Shown: positions 1 through 64,000 of the stretch, in pieces
Layout: each line of letters opens with the position of its first letter
How positions within the stretch are numbered: position 1 is the stretch's first letter
From: Malus domestica
Lineage: Eukaryota > Streptophyta > Magnoliopsida > Rosales > Rosaceae
DNA length: 64,000 nt
Direction of reading: 5' to 3'
Assembly (NCBI RefSeq): GCF_042453785.1
Contig: NC_091667.1
Coordinates: 32,914,001 to 32,978,000 of the forward strand
Made by a program: the position numbers and the translations under genes
The notes under the pieces: generated by a model
Databases searched by the model: none
The model's input: only the letters and a program-made list of their open reading frames with translations
What the model was told of the DNA's origin: nothing

Positions 1-122
1 TATTTCTGTTGTCATCAATGTAGTTTTGGCTCTAATTGTTTGGTGTTTCCTCTAACTAGTGCCTTTTTCTGACTCTTGATTACACAGAGTGGCGAAAAAG
101 CTCGGGAAACTTGATAAGAAAT

Positions 123-936
123 TGTTGGATATAAGTCAACAATCTGTGATTTAAATATATATATGCTAATAAACAATAAATGCAATAGGAATTAACAGAA
201 TATAAACTAGAATACGAATTATAAAAACAGACAACTTGAAGATCGAGGCTTGCGTACCGCAATGTCCTTGAAACAGAAATTTCGTCCCTACTCAGTGCTT
301 GTAGTTCTACGGACGTCTGCTTCACCAGGATTCAACGATATAAGTCAGAAATTCCAGCACCGGAAAATTGACTTCTGGCGAATATTAATGTGGTTCTCTC
401 ATAAAGGATATTTATGATTGCAGGAGAAGATTTATGATTTTTATGTTTTCTAAATGTCATGCAGATGGATGTATATATAATGTGATTATACCTGTTCGCA
501 ACAGGTATGAGAAAGGGATGCATCTGTTGGGAGACATCTGCTGAAAATGGTGTTTTTGTTTCTGCGTTTTCACACTTCAGACTTCATGCTGAAAAGGGTG
601 TTTTTGTTTCTGCGTTTTCACACTTCAGACTTCATCTGAAAAGATGAGTCTGTTGGTAAAAATAATTAATTAATTTAATTATTAGAGCCCAAGAGGCCCA
701 AGGCCCATCTTTTGGGATTTAATTATATATTAATTATAATTAATTATATATATTAATTATCAATTAATTAATACATCCCTAAGCCCAACCTCAAAGGTGA
801 GCCCAATTTTAGTCTCCAGGCCTATTACTCCAATCACTTTTTATAAAGGACAAAACCTTATAAAGTGATAAAATCTTTTGGAAATGGCCAATGTGGGACA
901 AAGAAATTTCTACTCAAACTACTCAAATTTCCAACA
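123..936 (-). mobile_element. Probable solo LTR (copia-like), minus orientation
   Basis: The block starts TGTTGGA and ends TCCAACA, the inverted TG...CA ends expected of an LTR, over 814 bp. Read on the minus strand it opens with TGTTGGAAATTTGAG and has a TATAAAAAG box-like stretch, like many plant copia LTRs. I see no primer-binding site or polypurine tract next to it and no clear 5-bp target duplication (GAAAT left, ATACC right), so this is either an old solo LTR or a rearranged fragment. It contains a 48-bp tandem duplication near 540-635. Confidence 0.45.
540..635. repeat. Two-copy tandem repeat, about 48 bp unit
   Basis: The unit CTGAAAA(T/G)GGTGTTTTTG... ending ACACTTCAGACTTCAT occurs twice back to back, nearly identical, inside the putative LTR. 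A third, truncated start (CTGAAAAGATG) follows. Confidence 0.85.
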
Positions 937-1412
937 ATACCCTACATTTGAGTTGAAATTTCATTCAAACTCCAACAGAAATCACAGAATTCTCCGGCAC
1001 CTACGAAAAGAATGAAGTTGGAGGCTGGCTATGTACGCAAGGTGCACTCGAACATTTTTTCATTTGATAGTTTTTGCATCTCTTATCTGTTTGATCTTTG
1101 TTGAATCGCGTACTTTATTATGATCGATATGAGGTTGTTACACTCAAGTTGAATAGCGTATTTAAACCACCCAGTTGTGATTAACGAGGTTCAATAGTTT
1201 ATGAATCTTTCATAAGAATTTCTGAAGGGCTCTTTATACATTTGTGAAGCAGGTTGCTGAAAAACTCAAGCATCAACCTCTCTGGTTACACAAGGTGTCG
1301 AAAATGGTAACATACATTTTACGAAAACAAGGTTATGTGCTTTTGATCGTGAAAATAACATTTTAGTTTCATTCGAAGTAAGAGAAAAATAGTTTTTCTT
1401 CGTGGCGTGCAG

Positions 1413-3373
1413 GTCGGAGCTGATGCTGCCAGACCTAAAGTTACCGTTCCGAAGGAACCAAATTTGGAAACAGCAAATAGAGCACAAAGACGTAGGTACA
1501 TTCACCTCTTGCATGATTTTGGTAAAATATTTTGTTTGGTGTATGAAAGTCTACCTAATGAGCTTATAACACTGATTTTCAGGTATAAGGTTAATGCCAA
1601 ACCAGGAGAAGAATCAAAAGCAAGTTCATACTCCTTTTAATGCTCGAATTGAAATTGTTCATTACCCTTTCGAACACGTTCTAATTTATACGATCTTGAG
1701 ATCTTTCGTTTCTTTGATATTTTGGTCTGCAGATTCACAGGGCTCCTCCATGGCCTAGCCCGAAAAAGAGCACAATTCCAGCAACAGAGTTTCAGGTAAT
1801 CATAGAACATTGTACCGTATTTCCTTGGACTGTCTTTGCAAAGGAGAGAAACCTCGGCAAAGTTGCCCTAGTTAGTAGTTAGGCAGCGTGATTCGGATGA
1901 GATCAAAATACATAATACTTAACGACAAGGCCAGCCACTCCTACTGAAGTTTTCTCTTAGCAAAATGACTTGACTTGCGGTAACAAATGCACCTCATAAT
2001 GTTCTTAATTTGATTGTCATTAGATGTTTCGCCTTCGGACATCAGCGTGAGTTATGCAACAGACATACGATCACCATGTAACCCTCTGAAACTTGTCCGA
2101 TTATTTGAATTTGAACTTAATAATTTTTGTCAACTCTTACGACGAAATAATATTGTCACTGCAGGTAACAAATGGACCTGATTCTAGTTATTTATCAGAA
2201 AATGAAACTACAGAGATCTAAGGGTAACTATCTCTGCCTTTTAGCTTGTCAAATGAATCCCATCTTGTGTAATTTCTGTGTAGTTTTACCTTGCACTCAT
2301 GGAATTTTTCCATCTTCAAATTTGATTTTTACTTTTAAGGTTAATAAGTTCAAAAAGGTCGTACCCAGTGCACAAGGCTCCCGCTTTACGCAGGGTCTGG
2401 GAGAGGTGAATGTCGGCTAGCCTTACCCCCATTTATGGAGAGGCTGCTCCCAAGTCTCGAACCCGAGACCTACCGCTCATGGGCGAAGGCACTTGCCATC
2501 GCACCAAGTGCGACCTCTTAAGGTTAATAAGTTCAATAGTAAAAAAAAAAAAAGCGATCACAAGCCAACAAAACTTCCTACTTTACGAAAGTCGAGAGAA
2601 TGTCTATCGTATGCGGTATTACCCTTGCTTTGCAAAGAGCTTGTTTCCATAACTCAAACCCGTGACATTTCGCAAACAAATGAGTAATTTTTCCATTGCG
2701 TTAATGCTTGCCCTCAATAATTCCAATAACAAACTCTGCGTATGCCTTAAAGCAGGAGAAAAGAGGAATGGTTTATAAATGCGTAGCTTGCTCTCTTACA
2801 AATAAGGTTATCTAACTCAGCCTTTTTTTTTTAATTTTTTTATGTGCATAATCTTAATGCGATGCTTTAAATTGTATGCAGGAATTAAAGTTTGCAATCG
2901 ACAAGAGATGCCTAAAGGAACCACCAGCAGATTCATTTAGTAAGGTAGGAGCAATATCTCAGTTCGCTAATTTTACATAAAAACTTGCATGCAATTTGAG
3001 ATGAAGGTATTTCAAACAAAACATTTCATGTTATGTGAGTAAAAGTCCAACACATAGTGACGCATGATAAGCATGGAATATCACCACCTGACATCTGATT
3101 GCATGTAAGTTTCTATTGTCGTTTTAAATTTATTAAAGTTTTCAACTTTTAACTCCTCAATATCTTATTTTTTGACATTTTCCAGCTCTCCTTTGGATCC
3201 GAAGAACAGTATAATACAAAACCTCAGTCAAAAAGTGCCTTTGCCTGGTAAGATTAATCATTAATCTCTCTTCGTAACGTGATTAGTGAAACGCCTAAGA
3301 GACCAAGCTCCGAATTTGTTATATTAATACAAGATTGATTGCTCCCACTAATTGAAATAAGGCCACAAAAGTG
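1413..3373 (+). CDS. TPX2-like: TPX2-like microtubule/spindle protein, 3' exons
   Basis: TPX2 proteins bind microtubules and activate Aurora kinase in spindle assembly. The exons readable here are 1413-1495 (KVTVPKEPNLETANRAQRRR, the hallmark PKEP-x-LET-x-RAQR block), 1583 to about 1632 (KVNAKPGEESKASS), 1733-1795 (PSPKKSTIPATEFQ, matching the family's PKKST-x-x-PEFQ), probably 2164-2219, 2882-2944 (ELKFAIDKRCLKEPPADSF), 3186-3247 (LSFGSEEQYNTKPQSKSAFA) and a short last exon that reaches a TGA at 3371-3373. Exon order matches the central and C-terminal part of plant TPX2. The 5' exons are not in the window or lie beyond the LTR at its left edge. The exon at 2164 reaches an in-frame stop before a clear donor, so a decayed copy or an alternative exon cannot be excluded. 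Two SINEs lie in or just behind the gene. The family call is fairly firm; the gene model is approximate. Confidence 0.6.
2335..2353. repeat. Target-site duplication of the Au SINE, left copy
   Basis: TTAAGGTTAATAAGTTCAA (19 bp), identical to 2518-2536. Confidence 0.9.
2354..2517 (-). mobile_element. Au-type tRNA-derived SINE
   Basis: On the minus strand the element begins GGTCGCACTTGGTGCGATGGC, carries a Pol III B box (GGTTCGAGACTTGG), then the body CTCTCCATAAATGGGGGTAA and GTAAAGCGGGAGCCTTGTGC, and ends in CGACCTTTTT. This matches the plant Au SINE family as I know it. It is flanked by a perfect 19-bp direct repeat, so its limits are well supported. It sits in an intron of the TPX2-like gene. 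Confidence 0.9.
2518..2536. repeat. Target-site duplication of the Au SINE, right copy
   Basis: TTAAGGTTAATAAGTTCAA, identical to 2335-2353. The perfect identity suggests a fairly young insertion. Confidence 0.9.
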
Positions 3374-3439
3374 AACAGACCAAAGCTCCTTTCAGCAAGA
3401 TCATGAGGTAAATTATAAGTTTATATCACTTTGTATTTT

Positions 3440-3606
3440 GAGGGCGATCTTTGGCGCAACTGAAAAGTTGCTCCATATCGAAAAGTCGCAAGTTTGAGTC
3501 GTGAAAATAGTTTTCTTGTAAAACAAGAGTAAGACTGCGTACGGTAGACGTTCTCCTCCCAACCCTCACAAAGTAGAAAGATTTATTGGGTTGGGGTCGC
3601 TCTTTT
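3440..3606 (+). mobile_element. Second tRNA-derived SINE, older
   Basis: The plus strand has an A-box-like start (TTTGGCGCAACTGAAAAGTT), a B-box-like stretch (GCAAGTTTGAGTCGTG), the body TAAGACTGCGTACGGTAGAC and a T-rich end (GCTCTTTTT). This is the layout of a common plant tRNA-SINE family distinct from Au. A diverged 18-bp direct repeat flanks it (TATATCACTTTGTATTTT at 3422-3439 and TATATCATCTAGTATTTT at 3607-3624), which suggests an older insertion just behind the last TPX2-like exon. Confidence 0.75.
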
Positions 3607-3624
3607 TATATCATCTAGTATTTT

Positions 3625-5118
3625 CTTTGTGGCGTATTAATTTTGTTGACGAAGTAATCTAACTAAATTGAATTCTTTTTAATACATAGGGCTCATAGTC
3701 TCGTAGCATTATATGGTTAACAAACGAGCTTCAAAACGATGAAAATGACAGGATGTCACGAAAGAAAAATAGGTGGTTAAGTGGGAAGCAGATATATCAT
3801 TGTTTGAGTAAAAGAAGTGGATTCCTCGATTAGAAAACAGCCGGTGAAAATCTAGCATGATTTTAAAGCTGGTTAACTTATATTGTGGTGCTACAGTTCG
3901 AAATGAACCTACAAGTTGACTTTTGTTTGGGAATTATGAAACGAGAAAAAGGAAAAACAAGAAATTTGAATACCTACAAATCTCAATGCACACAATAGAG
4001 CCAGGAGGGCATGAACATGGGCTATACAGTGCAAAAACTAAGGTACCAATTTTCGCACTTTCGATTTAGTTTTAGGTCTTTCAAACTGAAAATTTTATAT
4101 CATTTAATTGAAAATGTCAAAACCGTTGCATAAATAATCTTTTTTGTTATTTTTGATCCCCTTGTTGCTCGAACTCCTCACATCAGCTCCTTTATAAGGA
4201 GTTGACACCTTCTTCAGATCTCTGTGTTTGGAGCCGACGAATCAGGAATTCCGTACTCATTTTAAATCATGCAACCCTCATTAACTCATTCTACTGGTCC
4301 ACCTCACACAAGTCAAGGGTGTGCATCTCTCTCTTCAACTGCTCAGATCTACTAATTTTTTAGCTCTAAGCAAAGAGATTCGGAGAGGTTTCAGATCATG
4401 TGAGTTGCAATAAGGACCCATACAAAATGGGACGCGAGGAAGGCATTTCAAACCGATCATACCAATGCCCATATGAACATAAAGCACATGCATAACAAGT
4501 GTAGAACAACATCGGTTTTATGTGAGTGTCTCGATTTTGCCCAAAGGTAGCGTCTACTTGAAGGAGATCAAGTTTGGTCCCTCGTCTGTAACTTTGGGTA
4601 CAAAAACCAAGAACATAGATCCGCCTGTTACCTTGGAAAATCCCACAACTAGCGCCTCTGATAAAAACATTAATTTGATGTTCTTTCAACTTCAGAAATC
4701 ATAAATTCCCTCGTGAACCCGTTTTCAGAAAGCAGATGCCTTTTCAGACATTCATCCCGAATCTTTGTGGATACTTTCACTTTTCACTTTCACTTTCACT
4801 TTCGCTACGGTAAAAAGTAAAACGTAAACAACCAACCAGAGAGGGATCATGACATAATACGACAAGTAGCATTTCTTCAACAAAATATATAGGTGGTTAC
4901 AAAAACTAGTTCTTACTTTTCAATTCCTGCTTATACGACGTCGTACCAAAAGATGTGTCATAACACCTGGCGATTTCATATATTATATTTCGTCTACTGC
5001 TACTGGTACTAGCAGATGAACCAAAACTGGGATTTTCCTTCTCAATCCCCCACTTCATCCAATCTTATAGTGTAATTTCAGCTGTTTTAAAGGCAAAGGG
5101 CTAATTTGAAGCTTTCAT
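3625..5118. other. Intergenic, no gene recognised
   Basis: Between the convergent TPX2-like and ERL genes. Short open frames occur around 4396-4704 on both strands but none resembles a family I know. A run of CACTTT/CACTTTT near 4780-4802 is a simple repeat. Confidence 0.5.
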
Positions 5119-8100
5119 TCAAAGCGTGTTCTTGGATATGACTTCGCCGAAGCGGACAAACCACTGAGCGTCGGATGAATGGCTCTCTTGCTGAACTGGC
5201 CTCGGCTGTTGCTGCTGCGATTTTGGCCTCTGTTGTTCCTTGTCGGCCACAAACTTGGCGTAGTCAATGCCCTTTGGAATGGAACAATGTTTTGTGGCCG
5301 GCGCAGGAAGGAGGGAGACCAGAACCCTTGCAACCTCGTGCATGGTTGGTCTTTCAGTAGGGTTTCGCTTGGTGCACAGGAGGGCGAGCTGGAAGGTCTT
5401 CCTGACATGAGATAAATCCATGCAAGTAACCGAAACCTCAGGGTCGACAGACTCCATTACGGTATTGGTATCAGCCTTGGACAGTATCTGAGATAAACAG
5501 ATCTCAATTTAAAGCAAGCTCAAGAAAATGATACCGAATAAACAAAGTTCGTCATGTAGCAAAATTTTACGTCGAGCAGAGTTCTTTACGTAGCCTAAAC
5601 TTTGATCTAGAAACATACCAGTTGATGCAAGTTGGAATCCTGTTCCACAGCCTTTTTCCCGGTCAGTAGCTCAAGAAGCACGACCCCAAAGCTATACACG
5701 TCAGACTTTTCAGTGACACGGGAGGTTCGGGCATATTCTGGATCAATGTAGCCAATTGTTCCAAGAACATAAGTTGATGCATGAGTCTCTGCAGTTGGGA
5801 TAAATTTTGCAACTCCAAAATCAGAGAGATGAGCCTCAAAATTCTCGTCCAGCAAAATGTTTGAGGATTTAACATCCCTGTGAATGATTCGGGGGTTGCA
5901 ATCATGGTGAAGATAAGCAAGTCCCTGTGCTGCGCCAACCGCTATTTTCAACCGCGTTTCCCAGTCAAGTTTAACCTTCTTTGATGGTCCTGCCATGAAT
6001 ATTGGAAACACAGTAAGTATACGAGTACAATGGTATTCTTTCCGAAAAAACAATAAAACATGACAGTTAGAGGAGGGCTAACCGTGAAGCAGATCCCATA
6101 GAGATCCGTTCTCCATATAGTCATAGAAGAGTAGATTTCCATGGGGAGACAGTGAATAGCCATGCAGACTGACAAGATTTCTGTGCTTGATTCTGCCAAC
6201 GGTTTCAAGTTCAGTCTCAAACTCCCGCATGTCATTAGGATACCGAGTGTAGAGTCGCTTAATTGCCATGGGTCGGGAATTCTTTAGTATACACTTGTAC
6301 ACTGTACTAGAAGCACCATAACCTATAATATACTTCTCATTTAGATTCTCAGTAATTCTCATTATATCGTCAAAGGTGTGTACAGCCATATCCATGTGAA
6401 GGATTACAAGTTTAGGAGGACCTGGAAAGAAAAACGGATCTTCATAAGGCAGTACGTCAATAATACAAAAACCAAGATAAATAAAAGATTAAAAAAAGGG
6501 AGTAAATACCTTGCCCGGACTTGCCAGAACCCATCGTTAAATCCTTTGGTTGGTTGGATTTGTAAACTGCAACTATTACCATGGATAACAATGTGATGAA
6601 GCCTAAGGCCATACAAACGACGGCTGTTCTGGAGAATAGAGCTGCAAGTATAAATCCGAAGGATACTTTGTTAAAATTTGGACTAGATATAGGAGGTCAA
6701 ATACCATAGAGTTCCATTAGCGCAGCAAAATGAGAAAACAGTCTAAACTTTTACCCCTGGATTTTGTGGCAGGACTACATATCGATCCTAACCAGTTGCC
6801 ACACAACAACGGGTTTCCAGTAAAGCTGAAACAGACATCTTGAATCAGCACTAGCCAATATACAAAACAGCAACTTAGTGTGTTTCCTTGCATACCTGTC
6901 TGGCAAAAATCGTGAAAAGTTCCTCATGGGAGGTACAACGCCTGATAGATTGTTGTACGAGAAATTCCTGAAACATAGATGAAACAGCATTAAGAAATGC
7001 TTTGGAAAATACAAAAATGAATATGATAAGATTCAAGAAGCAAAACTCACAAGGTGGCAAGACTGAAACAGTTGGTTAGCTGATCAGGTATTGTTCCATT
7101 CAAGTTGTTGTTATTGAGTATCCTATTGAAATTCAAACACAAATAGATTCAGCACGATGAATTATGTAGAGCATAAAAACTGAGACATGGCTTGATGAAG
7201 AAGGTGGGTAGGGAGCTTACAGTGCTGCAAGGTTCTGCAACTGCCCCAATTCTCCTGGGATGCTCCCGGAAAGATTGTTGAATGACATATCACTGTAAAG
7301 CATTCAAATAAAGGCACAAAAAAAATTAGAAAGGCACGAGTTTCTTCTACGAAATTATAAGAACTATAGTGTCCTATTAAAGGCTTACATAGTTTGAACA
7401 CTCCTGAGGTTCCCAAATTCTGCTGGCAAAGAACCATTAAGATGATTACCACTCAAATTTCTGCATGTAACGATGTGTATTAAGAGTCAGGTTACACACA
7501 AAGTGAATATATATAGCAAGAACGTACAAATGTAGACGTACAAGGTCAGAAGGTGCTCAAGATCACCAACCGAAGCTGGAACAGGGCCAGAAAAGTTATT
7601 GCTCGACAGATCCCTGAAAATATTGGCAATACAATGTCACTTAAATCTGAAATAGCAGCTTTAAGGCAAAATTAATGACACCTAGAAACTCACAATGTGT
7701 CCAGATTGATGATGCGTCCCAACTCAATAGCTATTCTCCCACTAAAATAGTTCCTTGACAAGTTCCTGAAGGTTCAATCAATTGATTTTATCAATATACA
7801 ATTAAGATCATCTGAAGCACAAGCAATAAACAATGTTTAAAACAGAAAAACTCACAGATAAGTCAAACTCTGCAGATTTCGGAATGTCAGAGGGATGGAC
7901 CCAGTCAAGCGGTTTCCATGCACATTGCTTAAATAAAACCAGCATTCACATGAAATTTAATCAATATCATAAAGTTACACATGCCATTAAACTCAGGTGG
8001 TAGTCATGTGTAAGATATCATACAATTGATTCAAGGCGGTGCAGGAACTGATATCATGTGGAATGGGACCTTCCAGAACATTGTTGGCAAGATTCCTGAC

Positions 8101-11100
8101 CCATAACATTGAAGTAAATAACAATAACACTAGGAACATTAAGGACCAAGAATTCTAGAACAATAAATACTCACAACTCAAACAACTGCTCCAGCTTCCC
8201 AAGCTCAGCAGGAATTCTCCCAACCAGTTTGTTGTCGTTCAATTGCCTGCATAGAGAAGTAAATTAAGACATGGAGAGTAACAACACATAGCATCTATGG
8301 GTTTGTAATTCTGAATATCATATTAGGCATCTCACAAGTAGCTAAGCTTTGACATATTCCCAAGTTCAGGAGGAATTGACCCAGTCAACTTGTTGCCATG
8401 TAGGTATCTGCACCAAAAAAGAAATGTGTCAAAACAAAATTATGAACCACTGAAGGTGACATCATCCCTCAAAGCCAAGAGCTTACAATTTCCCAGTGTA
8501 GGATAAATTGCCAAATATTGGTGGGATTGGCCCTACTAGTTCGTTCTCACTCAAATCCCTGGAAGACAGACAAAATCAATGAAAAAGATGAACCTCCGTA
8601 ACATGCAAGCAAACAACAAACACTACTTCAAAATTCTACTGGAACACATTCTCACAAGATTAAACAAGGCACTTACAGGACAGCAAGAGCCTGCATTAGA
8701 CCAATCACCTCAGGGATTTTTCCTGTCAGTCTATTCCCTTGAAGGGACCTAAAAGAATCCGCCATAACATTTTAGTATTTTACTAAGCTGAACTCTAGAA
8801 TAACTACACTAACAGTCACAACAACAACAACAAAGTCGAAAGCAATAAAACTTACAGCGTAGCCACTTGCAAAAACCCAATGTTGTATGGAATTTCCCCT
8901 GTGATCTGATTATACGATATATCCCTATCACAGCCACCCAAAACATATTATGAGAATCAAATCCAAAAGCTTCTTTTTTATTAGGGTTGGCATGAATTTA
9001 AACTCCAAAACAAAAACTTACAGGATCTCAAAGCTTGTGCAATTTCCAATGTTTTCTGGGATCGTGCCAGTCAGATTATTGCCTCTAACATCACTGTTAA
9101 GCAGATCAAGAAAAACTATCAAGGAGAAAGCTCTAAGAGTAGTTGAATCCATGATGCATTAATACTTACAAGTACCACAAGCCTGTCAATTGACACATAT
9201 CAGGTGACAGTGATCCAGTTAATGAGTTTCCGCGCAATCCACTGTAAAGCCAATTTTTAACAAAGATAATAAGAAACTCGTAGGCTTCTTAATCAAGTGC
9301 AATATACTCTTCCCACACCGGAACACATAATGTACACAACTGATGGTATATCAGCCGATACCACCAGATAAAAAACTGGAATGATACATTCAAAACTTGA
9401 TAAATAAGATGCTTGTTTCCAATATGGTCAACGAACTTACAGGTACTGCAATACTTCATTCCAATATATTAGCCTTGGAATCTCGCCAGTAAGCTCATTC
9501 TGAGCAAGATCACTTCAAGAATCAAACCATCATAAAAACAACAAACTGTTAGTGAAAATTCTGCCAATACCAAAACAGATGCAAGTAGTATCCAAAAATA
9601 ACACAATAATTTTAAGAAACTGAATACCTCCATGTAACATACAAACATATCAAGCCTTAAAACTTAATTCACAGTACAGATTAACAGGGAACTTACAGAG
9701 TTTTAAGGTTCGGAATTTGCGTGAGAGTCGTAGGGATGGGACCAGTCAGCTGATTGTTCTTCAAATTTCTGGATAAATAAAATCAGATTAGTTCGTATGG
9801 AAATTAAAGAATCAAGGATGAATGCTCACTGGCTTTCAATGATTAAAACACTTACAAAAGCTCCAGCTTCTTAAGCTTCGACACGGAGAATGGTATGTCT
9901 CCATACAAAAGATTGTCAGACAAATCCCTACATTGCAATATAAGAGATTAGCTAAAGCAAAACGAATTAAAGCTCCTCACAGCGGTTAAAAAAAAAAAAA
10001 GACCAAAAGAACTTACAGATGTATGAGAGAAGCACAGTCGCCAATCTCATCGGGGATTTGACCAGTCAGCTTATTCCCTTGCAAGTCTCTATCAATAACA
10101 AACACAAAATCCGTCCATCAAAATCTCTTCAACACTATAGCAGTAAGAAATTACGATGGAACAAAAAAAGAGATGAGGATTACATGTATTCCAAGTTCCC
10201 CAGGTCTCCGATGGCTGGCGAAATCTCTCCGCCGAGGTTCAGATTAGACAGATTCCTTCAAACACGAAAAAATCAAGGAACCCCGTTAACAATAAGCATG
10301 AACGAGGCAGAGTTAGCTACCATTATCAACGGAGTGTTTATGAAGAACCGGAACAGGTTTAGAGAGAGGGAGGAGAGAGAAAACTCACAAGGAGGCCACA
10401 GAGAGGCTGACATTGTCGCAGAAAACCCCGCGCCAAGAACAGAAATCACCGTCATGGGCATCGTTCCAGTCGAGCAACACGTTAGCGACGTTGCTGAACG
10501 ACGCCTTAATTGACATCAACGCCTTTCCTGTGAACCCCCATTTTAATATCCCAGATAGAATTAAATAACCCCTTTAAATAATACCCAGCAACTTATTAAA
10601 AGTAAAATAATGATTTTAAAGTAAACAATAAAAAAATTAAATCTCTTAACATCCCCGGAATGTCCGAAAGAGCCTGTTCTTCGAGATTGATTGGGCTTAG
10701 CGTTTCGCTGCTGAGAAAACGTGGGACTAGTTTTCCCTTCCTTTCTCAGAAACAAGTAACCAAGGAAGAAACTTTAACTACAATGCAAAGGGGAAGTTTA
10801 CAAAAATGGAAAGTAAAACACAAAAAACGCAGGAGGAGAGAGAGCATATTGGACATCGGCTTTTGGTTATTGAGAAAAATGTGGTTACGTTTCCCTAAGT
10901 TCTCTGGGCAACCAAACGAGAAGCCAAGGAAGGAACTTTGGGCTACAATAGAATTGAGTGTCTACAAATGGAAACCCAGAACTCGGAAACCCCAACAAGA
11001 GAGAGAGAGATGCACCTTCGTCGTTGAGTGGGGAGCCGAGAGGAAAGAGAACCGCCATTAAAGCTAACCCAAAGCAGAAGACGAGCTCCGTCTTCTTCCT

Positions 11101-11121
11101 CCATAAAACCCTTCTCTCCAT
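5119..11121 (-). CDS. ERL1: ERECTA-like LRR receptor kinase (ERL1/ERL2 type)
   Basis: Plasma-membrane receptor kinase of the ERECTA family, which senses EPF/EPFL peptides to control stomatal spacing and organ growth. 27 exons (minus strand, right to left): 11016-11121, 10389-10527, 10184-10255, 10017-10088, 9856-9927, 9697-9768, 9441-9512, 9170-9241, 9022-9093, 8856-8924, 8677-8748, 8487-8558, 8336-8407, 8175-8246, 8024-8095, 7856-7927, 7694-7765, 7542-7613, 7389-7460, 7221-7292, 7051-7122, 6896-6967, 6755-6825, 6510-6641, 6083-6421, 5619-5989, 5119-5487. The joined frame is open for 987 residues (Arabidopsis ERL1 about 966). Order: signal peptide ([13 protein letters not shown]), Cys pair CSWRGVFC, about 20 LRRs, one per 72-nt exon, membrane span near residues 590-610, then a kinase with YKC..., [13 protein letters not shown] near 780, DFGVAK near 800 and [11 protein letters not shown]. 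The start ATG at 11121 follows an in-frame TTG that I did not use. The kinase and tail ([14 protein letters not shown]) are closer to ERL1/2 than to ERECTA. All catalytic residues are present. Confidence 0.95.
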
Positions 11122-11340
11122 TAATCTCCACAAAGCTTCTCAATTTCGCAGAACCCAAGTCGGAGAAAGAGACGTTGGAGAAGAAGGAAGAGAAAACGAG
11201 AGTAAAATGCTAAAACCGGAAGATGGTGGATGAGCTAAGGAGAGGGAGAGAGAGCAGACTTTTGGCGTGAAGTATAAGGCAGACAGAGGCCCGAGTGTTA
11301 TGAAGAGAGAGAATTGAAGAACTCTTCAGAGACTCTCACT

Positions 11341-11362
11341 CTCTCTCTCTCTCTCTCTCTCC
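11341..11362. repeat. (CT)11 microsatellite upstream of ERL
   Basis: Pure CT dinucleotide run about 220 bp upstream of the ERL start codon, GA-rich on the transcribed strand. It probably lies in the 5' leader or promoter, where GA/CT tracts are common in plants. Confidence 0.85.
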
Positions 11363-12315
11363 GTATTGTGAAAGAGATGTTTGTAAACGGCGGTGAAGCG
11401 ACGTTAGTGAAGGGACGTTCACTCAGACTGTCATAAACTGCAAAGCAAACGGCACCGGCCGTCATCTCGTACCTTTCGTTTTCCAAAGCCCATGCATTTT
11501 TCGCCAGCTAGAAAAATACCACTGTTTCAATTTAATGCTCCCATTTATAAATTTACCATTCTACCCCTTCTGCAGCTCCGTCTTTCTGTTTCAATCACTG
11601 CATATGGCGCGTGGGCTGGGTCGGGAAGACCGAGTCATGGTTCGGTCTTCTGGTTCGGTTAAGCAGAAAAGAGCGGAGAAAGACTGATTTGCCACTGTCG
11701 TGTTTCGTATGCTTCCGAGGATTTTTGTCTTTTTGTCCTTGCTCGTCTCTTGTCCCATAAAGTAAAATCATATCAAATCAAAGCAGAAATGGATCTGTTT
11801 TCTTCTAAAAGTGTTTGGTTGGATGGAAAATGCAAATCCTTTTTTGGTTGTGTGGGATTCTTTTTCCCTTTTTTGTGCAACAAAACCGGCTTCAAAGTTC
11901 AATGACACAATTCTTCGTTTCCAAGAAGAAATGGAAGAAGGCCCGAACTCTGGCTTTTGATGTGTATTTGTGGTCAGCTTCAATGGTGAAAACTGCAACT
12001 CGGCCTTGACCCAAAGTTAAAATGTTGACCTTTTGTTTATGTTTGGAAGAAGGCCCGAACTCTGGCTCTTCTATCTTTTGTTATTTCTTGCATTTGGTGG
12101 GATTATAAGTTACTTACGCAGTGCAATGTTATGCAAAACAATACACATACGGCACGTATTTTACACGACAGGTCATATGTTTGATTTTGACGTTGATGAA
12201 TCACACAATTATGGCAAGAGAGAGAATAAAATGTCTCTATGAATCTATCTGATTCTCAAATTAGTGAATTGTCATAACGAAGCTACCAACTGGTCCCGCT
12301 TTTAAAAAATAAGGA
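11363..12315. promoter_or_regulatory. ERL upstream region, no gene seen
   Basis: Probable promoter side of the ERL gene (transcribed leftwards). The GAAGGCCCGAACTCTGGCT motif occurs twice (about 11936 and 12049), a small local duplication. I could not assign a transcription start or a specific factor site. Confidence 0.35.
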
Positions 12316-12325
12316 ATTAATATAT

Positions 12326-12809
12326 GGCTAAACTGCCAATTTGCCCCTTGAACTATCACTCAACTTTCAATTTCTCCCATGAACTTTTTAATTGGAAAAT
12401 TAAGGATTTAAACTAATTTTTTTGGTCGATTTCCCGCCTACCGTTAGTTTTTCATAGATTTCATACAAATTAACGTTAACTCTTATCATGTGCACACCAT
12501 GTAACTCTCCTTTGTGGACAAAAACTTCACTTAACTAGACATTTAAGCACAAAACCTATAGAATCACACATATTTGCATAGCTTTATATTTTAGAAATCT
12601 AAGGTTTTTAATTATTTTAAACCGAACTACCCACACTTGTTGTGCACATGCTTCCATTTAACAGAAATTTGGATGGAACGAATGAAGAATTAACAGCAGG
12701 GGTAAATCGGTCAAAAAATTAGTTTAAGTCCTTAATTTTTCAATTAAAAAGTTCATGGGGGAAATCGAAAGTTATGTGATAATTCATGAGGCATATCAGC
12801 AGTTTATTC
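12326..12809. mobile_element. Mutator-like MITE, long terminal inverted repeats
   Basis: A 484-bp element with terminal inverted repeats of about 105 bp: the left arm GAACTTTTTAATTGGAAAAT reads as ATTTTTCAATTAAAAAGTTC in the right arm, with TTAGTTTAAGTCC-type sequence inside. It is flanked by a perfect 10-bp direct repeat ATTAATATAT (12316-12325 and 12810-12819). Long TIRs with a 9-11 bp duplication fit Mutator-type MITEs. It has no coding capacity. The duplication is AT-rich, so chance similarity is possible but unlikely given the fit at both ends. Confidence 0.75.
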
Positions 12810-13721
12810 ATTAATATATACACACACACATACTCAGCCGATAATGTATAACCAGTTTGAAACACTGTAATAGCAACATTTTGAATGTTGACAAAGTTTA
12901 TCATTTATCAAGTCAAACCACAACCACGTAACCCAACGAAAACAACTTGAGTTGAGAATTATGACTAAGGTCATCTCCAATTGAAACGGTTAAATATAAC
13001 TCTGTCTAAAATTATAGGTCTACAAAACGTTATTTTTTTAATATACAATGTCAAATTAACCGTAACCACATAAAACAAAAGGGTATAAGAAAGTACGGGA
13101 AGTGAGAGGACAGATAATCTGCCTCCAAGACCACTCCTTTTGATTATGAAGTTCTAATTATCAATAATGAATCTAATCATGCAGTATACAATGATGAAGA
13201 CAATGTTTAAAACACATTAAACAATAGGAATCATCATTACGTTTGTTTAGGTATTTTGAGATACGCCCTATACGCCAAAGATATATATTTTTTTAAAGTG
13301 TAATTTTTTATGAGTTTTTGCCACTTCATTTTTTTTATACATAATATTTTATAATATTAACAAAAAAATTAACGTCAAATTATATACTTCAGAAAACCCA
13401 TAAAAGTCCCGAGAGTTTCCTTCACAATTGTCAGATCATCAATTTCGTTAGACAGAATGGCGCGTGAAACCCTAATAATTTCGGACTCTTTTATAATCAC
13501 GTCACTAGAATATGAGGAGGAACTTCACACAGATCGATATAATAACAAATTAATTAAAAAGATGATTAATATTAATGTTAACAAGCACACAAAAGAAGAG
13601 AATAGTTGTGGGGAGAAATGGTGATTAGATTTTTTTTTAAAGTGAGATTATTTGTAGACTGTCCACCACGTAATATTTTTAACACAATTCTTATATCAAC
13701 GTTAAAAAAATTGTGTAGAAA

Positions 13722-13870
13722 ATATGAGAGATTTTTCAAGGTAATCGGAATATGAGATGATACATCACGTGTCATTATACAAATAGTGGAATATGTGTGT
13801 TAATAAGTTAATAACCTAAAAAATATAATTCCCCACCTCTTATATGAAAATACGTTGTGTACCACTCTGC
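13722..13870. repeat. Dispersed repeat, copy 1 (see 17777-17925)
   Basis: Shares AGAGATTTTTCAA, ATTATA(C/T)AAATAGTGGAAT and AATAACTTAAAAAATA-type stretches with 17777-17925 in the same order and strand. Probably a decayed transposable-element fragment; no termini identified. Confidence 0.6.
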
Positions 13871-13964
13871 TCCGGTAACAATGAAAATTTTCTCAAAAAA
13901 CATGGGGTGGTTGAGAATCAATAGAGAGTCTCACTTTAAAAGCTTCTGCGTAACATTTCTCACT

Positions 13965-14135
13965 AAGAAATGCTAAAGAGACTCTCCATGTATTATCCAC
14001 TAGTGCCACCTCATATTTGTGGCACAATTCTCATTTTTATCTTATTATAAAACAATGTACTAAAAAAATGAAATGATATAAAATTCACAAAAAAGCTTGC
14101 CTTGAGAGAAGCTCCTTAGTATTTCTCCTTCTCGG
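13965..14135. mobile_element. Short palindromic MITE-like element
   Basis: The left arm CTAAGAAATGCTAAAGAGACT and the right arm, whose reverse complement reads AGAAATACTAAGGAGCTTC, are imperfect inverted repeats around an AT-rich centre. Exact ends and target duplication were not resolved. Confidence 0.5.
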
Positions 14136-16539
14136 TTGTTGGATAAGTAATGTTTGGCAACAGCAGCAGCTTGATGCAGGCTTTTGCAGCAGCAGCATTC
14201 ACTTAAACAAACGACAGGCCTCCTTCGTTTAAAGCTGGCCGTGCTAGCTTTTTAATTCCATTATTTTAAAACTCCTCCGTCTTGTGCATGTATTACTAGG
14301 ATTTGGACCTCCTGCAATATCTATTTTCTACGGTTTCTTCTCTTTAGACTAAATCTTTTGAATTTAAAATAAATGTAGTCTCTTAATGAGCTCCATCATT
14401 AACCAGCACGTGTTTATAAATTTAACTTTTTTTAATTTTGTTATCGTAATTTTAATACGTGTCAAACAATAATTGACACACTTATTTTAGGTGAAGATTT
14501 GATCTTGATCTTCTTTTTATGTTTTTCAATATAAGATTTTCATTTTATGAGTGATTTTTCATTAAAAAATGATTCTCACACTACAAATTATTTACTATAA
14601 TAAAGTATGTTTTGATCAATGTTTGAAAATTTTCGATATAGAAATATCAAAAAAATCAGATAAAGATATGAAAGGGAGTAAACTTCACTTCATATTAGAG
14701 AAACTCATAAATTTTGACTAAAATCGATAGATTTCATCAATATTTTCGACATATAAGTTAAATTAAATATTGACGAACTATCATGTCACATTTTCTAAAG
14801 TTTCATTTTGAATTTTCCCATTTTAGATCAAATTTTCATCATTTTCATCGAAGACAATAGATATCGATATATCTATCTATATGCTTATAAATTTGGATAT
14901 GGCATTTTTAATAATGATTTTGGTTTATTTAATTTAAAGATCAAATAACTGCATGAGGTGAGTTGGAGTGTGAAAATCTCACCCACATTCCTATTGTCAA
15001 ATCAAATGCGAATTCTGTAGATAGATGCAGTTATGAAAATCGTATAAATCAAGCAGAGCCACAGAGTTGAACCAGTGTCGCACAGCTGTGAAAAATAAAG
15101 TGTTACAAAATATTCAATGTCACGTTTCTGGCTCTACTTCGAAAAAAACTTGTGTATGAGTGACCACATTATTCACCGAAAAACTCCCACAAAAATATGA
15201 AACTGTTATGTTTTAGTCTTAATTAACCAATACTAGTTAGGAAAACTAACGAAAAGTAAAAAAAAAAATATCTTTTAATGAAAAGTCATTTTTAAAGGTA
15301 TAGTAAATAATACTAGAGAAAGTTATAAATGTGATTTTTCATTAAAAATGAACAGTACCGAAAGTGTTTTGTTAAAACTCCTATACTAGTTTGACTCGAT
15401 GTGAGAAACCACGTCAGCTTTATACAAATTGCGTTCATCTTCTTATAACATAGGTGAACTATTAGCGTTGGCTTCGACATTTTGAATGCTAACGAAATCA
15501 ATTGGGTCGCGGGTCCAACTAAATTACCAATTGAACCGCAACCGCTCATTTTTATTTCTAACACATCTTTGTTAAGTTTTGTTTATCGATTTGCTTTAAT
15601 TCATTCTATTTAACAATCGAAATAAAAAAAGGTACGTAAGAGGTTCAAATAGTTGTGTTAATAGTACTATCATATTTATATTAGGACACATAATATAAAT
15701 TGTTAAATCACACAATGAGTCATGTACAGTATATAGCCTATAGGATATAGGGTGTGCTAATAGTCATATACAGTGTTATATAACCTCTGGTCGGCGACAA
15801 CCCAAACCCATTAATCCAAGCCACATTAATCGTACACCAGCGAGAAATAAGAATATGTATGTATGTATGCGAGATCTTTAAGAGGATTGATCTCTATTAT
15901 TTTTTAAATGAGGATATCTTGTAGAGCCCATGCCTACATCAAACTTCAATAATTCGAACAGTCAAATTTTTAAGTTGGATCTTATAGATCATTCTTGTAT
16001 AATATTAGCAAATTCAAAAATATTTAAAACATCTAATTGAGTTTAAAAAAAATTGACAAATACTTTGTTTTATAAGAAACAATTAAATTTCATTGTGATA
16101 ATTAAATTGACAAATGATTTTGGATTAAATTGAACTTTTGTAAAGATGATCTATCAATCAAGACTTACAAAATAGACGGTTCAGATCGTTGAAATTTGAC
16201 ATGAAATGAGCCATCTAACCAATCTTCATTTTTACATAAAAATGGATAACCCTTTAGATAAAGGGCCTGTATATATATGTTACCCAATAATTTGCATTAT
16301 TTGGATTATAGCTAGTAAAATACATAACAAGTATAGTACGTGAACTCTTTGTTAATTTTTTTTTGTTTGAAAAACATGGCCATTTTTATAAAACTTAAAA
16401 ATTTATTTACTTAAAATATTTATGCTTTATTATCGTTTCAATAATATAAGAAAAATATGTATAGAATATATGAATTTTTTATGTACCATTAAAAGACAAT
16501 ATAAGTAACATGGATTAAATGTGAAAAATAAGTAAGTAT

Positions 16540-16815
16540 ATGTATAAAAAGACATATCATGAAAGTTAAAAAAAAGTGCAATTTAACAAATTATTAAGAT
16601 ATGTACAAAAAAAAGTATTTTAAAAATACATATATACATATATATATATATAATAACATGTATCATATTTTAATGATCTGAATCGTCTATTTTGTACTTA
16701 AATACATGTATAATAAACATATCATACGTGAAAGTTAAAAAAAGGTGCAATTTAACAAATTATTAAGTTATGTACAAAAAACAAAAGTATTTTAAAAATA
16801 CATATATATGTATGT
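16540..16815. repeat. Two direct repeats of about 115 bp
   Basis: The stretch GTGCAATTTAACAAATTATT followed by AAG(A/T)TATGTACAAAAAA and AGTATTTTAAAAATACATAT appears near 16577 and again near 16745 with few differences. Local duplication in AT-rich intergenic DNA. Confidence 0.75.
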
Positions 16816-17776
16816 TTATCAAACAAATATTATATGTTAATTTACTATGTTACAAATATAAATATATATGTATATATATATATATATAGAACACATTGAA
16901 AAATCTATGCGTGAGGGAGGCACCTACCTCTAGCATAAAACAATAAAAACAAAGCGTCAAAAAACTGAAAAAAGTGACAGACAGCTATAGCGTATATATA
17001 TAGGTTAGAGCCAGACAGTCTGCGTCTGAGCCTATAAACCAAAGACAAGGCCGGCGTATAAGCAGCCGGTGACCCGCCGTCAGCAATTGTACTACCGGCG
17101 TGACAGTTGCCGAGTCCAACTTTTAAACCCATTGGCACTGTCACTGGGACCCACCTTCATCACTATCACATTTAAGATTCCTTGGGTTACCTCCCGTTCC
17201 TCAATTGTGAGATATTGTTTACTATGCTGGAACGATTCGATATATTATTGTTTGGTATACCGTATACCATACTGTTTTTCCAACGTACTAAAAAGTTTAG
17301 TAATTTTAACGAAAATGTTTCAGTATATATTATTTATTTTAACGAAAAATTATATTTTTACATACAAATATTATCATATTATACTTTAATAAAGTTACGC
17401 TACTTAAAAGACAAATGTATCATGCAGTGTGCCAAATGTATCGATTAACATACATTTCTCTTTAAATCATTGTTAAAGTCAATCTCCAGTTACGATTTTG
17501 ACCGTTAATGCATTCACATGTATTAAGAGTTAGAGATAAATTAACCAGCATGCTTATGAGTTGATTTTGACTAATAATGCAAGTTGACCAAGATTAGTTT
17601 GTGTCGTCGGAGACAAAATATTATAACTTTAAATGTCATCCACATCGACCAAATATACTTCAATGTTCGAAAAACTAGCATCAATCTTTGTAATTGTTGT
17701 GAAAATTTTGAGTGTGCATGCAAACAAGAAGCAGAAAAATGGGTTTGGTCGAACGAACAATGACTCAAATCAGAAG

Positions 17777-17925
17777 AGATTTTTCAATGTGATCAGTACA
17801 CGAGATAATACATAACATATCATTATATAAATAGTGGAATATGTATGTTAAAAAATTAATAACTTAAAAAATAAAATATCTCACAATTTCTATAAAACAC
17901 TTGATATATCATCCGTGTTACCATC
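17777..17925. repeat. Dispersed repeat, copy 2 (see 13722-13870)
   Basis: Same order of blocks as the copy 4 kb upstream, including AAATAGTGGAATATGTATGT. Confidence 0.6.
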
Positions 17926-18850
17926 ATAAATTTCTCTCAAACCCGCAAAGCAACGGAACTTTGTTGTTGGTGGGACATGCAAAAACTAAACTTGGTGTGG
18001 GACCCCATGCAAACAAGGAAGGAATGTGGGACCCTGAGATTTGGTTGAGATATAAAAGAGGGGGGGGGGGCATAGGGGATTGATTGTATCCATCGTAACA
18101 CACGTGACAACTTCACCCTCTATAATTAATTTTAATTCTTTCGTCCTTTTTAATCATTCCAATCTTTTTAAGAGACGATATGATGAATGGATGGTCATCC
18201 ACATTTTTATTTTTCAATCAATTTTTGTTATTTGATTTTTTTAAGTTTAAGTAATTAGACGTTAGAATTTGAAAAGAGTATATGAAAGATTAAAAATAAA
18301 TAACATCAATCACGGTAAATTGGTCGTGTTTTCAATAAAGAACAAGATTTACTCGTCCAACAACATGAGAATTGGTTGTCTTTTTAACATTGACTTATGT
18401 GCCCATAACTGCTGATGAGTTGTGAGCCTCATATGTATCAATGTTAGAAAGCCAATTACATGAACGACTGACTCTAGCATGATTGATTAAAGAGTTGAAC
18501 AAAAATGGTTGTGAATTATGTTGGACCGGTAAAAGCTTCTATCCAGATTCGGGCTTCGATCACTCTGAAAGCAGAAAATAAAAGCCCAACAATGGTCCAA
18601 TATCCCAGAGCCACAAAAGGCAATTTCACATTGGAGGCGAAGGTAATTTTCGTCAGCAACAGTTTTTAACTTATTTACGATCCATCTGCAGACCTCACAA
18701 ACGGATCGTGTTTATTATAGTGATGTCCTTGTTATTTTAATAAGTCATGTTATGCAAAACTCGTTATCTTAACTCATTCTTAATAGATGATCCGATAATA
18801 ATCCAATTTGTTAATGAATCGTGTCATTTCATGTCGATTTAACGGATCAC

Positions 18851-18951
18851 GTAATAGATTGTTATGTCTAATGTCTAAATCTAACTGTTGATAACTTATC
18901 TGTAATAGATTGTTATGTCTAATGTCTAAATCTAACAGTTGATAACTTATC
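18851..18951. repeat. 51-bp tandem duplication
   Basis: The unit GTAATAGATTGTTATGTCTA...GATAACTTATC occurs at 18851-18900 and 18902-18951 with one substitution. Confidence 0.85.
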
Positions 18952-19586
18952 GGATTTTTAACAGTTGATCCTGTAACGATCAAACTCATTAACGAATTCT
19001 TAACAGAAGACCCGATAACAACTAACGGGTTAACCCAAACCTGTTATTTTCGTGACATTTCGTGTTAGATTAACGGGTCGTACAATAAATTTCCAAGTAT
19101 ACTTCTATCACAATAATTTACTAAATAGTGGGGCGCAAACTCATTATATCAGAGCAATAGCATTGAGTGAAGAACCAGTTTCCAGTTTTCACCTGTACGA
19201 GAGGAAGATGGACCAAAACACCAACGTACGAGAGAAGAAGGTGAAACAAGCAAATCCGAGATGAACCAAATGACCGACAATCAAACGATCGGATATTCGG
19301 ACGTGATTTCAGAAGAATAGGGCAAGTTTTCCATCAGACAGAAATGCAGACCTTAATATGTAGAGACGTAGTAAGTTCAATTTCGACACCATGAATTATT
19401 GTTCAACATAACAAGAACACAGGACATGACAATTCATATATTCCAAAAGTGGTACAGAGAGAAGCTAAATATTCGTGGCGGACGGTTGCATGAAATGTAA
19501 TATCAGTTCAGGAACAAGAAAATTTAGGACAAGAAAGACGAGAAAAACAAATCATCCTTCACTGCGTCTGATGTTAAGATACCGGG

Positions 19587-21689
19587 TCAGGAATCAGCAT
19601 TGTGCCAACCTTTGGTGCATGGAGGAATGCTCATAAACTCATCAAATTCCTTTACGTGTACGTCACAGCACTTCCACTGCGATACCGAAAGAAAAAATTG
19701 TTATTCAAATTATACATATTTATATATCTAGAGAGTTAAACACACAATGTTGGACCGAATTGACAATCATAGTAGTACACTCACCCCTCTCACTCTGTCG
19801 TGGAAAATAGCAGGCCCGGGATGGTAACTGCATGCACTCTCGTGGTTATCTTTCTCTTTGAAAGTTTTACCACACCCCTTATTCTTGCATGTCTGGGGCT
19901 GGTTTATGTCAACAATCTTTTTCGGTGGAGCAGAAGTGCCTTGATCATCAGTAATGCTTTCCGGAAGTGGAGTTGTTTCCACATTTACAGGCTTTGAGTT
20001 TATTTCTTTGGCTTGTGCACCTGGAAAAGGGAACATCGCTCAGAATCTCAGATGCCTTAAATGCAATACAAATTCTAATAAATCGATCAGCTATGCTATC
20101 ATTGAGAAGAAGTCTTATCTTATGTAAAGATATGAAGATTAAAATACACGACTAGTTGTACTCGAGAAAGATTAAAACCCCAACAAAATCCAAATACAAC
20201 AAAGCTTGGTTGTGTTTTTGCAAGACCTGAAGATTAGAATATTCACCATTTCCCTCAAATCGTGTTCCTCAGTAAATACTAAAGGGTAAAAATTCATCTT
20301 GTATCGCATCCTATTACTGTTATTTTTTAACACGCCCCTATCACTGATATCTTTCAGTGTTAAGGATCATTACCAGGCTTTGGAGATTAAATCACTCCCA
20401 CTTTTCCCTAAAACTCCCAATGAGAAGGTACTATTAGACTCTCTAATAGTTGCATTGTCATTAATATTTGAGTGCATATTGATTCTTTCACATTTTCTAT
20501 ACACATACTTTATATCATCTCCACGCAAACCAACCAACCTCCTGACCCGTTACACAATGTATGAAGAATAGACAGTAATCGAATGCTTCAAGCAACAAGC
20601 ATCAAATGAAAGTACCATGATCGGAACAGAAGAAACCCTGGCGACACCTAGAGCAGGACTGCTTTGACGATGCATCAGTAGCAGGAGCTGTAGTAGGAGA
20701 AGGAACAGGATCCTTAGGCTTTGGCTTCGCCAACACTGGTTTCTCTGTTGTGTGTTTACCTCTCTTACATCTGCTTTCACCAAATAGAGAAACGAAAGAA
20801 AAGAAGAGTTAAGTAACTTAACTGATACTAACAAAAATCTCAAATCCATAACTAACTCAGGACTCAATAATTCGACAAACAATCAAAATTTGCTTCAAAT
20901 CTCAGCGTTGTGACCATTCATTCTGTTGTGGAGTTATAGGGCATGCTTAAAAATACTAGTGGAATCGGTGCTTACCCTGGTAATTCTAAAAATAAGGTGA
21001 AATCATGACTTTTTTGCTTGCAACAACTCCACTCTTTAATCCCATCATGAAATATAGGCTGGGAAAAACAAGTACATTGTGCTTAAGTTATGGCATCGAC
21101 CCAAAAGCAAATCTAAAGAAACGCGATGTAACAACGAAATCAACAGGCAATACTTACTCCCTGAAAAGTTTGGAGATGCCGAAGCAATCAGCCGAGCCCA
21201 AACATGCAAGAAAAAAAAATTGAATTAACTTCCAATAACAAGGTTTTAAAATGCATAAAATTAAAAGCCTTCATAGTTTACAAAGCAAGCAAGGGAACAG
21301 ATTAATTAGATACACAATGTGCAGCATTCGGATCAATTAAACCCAATTTAGTTTGAAATTAGTTTAAACTAAAAAGCAAATTTCAAGGTCATTACTTTTA
21401 AGATTCAGATGAAAATATGCATTCAAGCAAATAATAAGAGTTAAAAAAAAAAAAACAGAATTTGAGATTAATCTCAGTTGGGATATTTTAATTATGCAAA
21501 TTGAACCAAAAGAAAAAGGGAAAACGATAATTTACTTTGCTTCTATCACATCCAAACCAGAGCACAGTAAGAGGGAGAGAGTACCGAATCGTGGTATTGA
21601 CAGGAGCCTTCGGGATTGTCGTCCTCGGAAAACATGGCGTTGCAGCCAATTCGCTGGCATTGAAACAGAGCTGCCCGCTGACCCTCCAT
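19587..21689 (-). CDS. RAR1: RAR1, CHORD-domain co-chaperone of NLR receptors
   Basis: RAR1 works with SGT1 and HSP90 to keep NLR immune receptors stable. Five exons (minus strand): 21585-21689, 20976-21058, 20616-20770, 19785-20020, 19587-19676, giving 222 residues (Arabidopsis RAR1 about 226). CHORD-I near residues 11-68 shows CQRIGCNAMFSEDDNPEGSC, then PIFHDGIKEWSCC and GKHTTEK. The plant CCCH linker is CSRCRQGFFCSDH near 101-113. CHORD-II near 158-218 shows CKNKGCGKTFKEKDNHESAC, HPGPAIFHDRVRG and WKCCDVHVKEFDEFM, and the protein ends shortly after PPCTKGWH. All zinc-binding Cys/His positions of both CHORDs that I know are present. The start ATG at 21689 begins MEGQRAALF just ahead of CHORD-I. 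Splice phases join cleanly at every exon. It lies 22 kb from an intact TIR-NBS-LRR gene, whose product is a plausible client class; that link is inference. Confidence 0.96.
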
Positions 21690-22921
21690 CCACTCTCGTC
21701 GGTCTCTGTGTCTGCCCGAGAAAAATACCAGAAAAAAAAAAGAGAAGGGAAACAAGAAGAAGACGACGCCGGAGGAGGGGACGACCGGGGGAGGAAGACC
21801 AGAAAACAAAGACTGACTGGAAAGTCCAACAGGAAACAAGAAACAGACTCGTACTTGATTATTCCCACACTCCTCTTTTTTCTTTCTAGAGAGTACGCCT
21901 GGTTGCTGGTTCTTTTACTTTTCCATCGGACTCAGAAGTCCATCGGCCCAATTTATTTGGGCTAGTCACATGGGCCGGACCGGTTGAAGCTGAACTGCTT
22001 TGATATAGCCCAGTTCAAATTCTCCTTACAGTAGTCTGGAAACTTAAGATTTTTGTATACCATTTGCCCTGGCGAAATTTAATGTGTTATAAAATAATGA
22101 TAAAGGTAGAAATGTCGATATGCAAATTTATGAAAATATCGACATTCATATAGGTTACATTAGTAAAAAATTATGAAAATTGACAATGGATTAGGTATAT
22201 CAACTCATTTAGGTTTAGTCAAATTAGAGAAAAATTTATCAAAAAAAACTTCAAAAGTTCAAATCTACAATGGATTCCAGCAAATTTTCTGTAGTGTATC
22301 AATAAATATCATCGATATTCATTGATTTTCTTATATCTCATTAAAATATGGTGAAGTTTACATTTCATCCCTTTTCCATATCGATGCTTGATTTTTCGGA
22401 TATTTGACAAAAATATCATCAATTTCTTCGATGTTTAATTTTTCGGGTATTTGACAAAATATCAATAATTTCACACATCTTAAACATTGATTATGAATTA
22501 TGTTAGCTTTTAGTAGTAGAATTGACAAAAGAAACATTAATTTAATAAGATAAAAATGTTTCAGTTGGTAGTATTTCTTCAAAAAATAATTCTGGAAGTC
22601 CATTTTTGGTACGATACAGTTTCCTAACGATCTCTAGTATTTGCAGCAACTTTTTCCCCAAATAGACTAGCATGCACACTTGAAGAGGAGCCCTACATAA
22701 ACATTCCTATTTACAAAATCCTCAAAAAAATTACAAAAATGATATGCTCTGTACACGATAATGCTCGAAGCTGGAACCGAACATCTTGAAGTGTCATCTG
22801 CAACATCTACAACGATGGAATTGGCAGCGAACTGAACACCGGACATTCACAAATCATACACAACTGAATTCGTAACATGATATGAATTGTGATCGGATGG
22901 TAGATAGACATGGGAAGGAGA
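21690..22921. other. RAR1 upstream / KEA downstream region
   Basis: Contains the probable RAR1 promoter (right side) and the KEA 3' end. The stretch 22090-22500 holds ATATCGA/GATATT-rich repetitive sequence that resembles, in reverse complement, the sequence near 14620-14760. No gene seen. Confidence 0.45.
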
Positions 22922-25900
22922 TCACAATATGCGGTTGTGCTGTGCGTCGATCATTGAAGCTTTCTCCTGTAAAAGCGGAGGAAACAGGAAATAAGCCGAG
23001 ACTTGAACTGCGGATAGCTTTCAGAAGCAAATTACAGTTTTAAGTAACTGCTGAATGCAAATCCATCCTGCTGCACGGATATGCATTTTAAAAGAGAGGA
23101 GAGGAGCCGCGAGCAATGCCTACTGTACAGTTCAAACTTCATAGGTATAACGTGCTTGCAAGTACGCATGCATGTGCTTCAAAGAGGAGGAAAGAGAGAG
23201 ACCTCGTTATATGGAGTACCCTCGGAAGGAAACCAGTGCATAAGAACTCCTAGGTTCATTATGGCGGGAGTCAACTTAAACAAGAGAGGAGTTGTAACCT
23301 GTAACATCATTTACTAGGGTAAGTTTTTGACAGAGAGTGCACGAGAGAGAAAATTATTGGACTCGTTCTCCACAAAAGGTAACATCAAAATAAAATTACC
23401 AGGCTAAGCGCTGTTGTTCCGAGAAGAAGCAGGTACATTTTTCCCTGTGAGAAATAGTTTGAAAAGACAATGATAAGAAAATCAACATGAAATCGAGGAA
23501 AATATGTAGATTCTATTTTGTGAACCCAAATTGACTGCAAGATGTGATTTCCTTCATTCAGGAATCAGGACCCTAACAGCTGGGATTCAAAACTGAATCC
23601 AGGTGAAGAAATTTAGACTAACCATAAGAGAGCTAAGTTACCTCAACAAGTTTAAGATTTGAGGCCCGACTTAAGAGGACAAAAGCAAATTCTCCAATTT
23701 GAGCAAGTGAGACTCCAACCTATAAAAAATAATCGAGGTTAAATAACTACAAATTAGCTTATCTGCAACAAATAAGATACGATTCGAATCTTATAAATCC
23801 ACTTACCACAAATGACGTCCTAAAGCTATATCCAAAGGCCTTAGTAACAATAGTAGCAACAGCAGTCTTTACAACTATAACTAGAATTACAGATGCTAGC
23901 AGTATGTCGACGTGGCTCCACAAGAAATGTACATGTATGAGCATTCCAATACTTGAAAGGAAGAGAGCTGCAAATAGGTTACGAATTGGTTCCACCTGCA
24001 ATGTACAAAAATATCAAATACAAGCATTACACATGAATCATAGTGTGATGGCTACGCATTTTTTCCAAGCTACTAGGATTATCAAACACGTAGTTAAAGA
24101 AGCCCCAAAAGAATCCAACACCATTACTTCTTAAGCACAAGTGGGGGAAAACAAAAAGGAAGCAAATAAACATGACTGCAACAGATTACGTAATACGTAA
24201 CTAGTAGAAATCCAGAAGAGTACCTGGTCTAAAGTATGTTGTGCAAGGTCAGTGGTTGATATCATAACTCCAGCCACAAATGAACCCAACTCAAGGCTAA
24301 GGCCCAACTTATCACTGCACTGAAAAGGTTACAAGAGATTCACTAGAATTAAAATAGCATTGAGAATTACAAATATGTAGAAAGATCCCTGCATTAGAAC
24401 CGTGTTACTGTTATTGTGTAACCAGAAATTCTGGAAATTCAAGTTGCGCAACAACTCAGCAGCCAATACTCAGCCAACATTGGACCAATAAGCGACTATG
24501 GTAATTATAATGTGTAAAAAGTCGGAACAGCACTTAAAAGCATGCAGATTGAGCAGGAAAACTAAATTTGGAGTCCATTAGCATTTTGAATAGTATTAAC
24601 CCTTGATATGAGACAACAACAACAACAACAACAACAACAAAGCCTTTTCCCACTAAGTGGGGTCGGCTATATGAATCCTAGAACGCCATTGCGCTCGGTT
24701 TTGTGTCATGTCCTCCGTTAGATCCAAGTACTCTAAGTCTTTTCTTAGAGTCTCTTCCAAAGTTGTCCTAGGTCTTCCTCTACCCCTTCGGCCCTGAACC
24801 TCTGTCCCGTAGTCACATCTTCGAACCGGAGCGTCAGTCGGCCTTCTTTGCACATGTTCAAAATCACCGGAGCCGATTTTCTCTCATATTTCCTACAATT
24901 TCGGCTACTCCTACTTTACCTCGGATATCCTCATTCCCAATCTTATCCTTTCTCGTGTGCCCACACATCCCACGAAGCATCCTCATCTCCGCTACACCCA
25001 TTTTGTGTACGTGTTGATGCTTCACCACCCAACATTCTGTGTCATACAACATCGCTAGCCTTATTGCCGTCCTATAAAATTTTCCCTTGAGCTTCAGTGG
25101 CCTACGACGGTCACACAACACGCCGGATGCACTCTTTCCATCCAGCTCGTATTCTATGGTTGAGATCTCCATCTAATTCTCCGTTCTCTTGCAAGATAGA
25201 TCCTAGGTAGCGAAAACGATCGCTTTTTGTGATCTTCGCTAGATTGCTCCGGTCATTAGTGTGGATAAGTATATAAATGGATAGAGATAGGAAAGCAAAC
25301 ACAAGATGTACATGGTTCACCCAGATTGGCTACGTCCACGGAATAGAAGAGTTCTCATTAATTGTGAAGGGTTTACACAAGTACATAGGTTCAAGCTCTC
25401 ATTTAGTGAGTACAAGTGAATGATTTAGTACAAATGACATTAGGAAATATTGTGGGAGAATGATCTCGTAATCACGAAACTTCTAAGTATCGGAGTGTGG
25501 TGTCGTCTTGACTTGCCTTATCTGTCTCATAGGTAGATGTGGCATCTTCTCTGGAAGTACTCTTCCTCCATCCAGGGGTGGTATCTTTAACTGGTGGAGA
25601 TGCACAAGGTAATGTATCAATTTCACTTGAAGCTTACTTGTAGTTTCAGGCTTGGTCAAGCGCGATACAAACCATGTAGTAGGAGTCCCCCAAGTCGCCG
25701 AGCTAGGGGGTCTGCTGAAAGAGGTGACAGACAAGGTAAGCAATCAGAGCTCCGACTGATTGTTCACCTTCTCCCCATCTTGCAGCAGCATGAAGGATAA
25801 AGAGAAGAAAAATGAGAAGAGATGATATGAGATACTTTTGCTTTTGAAGAAGTAACTTTCCACAGGCTTATTCTTGAACTGGTTTTCTGGTTTCCTCCAG

Positions 25901-28900
25901 AGTATAAGGCCGACTGAAGAATTTGAGGGTCAAAACAAGTCCATCAAATCTAGAGTACGTTCCACCCTGCTGATATGGGATACTTTTGCTTTTGACAGAG
26001 TAATGAATGTATCGGTACGTGTGCTGTTACGCTTGTCTCCACATGCTTCCTTGTATCCTTCGCACTTGCCCTATCTGTTCCTCAAGCAGATGCGGAATCT
26101 TCCCTGGAAACATAAGATGTTGAAGATGAGTACTCGAGAGCAATGCCAGGTAAGTAATCAGGTAAGGGGTTCCAGGCAGTCAGTTCCTGGCTGGAAGCTT
26201 GATTCCAAGTGCTGACTGATTGCTCTCTTTCTCCTTGTCTTGCAGGTAAAAACAAGGCCAAAAGAAAAGACAGGGAAAAAGCATGATATGGGATACTCTT
26301 GCTTTTAACCCTGATGATATGAGATATTCTTGCTCTAGTATAGCTTGTTTGCAGAGGTATTATCGGGGGGAAAGAAAGCTGAATATTTCGAAAGGCTTCG
26401 TTGGGAGTGCCCTCTCAGATATGATGAAGGGTTGAGCATTTTTGCAGGTCTGCCTGTCCGTTGGGGATGGAGGTCGACATATATAGGAGTCTTCCTAACA
26501 ACAAGTAGTAATGCTATTCCTTTACCCTGCTTGGTCATAGCACGGTAGTGGGAGCTGCCAGTTTCACATGTTTTAACTCTGTCATAGCACTTTGAAAAAG
26601 TGGTCTGTGGTATCTGGCTCTCGAGATTCGGAGAACAATGACTTTTCGATTTTTGAGAAAGCAATCATGCTGGGGGTATGACTCTCGAGATTCGGAGAGC
26701 AGTGTCTCTTCGATTTTTGAGGAAGTAATCATGTTGGGAGTCTGGCTCTCGAGATTCGGAGGGCGGTGCCTCTTCGATTTTGGAGCAAGCAATCTTGTTG
26801 GGAGTGTTGTCTCGAATGTGAGTAAAGGTTGGACATGTTTGCTAGTCTACCTTGCCACGAAGCACAAAGGTTGACACACAGGGACTTTCCAATTATCCAG
26901 CAATGGTACTGTTCCTTTACCCTCTCTTCGATTTTGAGAAAGTAGTCATGTTGGGAGTCTGGCTCTCGAGATTCGGAGGACGGTGCCTCTTCGATTTTGG
27001 AGCAAGCAATCTTATTGGGAGGGTTTTCTCGAATGTGAGTAAAGGTTGGGCATGTTTGCTAGTCTACCTTGCCACGAAGCACAGAGGTTGACACACAGGG
27101 ACTTTCCAATTATCCAGCAGTGGTACTGTTCCTTTACAGTTGTGGGTAATAATATGGTAGCTAGACCTTCAAAATTTATGTGTCTAAACTTTTGTTAGTG
27201 CTGTTTCTTTGCTATTCTTTTACCTTTCTTGGTCAGAGCGATGTAGTGGGAGCTGCAAGCTTCACGTGCTCAACTTTGGCAGAGAACTTTGGCAAAGTTA
27301 TTTGTGGTACCCATGAGCTATTGTTGCGTGTGGGAAGTGGGTGATTGAACAGTAAGATTCATGTGCTTTCTACTTCACCAGAAGTCTTCGACAGAATGCC
27401 CATAATTTCTGCAAAGCTGAGTGTGCGTGTGACAGCACAAGGCTAGAAAAGTAGGTGCCTCTTCGATTTCTGAGATCGGCCCTCGTGGTCTCTGAGCAGC
27501 CCAGCTTTTGAGAAAGCGAGCGCCTCTTCGATTGATTCGGAGAACGATGCCTCATCGATTTTTGAGAAAGCAATCATGCTGGGGGTCTGGCTCTCGAGAT
27601 TCGGGGAGCAGTGTCTCTTCGATTTTTGAGAAAGTAATCATGTTGGGAGTCTGGCTCTCGAGATTCGGAGGGCGGTGCCTCTTCGATTTTGGAGCAAGCA
27701 ATCTTGTTGGGAGTGTTTTCTCGAATGTGAGTAAAGGTTGGGCATGTTTGCTAGTCTACCTTGCCACGAAGCACAGAGGTTGACACACAGGGACTTTCCA
27801 ATTATCCAGCAATGGTACTGTTCCTTTACCCCCTCTTCGATTTTTAAGAAAGTAGTCATGTTGGGAGTCTGGCTCTCGAGATTCGGAGGACGGTGCCTCT
27901 TCGATTTTGGAGCAAGCAATCTTATTGGGAGTGTTTTCTCGAATGTGAGTAAAGGTTGGGCATGTTTGCTAGTCTACCTTGCCACGAAGCACAGAGGTTG
28001 ACACACAGGGACTTTCCAATTATCCAGCAGTGGTACTGTTCCTTTACCCTTGTGGGTAATAATATGGTAGCTAGACCTTCAAAATTTATGGGTCTAAACT
28101 TTGTTAGTGCTGTTTCTTTGCTATTCTTTTACCCTTCTTGGTCAGAGCGATGTAGTGGGAGCTGCAAGCTTCACGTGCTCAACTTTGGCAGAGAACTTTG
28201 GCAAAGTTATCTGTGGTACCCATGAGCTATTGTTGCGTGTGGGAAGTGGGTGATTGAACAGTAAGATTCATGTGTTTTCTACTTCCCCAGAAGTCTTTGA
28301 CAGAATGCCCATAATTTCCGCAAAACTGAGTGTGCGTGTGACAGGTGCTGACAAGGCTGGAAAAGGCTGGAAAAGTAGGTGCCTCTTCGATTTCTGAGAT
28401 CGGCCCTCGTGGTCTCTGGGGAGCCCAGCTTTTGAGAAAGCGAGCGCATCTTCGTTTTTTGAGATCGGCCTTCGTAGTCTTTGAGCAGCCCAACTTTTGA
28501 GAAAGCAAACACCTCTTCGATTTCTGAGATCAACCCTCGTGATCTCTAAGCCGCCCAGCTTTTGAGAAAGCAAACGCCTCTTCGATTTCTGAGCAGGCGC
28601 CTCTTCGATTTCTGAAGCTTCGTCGAGTGCAGATTTTTATAGGGGCTGGCATTAAGTTCCAAAGCACACTTGAATCTCCACCAGTAGAAGCTTCATTCTT
28701 GCACTTCTAAGATCTTGATTTGTCCGACCTCTTCTCTCTTCAACACCTTTGAAAATGTCTGGCCCCTCCGACCGTCGTTTTGACTTGAACCTTGTTGAAG
28801 AGGCAGCCCCACCTTCTCCAGACAACATATGGCGCCCATCCTTCGTCTCCCCTACTGGTCCTCTTACCGTTGGGGATTCCGTGATGAAGAATGATATGTC

Positions 28901-31900
28901 CGCTGCGGTGGTGGCCAGGAACCTTCTCACTCCCAAAGATAACAGACTACTTTCCAAACGGTCTGATGAGTTAGCTGTTAAGGATTCGCTGGCTCTCAGT
29001 GTTCAGTGTGCAGGTTCTGTGTCTAATATGGCCCAACGCCTATTTGCTCGAACCCGCCAAGTTGAATCATTGGCGGCTGAAGTGATGAGTCTCAAACAGG
29101 AGATTAGAGGGCTCAAGCATGAGAATAAACAGTTGCACCGGCTCGCACATGACTATGCTACAAACATGAAGAGGAAGCTTGACCAGATGAAGGAAACTGA
29201 TGGTCAGGTTTTACTTGATCATCAGAGATTTGTGGGTTTGTTCCAAAGGCATTTATTGCCTTCGTCTTCTGGAGCTGTACCGCGTAATGAAGCTCCAAAT
29301 GATCAACCTCTGATGCCTCCTCCTTCTAGGGTTCTGTCCAGTACTGAGGCTCCAAATGATCCCCCTCCGGTGCCTTCTCTTTCTGGGGCTCTACCGACTG
29401 CTGAGACTTCTCCTAAGCAACCTTTGTGAAGGCTCCCTCTTGTGTGCTTATGTTGACTCATGTATATGTACATATTTGTAGCTTATCAGGGATATCAATA
29501 AATAAGCTTTCCTTCATTTCAACGTATTGTGTTAAATACACCAAAGCCTTCTTCGCTAAGTTCTTTGAATTTTCTTTTGTTAAAGCTTGTATGTTGAAGC
29601 TTTCTGAGTGGAGCATGTAGGTTAGGGTAGTGTTCCCTTAATTTCCCGAGTGAGGAAAACTTCTCGGTTGGAGACTTGGAAAATCCAAGTCACTGAGTGG
29701 GATCGGCTATATGAATCTTAGAACGCCATTGTGCTCGATCCTGTGTCATGTCCTTCGTTAGATCCAAGTACTCTAAGTCTTTTCTTAGAGTCTCTTCCAA
29801 AGTTTTCCTAGGTCTTCCTCTACCCCTTCGGCCCTGAACCTCTGTCCCATAGTCGCATCTTCTAATCGGAACGTCAGTAGGCCTTCTTTGCACATGTCCA
29901 AACCACCGTAACCGATTTTCTCTCATCTTTCCTTCAATTTCGGCTACTCCTACTTTATCCCGGATATCCTCATTCCTAATCTTATCCTTTCTCGTGTGCC
30001 CACACATCCAACGAAGCATCCTCATCTCCGCTACACCCATTTTGTGTACGTGTTGATGTTTCACCGCCCAACATTCTGTGCCATACAGCATCGCCGGCCT
30101 TATTGCCGTCCTATAAAATTTTCCCTTGAGCTTCAGTGGCATACGGCGGTCACACAACACGCCGGATGCACTCTTCCACTTCATCCATCCAGCTTGTATT
30201 CTATGGTTGAGATCTCCATCTAATTCTCCGTTCTTTTGCAAGATAGATCCTAGGTAACGAAAACGGTCGCTCTTTGGTATTTCTTGATCTCCGATCCTCA
30301 CCCCTAACTCGTTTTGGCCTCCATTTGCACTGAACTTGCACTCCATATATTCTGTCTTTGATCGGCTTAGGCGAAGACCTTTAGATTCCAACACTTCTCT
30401 CCAAAGGTTAAGCTTTGCATTTACCCCTTCCTGAGTTTCATCTATCAACACTATATCGTCTGCGAAAAGCATACACCAAGGAATATCATCTTGAATATGT
30501 CGTGTTAACTCATCCATTACCAACCCTTGATATGAGAAACTTGAAAAAAAATAATAAATATTTCCACTTACCCAAGCAGATAATAAGCAGAAAGCCACAA
30601 CAGCAAGCTGATAGAGCTCATTTGTCTGATCCACCATAAGAATTATAAATGAGCCAATGAAGTTATTAAAAGTCAAGACAGAAAGCTAACTATCTTACTC
30701 TACTAGACCAACAAAACTTACTTGAGAGGACAACTGCATCATCAGTTTCAGAAAGCGAGGAACAAATGACCAACAGAATACCGACACAGCACCAAGATAT
30801 AGTGACAGCACCAGCAACCTGAAGTAGCGACAAACTAGGATGTTGGACTACAAAATAACCACTTAAAAAAAATAAAAATAAAATAAAACGACCCTCATTT
30901 TTATTATGGCAGCAAAGCAAAAGAAATTTTCAGAACAGAAAGAATAAAAGGAAAAAAGAAATATGCCATACAAGCTGCAGAAGCAGACTTACAGCTTCCC
31001 TACTGATACCATTCCTTGGAAAAGGCCGCTATGACCACCCAAAACTGGGAGCAAAGCAAACAATAAACCAACAGCACAGTCCTGAAATAAGCCACATGAT
31101 GGGATGTATGGATATGCATCAGAGATTTAGAAACCAGGGTTATAACGTAAAAGGTCCATCAGTTATCAATAAACATACCATCTAAGTTTTCAGACTTCAA
31201 AACCTACCTGGAAAATGAGCGTTCCAATTGTTACTTGACCGTGAAGAGCACTATTACTATTCCTTTCTGCAAGAAATTTCACCACCTGGTAAAAGGAAAT
31301 GAGAGATGAATGAAGTGCAGTTGAGATTCAGAAACAAGCAACCAAGGAAGTAAAGTGGCATCATATTACTAAAGGTTAGAAAACCTACCACCGCTGTTGA
31401 GGACATTGAAAGGAAGGAACCGACAAAAATTCCCTCAGACAACTTTGCTCCACATAACTGAAAAATAAGAAAAGGGCAAGCTTGGTGTTCATTTTGACAT
31501 GTTAACGAGTTACTTGTAAGAAAATACAGTTAGCAAGATTAAACACCATACCACAGCAGTTATGGCACACAAGAGCATAAATGTCATTATTTGAAGAAGG
31601 CCTCCAAGAACAGCTACAGGGCCCACAGCTTTTAACTGCACCACCGACAAATTAAATGGCTTCCGTAAACAAAGGCAAGTTTCATCCTCTCCCTCCCTCA
31701 GGACATCAAACAGAAATCTTCATAATTTTACAGCATAACAGACTGTAAACTTAAACTTCCCAAGTCTAACATACCTTAGCCAAAGAAAACTCCAAACCTA
31801 GAGCAAAAAGAAGAAATACAACACCAAACTGTGCAACAGTTTCAACCTGTAATGAAAGAAAAAGGAATTTAACAAGATTACATATAGAAGAAAACTGATA

Positions 31901-34098
31901 CCAAAGCTCGGATGTAAATGGTTGACCAACACCAAATAGTTAAACATGGATTTCCAGGAAAACAAGTGACTAATGCTAGTTTTCTACTATTATTTTTTTA
32001 TTAGGAGGAATTGACAATCTGATATGGATAAATGGCATTAAATTTTGAAGAAATCTAGATAAGGAGCAATCTTTTGACACTTTTGACATCCTAAGTTTTA
32101 CCAAATTTGAAGTTTGAATCCTTCTACTGATACTCCAATGCATATTGAAAGCATTTACAGGACAGTAGGGTTTTCTTTTAAGAATAAAGTTATCCAGTCT
32201 CCAAAACAGACGCAAGAGGGCATTAATATAGTGTTGCTGAATAACAGATACTGCTGATAAGTAATAGTTCAAAGAGGCCAATTTAAATGGAGATGAGAAT
32301 GAATGAAAGTTTGAACAAAGTAGATGAGGAAAAACTATACTGAAACCAAACTCTAAAGAAAACATAAAACTTTTAACTGATCATAATCAACTACGTACCT
32401 GCACCATTTCAGTGATGATTGTAAGACCTCCAGGTCCAATGAGAGAACCAGCAAGCAGGTATCCGACAATAACCTATCATATGCATATAAATTAGAACAG
32501 AAAATCTGAGTCACATCATTTAAATCACTATGCTGAAAATTTTATAAAGTTGGATCATATAGGTCATGAACTAAGAACTATACAGGAACATTAAGCTAGA
32601 GATGAAGAATAAAATATGAAAAGAGTGGCTAGGATTTAAAGTCAAACCGGTTGTCCCAAACAAGAAAACAGAATTCCACCAATGGCAGCAGATACTATGA
32701 TAACCACCAGATCAGAAATTAATCTGCCAAAATATCAAGTGTTACCCATCAGTAATATATGCATCAAGAAGACAAATATAAACTTGGAAACTGCAATTAG
32801 CTGTTCATAGGGCATATGTGTGGAGTATCTTTAGCTTTCAAACGAAGAAAAGCCTTACGGCTCTTTGAGAGAAACCATACTGTGTTATAGGAATTCGAGA
32901 TCCATAATCAATTAAAAACCACCAAAGACTTAAAAAGTTTTGACTTCCACAAACATTTGAGACACTCGTGTTTGAGTCAAGAACCAAATGGGCCCCGAAT
33001 TTATTCATGTAACAGTCAGGAAAGGGATATGTAAAGATACCTTAAATCTACTTGAAGTACTGGATATTTAGATTTCTTGTTTGACATCACAAACACATTA
33101 TCCTATCATAAACAAATGAAAAAAGTTAATAGGGTTAAATTATAGCTAAAATCAATTATAATTACGAGCGGGAATCCCTGCCAGAGTTGTAAACTTCAAA
33201 TATTCATTACTAATAGCTTTTCAAAGTACCTTTTTGTCAATCAAGGTTGTTGTTTCTTCAGAATCTTCATTCTCCAATGAAAAAACACCTTCAAAATCAT
33301 AAGGCTTCGTGCCGCTGACAACCAAAAAAAGGGGCATCCATTATTACCATATCGCAAGATCACATCTTATTCCGCTACGAATTTAATATCTTGTCACAGC
33401 ACAACCATATTAGGATCAAAAGACTATCCTAACATTCACATACTTTCCCACTTGTGTATCATTTTTCTTGCCCTTCTCGTGAGTGATTTTCGCCACAGTC
33501 TCTAGTACAGCCTGCAAAACATAATCACAACATAGAATTGTTTCGGTATAAATAAACGAAGGGTTTTAGAAATGAGACATTAAATACAATCAAAGATTAA
33601 TTTTGCATTTAAAGCTAGAGCAGATAAATGCTTCACTACAGAATTGTTTCGGCCTAAAAATAACCGAAAAGTATCGCATTTCGGTACATGAAAAATCATA
33701 CGAGTAACAAAAACCTACTTGTTGATCGGCCACACTGCTGTTAAAGCTGGCCCCATCAGATCCTACACAAAGTTGAAGGTGAAAAAATGTTAACTAACTA
33801 CAATTAAGACAATAAACGAGAAATTAACTACAAAATGCAAAATGCAAGTTAACAAAAATGGCAAAGGAGCTAAACCTTCGGGCTGATCGTTCTCGGAGAA
33901 CTCCTTCTCGAGGACGCGATCGAACATTTTGGCAATGGTGCCGTCGCCGGAAACCGGCGCGGAGGAGTTCATCATGTTGCCGTAGAACCTCTCCCTGACT
34001 TCCTTATCAGATCTCGCGGAAAACGAAACCCTAGCGTAAACCAAAATCGTCAAAAGAGAATAGCAGAATCCAAACACGCATCGTCTTCTCTTCGCCAT
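22922..34098 (-). CDS. KEA5: K+ efflux antiporter, KEA4/5/6 type
   Basis: CPA2-family K+/H+ antiporter; this KEA subgroup acts in endomembranes for pH and K+ balance. 20 exons (minus strand): 33876-34098, 33719-33762, 33444-33511, 33230-33314, 33041-33102, 32648-32723, 32399-32473, 31775-31846, 31552-31635, 31389-31457, 31208-31285, 30993-31081, 30722-30818, 30572-30625, 24224-24319, 23807-23995, 23642-23719, 23400-23444, 23203-23298, 22922-22966, joining to 574 residues in one frame. It has a signal peptide, the acidic KMFDRVLEKEFSEND region, then a Na/H-exchanger domain with GYLLAGSLIGPGGL, FGVVFLLFALGLEFSL, SMSSTAVVVKFLAERN, QDCAVGLLFALLPVL, LELGSFVAGVM and AQIGEFAFVLLSRASNL. It has no C-terminal KTN domain, as in KEA4-6. 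Intron 14 (24320-30571) carries a 5.9-kb retroelement. The last exon (EKASMIDAQHN, stop at 22922) is the least certain; without the final splice the frame stops soon after NEVSLFPPL. The start is the ATG at 34098, not the preceding in-frame TTG. The KEA5 symbol is a guess within KEA4/5/6. Confidence 0.93.
24598..24613. repeat. Target-site duplication of composite element A, left
   Basis: AACCCTTGATATGAGA, identical to 30522-30537. It lies in KEA intron 14. Confidence 0.9.
24614..25229 (-). pseudogene. LINE 3' end fragment with (TTG)n tail (element A)
   Basis: Encodes the C-terminal part of the LINE polyprotein, with [60 protein letters not shown] and SRIHIADPT near the end, followed by the TTG-repeat tail. 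It duplicates, with divergence, the region at 29691-30270 on the other side of unit X. Confidence 0.85.
26732..28070. repeat. About 218-bp repeat unit, four copies in two pairs
   Basis: A unit starting TGTTGGGAGTCTGGCTCTCG and including ACACACAGGGACTTTCCAAT occurs near 26732, 26949, 27641 and 27859. The two pairs are about 909 bp apart, so a 218-bp tandem duplication was itself duplicated. In element B the unit occurs only once (near 59477), which explains most of the length difference between the two X copies. Confidence 0.8.
28380..28620. repeat. About 65-bp tandem repeats before the X ORF
   Basis: Units of the form CTCTTCGATTTCTGAGATCG...CAGCTTTTGAGAAAGCAAAC repeat at a period near 65 bp, starting close to 28383, 28447, 28512 and 28577. 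The same array is present in element B at 59988-60200. Confidence 0.85.
28755..29429 (+). CDS. Unit X protein, unknown coiled-coil protein, copy A
   Basis: I do not recognise this protein. The ATG at 28755 follows a leader with TCTTCTCTCTTCAACACC and opens MSGPSDRRFDLNLVEEAAPP. The middle, about residues 85-150, is rich in Leu/Lys/Glu with heptad-like spacing (VMSLKQEIRGLKHENKQLHR), so a coiled coil is likely. The C-terminus is Pro/Ser/Ala-rich with two or three imperfect EAPNDPPP-type repeats. It has no reverse transcriptase, integrase or zinc-knuckle motif. A nearly identical frame, open throughout, is found 31.6 kb away in the second composite element. It could be a Gag-like structural protein of a non-autonomous element or a captured host gene. 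Confidence 0.6.
   Translation: MSGPSDRRFDLNLVEEAAPPSPDNIWRPSFVSPTGPLTVGDSVMKNDMSAAVVARNLLTPKDNRLLSKRSDELAVKDSLALSVQCAGSVSNMAQRLFARTRQVESLAAEVMSLKQEIRGLKHENKQLHRLAHDYATNMKRKLDQMKETDGQVLLDHQRFVGLFQRHLLPSSSGAVPRNEAPNDQPLMPPPSRVLSSTEAPNDPPPVPSLSGALPTAETSPKQPL
29673..29691. other. Perfect hairpin at the X / LINE junction
   Basis: GACTTGGA-AAA-TCCAAGTC, an 8-bp perfect inverted repeat with a 3-nt loop, immediately before the LINE-derived CACTGAGTGGG. It is also present at the matching junction of element B (about 61258-61276). Confidence 0.75.
29691..30521 (-). pseudogene. 5'-truncated LINE reverse transcriptase (element A)
   Basis: An open minus-strand frame from the point of truncation covers the LINE C-terminus: [24 protein letters not shown] (the catalytic FADD box), [59 protein letters not shown] and RGRGRPRKTLEETL. 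It is read through into KEA intron and exon sequence on the minus strand, which is a coincidence of frame. The upstream palm motifs and the endonuclease are absent, so it is inactive. Confidence 0.9.
30522..30537. repeat. Target-site duplication of composite element A, right
   Basis: AACCCTTGATATGAGA, identical to 24598-24613. The pair encloses 5908 bp. Confidence 0.9.
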
Positions 34099-34126
34099 CA
34101 AATGTGGAAGAAAAGCTACACCAATC

Positions 34127-34130
<4 letters not shown>

Positions 34131-34162
<32 letters not shown>
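34131..34162. repeat. (CT)16 microsatellite in the KEA 5' leader
   Basis: Pure CT run 33 bp upstream of the KEA start codon, GA-rich on the transcribed strand. Probably in the 5' UTR and likely length-polymorphic. Confidence 0.85.
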
Positions 34163-34163
<1 letters not shown>

Positions 34164-36097
34164 GATTTCTGGAACGGGAATTTGGAAATTTTCAGAGGGA
34201 GAGAGGGATAGGGGTTGAGAGGAATTGAATTGAACTGAATTGGAAGCGTGAGATAAATGGAAGACGAAAGCTTTGTCTGAGATTGCAAAAGAGGAAGAAA
34301 AACGACTTGGTTTAAAGTCAGTGTGGTTGTTGATTGGGATTTTTTCAGTCGTAGAGGGCGGGATCGCACGCCTCAAAATATATACTTTGCGTTTTTTAAT
34401 ATTTATTTTTGTTTTCTTCTGGAAAATCGATTGTTTTTTTTTTTTTAAATGACAAGGTGTAGAAAAATAGATTCATATTTTTCCGGTTACTTTACATTCG
34501 TGTTCATGTTCATATCGTATTCGTGTAATATTTACGAATGACTTTGAAATAATGTGTCATTTGCATGTGGTTTTGTAATGCTCACGTGTGTACTTTGATT
34601 TGTTGATGTTGATTTTTACTTTCGTAGCTGTAAAGATAAATAAGTGCAAGACATCGTGAACAAGGACAAAAGCCATCTTGAGCCCATGGAGCAGATGTTT
34701 CCACTTACTTTTTTGTTGAAAAAAATGTGCAAACTTGTGATTTTAGTACAGTATATTACTACTTATGATATTAGCACTAACTTTTTTAGTTGTTATTGTC
34801 GAGGTTGAAAGAGCATTTTCAGCTATGAAAAGAACCAATTGAGAAATAAGATGGGAAATCAATGAATGAATAATAACATGTTTTTTATTTTTTAGACGAA
34901 GAGATATTTGATGGTATTAGTAATGAAGTTGTTATGCAATACGAAAGCGTGTTGAGGAATTATATAATATGTTGTATGAAAAATTTTATGAATTAATATA
35001 TAAGTATTTTGTTTAATAAATGCTTTGAGTTTTTAATTTGCAACTTTGTTGTTTAAAGATGCTCACATCTATACAGATCTCTTAGGTCATCCCATGAATT
35101 AAAATGATTTTAATACTCGTATGTTGGTATATCGAAGAAGTCACACATTGTCAAATCTCAATTTTCATCAATGCAACAAAATAACTTAGAAATTTGGGTT
35201 CAGTAGGAAGGTGAAATGTGAATGATTAAGAGTGTTTATGTCTAGTACTAATTGTTTGCATCCAATTTTTGTATTCCACCCGGCACACTTTACAATTATC
35301 TCCAAATATTTATCGGTATAATTTGTTTTTACTACAAAAAGAATTTTTTTTCCCTATTTAAAAGAACTAAAAAAAATATGGGTTTTTTTTAGCTAGAATA
35401 GTATTTGAAATTGATATAATTTCTCATTTTGGTTCTTGATATTTAAGATCAATAGAAATGGTTCTCAACTTGTCCACCGTCAAATATTTTGGTAATTCCG
35501 TAAAAAATCTTGTTGAATAAGATCAAAATGACAAAAACACCATCATATTTTTTCAAATCATTTTCGCATTTTGTTTAGTAAATTAAGGGTATTATTTTAA
35601 TTTTGGTTCTCACTTGACTGTGATTTTTTACGAAAAAAATCGAAATGATTGATAGTGGATAAGGGCTACTTCTATCAATTTCAAGTCTCACTGAACGAAG
35701 TGAAGGGTTATACATCATTTTAATTAAAATGTCATAAACATGCCAAATATTTTTGAAAGATGGATTTGGCCTTGCATCAACACTTGATTAATAATCCAAT
35801 AATCAATAACCACATCATTTGATTTACACAATTCGGTTTTAAAATTTCATCTCTCTAATATTACATTTTCATTAAACAAAAAAGAAAGTTCAGATTGTAC
35901 GTATCATCCATGTAGTCATAGAGAAGTCTTAACTCTTAAGGTGACCTAAATCATAAAAGAATATGACGGACATAAATGATTTACTAACATTCGGTCTCCA
36001 CAAGATATCATCTTCCATCCCCTGACGCATGCTTTTCTTTGACTCCTCCGCATACCGCAAGTCGTCGTCGCATTCTCTCTGCGCCAAATCATCAAAC
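34163..36097. other. Intergenic between KEA and ATS3 (divergent genes)
   Basis: Contains the KEA promoter on the left, the hAT remnant and otherwise AT-rich DNA with no supported gene. The first exon of the ATS3-like gene follows. Poly-T and poly-A stretches near 34433-34446 and 35330-35380 are simple repeats. Confidence 0.45.
34777..34975 (+). pseudogene. hAT transposase C-terminal remnant
   Basis: The frame reads a diverged hAT dimerisation region: LVVIVEVERAFSAMKRTN, where family members have a VERAFSAMK core, followed by a stop and frame changes, then EEIFDGISNEVVMQYE. This matches the end of plant hAT (TTF/MYM-type zinc finger) transposases as I know them. Only about 200 bp are recognisable and the frame is broken. 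Confidence 0.6.
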
Positions 36098-37328
36098 ATG
36101 TTCGGAGCACCCTTTCTTCTTCTCCAAGTTTGCTTTCTCTTTACGCTCTCAGAAGCCAAGCTAAGCATCATACAGCCGGAAGCCGCCGCCAAGGACTTCA
36201 ACGTCAGCAACATCCCGGTAACAGCGATTTGCAAAGCTTATTTCTTTTTATTTAATTTATTTTTACAAAATTTTGTTGATAATTTTGATGTTTATGGTTT
36301 TAAAGAACGCGGGGACTTGTTCTTATACGGCGATTATAACTACGAGCTGCTCCTCGACGAGGTACACGAGGGATCAGATCAGTATCTCCTTTGGGGATGC
36401 TTATGGCAATCAGGTTTGTTCTTCTACCTACTCAGTTTTTCATGTTAATTTATCATAAAACAGCGTTAAGATCTTAATCATGTGATATGATTGTGTATAG
36501 AAATTAATCTTCGAACATGGGTTTTCAAAGAATTAAGAAGAAGAATTGAAATTGAAATCAAATTTGTATTTGGTACGACATAAATCTATTTTCGTCAAAT
36601 CAATTCCTCATCTCAAACTGGTAGTCTGTTCAATTTAATGAATATTTTTCACATAATGACCAAAATGATGACGACGGATAATCTCAAAAGACCACTTCTT
36701 TCATTTTTAAATCTTAAGGATCAAAATGAGGAGTTATGACAACGTAGAGAACATTTTATTGCTAAAAGCATATTGCAAATTGCACTTTTTCGACGTTGTG
36801 AGTTTGGTATGTTGAATGCAAAACCAATGTAATCGAATTTTATAATAGGTTGCTTGTTTATCTAAACTGTTTATAATCAACTTAGTGCGAATGAATATGA
36901 GTTATCATGTTAGATGGTTGCACATACAACTTATAAGGATCATTTTTCTTGGTCAGATTTATGCGGCCCGACTGGACGATCCATCTTCGAGAACATTTGA
37001 ACGGTGTTCTACAGACACATTCGATATATACGGCCCCTGTGCATACCAAATCTGCTACTTGTACCTCTACAGAACCGGACCGGATGGTTGGAAGCCTGAG
37101 AATGTGAAAATCTCCGGTCACAATTCCAGGGCAGTTACATTTACCTACAACACCTTCATTCCCAATGATCTTTGGTACGGGTTTAACTGGTGCAACGCCC
37201 CCCCCCTCTTCCGCCCAGAAATCTGTTCAGAGGTGGCCTGTGTTTGCCATAGCTGGGCTTCTTGTTTTTCTTATATTGTAAATCTTTGCATTTGCCCCTA
37301 TGATCATAGCCTCTTACATTTTGCTTAG
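36098..37328 (+). CDS. ATS3: Embryo-specific protein 3 (ATS3)-like, PLAT/LH2 domain
   Basis: Small secreted or anchored protein of the ATS3 family, which carries a single PLAT/LH2-like domain; the biochemical role is not settled. Three exons: 36098-36217, 36306-36413, 36957-37328, giving 199 residues. Residues 1-20 form a signal peptide (FLLLQVCFLFTLSEA). The domain shows CSYTAIITTSCSSTRYTRDQ, ISFGDAYGNQ, CSTDTFDIYGPCAYQICYLY, DGWKPENVKISGHNSR and FIPNDLWYGFNWCN. A run of nine C's at 37198-37206 lies just after the domain. In the frame as given the tail is Cys-rich and ends at 37328. With one C fewer the frame would read SSAQKSVQRWPVFAIAGLL..., a hydrophobic tail ending at TAA 37279-37281, which looks more natural for this family. 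The exact C-terminus is therefore doubtful. Confidence 0.85.
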
Positions 37329-38700
37329 TTTTATTCGTATGTCACTATTTTAGAAGAAAAATAAGTATAAACACTTTGTACTTGTGGATTGGGCGATATA
37401 TGAATCCCCTTGTTAGCAGATTACTCGGTGACGAAGTCAAATTTTAATCAGTGTCGATGATTATCCTCGGTGTATTTTTGATACGTTGAGGGAGAGTCAA
37501 TTCACGTGGGACTGTCTCTTGGTGGATTGAATTGGATAAGGGTTGTCCTAAACCGAAAATGAGATCTTGAATCTCAAACTGAAAATTTTTGGGACGGGAA
37601 TTTGGAGACCAACGTATTCCCAATTTTTGGAATTCCCGAAATGTTTTTCGTATTTCGGGATAGATCGGGACTGGATTTTCGAATTTGGGCTGAAATTTGA
37701 GATTTTTTTGTTATGGGCTAAAATTTGGGCTTTTAGCCTAAAATTTTGTTCCCCAATTTCATATGAATTGAAATTTAAGTTTTTTACCTCGTACCAATTT
37801 GAAATTTCATACCAATTGAAATGTCAATTCATTCATACTAAGTCAAATTGATGTTCCAAAGTTCTAAATTACTTAATTTCATACTTCTATTTCTAATATA
37901 AATAGTATATTATTAAACTACTTAAATTTAACATTCAACATACATGCAACCAAAATAAATACATATATATTTTTTGGTTCGGTTCGGGATTTTCGAACCA
38001 TTGAATATATAGTTCTGATTCTCATACCGAAAATATCGGGATCGGCTTGGTATGGATCCCAAAGATTTTGGTATTATTTGTTTGGAAATTTATTTTTGTT
38101 TTTAAAATTGGAGAGAGATAGAGAGTAAGAGAGAAGGGAGGAGAGAGGGAGGTTTATTTTTTATTTATTTTATAAAAAAAATTAAAATTAGAAATGTTAA
38201 AATCACATGTAGATAATGTTTTCATCGTTTTTTTTGTTGACAAAGAAAATTTTATTGATATGTAATTTAAATTTAGAAAAATCGAACCAAAATCCAAATT
38301 GTCAGTCAAACCATTTTTCCTAGTAGGGTTTAGCATTTGGTTATCTTTTGGGCCTTGGGCCGGCAGCAATCGACGTCTTACTCGGGTGCTGCGTTTTATT
38401 TGCGTGCGTGGAGTCGTTGGCAAGGTACGTTAGATATTTTCAAACGGACCGAAATCCGACGGCTCAAAACCAAAATTCGTCTCGGTCCACGATCCAACCG
38501 CTCAAGAACCCTCCACTGCTAAAACCATAAAATGCGCAAAACCCTAATTCTGTTTCTCCTCTCTTTCTCCTGCTAAACGCAAATCACTGCCATACCTTTT
38601 TGTAGCAGGAGAAAACCAGAAACCCCTCTCTCTCCGCCGCGCTCTCCGTCTCTTTCTCTCTCTAAATTCACAAACGTACACGTTCTCTCTCTAGAAAACC
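37329..38700. other. Intergenic, repeat-like AT-rich block
   Basis: Between ATS3 and RH7. The stretch 37540-38060 has repeated AATTTGGG/GAAATTT and GGTTCGGTTCGGGATTTTCG-type sequence and looks like an old element; ends not resolved. The last 180 bp before 38701 are CT-rich (CTCTCTCTCCGCC), probably the RH7 5' leader. Confidence 0.4.
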
Positions 38701-41700
38701 ATGCCTTCGATGGACGTGTCCGATTATCTACTCGCGGGAACCACTCCGAAGGACAAGAAGGAGAAGAAGAAGAAATTGAAAAGCGAAACCCTAGACGACG
38801 CCGCCGACTCGCCCACTACTGAGAAGAAGTCGAAGAAGGAGTCTAAGCACAAAAAGCGGAAGGCTTCGGATGACGAGGACAGGAGCGAGACGAGCTCCGA
38901 GATGGGCGAGCCCGTGAATGTGAAGCCGCCGAAGAGCGAAGAGAAGAGCAAGAAGAAGTCGAAGAAGGCGAAGGTGGAGCCGGAGGAGGAGGAGGAGAAG
39001 CCCAAAGAGGATCCTAATGCGGTGTCAAAGTTTCGGATTTCGGCGCCGTTGAGGGCCAAATTGAAGGAGAATGGGATCGAATCCTTGTTCCCTATTCAGG
39101 CCATGACATTCGATACCATTTTGGATGGATTGGATTTGGTCGGTCGGGCTCGAACTGGACAGGTAAATTTAATTTACTCAAGAAGCACAAATGTTTACTC
39201 AGAAATCCCGAATTTTTATCAGAAATCCCGAATTTGTACCAAAAATCACAAATTTCTACTCTTTTTTTTGTGGTTTGTTGAATTGGATTGGAATATTTAG
39301 CTTATTGATGTGATTTTTGTTCAGTTTCTGAATTGCATGCTCGTTGTTTTGCAATATTGCAGGGTAAAACTCTAGCTTTTGTGTTACCCGTTTTGGAGTC
39401 CTTAACAAATGGGCCTGCAAAAGCATTTAGAAAGACTGGTTATGGTAGGCCTCCAACTGTTATCGTGCTTTTACCCACTCGGGAACTTGCCAAACAGGTA
39501 AGTTTATTTTCCCTGGACCTTATGCTTGCAATGGTTTGGCTTTTAGAGTATCCACTTGACAATTTTTGTTCACTTAGGTTTTCGCCGATTTTGAAGCTTA
39601 TGGTGGTGCTGTGGGGCTAGCAGCATGTTGTGTATATGGTGGATCTCCTTACGGGGCTCAAGAAAGTAAGTTAAGGAGAGGGGTGGATATTGTTATTGGA
39701 ACGCCTGGCCGTATAAAGGTATTGACCATTTCTCATTATAGCTGAGTTCTTGTGTCAAATTGGTATTATGCAATATACTTATGATGCTAAAATAATTTTT
39801 TGGAAATATGTAGGATCATATAGAGAGGGGCAATATCGACTTGAGTACCTTGAAAGTTAGGATCCTTGACGAAGCTGATGAAATGCTGAGGATGGGCTTT
39901 GTTGACGATGTTGAACTCATTCTAGGTATGTTTTTTTGGTAATCCCAACATCTGTTTTCTGTACCATGTTTGCCTATTTCTGCATATCTTCTATATGGTG
40001 TTTTGTATCCATGTGTTGGTTACTAATGTCCATCTGAAGCTTTGTTGATAATGTCCATTTGACGCTTGGAATCATTTTTATCTTTGTGTTTTCAAAAAAT
40101 TCTCTTGCTATTTGACTCCTGTCAAATCAATGTTATTCTTATATTACGCTGTCAAGGCATCTTTGGTTGACGGGTAACTGTAGTTTAAAATTTTTTGCAA
40201 TGTTACTTTAATTGTGCAAAATTTCTGTGTCTGTTGCTGGTTACATTTCTGAAGTGTTATGCTGTGTGTACTGCACAACTTCTTGTTAACTTCTATTCTT
40301 TGGTTTTTCAGGCAAGGTGAAGGATGTAAGTAAAGTTCAAACGCTACTTTTTAGTGCAACCTTGCCAAGTTGGGTGAAAGGCGTAAGTATCTTTGCTGAG
40401 ATCTTGAATTTGGATGTTCTTCTGAATTCAGTTAAACATAAATGGATTATATTGCAATGTTATACCTTTCCATTCATTGTCGACACATGAATGAAATTTT
40501 CTTTTTCTTTTTCCCAGATTTCTTCTAGGTTTCTCAAACCTGATAAGAAAACTGTAGATCTTGTTGGTAATGAAAAAATGAAGGCCAGCACCAATGTTAG
40601 GCATATTGTTCTTCCTTGCTCCAGTTCAGCAAGATCACAACTTATTCCTGATATCATACGTTGTTATAGTAGGTTGGTTGTTTTCTAGTCCACAACTACA
40701 ATATGCTTCCTATTTTTACTTTTGGGTAAAATTTGTCTGGGAATCATTTTCATGTACTTGACATGTTTGTTTCCGACTCATCAGTGGAGGACGCACAATC
40801 ATTTTTACCGAGACAAAGGAAGCTGCTTCTGGACTTGCTGAGGCATTGCCTGGAGCCCGAGCTTTGCACGGGGACATACAGCAGGGCCAACGTGAGGTTA
40901 GTTGTTCGACTATGCAATCCCCCCCACACAACACCCCCCCCCCCCCCCAAAAAAAAAAAAAATTAAAACTCCCAAAAAAAAAAATCCTCCTCCACTCCCC
41001 GTGTACAACTGTACTGAAATATGATATTTCAGGCTCTTTTTCCTTTCAGTAGTGATATTTTTTTTAAAAGCTAGTTTTTTTTTTTTTTTTTTACTAATGG
41101 CAGAATATTTTGTTTCCCTTCCTGTTTTGTGTTTTCAGGTCACACTTGCTGGTTTCAGATCTGGCAAGTTTTTGACATTAGTTGCCACAAATGTGGCAGC
41201 GCGTGGACTGGATATCAATGATGTTCAATTAATTATCCAGGTTTGTCAGTGTGCATAATGGTAAACTTTGTAATATTTGTCAATCTGTATAACTTTTATT
41301 GTTTATGGTTCAGTGTGAACCCCCACGTGATGTAGAAGACTATATCCATCGATCTGGACGCACAGGGAGAGCAGGTAAATCTTGAAAAATGTTGCATTTC
41401 TTGTTTATTCGTATTGTATTAAACAATGTCTTTGATGTTATATGGTACTTAGAGGTGTGTCCATATTTTCAGGCAATTCCGGAGTTGCTGTCATGCTTTA
41501 TGATCCAAGAAGATCAAATTTTTCAAAAATCGAGAGGGAGTCCGGGGTGAAATTTGAACACATTTCTGCTCCTCAGCCACTTGATATAGCTAAAGCAGTA
41601 GGTCAAGATGCAGCAGAAATGATAACCAAAATTTCTGATAGGTATACTTGACAGTGCAATGCTTGTTACATTTTGATGCAATCATGTTCATATATTAATA

Positions 41701-42731
41701 CAATTTTTATTGTAGTGTAATTCCTGCTTTCAAGTCTGTTGCCGAGGAGCTACTTAACACCTCTGGCCTATCTGCAGTAGATCTACTGGCAAAAGCACTT
41801 GCTAAAGCTGCTGTAAGATTTGCTATTTCTTCCCTACTTGATGTGCCTTTTAAGTTAATTAATGTAAATGTTTGTTTATTAGTTTATAAGTTGCTTATTG
41901 TATGGTGTGCAGGGCTACACCGAGATAAAGAAGAGATCACTTCTTAGCTCTATGGAGAACCATGTGACAGTACTTCTTGAGGCTGGAAAGCCCGTTTATT
42001 CACCGTCGTAAGCAGTTATCACTCGTTTTCTTGTGTCCTACCATTATGTCTTATGTTCTTTGTCATTCCAAGAAACTATGAGCTGTTTAAATATAGATAT
42101 CCGTAATTATATCTTTTATTGATTTAGTTTGTGTTCTTGTTTTAGAGTTAGCGGTTTGATTTGTTGATAATGTTTGACCCTTAGTTTCCACCAACCTTGT
42201 CTCAGTTTTGCTTTTGGGGTCTTGAGGAGATTCTTGCCCGAGGAGAAGGTTGAGTCAGTGAAGGGTATGGCACTAACTGCCGATGGAAATGGTGCAGTTT
42301 TTGATGTGGCAGCTGAAGATTTGGATTTGTTTCTTGCTGGTATTCTTCTTTTCATATCTCTATAGGATCATGTATTACGTTCTCATCAAGCACGATAGTT
42401 TATTAAGATTCTACCAGCAACTGATGTTTTTCAGTTCTTTCCTTTTAGACATGGAATGTATCATTCATTTTGTTGTATTGATGTCTTGAAGTCTGATTAT
42501 TTTGGTCGTATCATGTTGGGTGCAGGTCAGGAAAATGCAGCTAATGTGAGCATAACGGTGTTGAAATCACTGCCTGATTTACAAGAAAAAGAATCAAGGA
42601 ATACAAGATTTGGCGGTGGTGGAAGGTTTGGCCGTGGTGGTGGTGGAGGTTTTCGAAATGATAGGTATTCCAACAACCGATCCGGTGGTGGTGGTGGTGG
42701 TGGTGGGAGAGGTCGCGGCAACAGATGGTGA
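38701..42731 (+). CDS. RH7: DEAD-box RNA helicase RH7 (PRH75), GUCT domain
   Basis: Nucleolar DEAD-box ATPase of the DDX21/RH7 group, involved in rRNA processing and RNA folding. 14 exons: 38701-39162, 39363-39497, 39578-39718, 39814-39925, 40312-40382, 40518-40672, 40785-40896, 41139-41240, 41314-41374, 41473-41641, 41716-41812, 41913-42007, 42206-42339, 42526-42731, totalling 683 residues (Arabidopsis RH7 about 671). The N-terminus is Lys/Glu-rich with nuclear-localisation-like [13 protein letters not shown]. Motifs in order: Q-motif region FRIS...[16 protein letters not shown] near 149-156, [19 protein letters not shown] near 265, SAT near 297, [20 protein letters not shown] and [10 protein letters not shown]. 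The GUCT domain follows, then a Gly/Arg tail ([25 protein letters not shown]). All helicase motifs are intact. Upstream it neighbours ATS3 and downstream a TNL gene; a decayed partial copy lies at 56590. Confidence 0.96.
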
Positions 42732-43914
42732 AGCGCAATATAAACCGGCTCCTTTCAAGTAAGCTGTTGTGAGCAACAAATAATATCAAAAGGTTGCATT
42801 CACAATGGTTTCAACTGGTGGAGGTACTAAAAGCCAGTTGATCTGAGTGGAGGGGCAGGAGTATATTTTGGCAATGAAGAAAATATTCGGTAGATTGAGG
42901 GCCTCCATTGGCGCGTTACAACGACATCATTTTTTCTGCGTATAGCATATTCTGTCAACCCCATTCTCTATTTGATCGTTCAATTTTGTTCGGTTTTCCT
43001 TTTCTGTATTTTTTTATGCTCTTAATAGTGCAAGAACACTTTTTTGGAGTGTAAGAACATTATTTTATCGTTCAATTTTGTTCAGTTTTGTTTTTCTTTT
43101 CTTCTAATGTTATTTGTGCTGTACGTTTACTTTAGAGTGCTGATAACAATTTTCTTATTAACGCTAATATAATCGTGCGAGCATATATGCCATTATAAAA
43201 TTGTATTCTCTACATGTAATTGAAACCCTGTATTCGTATTCTATGATTTTGCATGCGCTGAAAGTAGAACTGTAGAACTACTACCAATCATCGGATGGTT
43301 GCCTTTTTAGAATGAATCTAAATACTAACTGTATAGGCTTAGGAGAGAGTTGATCAGTGAAGGGTATGTGGCCAACCACTGATGAAAATGGTACAATGTA
43401 ATATCGTAACAACTGAAGAAAATGAGATGTTTACATTTTACCTTGACATCAGATTAGAAGTCAAAAAATCATTAATCTCCTACTTTTCACCCACAATTCC
43501 GTTGGAAGTATAACACACATATGAGATGTTTACATTTTACCGGAAATACTTTCGATCCCCCTAACTCACTCTTCATGTGAATATGGAGATTGGTATATAT
43601 TTCTTTACAAAAAAAACTGTTAGGTAGGAAGTCTAGATTCAACATACTACTGTGACCCCTTCCTTGGCATTTTCTTGGGTCAAAAAATCAAAATTATGCA
43701 CATCCCTTTCGCACAGAAATTTCCTTGAAGAAGATGTGAAAAGACATCAAGCATAATTTCCTTTTTCCCTTTACCCTTTTGCATTGACTTATTGGCTTGG
43801 TATCGATCAGGCCATTTTCCGGTGATCCAGTTTGTAGATCAATTGAGTATTTCTGCTCTTACATTCCTCTTAATCTTAGCTGCTCGATCATCGCTGATCA
43901 GGTGCGATCGATTA
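42732..43914. other. RH7 3' flank and TNL1 upstream region
   Basis: The phrase TCGTTCAATTTTGTTC(G/A)GTTTT is duplicated near 42976 and 43068. The sequence GATGAAAATGGTACAAT near 43380 resembles part of RH7 exon 13 (GCCGATGGAAATGGTGCAGT), with TTGATCAGTGAAGGGTATGTGG just upstream like GTTGAGTCAGTGAAGGGTATGG, so a small helicase exon fragment lies near 43345-43420. Confidence 0.45.
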
Positions 43915-46900
43915 ATGGCTGCTTCTTCTTCTTCTTCTGACCATCGTTGGAAATACGATGTGTTCATCAATTTCAGAGGGGAAGACACTCGCAGGGGCTT
44001 CGTCAGCCATCTCTACAAAGCGCTGCGTCAGAAACCAATCAACACCTTCATTGATGCCGAAGACCTCGGAAAAGGGGACCGTCTTTCCGAGCTCCTGACA
44101 GCGATTCGAGAATCAAGGCTTTCGCTTGTAGTTTTCTCTAAAAACTATGCTTATTCCACGTGGTGCTTGAAAGAACTCGTGGAAATCTTGGAATGCCACC
44201 ATACCAAGAACCATATTGTGCTCCCCATTTTCTACGAAGTCGATCCATCCGATATTCGTAAACTCAAGAGAAGTTTCGAGGAAGCTTTTGCAAAGCATGA
44301 TAATGATTCTAGCGCCGAAATTGAAGAGGTTCGGAGCTGGAGATCCGCTCTTACAACGGCCACCAGTTTTTCCGGCTGGGATTCACGAAACTATGAGTAA
44401 GTTCTAATTTGTTTTAGTTTCCTATTAATTTTTGGGATATTTGTAATGTGTAGGAGTCATTTGATAAATATTTTGTTTTAAGTTTTTAATTTTAATTTTT
44501 TTAACTTGTGACCTGGACATAGTATGAAATACTCATACGAGTCTTATGCTACCGGTTGAAAAAAACTTTGAATAACTTATTTGATAACTACTTTAAATGA
44601 AATTAAAAACTGAAAACTAAAAGCCCAAAATTTGAAATTCTAAATACGAATTTTCAGAAAAAAAAATGAAATAATTATCAAAACGACCTATTAATTGTAT
44701 TTTGTGTTGGTATTATATGGTTTTCAAAATTTGACAGGAATGACATAAAGCTTATTGAGAAAATTGTAGAAGATGTTTATAAGAAATTGATCCACATCTC
44801 ATCAAGTTCAAGCAAAGATAATCCTTTGATTGAAATGGATTCTCATATGCATGAAATGCATTTATTATTACATCCTCCTGGAGTTGAAACAAATGATGTT
44901 CGGGTTATTGGAATATGGGGTATGGGTGGTTTAGGCAAAACAACCATCGCTAGAGCTGTTTATGATGAAATCGCTTGTCAATTTGAAGCTTCTTGCTTTC
45001 TTGAAAACGTCAAGGAGGGTTTCATTAAGCATGGCAAACTACATATGCAGACACAACTTCTATCGAGTCTCTCGAACAACAAGGTGGGGAGTTCCCACAT
45101 TTTGGATAAAGGTTTCCAGGTGATGTTAAATAGTCTAGCTCAGAGAAAGATCCTTATTGTTATTGATGATGTGGACAAATTAGAACAAATAGAAGCTTTA
45201 CTTGGAGAGCAACATTCTTCCTTTGGTGGTGGAAGTAGAATTATTATAACAACTAGAGATTTGCAATTACTAAGCGGAACTGATGCGATATATAAGCCCA
45301 AGATTTTCAGTGATCCCGGAGCTGTAGAACTGTTTAGGCGTTACGCCTTCAGAACAAACCAACCCACTAGAGATTACGATGTTCTCACGAGGCGTGCCGT
45401 AAACTATGCTCAAGGTCTACCTCTAGCACTCAAAGTCTTGGGAGCTTCTCTTTATAACAAAACTATACTTGAGTGGAAAGGTGTCTTAGAAAAATTAAAG
45501 GAAGTCCCGCAAAGAAGGATTAATGATGTGCTTAGAACAAGCTTCGATGAACTAGATCGTACAGAGAAGAACATCTTTCTAGATATTGCATGTTTTTTTA
45601 AAGGAATGAAAAAAGACTATGCAACCGAAATCCTGGACGGTTGTGGTTTCCATCCTCATGCTGGTATTGGAGTTCTAATCGATCGAGCTCTCATAACTGT
45701 CTCAGTGTATGGGAAACTGGGGATGCATGATTTACTAGAGGAAATGGGTCGGGAAATAGTTCGCCAAGAATCTATCGAAGAGCCTGGAAGACGAAGTAGG
45801 TTGTGGAGTTATGAAGATGTTTATCGTGTGCTAACTCAAAATACGGTGAGAAATATTTTTCTTATGCAATTTTTAGTAGAAAGCTTCAACTTTTGATCAA
45901 AATCTATTTCTTAGGCCCGTTTGATCAGTTTTTAATTATTGAAAATTGAAAGTTGAAAATTGAAAATTGAAAGTTGAAAGTTGGATTTGTCGTTTGATAA
46001 CCATTTTTGTTTCCACTTCTTTATTTTTAGGTATAATTTTTTTTTTAATAATTGAAAATTGAAAAATTACCAAACAAGTTATGTGTTTTCAATTTTCAGA
46101 TTTCAAAAAAAAAAACATAAGCAAAACAAAAAGTTGAAAACTGAAAATGAAATGATTATCAAACAGCTCCTTAAGAAACAAGCATTAACTTCATAATCTA
46201 AACTAAGGTCCTTTGTTTTTTACTTCCTTTTGATTTGCATAGACTACAAAAGCAGTTGAAAGCATAATCCTGGATTTGTCGAACTCAGATGAGGCATGCG
46301 TAAATGCTGAAGCTTTTGTTAGTATGACTCAACTAAGACTTCTCAAAATTGTTGCTTACGGCAACAAACACCTAATTGGGAACTTAAGGTTTCTATCTCA
46401 TGAGTTGAGGTGTCTCTTATGGAATAGATTCCCCCTTAAGTCTTTGCCGTCCAACCGTCAATTCAAAAATCTTGTTGACCTTGATATGCAATATAGTCTC
46501 ATTGACCGACTTTGGGAAGGAACCCAGGTATGTACAATCATTTACATGTATATGTTTCTTTTAAATGTTTAGGTTCTAAGATGTCTCATTAAGTATGTTT
46601 TCTTGTATGTTTTGACAGACGCTGGAAAAGTTAAAATTCATCAATTTAAGTTCCTGTCAATACCTTAAGGAAACCCCTGACTTCACAAAGATGCCAAATC
46701 TTAAGAACCTAATTCTTCGAAGTTGTATAAGATTAGTTGAGGTTCACCCGTCTATTTCGACTCATGCAAACCTTGTTTTATTGAATCTGAGTGGGTGCAA
46801 GGAACTTAAGAGTCTTCCAAGCAGCATTCGTATGAAATCTCTCACAACCCTTGATCTTTGTGACTGCTCGAGTCTTGAGATGTTTCCAGAGATTCCAGAA

Positions 46901-47731
46901 GTGATTGAGGGGTTAGAAGAGCTTGATTTATCCGGATCAAAAATTAAAGAACTGCCCTCGTCAATTAATAATCTCACGGGGTTGAGTTATTTGATCCTAG
47001 AAGATTGCAAGGAACTTATAAATCTTCCAAGCATCATTCGTATGAAATGTCTCCAAGTCCTTGATCTTTTTGGCTGCTCGAGTCTTGAGATGTTTCCTGA
47101 GATTCCAGAAGTGATTGAGGGGTTAGAAAAGCTTGATTTATTCGGATCAAAAATTAAAGAACTGCCCTCGTCAATTAATAATCTCACATCTCTCAAAACC
47201 CTTGATCTTTCCGGCTGCTCGAATCTTGAGATGTTTCCAGAGATTCAAGAAGTGATTGAGCGGTTAGAAGAGCTTGATTTGTCCGGATCAAAAATTAAAG
47301 AACTGCCCTCGTCAATTAATAATCTCACGGGGTTATTTTATTTGGGGCTGCAAGATTGCAAGGAACTTATAAATCTTCCAAGCAGCATTTGTCAACTTAA
47401 ATCCCTATATCATCTCTATCTTTCTGGTTGCACAAAATTTGAGGTGTTTCCAAGCATTGTAGAAAATATGGAAGGATTAAGGGAGCTTCACTTGGATGGA
47501 ACATCTATCAAAGAGCTTTCCCCCTCAATTGAACGGCTTCAGAGTCTTGAATATTTAAATCTGAGAAACTGCAAAAGCCTTGTACATCTTCCTGACACTC
47601 TCTGTAATTTGGCACACCTTGACGCTCTCAATCTCTGTGGGTGCCCAAACCTTTCTCAATTACCTGTCAACCTTGAGGATTTGGGACGCTTGTGGGATAA
47701 TGCAGTAAAAAGGGATTTAGAACGCTTGTAG
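43915..47731 (+). CDS. TIR-NBS-LRR immune receptor (TNL1), intact frame
   Basis: Intracellular NLR receptor that detects pathogen effectors; the TIR domain is an NADase signalling module. Four exons: 43915-44396, 44738-45845, 46243-46527, 46619-47731, giving 995 residues. TIR near residues 13-150: KYDVFINFRGEDTRRGFVSH, SLVVFSKNYAYSTWCLKELV and FYEVDPSDIRK. NB-ARC: P-loop GMGGLGKTT near 221-229, ILIVIDDVDKLEQ, GSRIIITTRD, QGLPLALKVLG, FLDIACFFKGM and MHDLLEEMG near 489. LRRs fill exons 3-4, with three almost identical blocks (46874, 47084, 47225). The start ATG opens MAASSSSSDHRW; the upstream in-frame TTG was not used. The protein stops directly after the last LRR (LPVNLEDLGRL...), so the C-terminal jelly-roll (C-JID) of many TNLs is absent. 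It may therefore be a truncated allele, although no internal stop is present. Introns 1 and 2 each hold a MITE-like insert. Confidence 0.93.
44450..44700. mobile_element. MITE-like insert in TNL1 intron 1
   Basis: The left edge GGAGTCATTTGATAAATATT and the right edge, whose reverse complement starts AATAGGTCGTTTTGATAATT, form imperfect terminal inverted repeats around AT-rich sequence with AAAACTGAAAACTAAAAGCC. It resembles the intron 2 insert. Confidence 0.5.
45914..46172. mobile_element. MITE-like insert in TNL1 intron 2
   Basis: The left edge GGCCCGTTTGATCAGTTTTT and the right edge, whose reverse complement starts AGGAGCTGTTTGATAATCAT, form imperfect terminal inverted repeats. The centre is rich in TTGAAAATTGAAAGTTG repeats. 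Same general family as the intron 1 insert. Confidence 0.6.
46874..47329 (+). repeat. Recent internal LRR duplications in TNL1
   Basis: A block of about 105 bp starting CTTGAGATGTTTCC(A/T)GAGATT and ending CGTCAATTAATAATCTCAC occurs at 46874, 47084 and 47225 with only a few changes. Spacings of 210 and 141 bp are multiples of three (70 and 47 codons), so whole LRR units were added without breaking the frame. Confidence 0.9.
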
Positions 47732-48385
47732 TTGTGGGATAGTGCAGAAGAAAGTGATGGATAGTGGGGGCATCCGTTACAGAGCCGTTGTGAAAGTTTG
47801 ACGCGTGTACAACGCTCACAAAGATAATCGGCATCCACGTCGACTACACGCTATATCACAGAGCTCCACCCCAACCCCCCAATTTCCAGGTAATCAAATT
47901 TCAAACCCAATTTTTGATTGGGAATTAAATTTCAAAATTGGGAGATTATATTACCTGAAAAAAGAAACAATTTTCAGGGGTTTTGGGTACACTGCTGATA
48001 AACACATGGATACGAAGCTCTGTTTTGAAGCAATCGATCGGTCACTACGCCACATGCGGCGGCCTTCAATTGCGTATTGTGATTGTGTCGCGAGGGAGAG
48101 GTACGTATCTCTACATGTGGAATACATTTGTTACCTGTCTTTTCGTTCGGGTTTGGCTGGTTTCAATTGCTTTGTGCTTGTGCAGAAACCGTGAAGATAT
48201 TGCTATCCATGTCAATTCCCGTTGCTAACTTGCTAATGCCACCGGTGCTCCTCCAATTTGGATGAAAGGTACTTTGCTTTCCTTTTATCTTAACTTTTCT
48301 ATATCTGCAATTTCGTTGCAAATGAGTCTCCTGGTGGTCCTCCTGACGATCCTTACATTCTCAGCTCCTTAAGCAACAGCCTCAG
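47732..48385. other. TNL1 3' flank shared with the TNL2 3' flank
   Basis: The segment near 48009-48103 (AAGCAATCGATCGGTCACTA, then GCGGCGGCCTTCAATTGC) matches 56368-56457 behind the second TNL, and ATCGGCATCCA occurs in both flanks. This supports a duplication block that includes TNL and its flank. No gene is recognised in this stretch. Confidence 0.6.
48265..48307. repeat. Direct repeat flanking the TM9SF remnant, left copy
   Basis: AAAGGTACTTTGCTTTCC followed by TTTTATCTTAACTTTTCTATATCTG; the second copy is at 50319-50361 with two or three differences. Confidence 0.8.
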
Positions 48386-50310
48386 CAGGCGATCACAGCT
48401 ACAATGTAGGAGATCTGCCCCCTTCTTCGTGAACAAAGTTGGCCTCTTGAACAACCCCAGGTACCCTTATCTTCCTCACCGCCGATTGAATACAAATTGT
48501 TTAAATTCTGTAAATTTTTTTAGAGGAAAACGCTAACAGTTTTAAGTTCTTGCTTCATATGGTCTCCTAAAACTCCTTTTTTGTTTTCGTTTACTTCCCA
48601 ATTTTCAGAAACAGTGAATTTGAAGATGGATTAAGAAACCATTTGAATGGTGCACAACAAACTGATTTTGTAGCGTTTGATCAAAACAAAGTTTGAAAAG
48701 CAAAAAATCTGATGATATGTTTAACTTTTTCCTTACATTCTTTATGTAGTGCAAATTTTTGTGATATTTAATGATGAAAAACTCATTGTTCTGATATTGC
48801 ATCGTATGTACTTGCAGAAAACCTGGGCACAAGTTACAACTAATTATTGATATAAGGTTTCAGTTACTTCTTCGACTAAGCAATACAAAGCTGGAGAGAG
48901 CCTGTGTCCGAAGAAGCTTAAAGTTGTTGAAGTTGTGAAGTTCAGGGATGTTATCAGTAATGAATTTTACTTCCAGATGTATTGTGATGATCTTCCAGTC
49001 TAGGGGTACATCCGAAAAGTTGAAGATGAGAGCTGGGAAAAAGGGACCAAGTATTATCTGTTCACACATTTTCTTTTTGATGTTCTTTACAATGGAAACC
49101 AAGTAATAGAAATACATGCTTTTAGTGATCCAAATCATGCTGTTGATGTAACAGAAGATATTGATATTGACGTTGAGTTCACTTATTCGGTTAACTGGAA
49201 AGCCACATCAACTCAGTTCCAGAACAGGATGGACAAGTACTCAAAGGCTTCATTAATGCCAGTCCGCCAGAAAATTCATTGGTTGTCATTCATTATTATC
49301 ATCATTGTGCTTTTGATGGGATTGCTTGCTTTGCTCATAGTACGCCGCCTCAAGAATGAGATGAAAAAGTAAAACATTATTCACAATCTTGTCCAACTAC
49401 ATTATATTTTTACTTGGTCAGCCTAGTGTAATTAATCTTGTCATAGGTTCTCAAACAGTGACGAAGAAGAAGACAAGGAGGTTGGCTGGAAATACATTCA
49501 TGGTGATGTTTTCAGATATCCCCCAAACATGTCATTGTTTTGTGCTGTCTTGGGCGTGGGTACCCAACTGCTTGCCATGTAAGCTAATTTATCATTCTTC
49601 AGTCACTTCTCTTCTTGTTTCATAGCTTTATGTTCTGTAGATAGCATGGTGACAGATATTTTACTCTGTTTTTACCTTGAAGGGAACACCTATAGAACAG
49701 AGGGACATCATAGCCTCTGTAAATGTTGAACACCTACACATAATTTCATGTGCACATAAGATGTAGGACTATAAGAGCAGTTAGGCAGACAAGAAGATAT
49801 TTGGACTCACTCCATCCTTTGGCATCCCCCAGAAGGTGCCTTGGAAACACTCCAAGGTTAATGTGCCTACACACTAGCAGAAAATCCAAGATTTCTTTCC
49901 ACTAACACTGATTTTGAAAGCTAACAAGCTAGCCCCTTTTAGGCTAATTGGTACATGAATCTTGAAAGATCTACATTAATATACTTAGGAATTCTAAAGA
50001 CTAATTTATGATACTTACTGCATTAATATTGCAACTCAAAGACATTGAACTTGCAGACTATGTGTAAACTGCACTTATTACAGAAGAGACCAGTAATACT
50101 CTAATTTATTGAATTTTGAACTTGGCTCCTCCATTGGTGTATGAATCTCGAGTAGAATATTGTGATTATTCAGTACTGTTTAAAAAAAAATGCAGACTCT
50201 ATGAGTGTCAACTTTTAAACTTTGTTTTAGTTTTAACTTTGACTTTTTTTTAAATCTTCAGGCTGTTTATCTTATTTTTGCTAGCATTTTTTGGAGTCCT
50301 ATATCTGAAT
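48386..50310 (+). pseudogene. Transmembrane 9 superfamily (nonaspanin) pseudogene
   Basis: TM9SF proteins are nine-span Golgi/endosome membrane proteins. Recognisable pieces in order: near 48391-48461 a one-base-shifted version of the N-terminal NVGDLPPFFVNKVG region; near 48940-49371 a long stretch reading FRDVISNEFYFQMYCDDLPV, then an in-frame TAG, then GYIRKVEDESW, HFLFDVLYNGNQVIEIHAFS, FTYSVNWKATSTQFQNRMDK and a first membrane span; near 49446-49578 [20 protein letters not shown] to GVGTQLLAM with splice-like borders; near 50263-50310 FILFLLAFFGVLY. The rest of the membrane domain is missing. One nonsense codon, one frameshift and the truncation make it non-functional. Retained introns argue for a segmental copy, not a processed one. 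Confidence 0.85.
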
Positions 50311-51040
50311 TTGGGTAAAAGGTACTTTGCATTTCCTTTTATCTTAACATTTCTATATCTGAATTTGTGTACATGACTATATTAGTCTAGATTAGATTGC
50401 TTTTTTGGCGTTAGTGGGGTATAATGACGGGTTTTTCAATCTAGTCGTATGTATCATCAGCACAATCTGCATTCATCAGTAGCTTAGGTAGTTACAAAAT
50501 TTTGAACACCTTTTCCTGTGGAGGAAATCAAAGAGAAATGAAGCCTTTCTCGCTGAGTGAAACCATGGTATTCAATACATCAAACAAGAGCTGCTACACA
50601 GCCTTTCTCGTTTGTTGGTTTTCTTAGCCAGTTAGCGAGTCTAGATTTCATGTGTTACTCACACGTTTGTCTAGCCAATTTCTCCAGTTATTGGTAGGGG
50701 ACATTTGTTAACAAAGCTTGACCGACTTTCCTCGACTCATCCCCAAATACTCAAAGTCCCCTCAGCGACCAATGTCTGTCTCTCACAGTCACTCACAGTC
50801 ACTCACAATTCCACCGAATGAATAAGTTGCCACGACTCAATCCACTGCAAGCACACCTCAACGCCCCAAACCCTCTCTCACTATGAACTCCAGAGTTTCA
50901 CTTTTACTTTTTTGGAATTGAAGTGCAGTTCACTTCTTTGGAGTTGTTCTTTTATCTATTATTGTTTTGAAATGAATGAAGAGAGGAGGTTGATGTTGTA
51001 TATTTGAAGCAATTCAACTTGCCCTGATCACACCTCCTTG
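49579..51040. other. Remnant-rich stretch between TM9SF and subtilase fragments
   Basis: Apart from the last TM9SF piece and the direct repeat, no gene is recognised. TCTCACAGTCACTCACAGTCACTCACA near 50782-50808 is a small tandem repeat of 9-10 bp. Confidence 0.45.
50319..50361. repeat. Direct repeat flanking the TM9SF remnant, right copy
   Basis: Counterpart of 48265-48307. Confidence 0.8.
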
Positions 51041-51469
51041 TGTTTGGAAGGAACTTCAGATTGCAGCGTTGTTACCGGGAAGATTGTGATTTGTGACTGG
51101 TATTAGACCCAGAGTGCAGGAGGGACAGGTGGGACAGGTGGTGAAAGATGCAGGAGCCATTGGTCTGATTTTGGCATTCACAGCTGCTAATGCAGAACGA
51201 ATGTCTGTTTTGACTCTTCAAACAACTGTCGCTGATGTTGGCTCTGCGGTTTCGAATTACCACACCATAGTTTCACAGTCCAGAGGTGCTTATGTGAAAG
51301 TCGAGCCTCAGACGTTTAACTTCACCAGAGCAAACGAAAAGCTTTCTCATAAGATCACCTTACCATGAAATCCCGGCAGGCGGTTCCAGAATTTGGAGGA
51401 TTGGTGTGGAAGGATGGAGTGCAAGGGGTGAGAAGCTCTGTTGTTGTAGTTTGGCTACCTCCACTGTGA
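51041..51469 (+). pseudogene. Subtilisin-like protease fragment (PA and C-terminal parts)
   Basis: Plant subtilases are secreted serine proteases. The stretch begins with PA-domain sequence (CLEGTSDCSVVTGKIVICD), passes a frame change at GTATTAG, continues GIRPRVQEGQVGQVVKDAGA and LILAFTAANAERMS, then jumps to the C-terminal fibronectin-like domain (VKVEPQTFNFTRANEKLSHK, then after a frame change KSRQAVPEFGGLVWKDGV) and ends WLPPL followed by TGA at 51467-51469. The whole catalytic part with His and Ser is absent, so this is a deleted remnant. It lies directly upstream of the decayed TNL2. Confidence 0.85.
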
Positions 51470-52341
51470 ATCATGCACTGGAGTTTATTTTTTCTTTTTG
51501 GCATGATTTAATTTCAATGTATATTTATATTAATTATTCATGCTTTTTATTCTGTCCGAGCATTTCAGTCCTTGCATTACATGAGCTAGTCAATCATCGC
51601 TTACAGAGTACTTTCTGCGATCAATCCCGTGCATGCGAATGGCTGCTGCTGCCGCTTCTTCGTCTTCATCCGACAGTCATTGGAAGTACGATGTGTTCCT
51701 GAATTTTAGAGGACTCGAGGCTGCTGCTTCTTCTTCGTCGGCCATCTCAACAAAGCTCTGGATCAGAAAGCAATCAACACCCTTATCGACGCCGAAGAGC
51801 TTCAAAAGGCAACGACCTTTCGGAGCTCCTGGCAGCTATTAGCTACTCAGGCTTTTGACCCTAGTTTTTTTTTCCGAAAACTATGCTTCTTTGACGTGGT
51901 GCTTGAAAGAACTTGTCCAGATAATGGAATGCGTGGATGCACACAAGCAGATAGTGGTTCCTGTTTTATACGGAGTCGATCCATACGGTTGGGATTCGAA
52001 AAATTATAAGTTTAATTTTTTTCACATGCACTTGCTGTTAAAGTATTTTTACTGTAGAAATATCATAACTTGAAAGTGTTCATTTTCTTTATCAAGATTA
52101 GCTGGAGATTGTTAATTACCTATATGTATCGAACAAATCAACGATTTTGGTCACTTCTAACATCCTTAAATTTAAATGGCTAATGTTCACCAATTTGATT
52201 GATTCACCAATTTGGCGAAATATATGCTCAAGAACATGAACAATTCAGATTATGAAATTTGTGCGGTTAAAGTATGTTAATTTCAATTTGCAAGCAAGTG
52301 AACATGCATTCCTTTGACTCTTTTGGGCTTGTTATAAAACA

Positions 52342-53275
52342 TAGGGGTGGGTTCGGTTTAAATCGGTTCGGTTTTTTGCCAAAACCGAAACCAAACCGAA
52401 ATTTCGGTTCGGTTTTTTGCCAAAACCGAAACCAAACCGAAATTTCGGTTCGGTTCGGTTCGGTTCAATTTTTTTTCGGTTTTTTTCGGTTCGGTTTCGG
52501 TTTTTTGTTTTTATTTTTTTTTTAAAAAATGAAAAACATTGAAATTTTAAATTTTAACATATCCAACACAATCATAACATAAACATTCTAACTAGAATCA
52601 AAGACAATGAAAATAAACATTTAAAGTTGAACTAAAATCATCAATCAAGTCTTTCAAAGTCCAAACTAACAACCTCACAACACAAAAATCACACAAAAAT
52701 CGTATAAATGACTTAGAAAAGTTAAATTGTATGATGTTGTTCAAAGATCAGTGTTGTTTGCTTGTAACTGCATGTTGACAACTTGATTAGTAAAGGTAAT
52801 GCGTGGGTGGATTTATTTAGTGTGTGTTGGATTCTTTTCCATCACAAATTACCCAAGTAATCTACTCGAAATAAATGTTTATGGATTATGTTACATGTTA
52901 TATGAGAGTAGATTTGGAAAAGAAAGCTGGCGCAGAAGTAGACAGTGCTATGGAGATGGATGTAGGTATTTCGGGAAGAGGTTTGGTTCCGGAACCTTAT
53001 ATGGGGGAGAAATAATAGGTTAGGGTTTAGAGTTTTTATAGGCCTTTTTAAATATTTTGAGCTTAAAGTTTGGCAACACATTGGGTTAGCACATTTTAAC
53101 TTACAAATTGGGTTTAGAAAATAATACCTAAAACAAATAATTAAATAAAAAAATTAATTTAATTAATTCGGTTTGGTTCGGTTTCTAGATCACTAAAACC
53201 GAACCGAACCAAAAGAATTCGGTTCGGTTTGGTTTTCGGTTTTTTTCGGTTTTCGGTTTTTTGAACCCACCCCTA
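52342..53275. mobile_element. Non-autonomous hAT element inside TNL2
   Basis: A 934-bp element with termini TAGGGGTGGGTTC and GAACCCACCCCTA, a typical hAT inverted end, flanked by a perfect 8-bp target duplication ATAAAACA (52334-52341 and 53276-53283). The 8-bp duplication is the hAT hallmark. Sub-terminal regions are packed with CGGTTCGGTT/AACCGAACCG in both orientations, possible transposase binding repeats. No transposase is encoded. Confidence 0.92.
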
Positions 53276-53625
53276 ATAAAACATAGGTTTGATAATTCTA
53301 TAACTTCACAGGGATGATGCCAATTTGAAGCTTTGACTCTTTTATGATGAAATCGCTTGTCAATTTGAAGCTTGCTGCTTTCTCGAAAATGTCAAGGAAG
53401 GCTTCTCAGATAATGGTGATGTAAATCGCTTCAGATAACCACTCCTTTGCTAGGCAGCGTTTGGAATGGCCGAGAGCGGACCTTTTTGGGATCTACGTGA
53501 GAAAAGGTTTTAGCACCAGTGTATCCATGCATGAACTGCTTCTTTCTTAATGATGTTGAAAAATAATCCCAAATTGAAGCCTTACTTGGAAAGCAGCATT
53601 CATTTGGTGGTGGAAATCAGGTCAT

Positions 53626-54066
53626 TGTTGAATTTGAGGCCGAATTACATTGGGCCTTTGCGTTTGATAAGCCCAGTAGCCCAAAATTAGTTGGGTGTTT
53701 AATGGCCCATGTGAAAGCCCACAATTGGGGCATGTGATTAGCTTTGTGTTTTGTATAAAGAGGAAATTAATCACTGTATTTCCTTCTCTATTTGTTTCTT
53801 TGGTGTGTGAGAGTTATTGGGTGTATTGGGATTTTGGATTGTGAGATTGCCAAACACTTTGTAAACACTCTCATTTCCATTTGGTTTATAGTGGATTATT
53901 GGTGAGCTCCTACAGCTCCGAGGACGTACTCCAGTTACACTGACTGTTAAGGAACCTCGTTAAATCTTGGTGTCTTTTCAATTTTATTCTTGTATTTTAT
54001 TTGGTATATTTCCTATCAGTTAGCTTGAGTTGGTTTCCAATTCGTTTGGTCTATTCGTGCACAACA
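53626..54066 (+). mobile_element. Solo LTR inserted in the TNL2 NBS region
   Basis: A 441-bp block starting TGTTGAATTTGAGGCC and ending GTGCACAACA (TGTTG...CAACA ends) interrupts the NBS sequence exactly between a GGTGGTGGAAATCAG (RNBS-B start) and ATTATAACAACTAGAGAT. In TNL1 the two halves are contiguous (GGTGGTGGAAGTAGAATTAT). It contains TTGTATAAAGAGG and CTCATTTCC-type LTR sequence. The flanks (GTCAT, ATTAT) no longer form a clean 5-bp duplication. Confidence 0.8.
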
Positions 54067-54848
54067 ATTATAACAACTAGAGATATGCAATTACTAAGTG
54101 GAGTTGATGCTGTAATTGTATATAAGCCCAAAAACTTAAGTGAGTCAGAAGCTTTTGAACTCTTCAAGCAGTATGCCTTGAACAAACCAACCCACAAGAG
54201 ATTATGATTGTCTATCGAGGCTTCCCATAAACATGTTCTTGGCGTGCTTGTAGCACTTAAAATCTTGGGAGCTTTGCATGTTTCTTTAAAGGGATGGAGA
54301 AAGACTATGTAACTAAAATTCTTGATAGCTGTGGCTTTTATCCCCATAGTAGATTAGGAGTACTAGTTAACAGAACTCTCATCACCATCTCGGATTACAA
54401 CGATACGCTTGAAATGCATGATTTACTACAAGAAATTGGGTTGGAAATAGTTTGCCAAGAATCTAATAGAGGGTTTGGAAGATGAAGTAAGTTATGAATT
54501 GATGACGATGTTCATCATGCATTAACTCAAAATACGGCGAGATATATTCATTATCTCTTCTTTTTAAGTATGTGATATTGAGTAGAAAGCTTAAGTATGA
54601 CAAAAATCAAATTCTGAATATTTTCACTCGCTGAATTTTCATTGTTGGATTATACAGGATACAAAAGCAGTTGAAGGCATTGCAACCGATCCATGGTAAA
54701 CGCATCATGGGAGGATCGTTCAAGGGTGTAGCTCGGAATGTTCCCAAAAAGAAACAGTCAGCTTGGCCTAAAGTCGATTAACATCAACGTGTACAATTCC
54801 CCAAAAAAAAAGGGTAAAAAAAATTTGATATCTTTATTAATAAAAGAA

Positions 54849-54996
54849 GGGGTGTGCTATCCACACATCCCAAATTACTTCTCACACACTCTTATTAATT
54901 TATATCCGTTGATCTTCTTCAATTCATCCGATCTGACGGGCGAAAATTAGAAATGTGTGTGAGAAGTAAAATGGGGTGTGTGGATATCACACTCCT
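54849..54996. mobile_element. 148-bp MITE in TNL2
   Basis: Terminal inverted repeats of about 40 bp (GGGGTGTGCTATCCACACAT on the left; the right end reads ATGGGGTGTGTGGATATCAC on the same strand), flanked by AAAAGAA (54842-54848 and 54997-55003). Confidence 0.8.
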
Positions 54997-55051
54997 AAAA
55001 GAAATGTGAAGTGAGCAACTAATCAAGTGGCTGTGTACTAAAAAAATTAGA

Positions 55052-55172
55052 GAGTTTTAACGGAAAAACCCGCAGTATTGTTCACTTTAAGGAAAAACCA
55101 TATTTTTACACTAAAAAGTCAAATTTGATACTATTCACTTTACCATTTATTTTGTCTTTATCGTTAAAACTC
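55052..55172. mobile_element. Short MITE-like element, ends GAGTTTTAACG
   Basis: GAGTTTTAACG at 55052-55062 and CGTTAAAACTC at 55162-55172 are perfect inverted ends, with related TTCACTTTAAGG/TTCACTTTACCA sequence inside. Target duplication not resolved. Confidence 0.6.
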
Positions 55173-55362
55173 AAAATTTTCAAGCTATTTTCATTAATTT
55201 TCTTAAAAAACTAAAGAATCCAATCATTTTGCAATAATTTGCAAATACATGTATCAACCAATTAATTAGTTGTCTAATAAATCTTAATTATTTCCCTCCA
55301 TATTATTATATTATGTTTACTAGTTGGGACTTCAAATTTACAGGAGCAGGATAATTTCATGC

Positions 55363-55555
55363 GAACCCAGATCCTCTCCGGATATAATGATTTTGAGTTT
55401 AAGGATCAAATGATCCGGACCATTGAAATTTGATCAAATGGTTACAAACAGAAGACCCCTTTAAAAATTATAATAATTATAACCGTTGAATCAAATTTCA
55501 ACGGTTCGGATCATTTAATCCTTAGGCTCAGGATCATTAGAGAGCATCTGGATTC
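55363..55555. mobile_element. 193-bp Mutator-like MITE in TNL2
   Basis: Inverted arms of about 85 bp (GAACCCAGATCCTCTC on the left, GAGAGCATCTGGATTC on the right) flanked by a perfect 9-bp duplication ATTTCATGC (55354-55362 and 55556-55564). A 9-bp duplication fits the Mutator superfamily. Confidence 0.88.
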
Positions 55556-56587
55556 ATTTCATGCCAAGTTACCTTTGGGAGATGGACGTTATCGCTAGTG
55601 GGGACACGACGATGCTCCGGAACTAGAATCCAGATCGTTTATTAACCATGATCTCTTCAAAATTCAAAAGCATTGTTTGGTGTGTTTTATACAGATTGGG
55701 GTGCACTTTTTAATTCGTATAGATGGTTTTTTGTACTTTCACATATTTCTCTTCAAAATTCAATTAGTTTGCGTAAATGAAAGTTTGGCTTTTAATTAAT
55801 AAATAGTCACTTAGTATTACAGTTTAGTAGTATTAGATTTGATTCTCGTCAAAGGCGAATCTGAATCACATTATTACTAGTCTTCTAGCCCATCATGAGG
55901 TTAACTTATGATAGAACTATCGGAGCTTAATTTATCTGCGTACAAAATTAAAGAATTACCCTCGTCAATTATTAATATTACGGATTTGCATCGTTTGGAC
56001 CTAGAAGATTGTAAGGAACTTGAGAGTCTTCCGAGCATCAGATTTCAACTTGAATCCCTTAGAAATGTTAATCTTTCTGGTTGTACAAAAGTTGAGCTTC
56101 ATTTGGATGGAACATCTATCGAAGAGCTTTCCCCCTCGATTGAACGGCTTCAGGGGCTTGAGGTATTACATCTGAGAGACTGCAGAATCCTTGTGCATCC
56201 CGGTGGGTGCACAAATCTTTCTGAATTACCTGTCAACTTTGAAGATTTAGTACGCTTGTAGGCTAGTGCAGTAGAAATTGATAATTGGGATACTGACATT
56301 TTGACACGTGTACTATACTCCTAAACATCATCGGCATCCAATCGGTCGGTACGCTGATTGTGGGATACGAAGCTCTGCCTTGAAGCAATCGATCGGTCGT
56401 TGTGCCGCGTGCGGCGGCTTTCAATTGCTTATGTGATTATGTCGCCAGGGAGAGGTACACTGTTGCCTATCTTTTCGTTTGGGTTTGGCAGGTAAACTAA
56501 CAACTCAAACTGTTAAGTTTCCCAACGTCTGCCAAAATACACAGATGTCAAGATTTTAAATCCCTTTGTGCACCATTTATTCTGCTG

Positions 56588-57207
56588 CAGAAAGCCGCCA
56601 AAGAGCGAGGAGAAGAGCAAGAAGAAGTCGAAGAAGGCGAAGGTGGAGCCGGAGGAGGAGGAGGAGAAGCACAAAGAGGATCCTAATGCGGTGTCCAAGT
56701 ATCCGATTTCTGCTGTTGAGGGCCAAATTGAAGGAGAATGGGATCGAGTCCTTGTTTCCTATTCAGGCCATGACATTTGATACCATTTTGGATGGTTTGG
56801 ACTTGGTTGGTCGGGCTCGAACTGGACAGGTGAATTTAATTTACTCAACAAGCACAAATTTTTACTCTGAAACCCCAAATTGTTACCAAAAAGCACAAAG
56901 TTTTATCATTGTTTTGTGGTTTGTTGAATTGGATTGGAATATTTAGCTTATTGATGTGATTTTTGTTCAGTTTCTGAATTGTATGCTCATTCTTTTGCAA
57001 TATTTCAGGGTAAACTCTAGCTTTTGTGTTACTCGTTTTGGAGTCCTTAACAAATGGGCCTGCAAAAGCATTTAGAAAGACTGGTTATGGTAGGCTTCCA
57101 ACTGTTATCGTGCTTTTACCCACCAGGTAATTTGCCGAACAGGTAATTTTAATTTACCCTGGAGTCTGGACCATATGCTTGCAATGGTTTGGCTTTTAGA
57201 GTATCCA
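56588..57207 (+). pseudogene. Truncated second RH7 helicase copy (RH7')
   Basis: Begins inside the Lys/Glu-rich part of RH7 exon 1 ([20 protein letters not shown]) and follows the intact gene through the exon 1 donor, intron 1, exon 2 and part of intron 2 with about 90% or better identity by eye. A frame change after AVSKYPIS, a lost A in exon 2 (GGTAAACTC against GGTAAAACTC) and a changed PTRELAKQ region break it. At 57207 it is cut by the LINE tail of composite element B, at the point matching GAGTATCCA in intron 2 of the intact gene. Confidence 0.93.
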
Positions 57208-57224
57208 ACAACAACAACAACAAA

Positions 57225-57819
57225 GCTTTTTCCCACTAAGTGGGGTCGGCTATATGAATCCTAGAACGCCATTGCGCTCGGTTTTGTGTCATGTCCTCCG
57301 TTAGATCCAAGTACTCTAAGTCTTTTCTTAGGGTCTCTTCCAAAGTTTTCCTAGGTCTTCCTCTACCCCTTCGGCCCTGAACCTCTGTCCCGTAGTCACA
57401 TCTTCGAACCAGAGCGTCAGTAGGCCTTCTTTGCACATGTCTAAACCACTGTAACCGATTTTCTCTTATCTTTCCTTCAATTTCGGCTACTCCTACTTTA
57501 CCCCATATATCCTCATTCCCAATCTTATCCTTTCTCGTGTGCCCACACATCCCACGAAGCATCCTCATCTCCGCTACACCCATTTTGTGTACGTGTTGAT
57601 GCTTCACCGCCTAACATTCTGTGCCATACAACATCGCTGGCCTTATTGCCGTCCTATAAAATTTTCCCTTGAGCTTCAGTGGCCTACGACGGTCACACAA
57701 CACGCCGGATGCACTCTTACACTTCATCCATCCAGCTTGTATTCTATGGTTGAGATCTCCATCTAATTCTCCGTTCTCTTGCAAGATAGATCCTAGGTAG
57801 CGAAAACGGTTGCTTTTTG
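57225..57819 (-). pseudogene. LINE 3' end fragment (element B)
   Basis: Encodes [59 protein letters not shown] and SRIHIADPT on the minus strand, with a frame break near 57608. Counterpart of 24614-25229. Confidence 0.88.
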
Positions 57820-60800
57820 TGATCTTCGCTAGATTGCTCCAGTCATTAGTGTGGATAAGTATATAAATGGATAGAGATAGGAAAACAAACACAAGATGTA
57901 CGTGGTTCACCCAGATTGGCTACGTCCACGGAATAGAAGAGTTCTCATTAATTGTGAAGGGTTTACACAAGTACATAGGTTCAAGCTCTCCTTTAGTGAG
58001 TACAAGTGAATGATTTAGTACAAATGACATTAGGAAATATTGTGGGAGAATGATCTCGTAATCATGAAACTTCTAAGTACCGGAGTGTGGTATCGTCTTG
58101 ACTTGCCTTATCTGTCTCATAGGTAGATGTGGCATCTTCTCTGGAAGTACTCTTCCTCCATCCAGGGGTGGTATCTTTAACTGGTGGAGATGCACAAGGT
58201 AATGTATCAATTTCACTTGAAGCTTACTTGTAGTTTCAGGCTTGGTCAAGCGCGATACAAACCATGTAGTAGGAGTCCCCCAAGTCGCCGAGCTAGGGGA
58301 TCTATTGAAAGAGGTGACAAACAAGGTAAACAATCAGAGCTCCAAGCAATCAGTCCCAGATCAGAACTTTGATTTCGAGTTCCGGCTGATTGTTCACATT
58401 CTCCCTATCTTGCAGGCAGCATGAAGGATAAAGAGAAGAAAAATGAGAAGATATGATATGGGATACTTTTGCTTTTGAAGAAGTAACTTTCCACATGCTT
58501 ATTCTTGAACTGAGCTGAAGGGTTTTCTGATTTCCTCCAGAGTATAAGGCCGACTGGAGAATTTGAGGGTCAAAACAAGTCCATCAAATCTAGAGTACGT
58601 TCGACCCTGCTGATATATGATACTTTTGCTTTTGACAGAGTAGTGGATGTATCGGCACGTGTGCTGTTACGCTTGTCTCCACATGCTTCATTGTATCCTT
58701 CTCACTTGCCCTATTTGTTCCTCAGGCAGATGCGGTATCTTCCCTGGAAGCATAAGATGTTGAAGATGAGTACTCAAGAGCAATGCCAGGTAAGTAATCA
58801 GGTAAGAGGTTCTTGGCTGGAAGCTTGATTCCAAGTGATGACTGATTGCTTTCTTTCTCCTTGTCTTGCAGGTAAGAACAAGGCCAAAGGAAAAGACAGG
58901 GAAAAAGCATGATATGAGATACTCTTGCTTTTAACCCTGATGATATGAGATATTCTTGCTCTAGTATAGCTTGTTTGCAGAAGTATTATCGGGAGGAAAG
59001 AAAGCTGAATATTTCAAAAGGCTTCGTTGGGAGTGCTCTCTCAGATATGAGGAAGGGTTGAGCATTTTTGCAGGTCTGCCTGTCCGTTGGGGATGGAGGT
59101 CGACATATATAGGAGTCTTCCTAACAATAAGTAGTAATACTATTCCTTTACCCTGCTTGGTCATAGCACGGTAATGGGAGCTGCCAGCTTCACATGTTTT
59201 AACTCTGTCAGAGTACTTTGAAAAAGTGGTCTGTAGTATCTGAAAAGCTGATGTTGTGTGTGAAGATTACAGACAAGCTTTATCTAAGGAGATCCGGCTC
59301 TTGAAGTTGGGAAAGTGGTGCCTCTTCGATTTTCGAACAAGCAATCCTGTCGAGGATCTGGCTCTTGAGATTCGAAGAACGATGCCTCCTCGATTTTTGA
59401 GAAAGCAATCCTGCTGGAGGTCTGACTCTCGAGATTCGGAGAGCGGTGTCTCTTCGATTTTTGAGAAAGTAATCATGTTGGGAGTCTGGCTCTCGAGATT
59501 CAGAGGGCGGTGCCTCTTCGATTTTGGAGCAAGCAATCTTGTTGGAAGTGTTTTCTCGAATGTGAGTAAAGGTTGGGCATGTTTGCTAGTCTACCTTGCC
59601 ACGAAGCACAGAGGTTGACACACAAGGACTTTCCAATTATCCAGTAGTGGTACTGTTCCTTTACCCTTGTGGGTAATAATATGGTAGCTAGACCTTCAAA
59701 ATTTATGTGTCTAAACTTTGTTAGTGCTGTTTCTTTGCAATTCTTTTACCCTTCTTGGTCAGAGCGATGTAGTGGGAGCTGCAAGCTTCACGTGTCTCAA
59801 CTTTGTCAGAGAACTTTGGCAAAGTTATATGTGGTACCCATGAGCTAATGTTGCGTGTGGGAAGTGGGTGATTGAACAGTAAGATTCATGTGCTTTCTAC
59901 TTCACCAGAAATCTTCGACAGAATGCCCCTAATTTCCGCAAAGCTGAGTGTGCGTGTGACAGGTGCTGACAAGGCTGGAAAAGTAGGTGCCTCTTCGATT
60001 TCTGAGATCGGCCCTATTGGTCTCTGAGCAGCCCAGCTTTTGAGAAAGCAAGCGCCTCTTCGATATCTGAGATCGGCCTTCGTGGTCTTTGAGCAGCCCA
60101 GCTTTTGAGAAAGCAAACGCCTCTTCGATTTCTGAGATCGACCCTCGTGGTCTCTGAGCAGCCCAGTTTTTTAGAAAGCAAACGCCTCTTCGATTTCTGA
60201 AGCTCCGTCGAGTGCAGATTTTTATAGGGGCTTGCATTAAGTTCCAAAGCACACTTGAATCTCCACCAGTAGAAGCTCCATTCTTGCACTTCTAAGATCT
60301 TGATTTGTCCGACCTCTTCTCTCTTCAACACCTTTGAAAATGTCTGGCCCCTCCGACCGTCGTTTTGACTTGAACCTTGTTGAAGAGGCAGCCCCACCTT
60401 CTCCAGACAACATATGGTGCCCATCCTTCGTCTCCCCTACTGGTCCTCTTACCGTTGGGGATTCCGTGATGAAGAATGATATGACCGCTGCGGTGGTGGC
60501 CAAGAACCTTCTCACTCCCAAAGATAACAGATTACTTTCCAAACGGTATGATGAGTTGGCTGTTAAGGATTCTCTGGCTCTCAGTGTTCAGTGTGCAGGT
60601 TCTGTGTCTAATATGGCCCAACGCCTATTTGCTCGAACCCGCCAAGTTGAATTATTGGCGGCTGAAGTGATGAGTCTCAAACAGGAGATTAGAGGGCTCA
60701 AGCATGAGAATAAACAGTTGCACCGGCTCACACATGACTATGCTACAAACATGAAGAGGAAGCTTGACAAGATGAAGGAATCTGATGGTCAGGTTTTACT

Positions 60801-61275
60801 TGATCATCAGAGATTTGTAGGTTTGTTCCAAAGGCATTTATTGCCTTCGTCTTCTGGGGCTGTACCGCGTAATGAAGCTCCAAATGATCAACCTCTGATG
60901 CCTCCTCCTTTTAAGGTTCTGTCCAGTACTGAGGCTCCGAATGATCCCCCTCCGGTGCCTTCTCTTTCTAGGGCTCTACCGACTGCTGAGACTTCTCCTA
61001 AGCAACCTTTGTGAAGGCTCCCTCTTGTTTGTTTATTTTGACTTATGTATATGTACATATTTGTAACTTATCGGGGATATCAATAAATAAGCTTTCCTTC
61101 ATTTCAACGTATTGTGTTAAATACACCAAACCCTTCTTCGCTAAGTTCTTTGAATTTTCTTTTGTTGAAGCTTGTATGTTGAAGCTTTGTGAGTGGAGCA
61201 TGTAGGTTGAGGTAGTGTTCCCTTAATTTCCCGAGTGAGGAAAACTTCTCGATTGGAGACTTGGAAAATCCAAGT
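57820..61275 (+). mobile_element. Unit X of element B
   Basis: Counterpart of 25230-29690 but about 1 kb shorter, because the 218-bp repeats occur once instead of four times. It has the 65-bp repeat array (59988-60200), the X ORF (60340-61014), the AATAAATAAG stretch and the junction hairpin (about 61258-61276). Confidence 0.65.
60340..61014 (+). CDS. Unit X protein, unknown coiled-coil protein, copy B
   Basis: 224 codons, same length as the copy at 28755-29429 and open throughout, starting MSGPSDRRFDLNLVEEAAPP. By eye it differs from copy A at roughly a dozen residues (for example NIWCPSF for NIWRPSF, LDKMKESDG for LDQMKETDG) and has no indels. The central LKQEIRGLKHENKQL coiled coil and the Pro-rich tail with EAPND repeats are kept. 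It has no motif I recognise. Transcription would run against the surrounding LINE. Confidence 0.6.
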   Translation: MSGPSDRRFDLNLVEEAAPPSPDNIWCPSFVSPTGPLTVGDSVMKNDMTAAVVAKNLLTPKDNRLLSKRYDELAVKDSLALSVQCAGSVSNMAQRLFARTRQVELLAAEVMSLKQEIRGLKHENKQLHRLTHDYATNMKRKLDKMKESDGQVLLDHQRFVGLFQRHLLPSSSGAVPRNEAPNDQPLMPPPFKVLSSTEAPNDPPPVPSLSRALPTAETSPKQPL

Positions 61276-62518
61276 CACTGAGTGGGATCGGCTATATGAA
61301 TCTTAGAACGCCATTGTGTTCGGTCCTGTGTCATGTCATCCGTTAGATCCAAGTACTCTAAGTCTTTTCTTAGAGTCTCTTCCAAAGTTTTCCTAGGTCT
61401 TCCTAGGTCTTCCTCTACCCCTTCGGCCCTGAACCTCTGTCTCATAGTCGCATCTTCTAATCGGAGCATCAGTAGGCCTTCTTTGCACATGTCCAAACCA
61501 CCGTAACCGATTTTCTCTCATCTTTCCTTCAATTTCGGCTACTCCTACTTTACCCCGGATATCCTCATTCCTAATCTTATCCTTTCTCGTGTGCCCACAC
61601 ATCCAACGAAGCATCCTCATCTCCGCTACACACATTTTATGTACGTGTTGATGCTTCATCGCCCAACATTCTGTGCCATACAGCATCGCCAGCCTTATTG
61701 CCATCCTATAAAATTTTCCCTTGAGCTTCAGTGGCATACGGCGGTCACACAACACGCCGGATGCACTCTTCCACTTCATCCATCCAGCTTGTATTTTATG
61801 GTTGAGATCTCCATCTAATTCTCCGTTCTTTTGCAAGATAGATCCTAGGTAACGAAAACGGTCGCTCTTTGGTATTTCTTGATCTCCGGATCCTCACCCC
61901 TAACTCGTTTTGGCCTCCATTTGCACTGAACTTGCACTCCATATATTCTGTCTTTGATCGGCTTAGGCGAAGACCTTTAGATTCCAACACTTCTCTCCAA
62001 AGGTTAAGCTTTGCATTTACCCCTTCCCAAGTTTCATCTATCAACACTATATCGTCTGCAAAAAGCATACACCAAGGAATATCATCTTGAATATGTCCTG
62101 TTAACTCATCCATTATCAACGCAAAAAGGTAAGGACTTAAGGATAAGCCTTGATGTAATCCTACAGTTACGGGAAAGTCTTCGATTTGTCCTTCATGAGT
62201 TCTTACGGCAGTCTTTGCTCCTTCATACATATCCTTTATAGCTTGGATATATGTTACTCGTACTCCTTTTTTCTCTAAAATCCTCCAAAGAATGTCTCTT
62301 GGGACCCTATCATACGCTTTTTCCAAATCTATAAAGACCATGTGTAAATCCTTTTTCCCATCTCTATATCTTTCCATCAATCTTCGTAAGAGATAGATTG
62401 CCTCCATGGTTGAGCGTCCTGGCATGAACCCAAATTGGTTGTCCGAAACTCGTGCTTCTTGCCTCAATCTATGCTCAATGACTCTCTCTCAGAGCTTCAT
62501 TGTATGACTCATTAGCTT
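61276..62518 (-). pseudogene. LINE reverse transcriptase and C-terminus (element B)
   Basis: RTE/L1-like reverse transcriptase on the minus strand: [38 protein letters not shown] (palm motif A), [18 protein letters not shown] (motif B) and [12 protein letters not shown] (motif C, FADD). A one-base insertion near 61888 (GATCTCCGGATCC against GATCTCCGATCC in A) shifts the frame after ELGVRI. A second frame break follows near 61396, where CCTAGGTCTT is duplicated. A TGA replaces a codon just upstream (K-L-stop-E-R-V near 62493). The element is therefore not functional as read. Confidence 0.92.
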
Positions 62519-63297
62519 AATACCCCTATAGTTCATGCAATTTTGTACGTCGCCCTTATTCTTGTAGATAGGCACCAAAGTGCTCGTTCGCCACTCATTT
62601 GGCATCTTTTTCGTTTTCAAAATCCTATTGAAAATGTCAGTGAGCCATGTTATACTTGTCTCTCCCAAAACTTTCCACACTTCGATTGGTATATCGTCTG
62701 GGCCTACTGCTTTTCTATGCTTCATCTTCTTCAAAGCTACAACCACTTCTTCCTTCCGGATTCGACGATAAAAAGAGTAGTTTCTACACTCTTCTGAGTT
62801 CCTCAACTCCCCTAAAGAAGCACTCCTTTCATGTCCTTCATTGAAAAGATTATGAAAATAACCTCTCCATCTATCTTTAACCGCGTTCTCTGTAGCAAGA
62901 ACCTTTCCATCCTCATCCTTGATGCACCTCACTTGGTTAAGGTCCATTGTCTTCTTTTCCCTTGCTCTAGCTAGTTTATAGATATCCAACTCTCCTTCTT
63001 TGGTATCTAGTCGCTTATACATATCGTCATAAGCCGCTAACTTAGCTTCTCTCACAGCTTTCTTCGCCTCTTGCTTCGCTTTTCTATACCTTTCACCATT
63101 TTCATCGGTCCTATCCTTGTATAAGGCTTTACAACATTCCTTCTTAGCCTTCACCTTTGTTTGTACCTCCTCATTCCACCACCAAGATTCCTTTTGGTGT
63201 GGGGCAAAGCCCTTGGACTGTCCAAATACCTCTTTTGCTACTTTTCGGATACAACTAGCCATGGAATCCCACATTTGGCTAGCTTCCCCCTCTCTAT
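62489..63297 (-). pseudogene. LINE linker and fingers region (element B)
   Basis: Continuous minus-strand frame between endonuclease and reverse transcriptase: ESWWWNEEVQTKVKAKKECC, YDDMYKRLDTKEGELDIYKL, RCIKDEDGKVLATENAVKDR and HRKAVGPDDIPIEVWKVLGE, the last being the usual start of the polymerase fingers, then VPIYKNKGDVQNCMNYRGIK. It ends at the TGA near 62493 and is separated from the endonuclease frame by another stop near 63297. Confidence 0.9.
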
Positions 63298-63298
63298 C

Positions 63299-64000
63299 TC
63301 ACACACACTGGGTGATTACTTTCTCTTTGAAAATGGCTTGTTTTTCTTCTTTTAGATTCCACCATCTAGTCCTTGGGCACTTCCAAGTCTTGTTCTTTTT
63401 TCTCACTCTTTTGATATGTACATCCATCACCAACAAGCGATGTTGATTAGCCACGCTCTCTCCTGGTATAACTTTGCAATCCTTACAAGTTATACAATCC
63501 TCTTTCCTCATTAGAAGAAAATCTATTTGTGTTTTTGACGACCCACTCTTGTAGGTGATCACATGTTCTTCTCTCTTCTTAAAGAAGGTGTTGGCTAAGA
63601 AGAGATCATATGCCATTGCAAAATCTAAGATAGCTTCCCCATCCTCGTTTCTCTCCCCAAAACCATGGCCACCATGAAAACCTCCATAGTTGCCTGTCTC
63701 CCTGCTCACGTGTCCATTTAAATCTCCTCCTATAAATAACTTCTCCGTCTGAGCAATTCCTTGCATCAAGTCTCCAAGGTCTTCCCAAAATTTCTCCTTC
63801 GAACTCGTATCCAACCCTACTTGAGGTGCGTACGCACTAATCACATTGATAAGTTCTTGTCCTATTACAATCTTGATTGCCATGATTCTATCTCCTACCC
63901 TCTTGACATCTACAACATCTTGTGTCAAGGTCTTGTCCACGATGATGCCAACACCGTTTCTCGTTCTATTTGTGCCCGAATACCAAAGTTTAAACCCTGA
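63299..64000 (-). pseudogene. LINE AP-type endonuclease (element B), partial
   Basis: Minus-strand frame with the apurinic endonuclease motifs: INVISAYAPQVGLD, LFIGGDLNGHVS (catalytic GD-x-N), TYKSGSSKTQIDFLLMR (the QIDF motif) and NQHRLLVMD (terminal H). Proteins of this kind are often labelled craniofacial development protein 2-like in plant annotations. The 5' part continues beyond the window. A stop after VITQCV ends the frame at 63299. Confidence 0.9.

Follow-up and report, generated by a model that had tools for sequence, protein, structure and literature searches.

A plant RTE-type LINE family carrying a Ty3/gypsy segment with an antisense reading frame

LINEs of the RTE clade are usually 3.2-3.5 kb long. 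In the LINE-1 elements, ORF0 is an antisense gene and ORF1p is a coiled-coil accessory protein, while SVA, a non-autonomous element mobilised by LINE machinery, combines pieces of several retroelements, among them an LTR-derived one. Plant LINEs named as members of the RTE clade include RTE-1_Mad of apple and RTE-1_Stu of potato (PMC9033089); the RTE elements of flowering plants carry a (TTG)n 3' repeat (PMC3747384, Table 3), and PMC7761336 refers to unpublished work on a twister ribozyme that sits at the 5' end of RTE elements. SVA is named in a paper that also describes LINE-1 chimeras made by template switching or RNA ligation, there as individual chimeric insertions and short additions (PMC13174262). 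In Ty3/gypsy elements of the Retand/Tat type, an antisense ORF and tandem repeats lie between pol and the 3' LTR; this region measures 2.9-6.6 kb in Retand, and a TRP28 domain is reported in the antisense protein of 97% of Retand/Tat clusters (PMC11963269).

Here, we describe a composite element in a window of 64,000 nt from Malus domestica (GCF_042453785.1, NC_091667.1, positions 32,914,001-32,978,000); all coordinates below are window positions. Its layout from 5' to 3' is a twister ribozyme, an EN-RT gene, a gypsy segment of 4.4 kb that bears a 224-aa gene in antisense, a 0.6-kb LINE 3' end and (TTG)n. We consider it likely that these composites form an RTE-type LINE family that was founded by a template switch, spread by target-primed reverse transcription (TPRT) and kept the antisense gene as a helper.

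Insertions in the window and copies in the genome

The first-pass annotation had read a LINE, a unit X and a second LINE end as one insertion, and this reading holds. The stretch 24614-30521 (insertion A, Table 1) is a single 5'-truncated insertion in which a 16-bp target duplication, AACCCTTGATATGAGA, surrounds the composite; none of 200 shuffles of the flanking sequences gave a match of 16 bp or more. Between the two copies of the duplication follow a (CAA)n tail, a 0.6-kb LINE 3' end (LINE2), unit X and an 831-bp LINE 3' part (LINE1), with both LINE parts in the same, minus-strand sense. For annotators there is a warning here, as two LINE ends that flank X, about 590 bp long and 92% alike, can be mistaken for LTRs. 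A second composite, copy B, is an independent insertion with the layout of insertion A and its own 21-bp duplication, extending from 57208 to about 64558. On contig C4, two composites lie about 10 kb apart.

Table 1 Features of the two composite insertions (window positions)
Feature	Position	Strand	Remark
Left target-site duplication	24598..24613	.	16-bp exact match to 30522-30537
Composite 3' tail	24614..24640	-	(CAA)n on the plus strand, (TTG)n in LINE sense
LINE2, RTE-type LINE 3' end of about 590 bp, forming the composite 3' end	24641..25227	-	92% identity to 29691-30276
Degenerate end of the RT frame, contained in LINE2	24641..25227	-	frame without sign of selection
Unit X, Ty3/gypsy part from the 3' LTR end (25228, TG...) to the region downstream of pol	25228..29690	-	assigned from donor loci L120, L122 and L129-L132; gypsy sense equals LINE sense
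LTR-side end of X, to the limit of the donor read	25228..25645	-	87.6% and 92.1% identity to L130
Tandem repeats in X	26618..28615	.	64/65-bp and 217-bp units
Antisense ORF from the gypsy element, 224 aa, predicted long helix	28755..29429	+	model m60cfd74893bd
Microhomology CACTAAGTGG containing junction B	29691..29700	.	window version CACTGAGTGG; LINE tail absent
LINE1, C-terminal part of the EN-RT frame, 5'-truncated	29691..30521	-	RVT_1 match slightly below cut-off
Right target-site duplication	30522..30537	.	pairs with 24598-24613
Left target duplication of copy B	57187..57207	.	21-bp exact match
Copy B, extending to the LINE 5' end	57208..64000	-	LINE1 continues to about 64558, read in L069

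Genome-wide, 40-mers were counted with at most two mismatches, junction A being the LINE2/X joint and junction B the X/LINE1 joint. The tail was found at 3,894 places, junction A at 3,755, junction B at 2,207, LINE1 600 bp further at 2,620 and the 5' end at 400, and the reversed patterns gave no match for any of these five. The counts for the tail, junction A, junction B and the 5' end fall in this order, matching variable 5' truncation, and the composite 5' ends are indeed variable, being at full length, inside LINE1 or inside X. A 40-mer at the left of X occurred at 2,823 places, a count below that of junction A; this 40-mer may cover a larger number of variable sites, and we regard the difference as neutral for the reading.

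The two junctions travel together. On contig C1, 38 of the 73 exact junction-A places were paired with an exact junction B in the correct order and strand, 3,393-4,440 bp away, and only two wrongly arranged pairs lay within 12 kb. The search for plain LINEs took in the 57 exact LINE1 places of this contig: 38 had an exact junction B within 900 bp, another 14 had an exact junction A or tail within 6.5 kb (by distance alone, strand ignored), and the remaining five, when read, turned out to be LINE1 joined to X in four cases and a place with no LINE in one. All 18 exact LINE 5' ends on C1 had junction B, or one of seven hand-picked junction-A or tail places, at composite distance. With the genome-wide counts, this makes the composites an RTE-type LINE family with a length of about 8 kb and no occasional chimera. 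The length from tail to 5' end was 8.06 and 8.33 kb in two C1 copies measured by hand and 7.35 kb in copy B.

The insertions are also independent of each other. All 60 loci fetched around junction A or the X interior begin at the common tail (59 different places, the window copy occurring twice), and no 16-mer is common to any two of the 59 places in the 40 bp beside the tail. When the X interior alone served as the query, all 30 loci fetched, from 40 scored matches, started at the LINE2 tail (one being the window copy). Exact target duplications of 10-21 bp were present in six of the nine copies with both ends read, and none was detectable in the other three; one of the six measures only 10 bp, a length that 4 of 200 shuffles reach. 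These results support the view that LINE, X and second LINE end are one mobile unit moved by TPRT, and they bear out the earlier claim that the composite is now mobile. A segmental duplication of two loci is ruled out by the thousands of junction places and the different flanks at 59 of 59. More generally, it is scarcely credible that the composites multiplied through segmental duplication or the gypsy machinery and not as LINEs: the closeness of the two C4 composites would fit such a course, but the duplications, the (TTG)n tail and the graded 5' truncation speak against it, and the independent flanks refute it.

By its sequence traits, the composite classes as an RTE-type LINE, with a single EN and RT frame, a (TTG)n tail, target duplications and 5' truncation. 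One composite copy (L070) has an open EN-RT frame of 1,025 aa with matches to Exo_endo_phos (E 4e-9) and RVT_1 (E 1.5e-36). Of three long LINE1 copies that were read, two (copy B and L072) have an interrupted RT frame. A candidate Twister-P1, scoring under the Rfam gathering score, was found in all three searched loci that hold the 5' end (L072, L069, which contains the end of copy B, and L004). The (TTG)n repeat is present in all 60 loci reaching the tail, as in flowering-plant RTE. Two traits usual for RTE, the lack of a second gene and a size of about 3.2-3.5 kb, are absent in the composite, as is the SVA-like lack of an own reverse transcriptase, since the composite carries an EN-RT frame. 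Matches to U2 and mir-5880 in L070 and L073 were below cut-off.

Gypsy origin of unit X and the founding joint

X had been called an unrelated unit, and this part of the first-pass annotation has to be given up. The left end of X is an LTR terminus, and its right end continues without a LINE at two donor loci, one of which, read further, enters integrase and RNase H. Locus L129 matches RVT_3 and Integrase_H2C2, plus rve below its cut-off. Among 40 scored matches, the LTR piece occurred in same-strand pairs, seven of them spaced 11.7-12.3 kb and one spaced 15.3 kb (distances taken by hand), and the donor at C1:8.89-8.90 Mb has the order LTR, ORF, integrase/RNase H, with the ORF on the strand opposite to pol. 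Judged from these sequences, which are partial elements at two loci and neither a complete gypsy element, X is the stretch of a 12-kb Ty3/gypsy element that follows pol and reaches to the 3' LTR, and it includes an antisense gene. An origin from an unrelated cellular gene region is ruled out by the donor locus leading into gypsy integrase. No terminal inverted repeats at the X ends were present among the seven inverted pairs listed, and an Rfam flavi_FSE match in X (E 0.5), far under cut-off, was taken as chance. Near its LTR-side end, X is without about 290 bp that are present in the donor. The junctions are spaced 3.39-4.44 kb apart across composites, and the tandem repeats are the probable source of this variation in X length.

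Since X is a gypsy 3' part whose LTR end adjoins the older LINE fragment, it most likely arrived by insertion into that fragment. An X with its own target duplication in an otherwise contiguous LINE, which would have refuted the first-pass reading, is not observed: the overlap between the LINE parts is about 590 bp, and they diverge by about 8%.

In LINE 3' transduction, the LINE tail stays between the LINE and the transduced DNA. A simple event of this kind, in which a master LINE upstream of X and an older LINE fragment was transcribed through to the second tail, had been proposed at first. Such an event agrees with the order of LINE1, X and LINE2 and with the sense that they share, and the part of the proposal that makes X and the older LINE neighbours very probably stands. 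However, no (TTG)n precedes X: LINE1 lacks its tail and last bases in the printed junction-B copies (insertion A, copy B, L119, L123, L126, L001-L008 and L071-L073), and the joint of LINE and X falls within 10 bp of microhomology shared by the LINE 3' end and the gypsy donor, downstream of pol. Simple transduction would need a LINE1 in the middle of a gypsy element and a subsequent deletion of its tail, and we regard it as improbable; a microhomology joint without the LINE tail favours template switching instead.

In the template-switch model, a Ty3/gypsy element would first have landed in an older LINE copy, oriented as the LINE and about 590 bp short of the LINE 3' end. Its transcript would have run on into the old LINE end, and an RTE reverse transcriptase may have taken this read-through RNA as template and jumped at the 10-bp microhomology (CCACTTAGTG in LINE sense) onto the RNA of a complete LINE. 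A single insertion would thereby unite a whole LINE (minus its tail), the gypsy segment and the old LINE end. Such a founder, with a 5' ribozyme, EN-RT and a 3' recognition end, would be self-sufficient and could have spread by TPRT to about 3,800 copies, and the antisense protein would be made from X's own strand. The gypsy element inside a LINE that this model requires was not seen at the two donor loci read, one of them over a longer stretch.

The founder may also have been made at the DNA level, if microhomology-mediated repair or ectopic recombination joined a LINE to a gypsy element inside another LINE, with LINE-type spread coming later. Microhomology is a signature of DNA repair too, and the sequence cannot separate it from an RNA template switch. 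Yet the repair event must have struck the last bases of a LINE, and chimeras that LINE-1 makes through template switching or RNA ligation are on record (PMC13174262), so that we consider a DNA-level founder unlikely.

The antisense frame and its variants

The antisense ORF is open in 26 of the 29 composite copies read (broken in three) and in both donor copies read. In insertion A, an AATAAA stands at 29497, beyond the end of the ORF. Its 40-mer occurs at 4,694 places, more than the tail, and this excess pointed to the donors. Among the 100 exact ORF places listed on C1, junction B was near 57, LINE1 near 13, and junction A or the tail near 20; the other 10 comprise five LINE1-joined variants, two donors, two copies ending inside X and one place without X where read.

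With variants taken as independent of each other, those found in at least two of 28 copies change the protein in 16 of 35 cases against 25.3 expected (P 0.0005), whereas singletons do so in 71 of 100 (73.2 expected). Four of the five other frames over the ORF have no such depletion, and one reverse frame gave P 0.02. For the RT frame, 11 of 23 shared variants (15.6 expected, P 0.03) and 4 of 14 variants in at least three copies (9.6 expected, P 0.003) are protein-changing. The pseudo-frame in LINE2, at 59 other places, has no depletion (18 of 23, 16.8 expected). Donor D1 differs from the composite majority in the ORF by 20 silent and 16 changing differences.

These results bear on whether X is an inert passenger, its ORF being open merely through the youth of the family or exchange with selected gypsy donors. 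The copies deviate from the majority at only 4-17 of 675 bases, the ORF is kept in the donors as well, and 7 of the 35 shared variants match the base of a donor, which leaves room for a contribution from exchange with donors. Against this, in the ORF's own frame the shared variants include too few protein changes while the singletons of the same copies are neutral, and LINE2 of the same family lacks such a depletion. An inert X is therefore possible but rather doubtful.

The LINE seems to have gained and retained a second, antisense, coiled-coil gene, and both genes, EN-RT and antisense, were apparently kept working in the spreading lineages. Because selection seems to have kept the ORF in these lineages, we infer that the captured antisense protein may help the element. 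For the 224-aa protein, Pfam matches of coiled-coil type, YabA among them, stayed below their cut-offs (E 0.02 or worse). A further step, which we put forward tentatively and with a little less than even confidence, is that an autonomous LINE made the captured gypsy gene part of its own life cycle. It would then be an ambisense LINE, in which an opposite-strand coiled-coil protein from the 3' region may aid replication or escape from silencing and replace the ORF1 protein absent from RTE elements.

Comparison with known systems

No description of such a composite was present among the literature matches listed, with Repbase and other plant genomes lying outside their scope. Compared with plant RTE LINEs, the composite is alike in its single EN-RT gene, (TTG)n tail, 5' truncation and 5' twister, but differs by its length of about 8 kb and by the gypsy segment and antisense gene between the RT gene and the 3' end; the Repbase sequence of RTE-1_Mad may itself already contain X.

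X resembles the Retand/Tat region in the antisense ORF between pol and LTR (in the donor at C1) and in its own tandem repeats, and differs in being carried on inside a LINE and in its antisense protein, in which TRP28 (PF04195) had no match at E up to 1. We therefore limit the claim to a Retand-like layout. Should the element make use of its antisense gene, what the widespread and unexplained Tat/Retand antisense proteins do becomes testable in a second, unrelated replication system, and the action of the protein must help both.

Like SVA, the composite is a LINE-mobilised mosaic with an LTR-derived part, but it has its own EN-RT frame. It shares an antisense gene with LINE-1 ORF0 and a coiled-coil protein with ORF1p, with no sequence relation claimed; its gene, however, is of LTR-element origin and is found downstream of the RT gene. 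As in the LINE-1 chimeras, LINE RNA would have been joined to another RNA at insertion; in contrast to those chimeras as far as they are described in the source cited above, the one found here gave rise to a family that numbers thousands of copies and has a second gene. A LINE has in this way taken up, from another class of retrotransposon, a long stretch of sequence together with an open gene, and the joint can be traced at each end.

Structure and spread of the composite

The proposal that a LINE, unit X and a second LINE end had moved as a single insertion holds for the window copy, in which all these parts lie within one 16-bp target-site duplication. Read along the plus strand, this duplication holds (CAA)n, then a 0.6-kb LINE 3' end, then X and finally another LINE 3' part, the LINE sense being the minus strand. 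The tail-bearing fragment was named LINE2 and the right-hand fragment LINE1, which places junction A at LINE2/X and junction B at X/LINE1. The two LINE ends (24641-25227 and 29691-30276), which are 92% alike, bracket X like 590-bp LTRs. Elsewhere, the insertion site of the second composite, copy B, shows by eye exon-like sequence of a DEAD-box helicase gene (fetched locus L069 from ~1559; window 64559 on), and 43729-47731 holds frames resembling, also by eye, a TIR-NBS-LRR resistance-type gene with tandem units of 210 and 141 bp.

Coordinates of the composites and of the twister matches (L-numbers are fetched genomic loci)
Feature	Location	Strand	Details
Target-site duplication, 16 bp	outer limits 24598-30537		encloses window copy
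Copy B	57208 to ~64558 (end in L069)		21-bp duplication; same junctions as the window copy; LINE1 up to 5' end
Type-P1 twister ribozyme, LINE 5' end	L072:3402-3464	-	60.4 bits, E 3.8e-13
Type-P1 twister ribozyme, LINE 5' end	L069:1497-1566	-	59.7 bits
Type-P1 twister ribozyme, LINE 5' end	L004:95-158	+	47.2 bits

The genome (651 Mb, 19 contigs) was then searched with 40-base patterns allowing at most 2 mismatches, which matched 3,894 places for the tail, 3,755 for junction A, 2,207 for junction B, 2,620 for LINE1 at 600 bp beyond junction B and 400 for the LINE 5' end (reversed-pattern controls, 0). These counts are not strictly comparable, as decay rates differ between patterns (LINE1 exceeds junction B), and their fall from the tail towards the 5' end reads as a 5' truncation pattern. 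The first-pass annotation had expected a mobile composite to show both junctions together at many loci, each with its own target duplication and a variable 5' truncation. On contig C1, 38 of the 73 exact junction A places had an exact junction B partner 3,393-4,440 bp away, correct in both order and strand, versus 2 wrong arrangements. An exact junction B lay within 900 bp of 38 of the 57 exact LINE1 places on C1, and 14 more had an exact junction A or tail within 6.5 kb (by distance only, strand unchecked); the remaining five, when read, comprised four with LINE1 joined to X and one without LINE at the place read. All 18 exact LINE 5' ends on C1 were at composite distance from junction B or from one of seven hand-picked junction A or tail places. 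All 30 X-interior-only matches fetched from 40 scored ones (window copy included) start with the LINE2 tail. This sample of C1 LINE1 places, C1 5' ends and X-interior matches yielded no plain LINE1 ending in a tail of its own; older, more divergent LINEs would escape the patterns.

The other two expectations were also supported. The tail was reached in 60 of 60 fetched loci expected to reach it, representing 59 different places with differing flanks and no 16-mer in common within the adjoining 40 bp. Exact target duplications (10, 12, 16, 16, 20 and 21 bp) were present in six of the nine copies read at both ends and undetectable in three (L040/L070, L052/L073 and L029). The 5' ends were full-length in copy B and L072, inside LINE1 in the window copy, L071, L007 and others, and inside X in L026 (with duplication) and L029 (without). 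In a series of 20 successive C1 copies selected for junction B, LINE1 similarity extended over ~18, 303, 376, 426, 459 and 652 bp in six and spanned the whole stretch read in the other 14. The L004 copy, in which the retained LINE 5' end is joined to the middle of LINE1, is an internal-deletion derivative and possibly a non-autonomous form of the composite.

Origin of unit X and of the founder

The pattern of a 224-aa antisense ORF in X (28755..29429, plus strand) occurred at 4,694 places, more than the tail; C1 places free of composite markers were therefore read (10 without a nearby marker, among 100 listed C1 ORF places). At two of these places, the donor loci L120 and L122, X continues at its right end into LINE-free sequence. 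To the right of X at L120, frames running antisense to the 224-aa ORF match RVT_3 (RNase H-like), an integrase zinc-binding domain and, below cut-off, the integrase core; to the left, a terminus starting TGTGACCTTCGC adjoins foreign sequence. A 216-bp piece of this left end, missing from the window composites, forms seven same-strand pairs 11.7-12.3 kb apart and one 15.3 kb apart (hand-measured, among the 40 scored matches listed), and the pair C1:8887614/8899551 surrounds the L120 donor. Owing to the RVT_3/integrase frames, the LTR-like end and the spaced pairs, X is interpreted as that segment of a 12-kb Ty3/gypsy element which starts beyond pol and extends as far as the 3' LTR end, minus ~290 bp. 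The sequence in which the donor lies (left flank L130, ~C1:8,900.0-8,901.3 kb) resembles by eye an old endogenous pararetrovirus, with motifs of the zinc-knuckle and protease-like types.

At junction A, LINE2 ends in TCGCTTTT and X starts with TGTGATC, the LTR end (25228). At junction B, the donor reads GTCACTAAGTGG followed by TCGTGAG, the LINE 3' end reads CCCACTAAGTGGGGTCGG and the composite reads GTCACTGAGTGGGATCGG, revealing a 10-bp microhomology of donor and LINE 3' end. The first-pass annotation had attributed the composite to LINE 3' transduction; a simple transduction through X to the second LINE tail may account for the mobile LINE/X/LINE unit, but it should have retained the LINE tail, and both this tail and the last LINE bases are missing at the microhomology. 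The sequence is best fitted by another origin, in which a gypsy element would have inserted into an old LINE, its read-through RNA would have ended in the old LINE's tail, and reverse transcription would have switched template from this RNA to that of a complete LINE. Alternatively, the founder may have been made at the DNA level.

Coding capacity and probable selection on the antisense ORF

In the L070 copy, whose 5' end is short by ~195 bp, a 1,025-aa frame with endonuclease and reverse-transcriptase (RT) domains runs without interruption; the EN-RT frame terminates in TGA at the X junction, and the RT frames of copy B and L072 are interrupted. The three twister matches all score below the Rfam gathering score of 67.2, yet cover the whole model. 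They adjoin the target duplication, a position that fits self-cleavage setting the RNA 5' end.

The 224-aa ORF was open in 26 of the 29 composite copies read, including 17 of 20 on C1. Variants seen in one copy were taken as mostly post-insertion, and shared variants as mostly inherited from source copies. Protein-changing variants made up 71 of 100 singletons (expected 73.2) and 16 of 35 variants shared by at least 2 of 28 copies (expected 25.3, P = 0.0005); the C1 set alone gave 14 of 30 shared variants (expected 21.6, P = 0.0025). When the shared variants were scored in the five other frames, four had no depletion and one reverse frame gave P = 0.02. In the RT frame, 11 of 23 shared variants were changing (expected 15.6, P = 0.03), as were 4 of 14 present in at least three copies (expected 9.6, P = 0.003), and depletion was absent from the dead RT end of LINE2 (18 of 23 versus 16.8 expected). 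The ORF is intact in both donors as well; relative to the majority sequence of the composites, one donor has 20 silent and 16 changing differences, and the other has 17 silent ones, 16 changing ones and one that alone would create a stop. Because 7 of the 35 shared variants match a donor base, exchange with donors or ancestral polymorphism may contribute to some of them. From these data we conclude that the 224-aa frame has probably been under selection in spreading lineages. A single-sequence model of the protein is one long helix (residues 60-167; block means 89-98 pLDDT from residue 81 to 160). The protein may have a role in replication or silencing escape.

Comparison with known elements

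An autonomous-looking LINE joined to a gypsy 3' region and gene in thousands of copies was not found among the papers listed by the literature searches; chimeric or composite LINEs, twister-ended RTE elements and gypsy antisense genes are already known separately. RTE-1_Mad (Repbase) may hold part of the composite, unrecognised. Given their LTR-like LINE ends, composites may be called as LTR elements by LTR finders, and such a composite could explain the LINE clade found within LTR-RT predictions of apple in PMC11197308. Retand elements, according to PMC11963269, carry an antisense ORF between pol and the 3' LTR, as X does, with tandem repeats there in about half. In contrast to Retand, whose antisense protein typically has a TRP28 domain, a domain search did not find TRP28 in the 224-aa protein, and membership of X in this lineage is therefore not claimed. 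Truncated twister ribozymes at RTE 5' ends are cited as unpublished in PMC7761336; the 5' end of the composite LINE is alike, and a twister 5' end is thus regarded as a shared trait.
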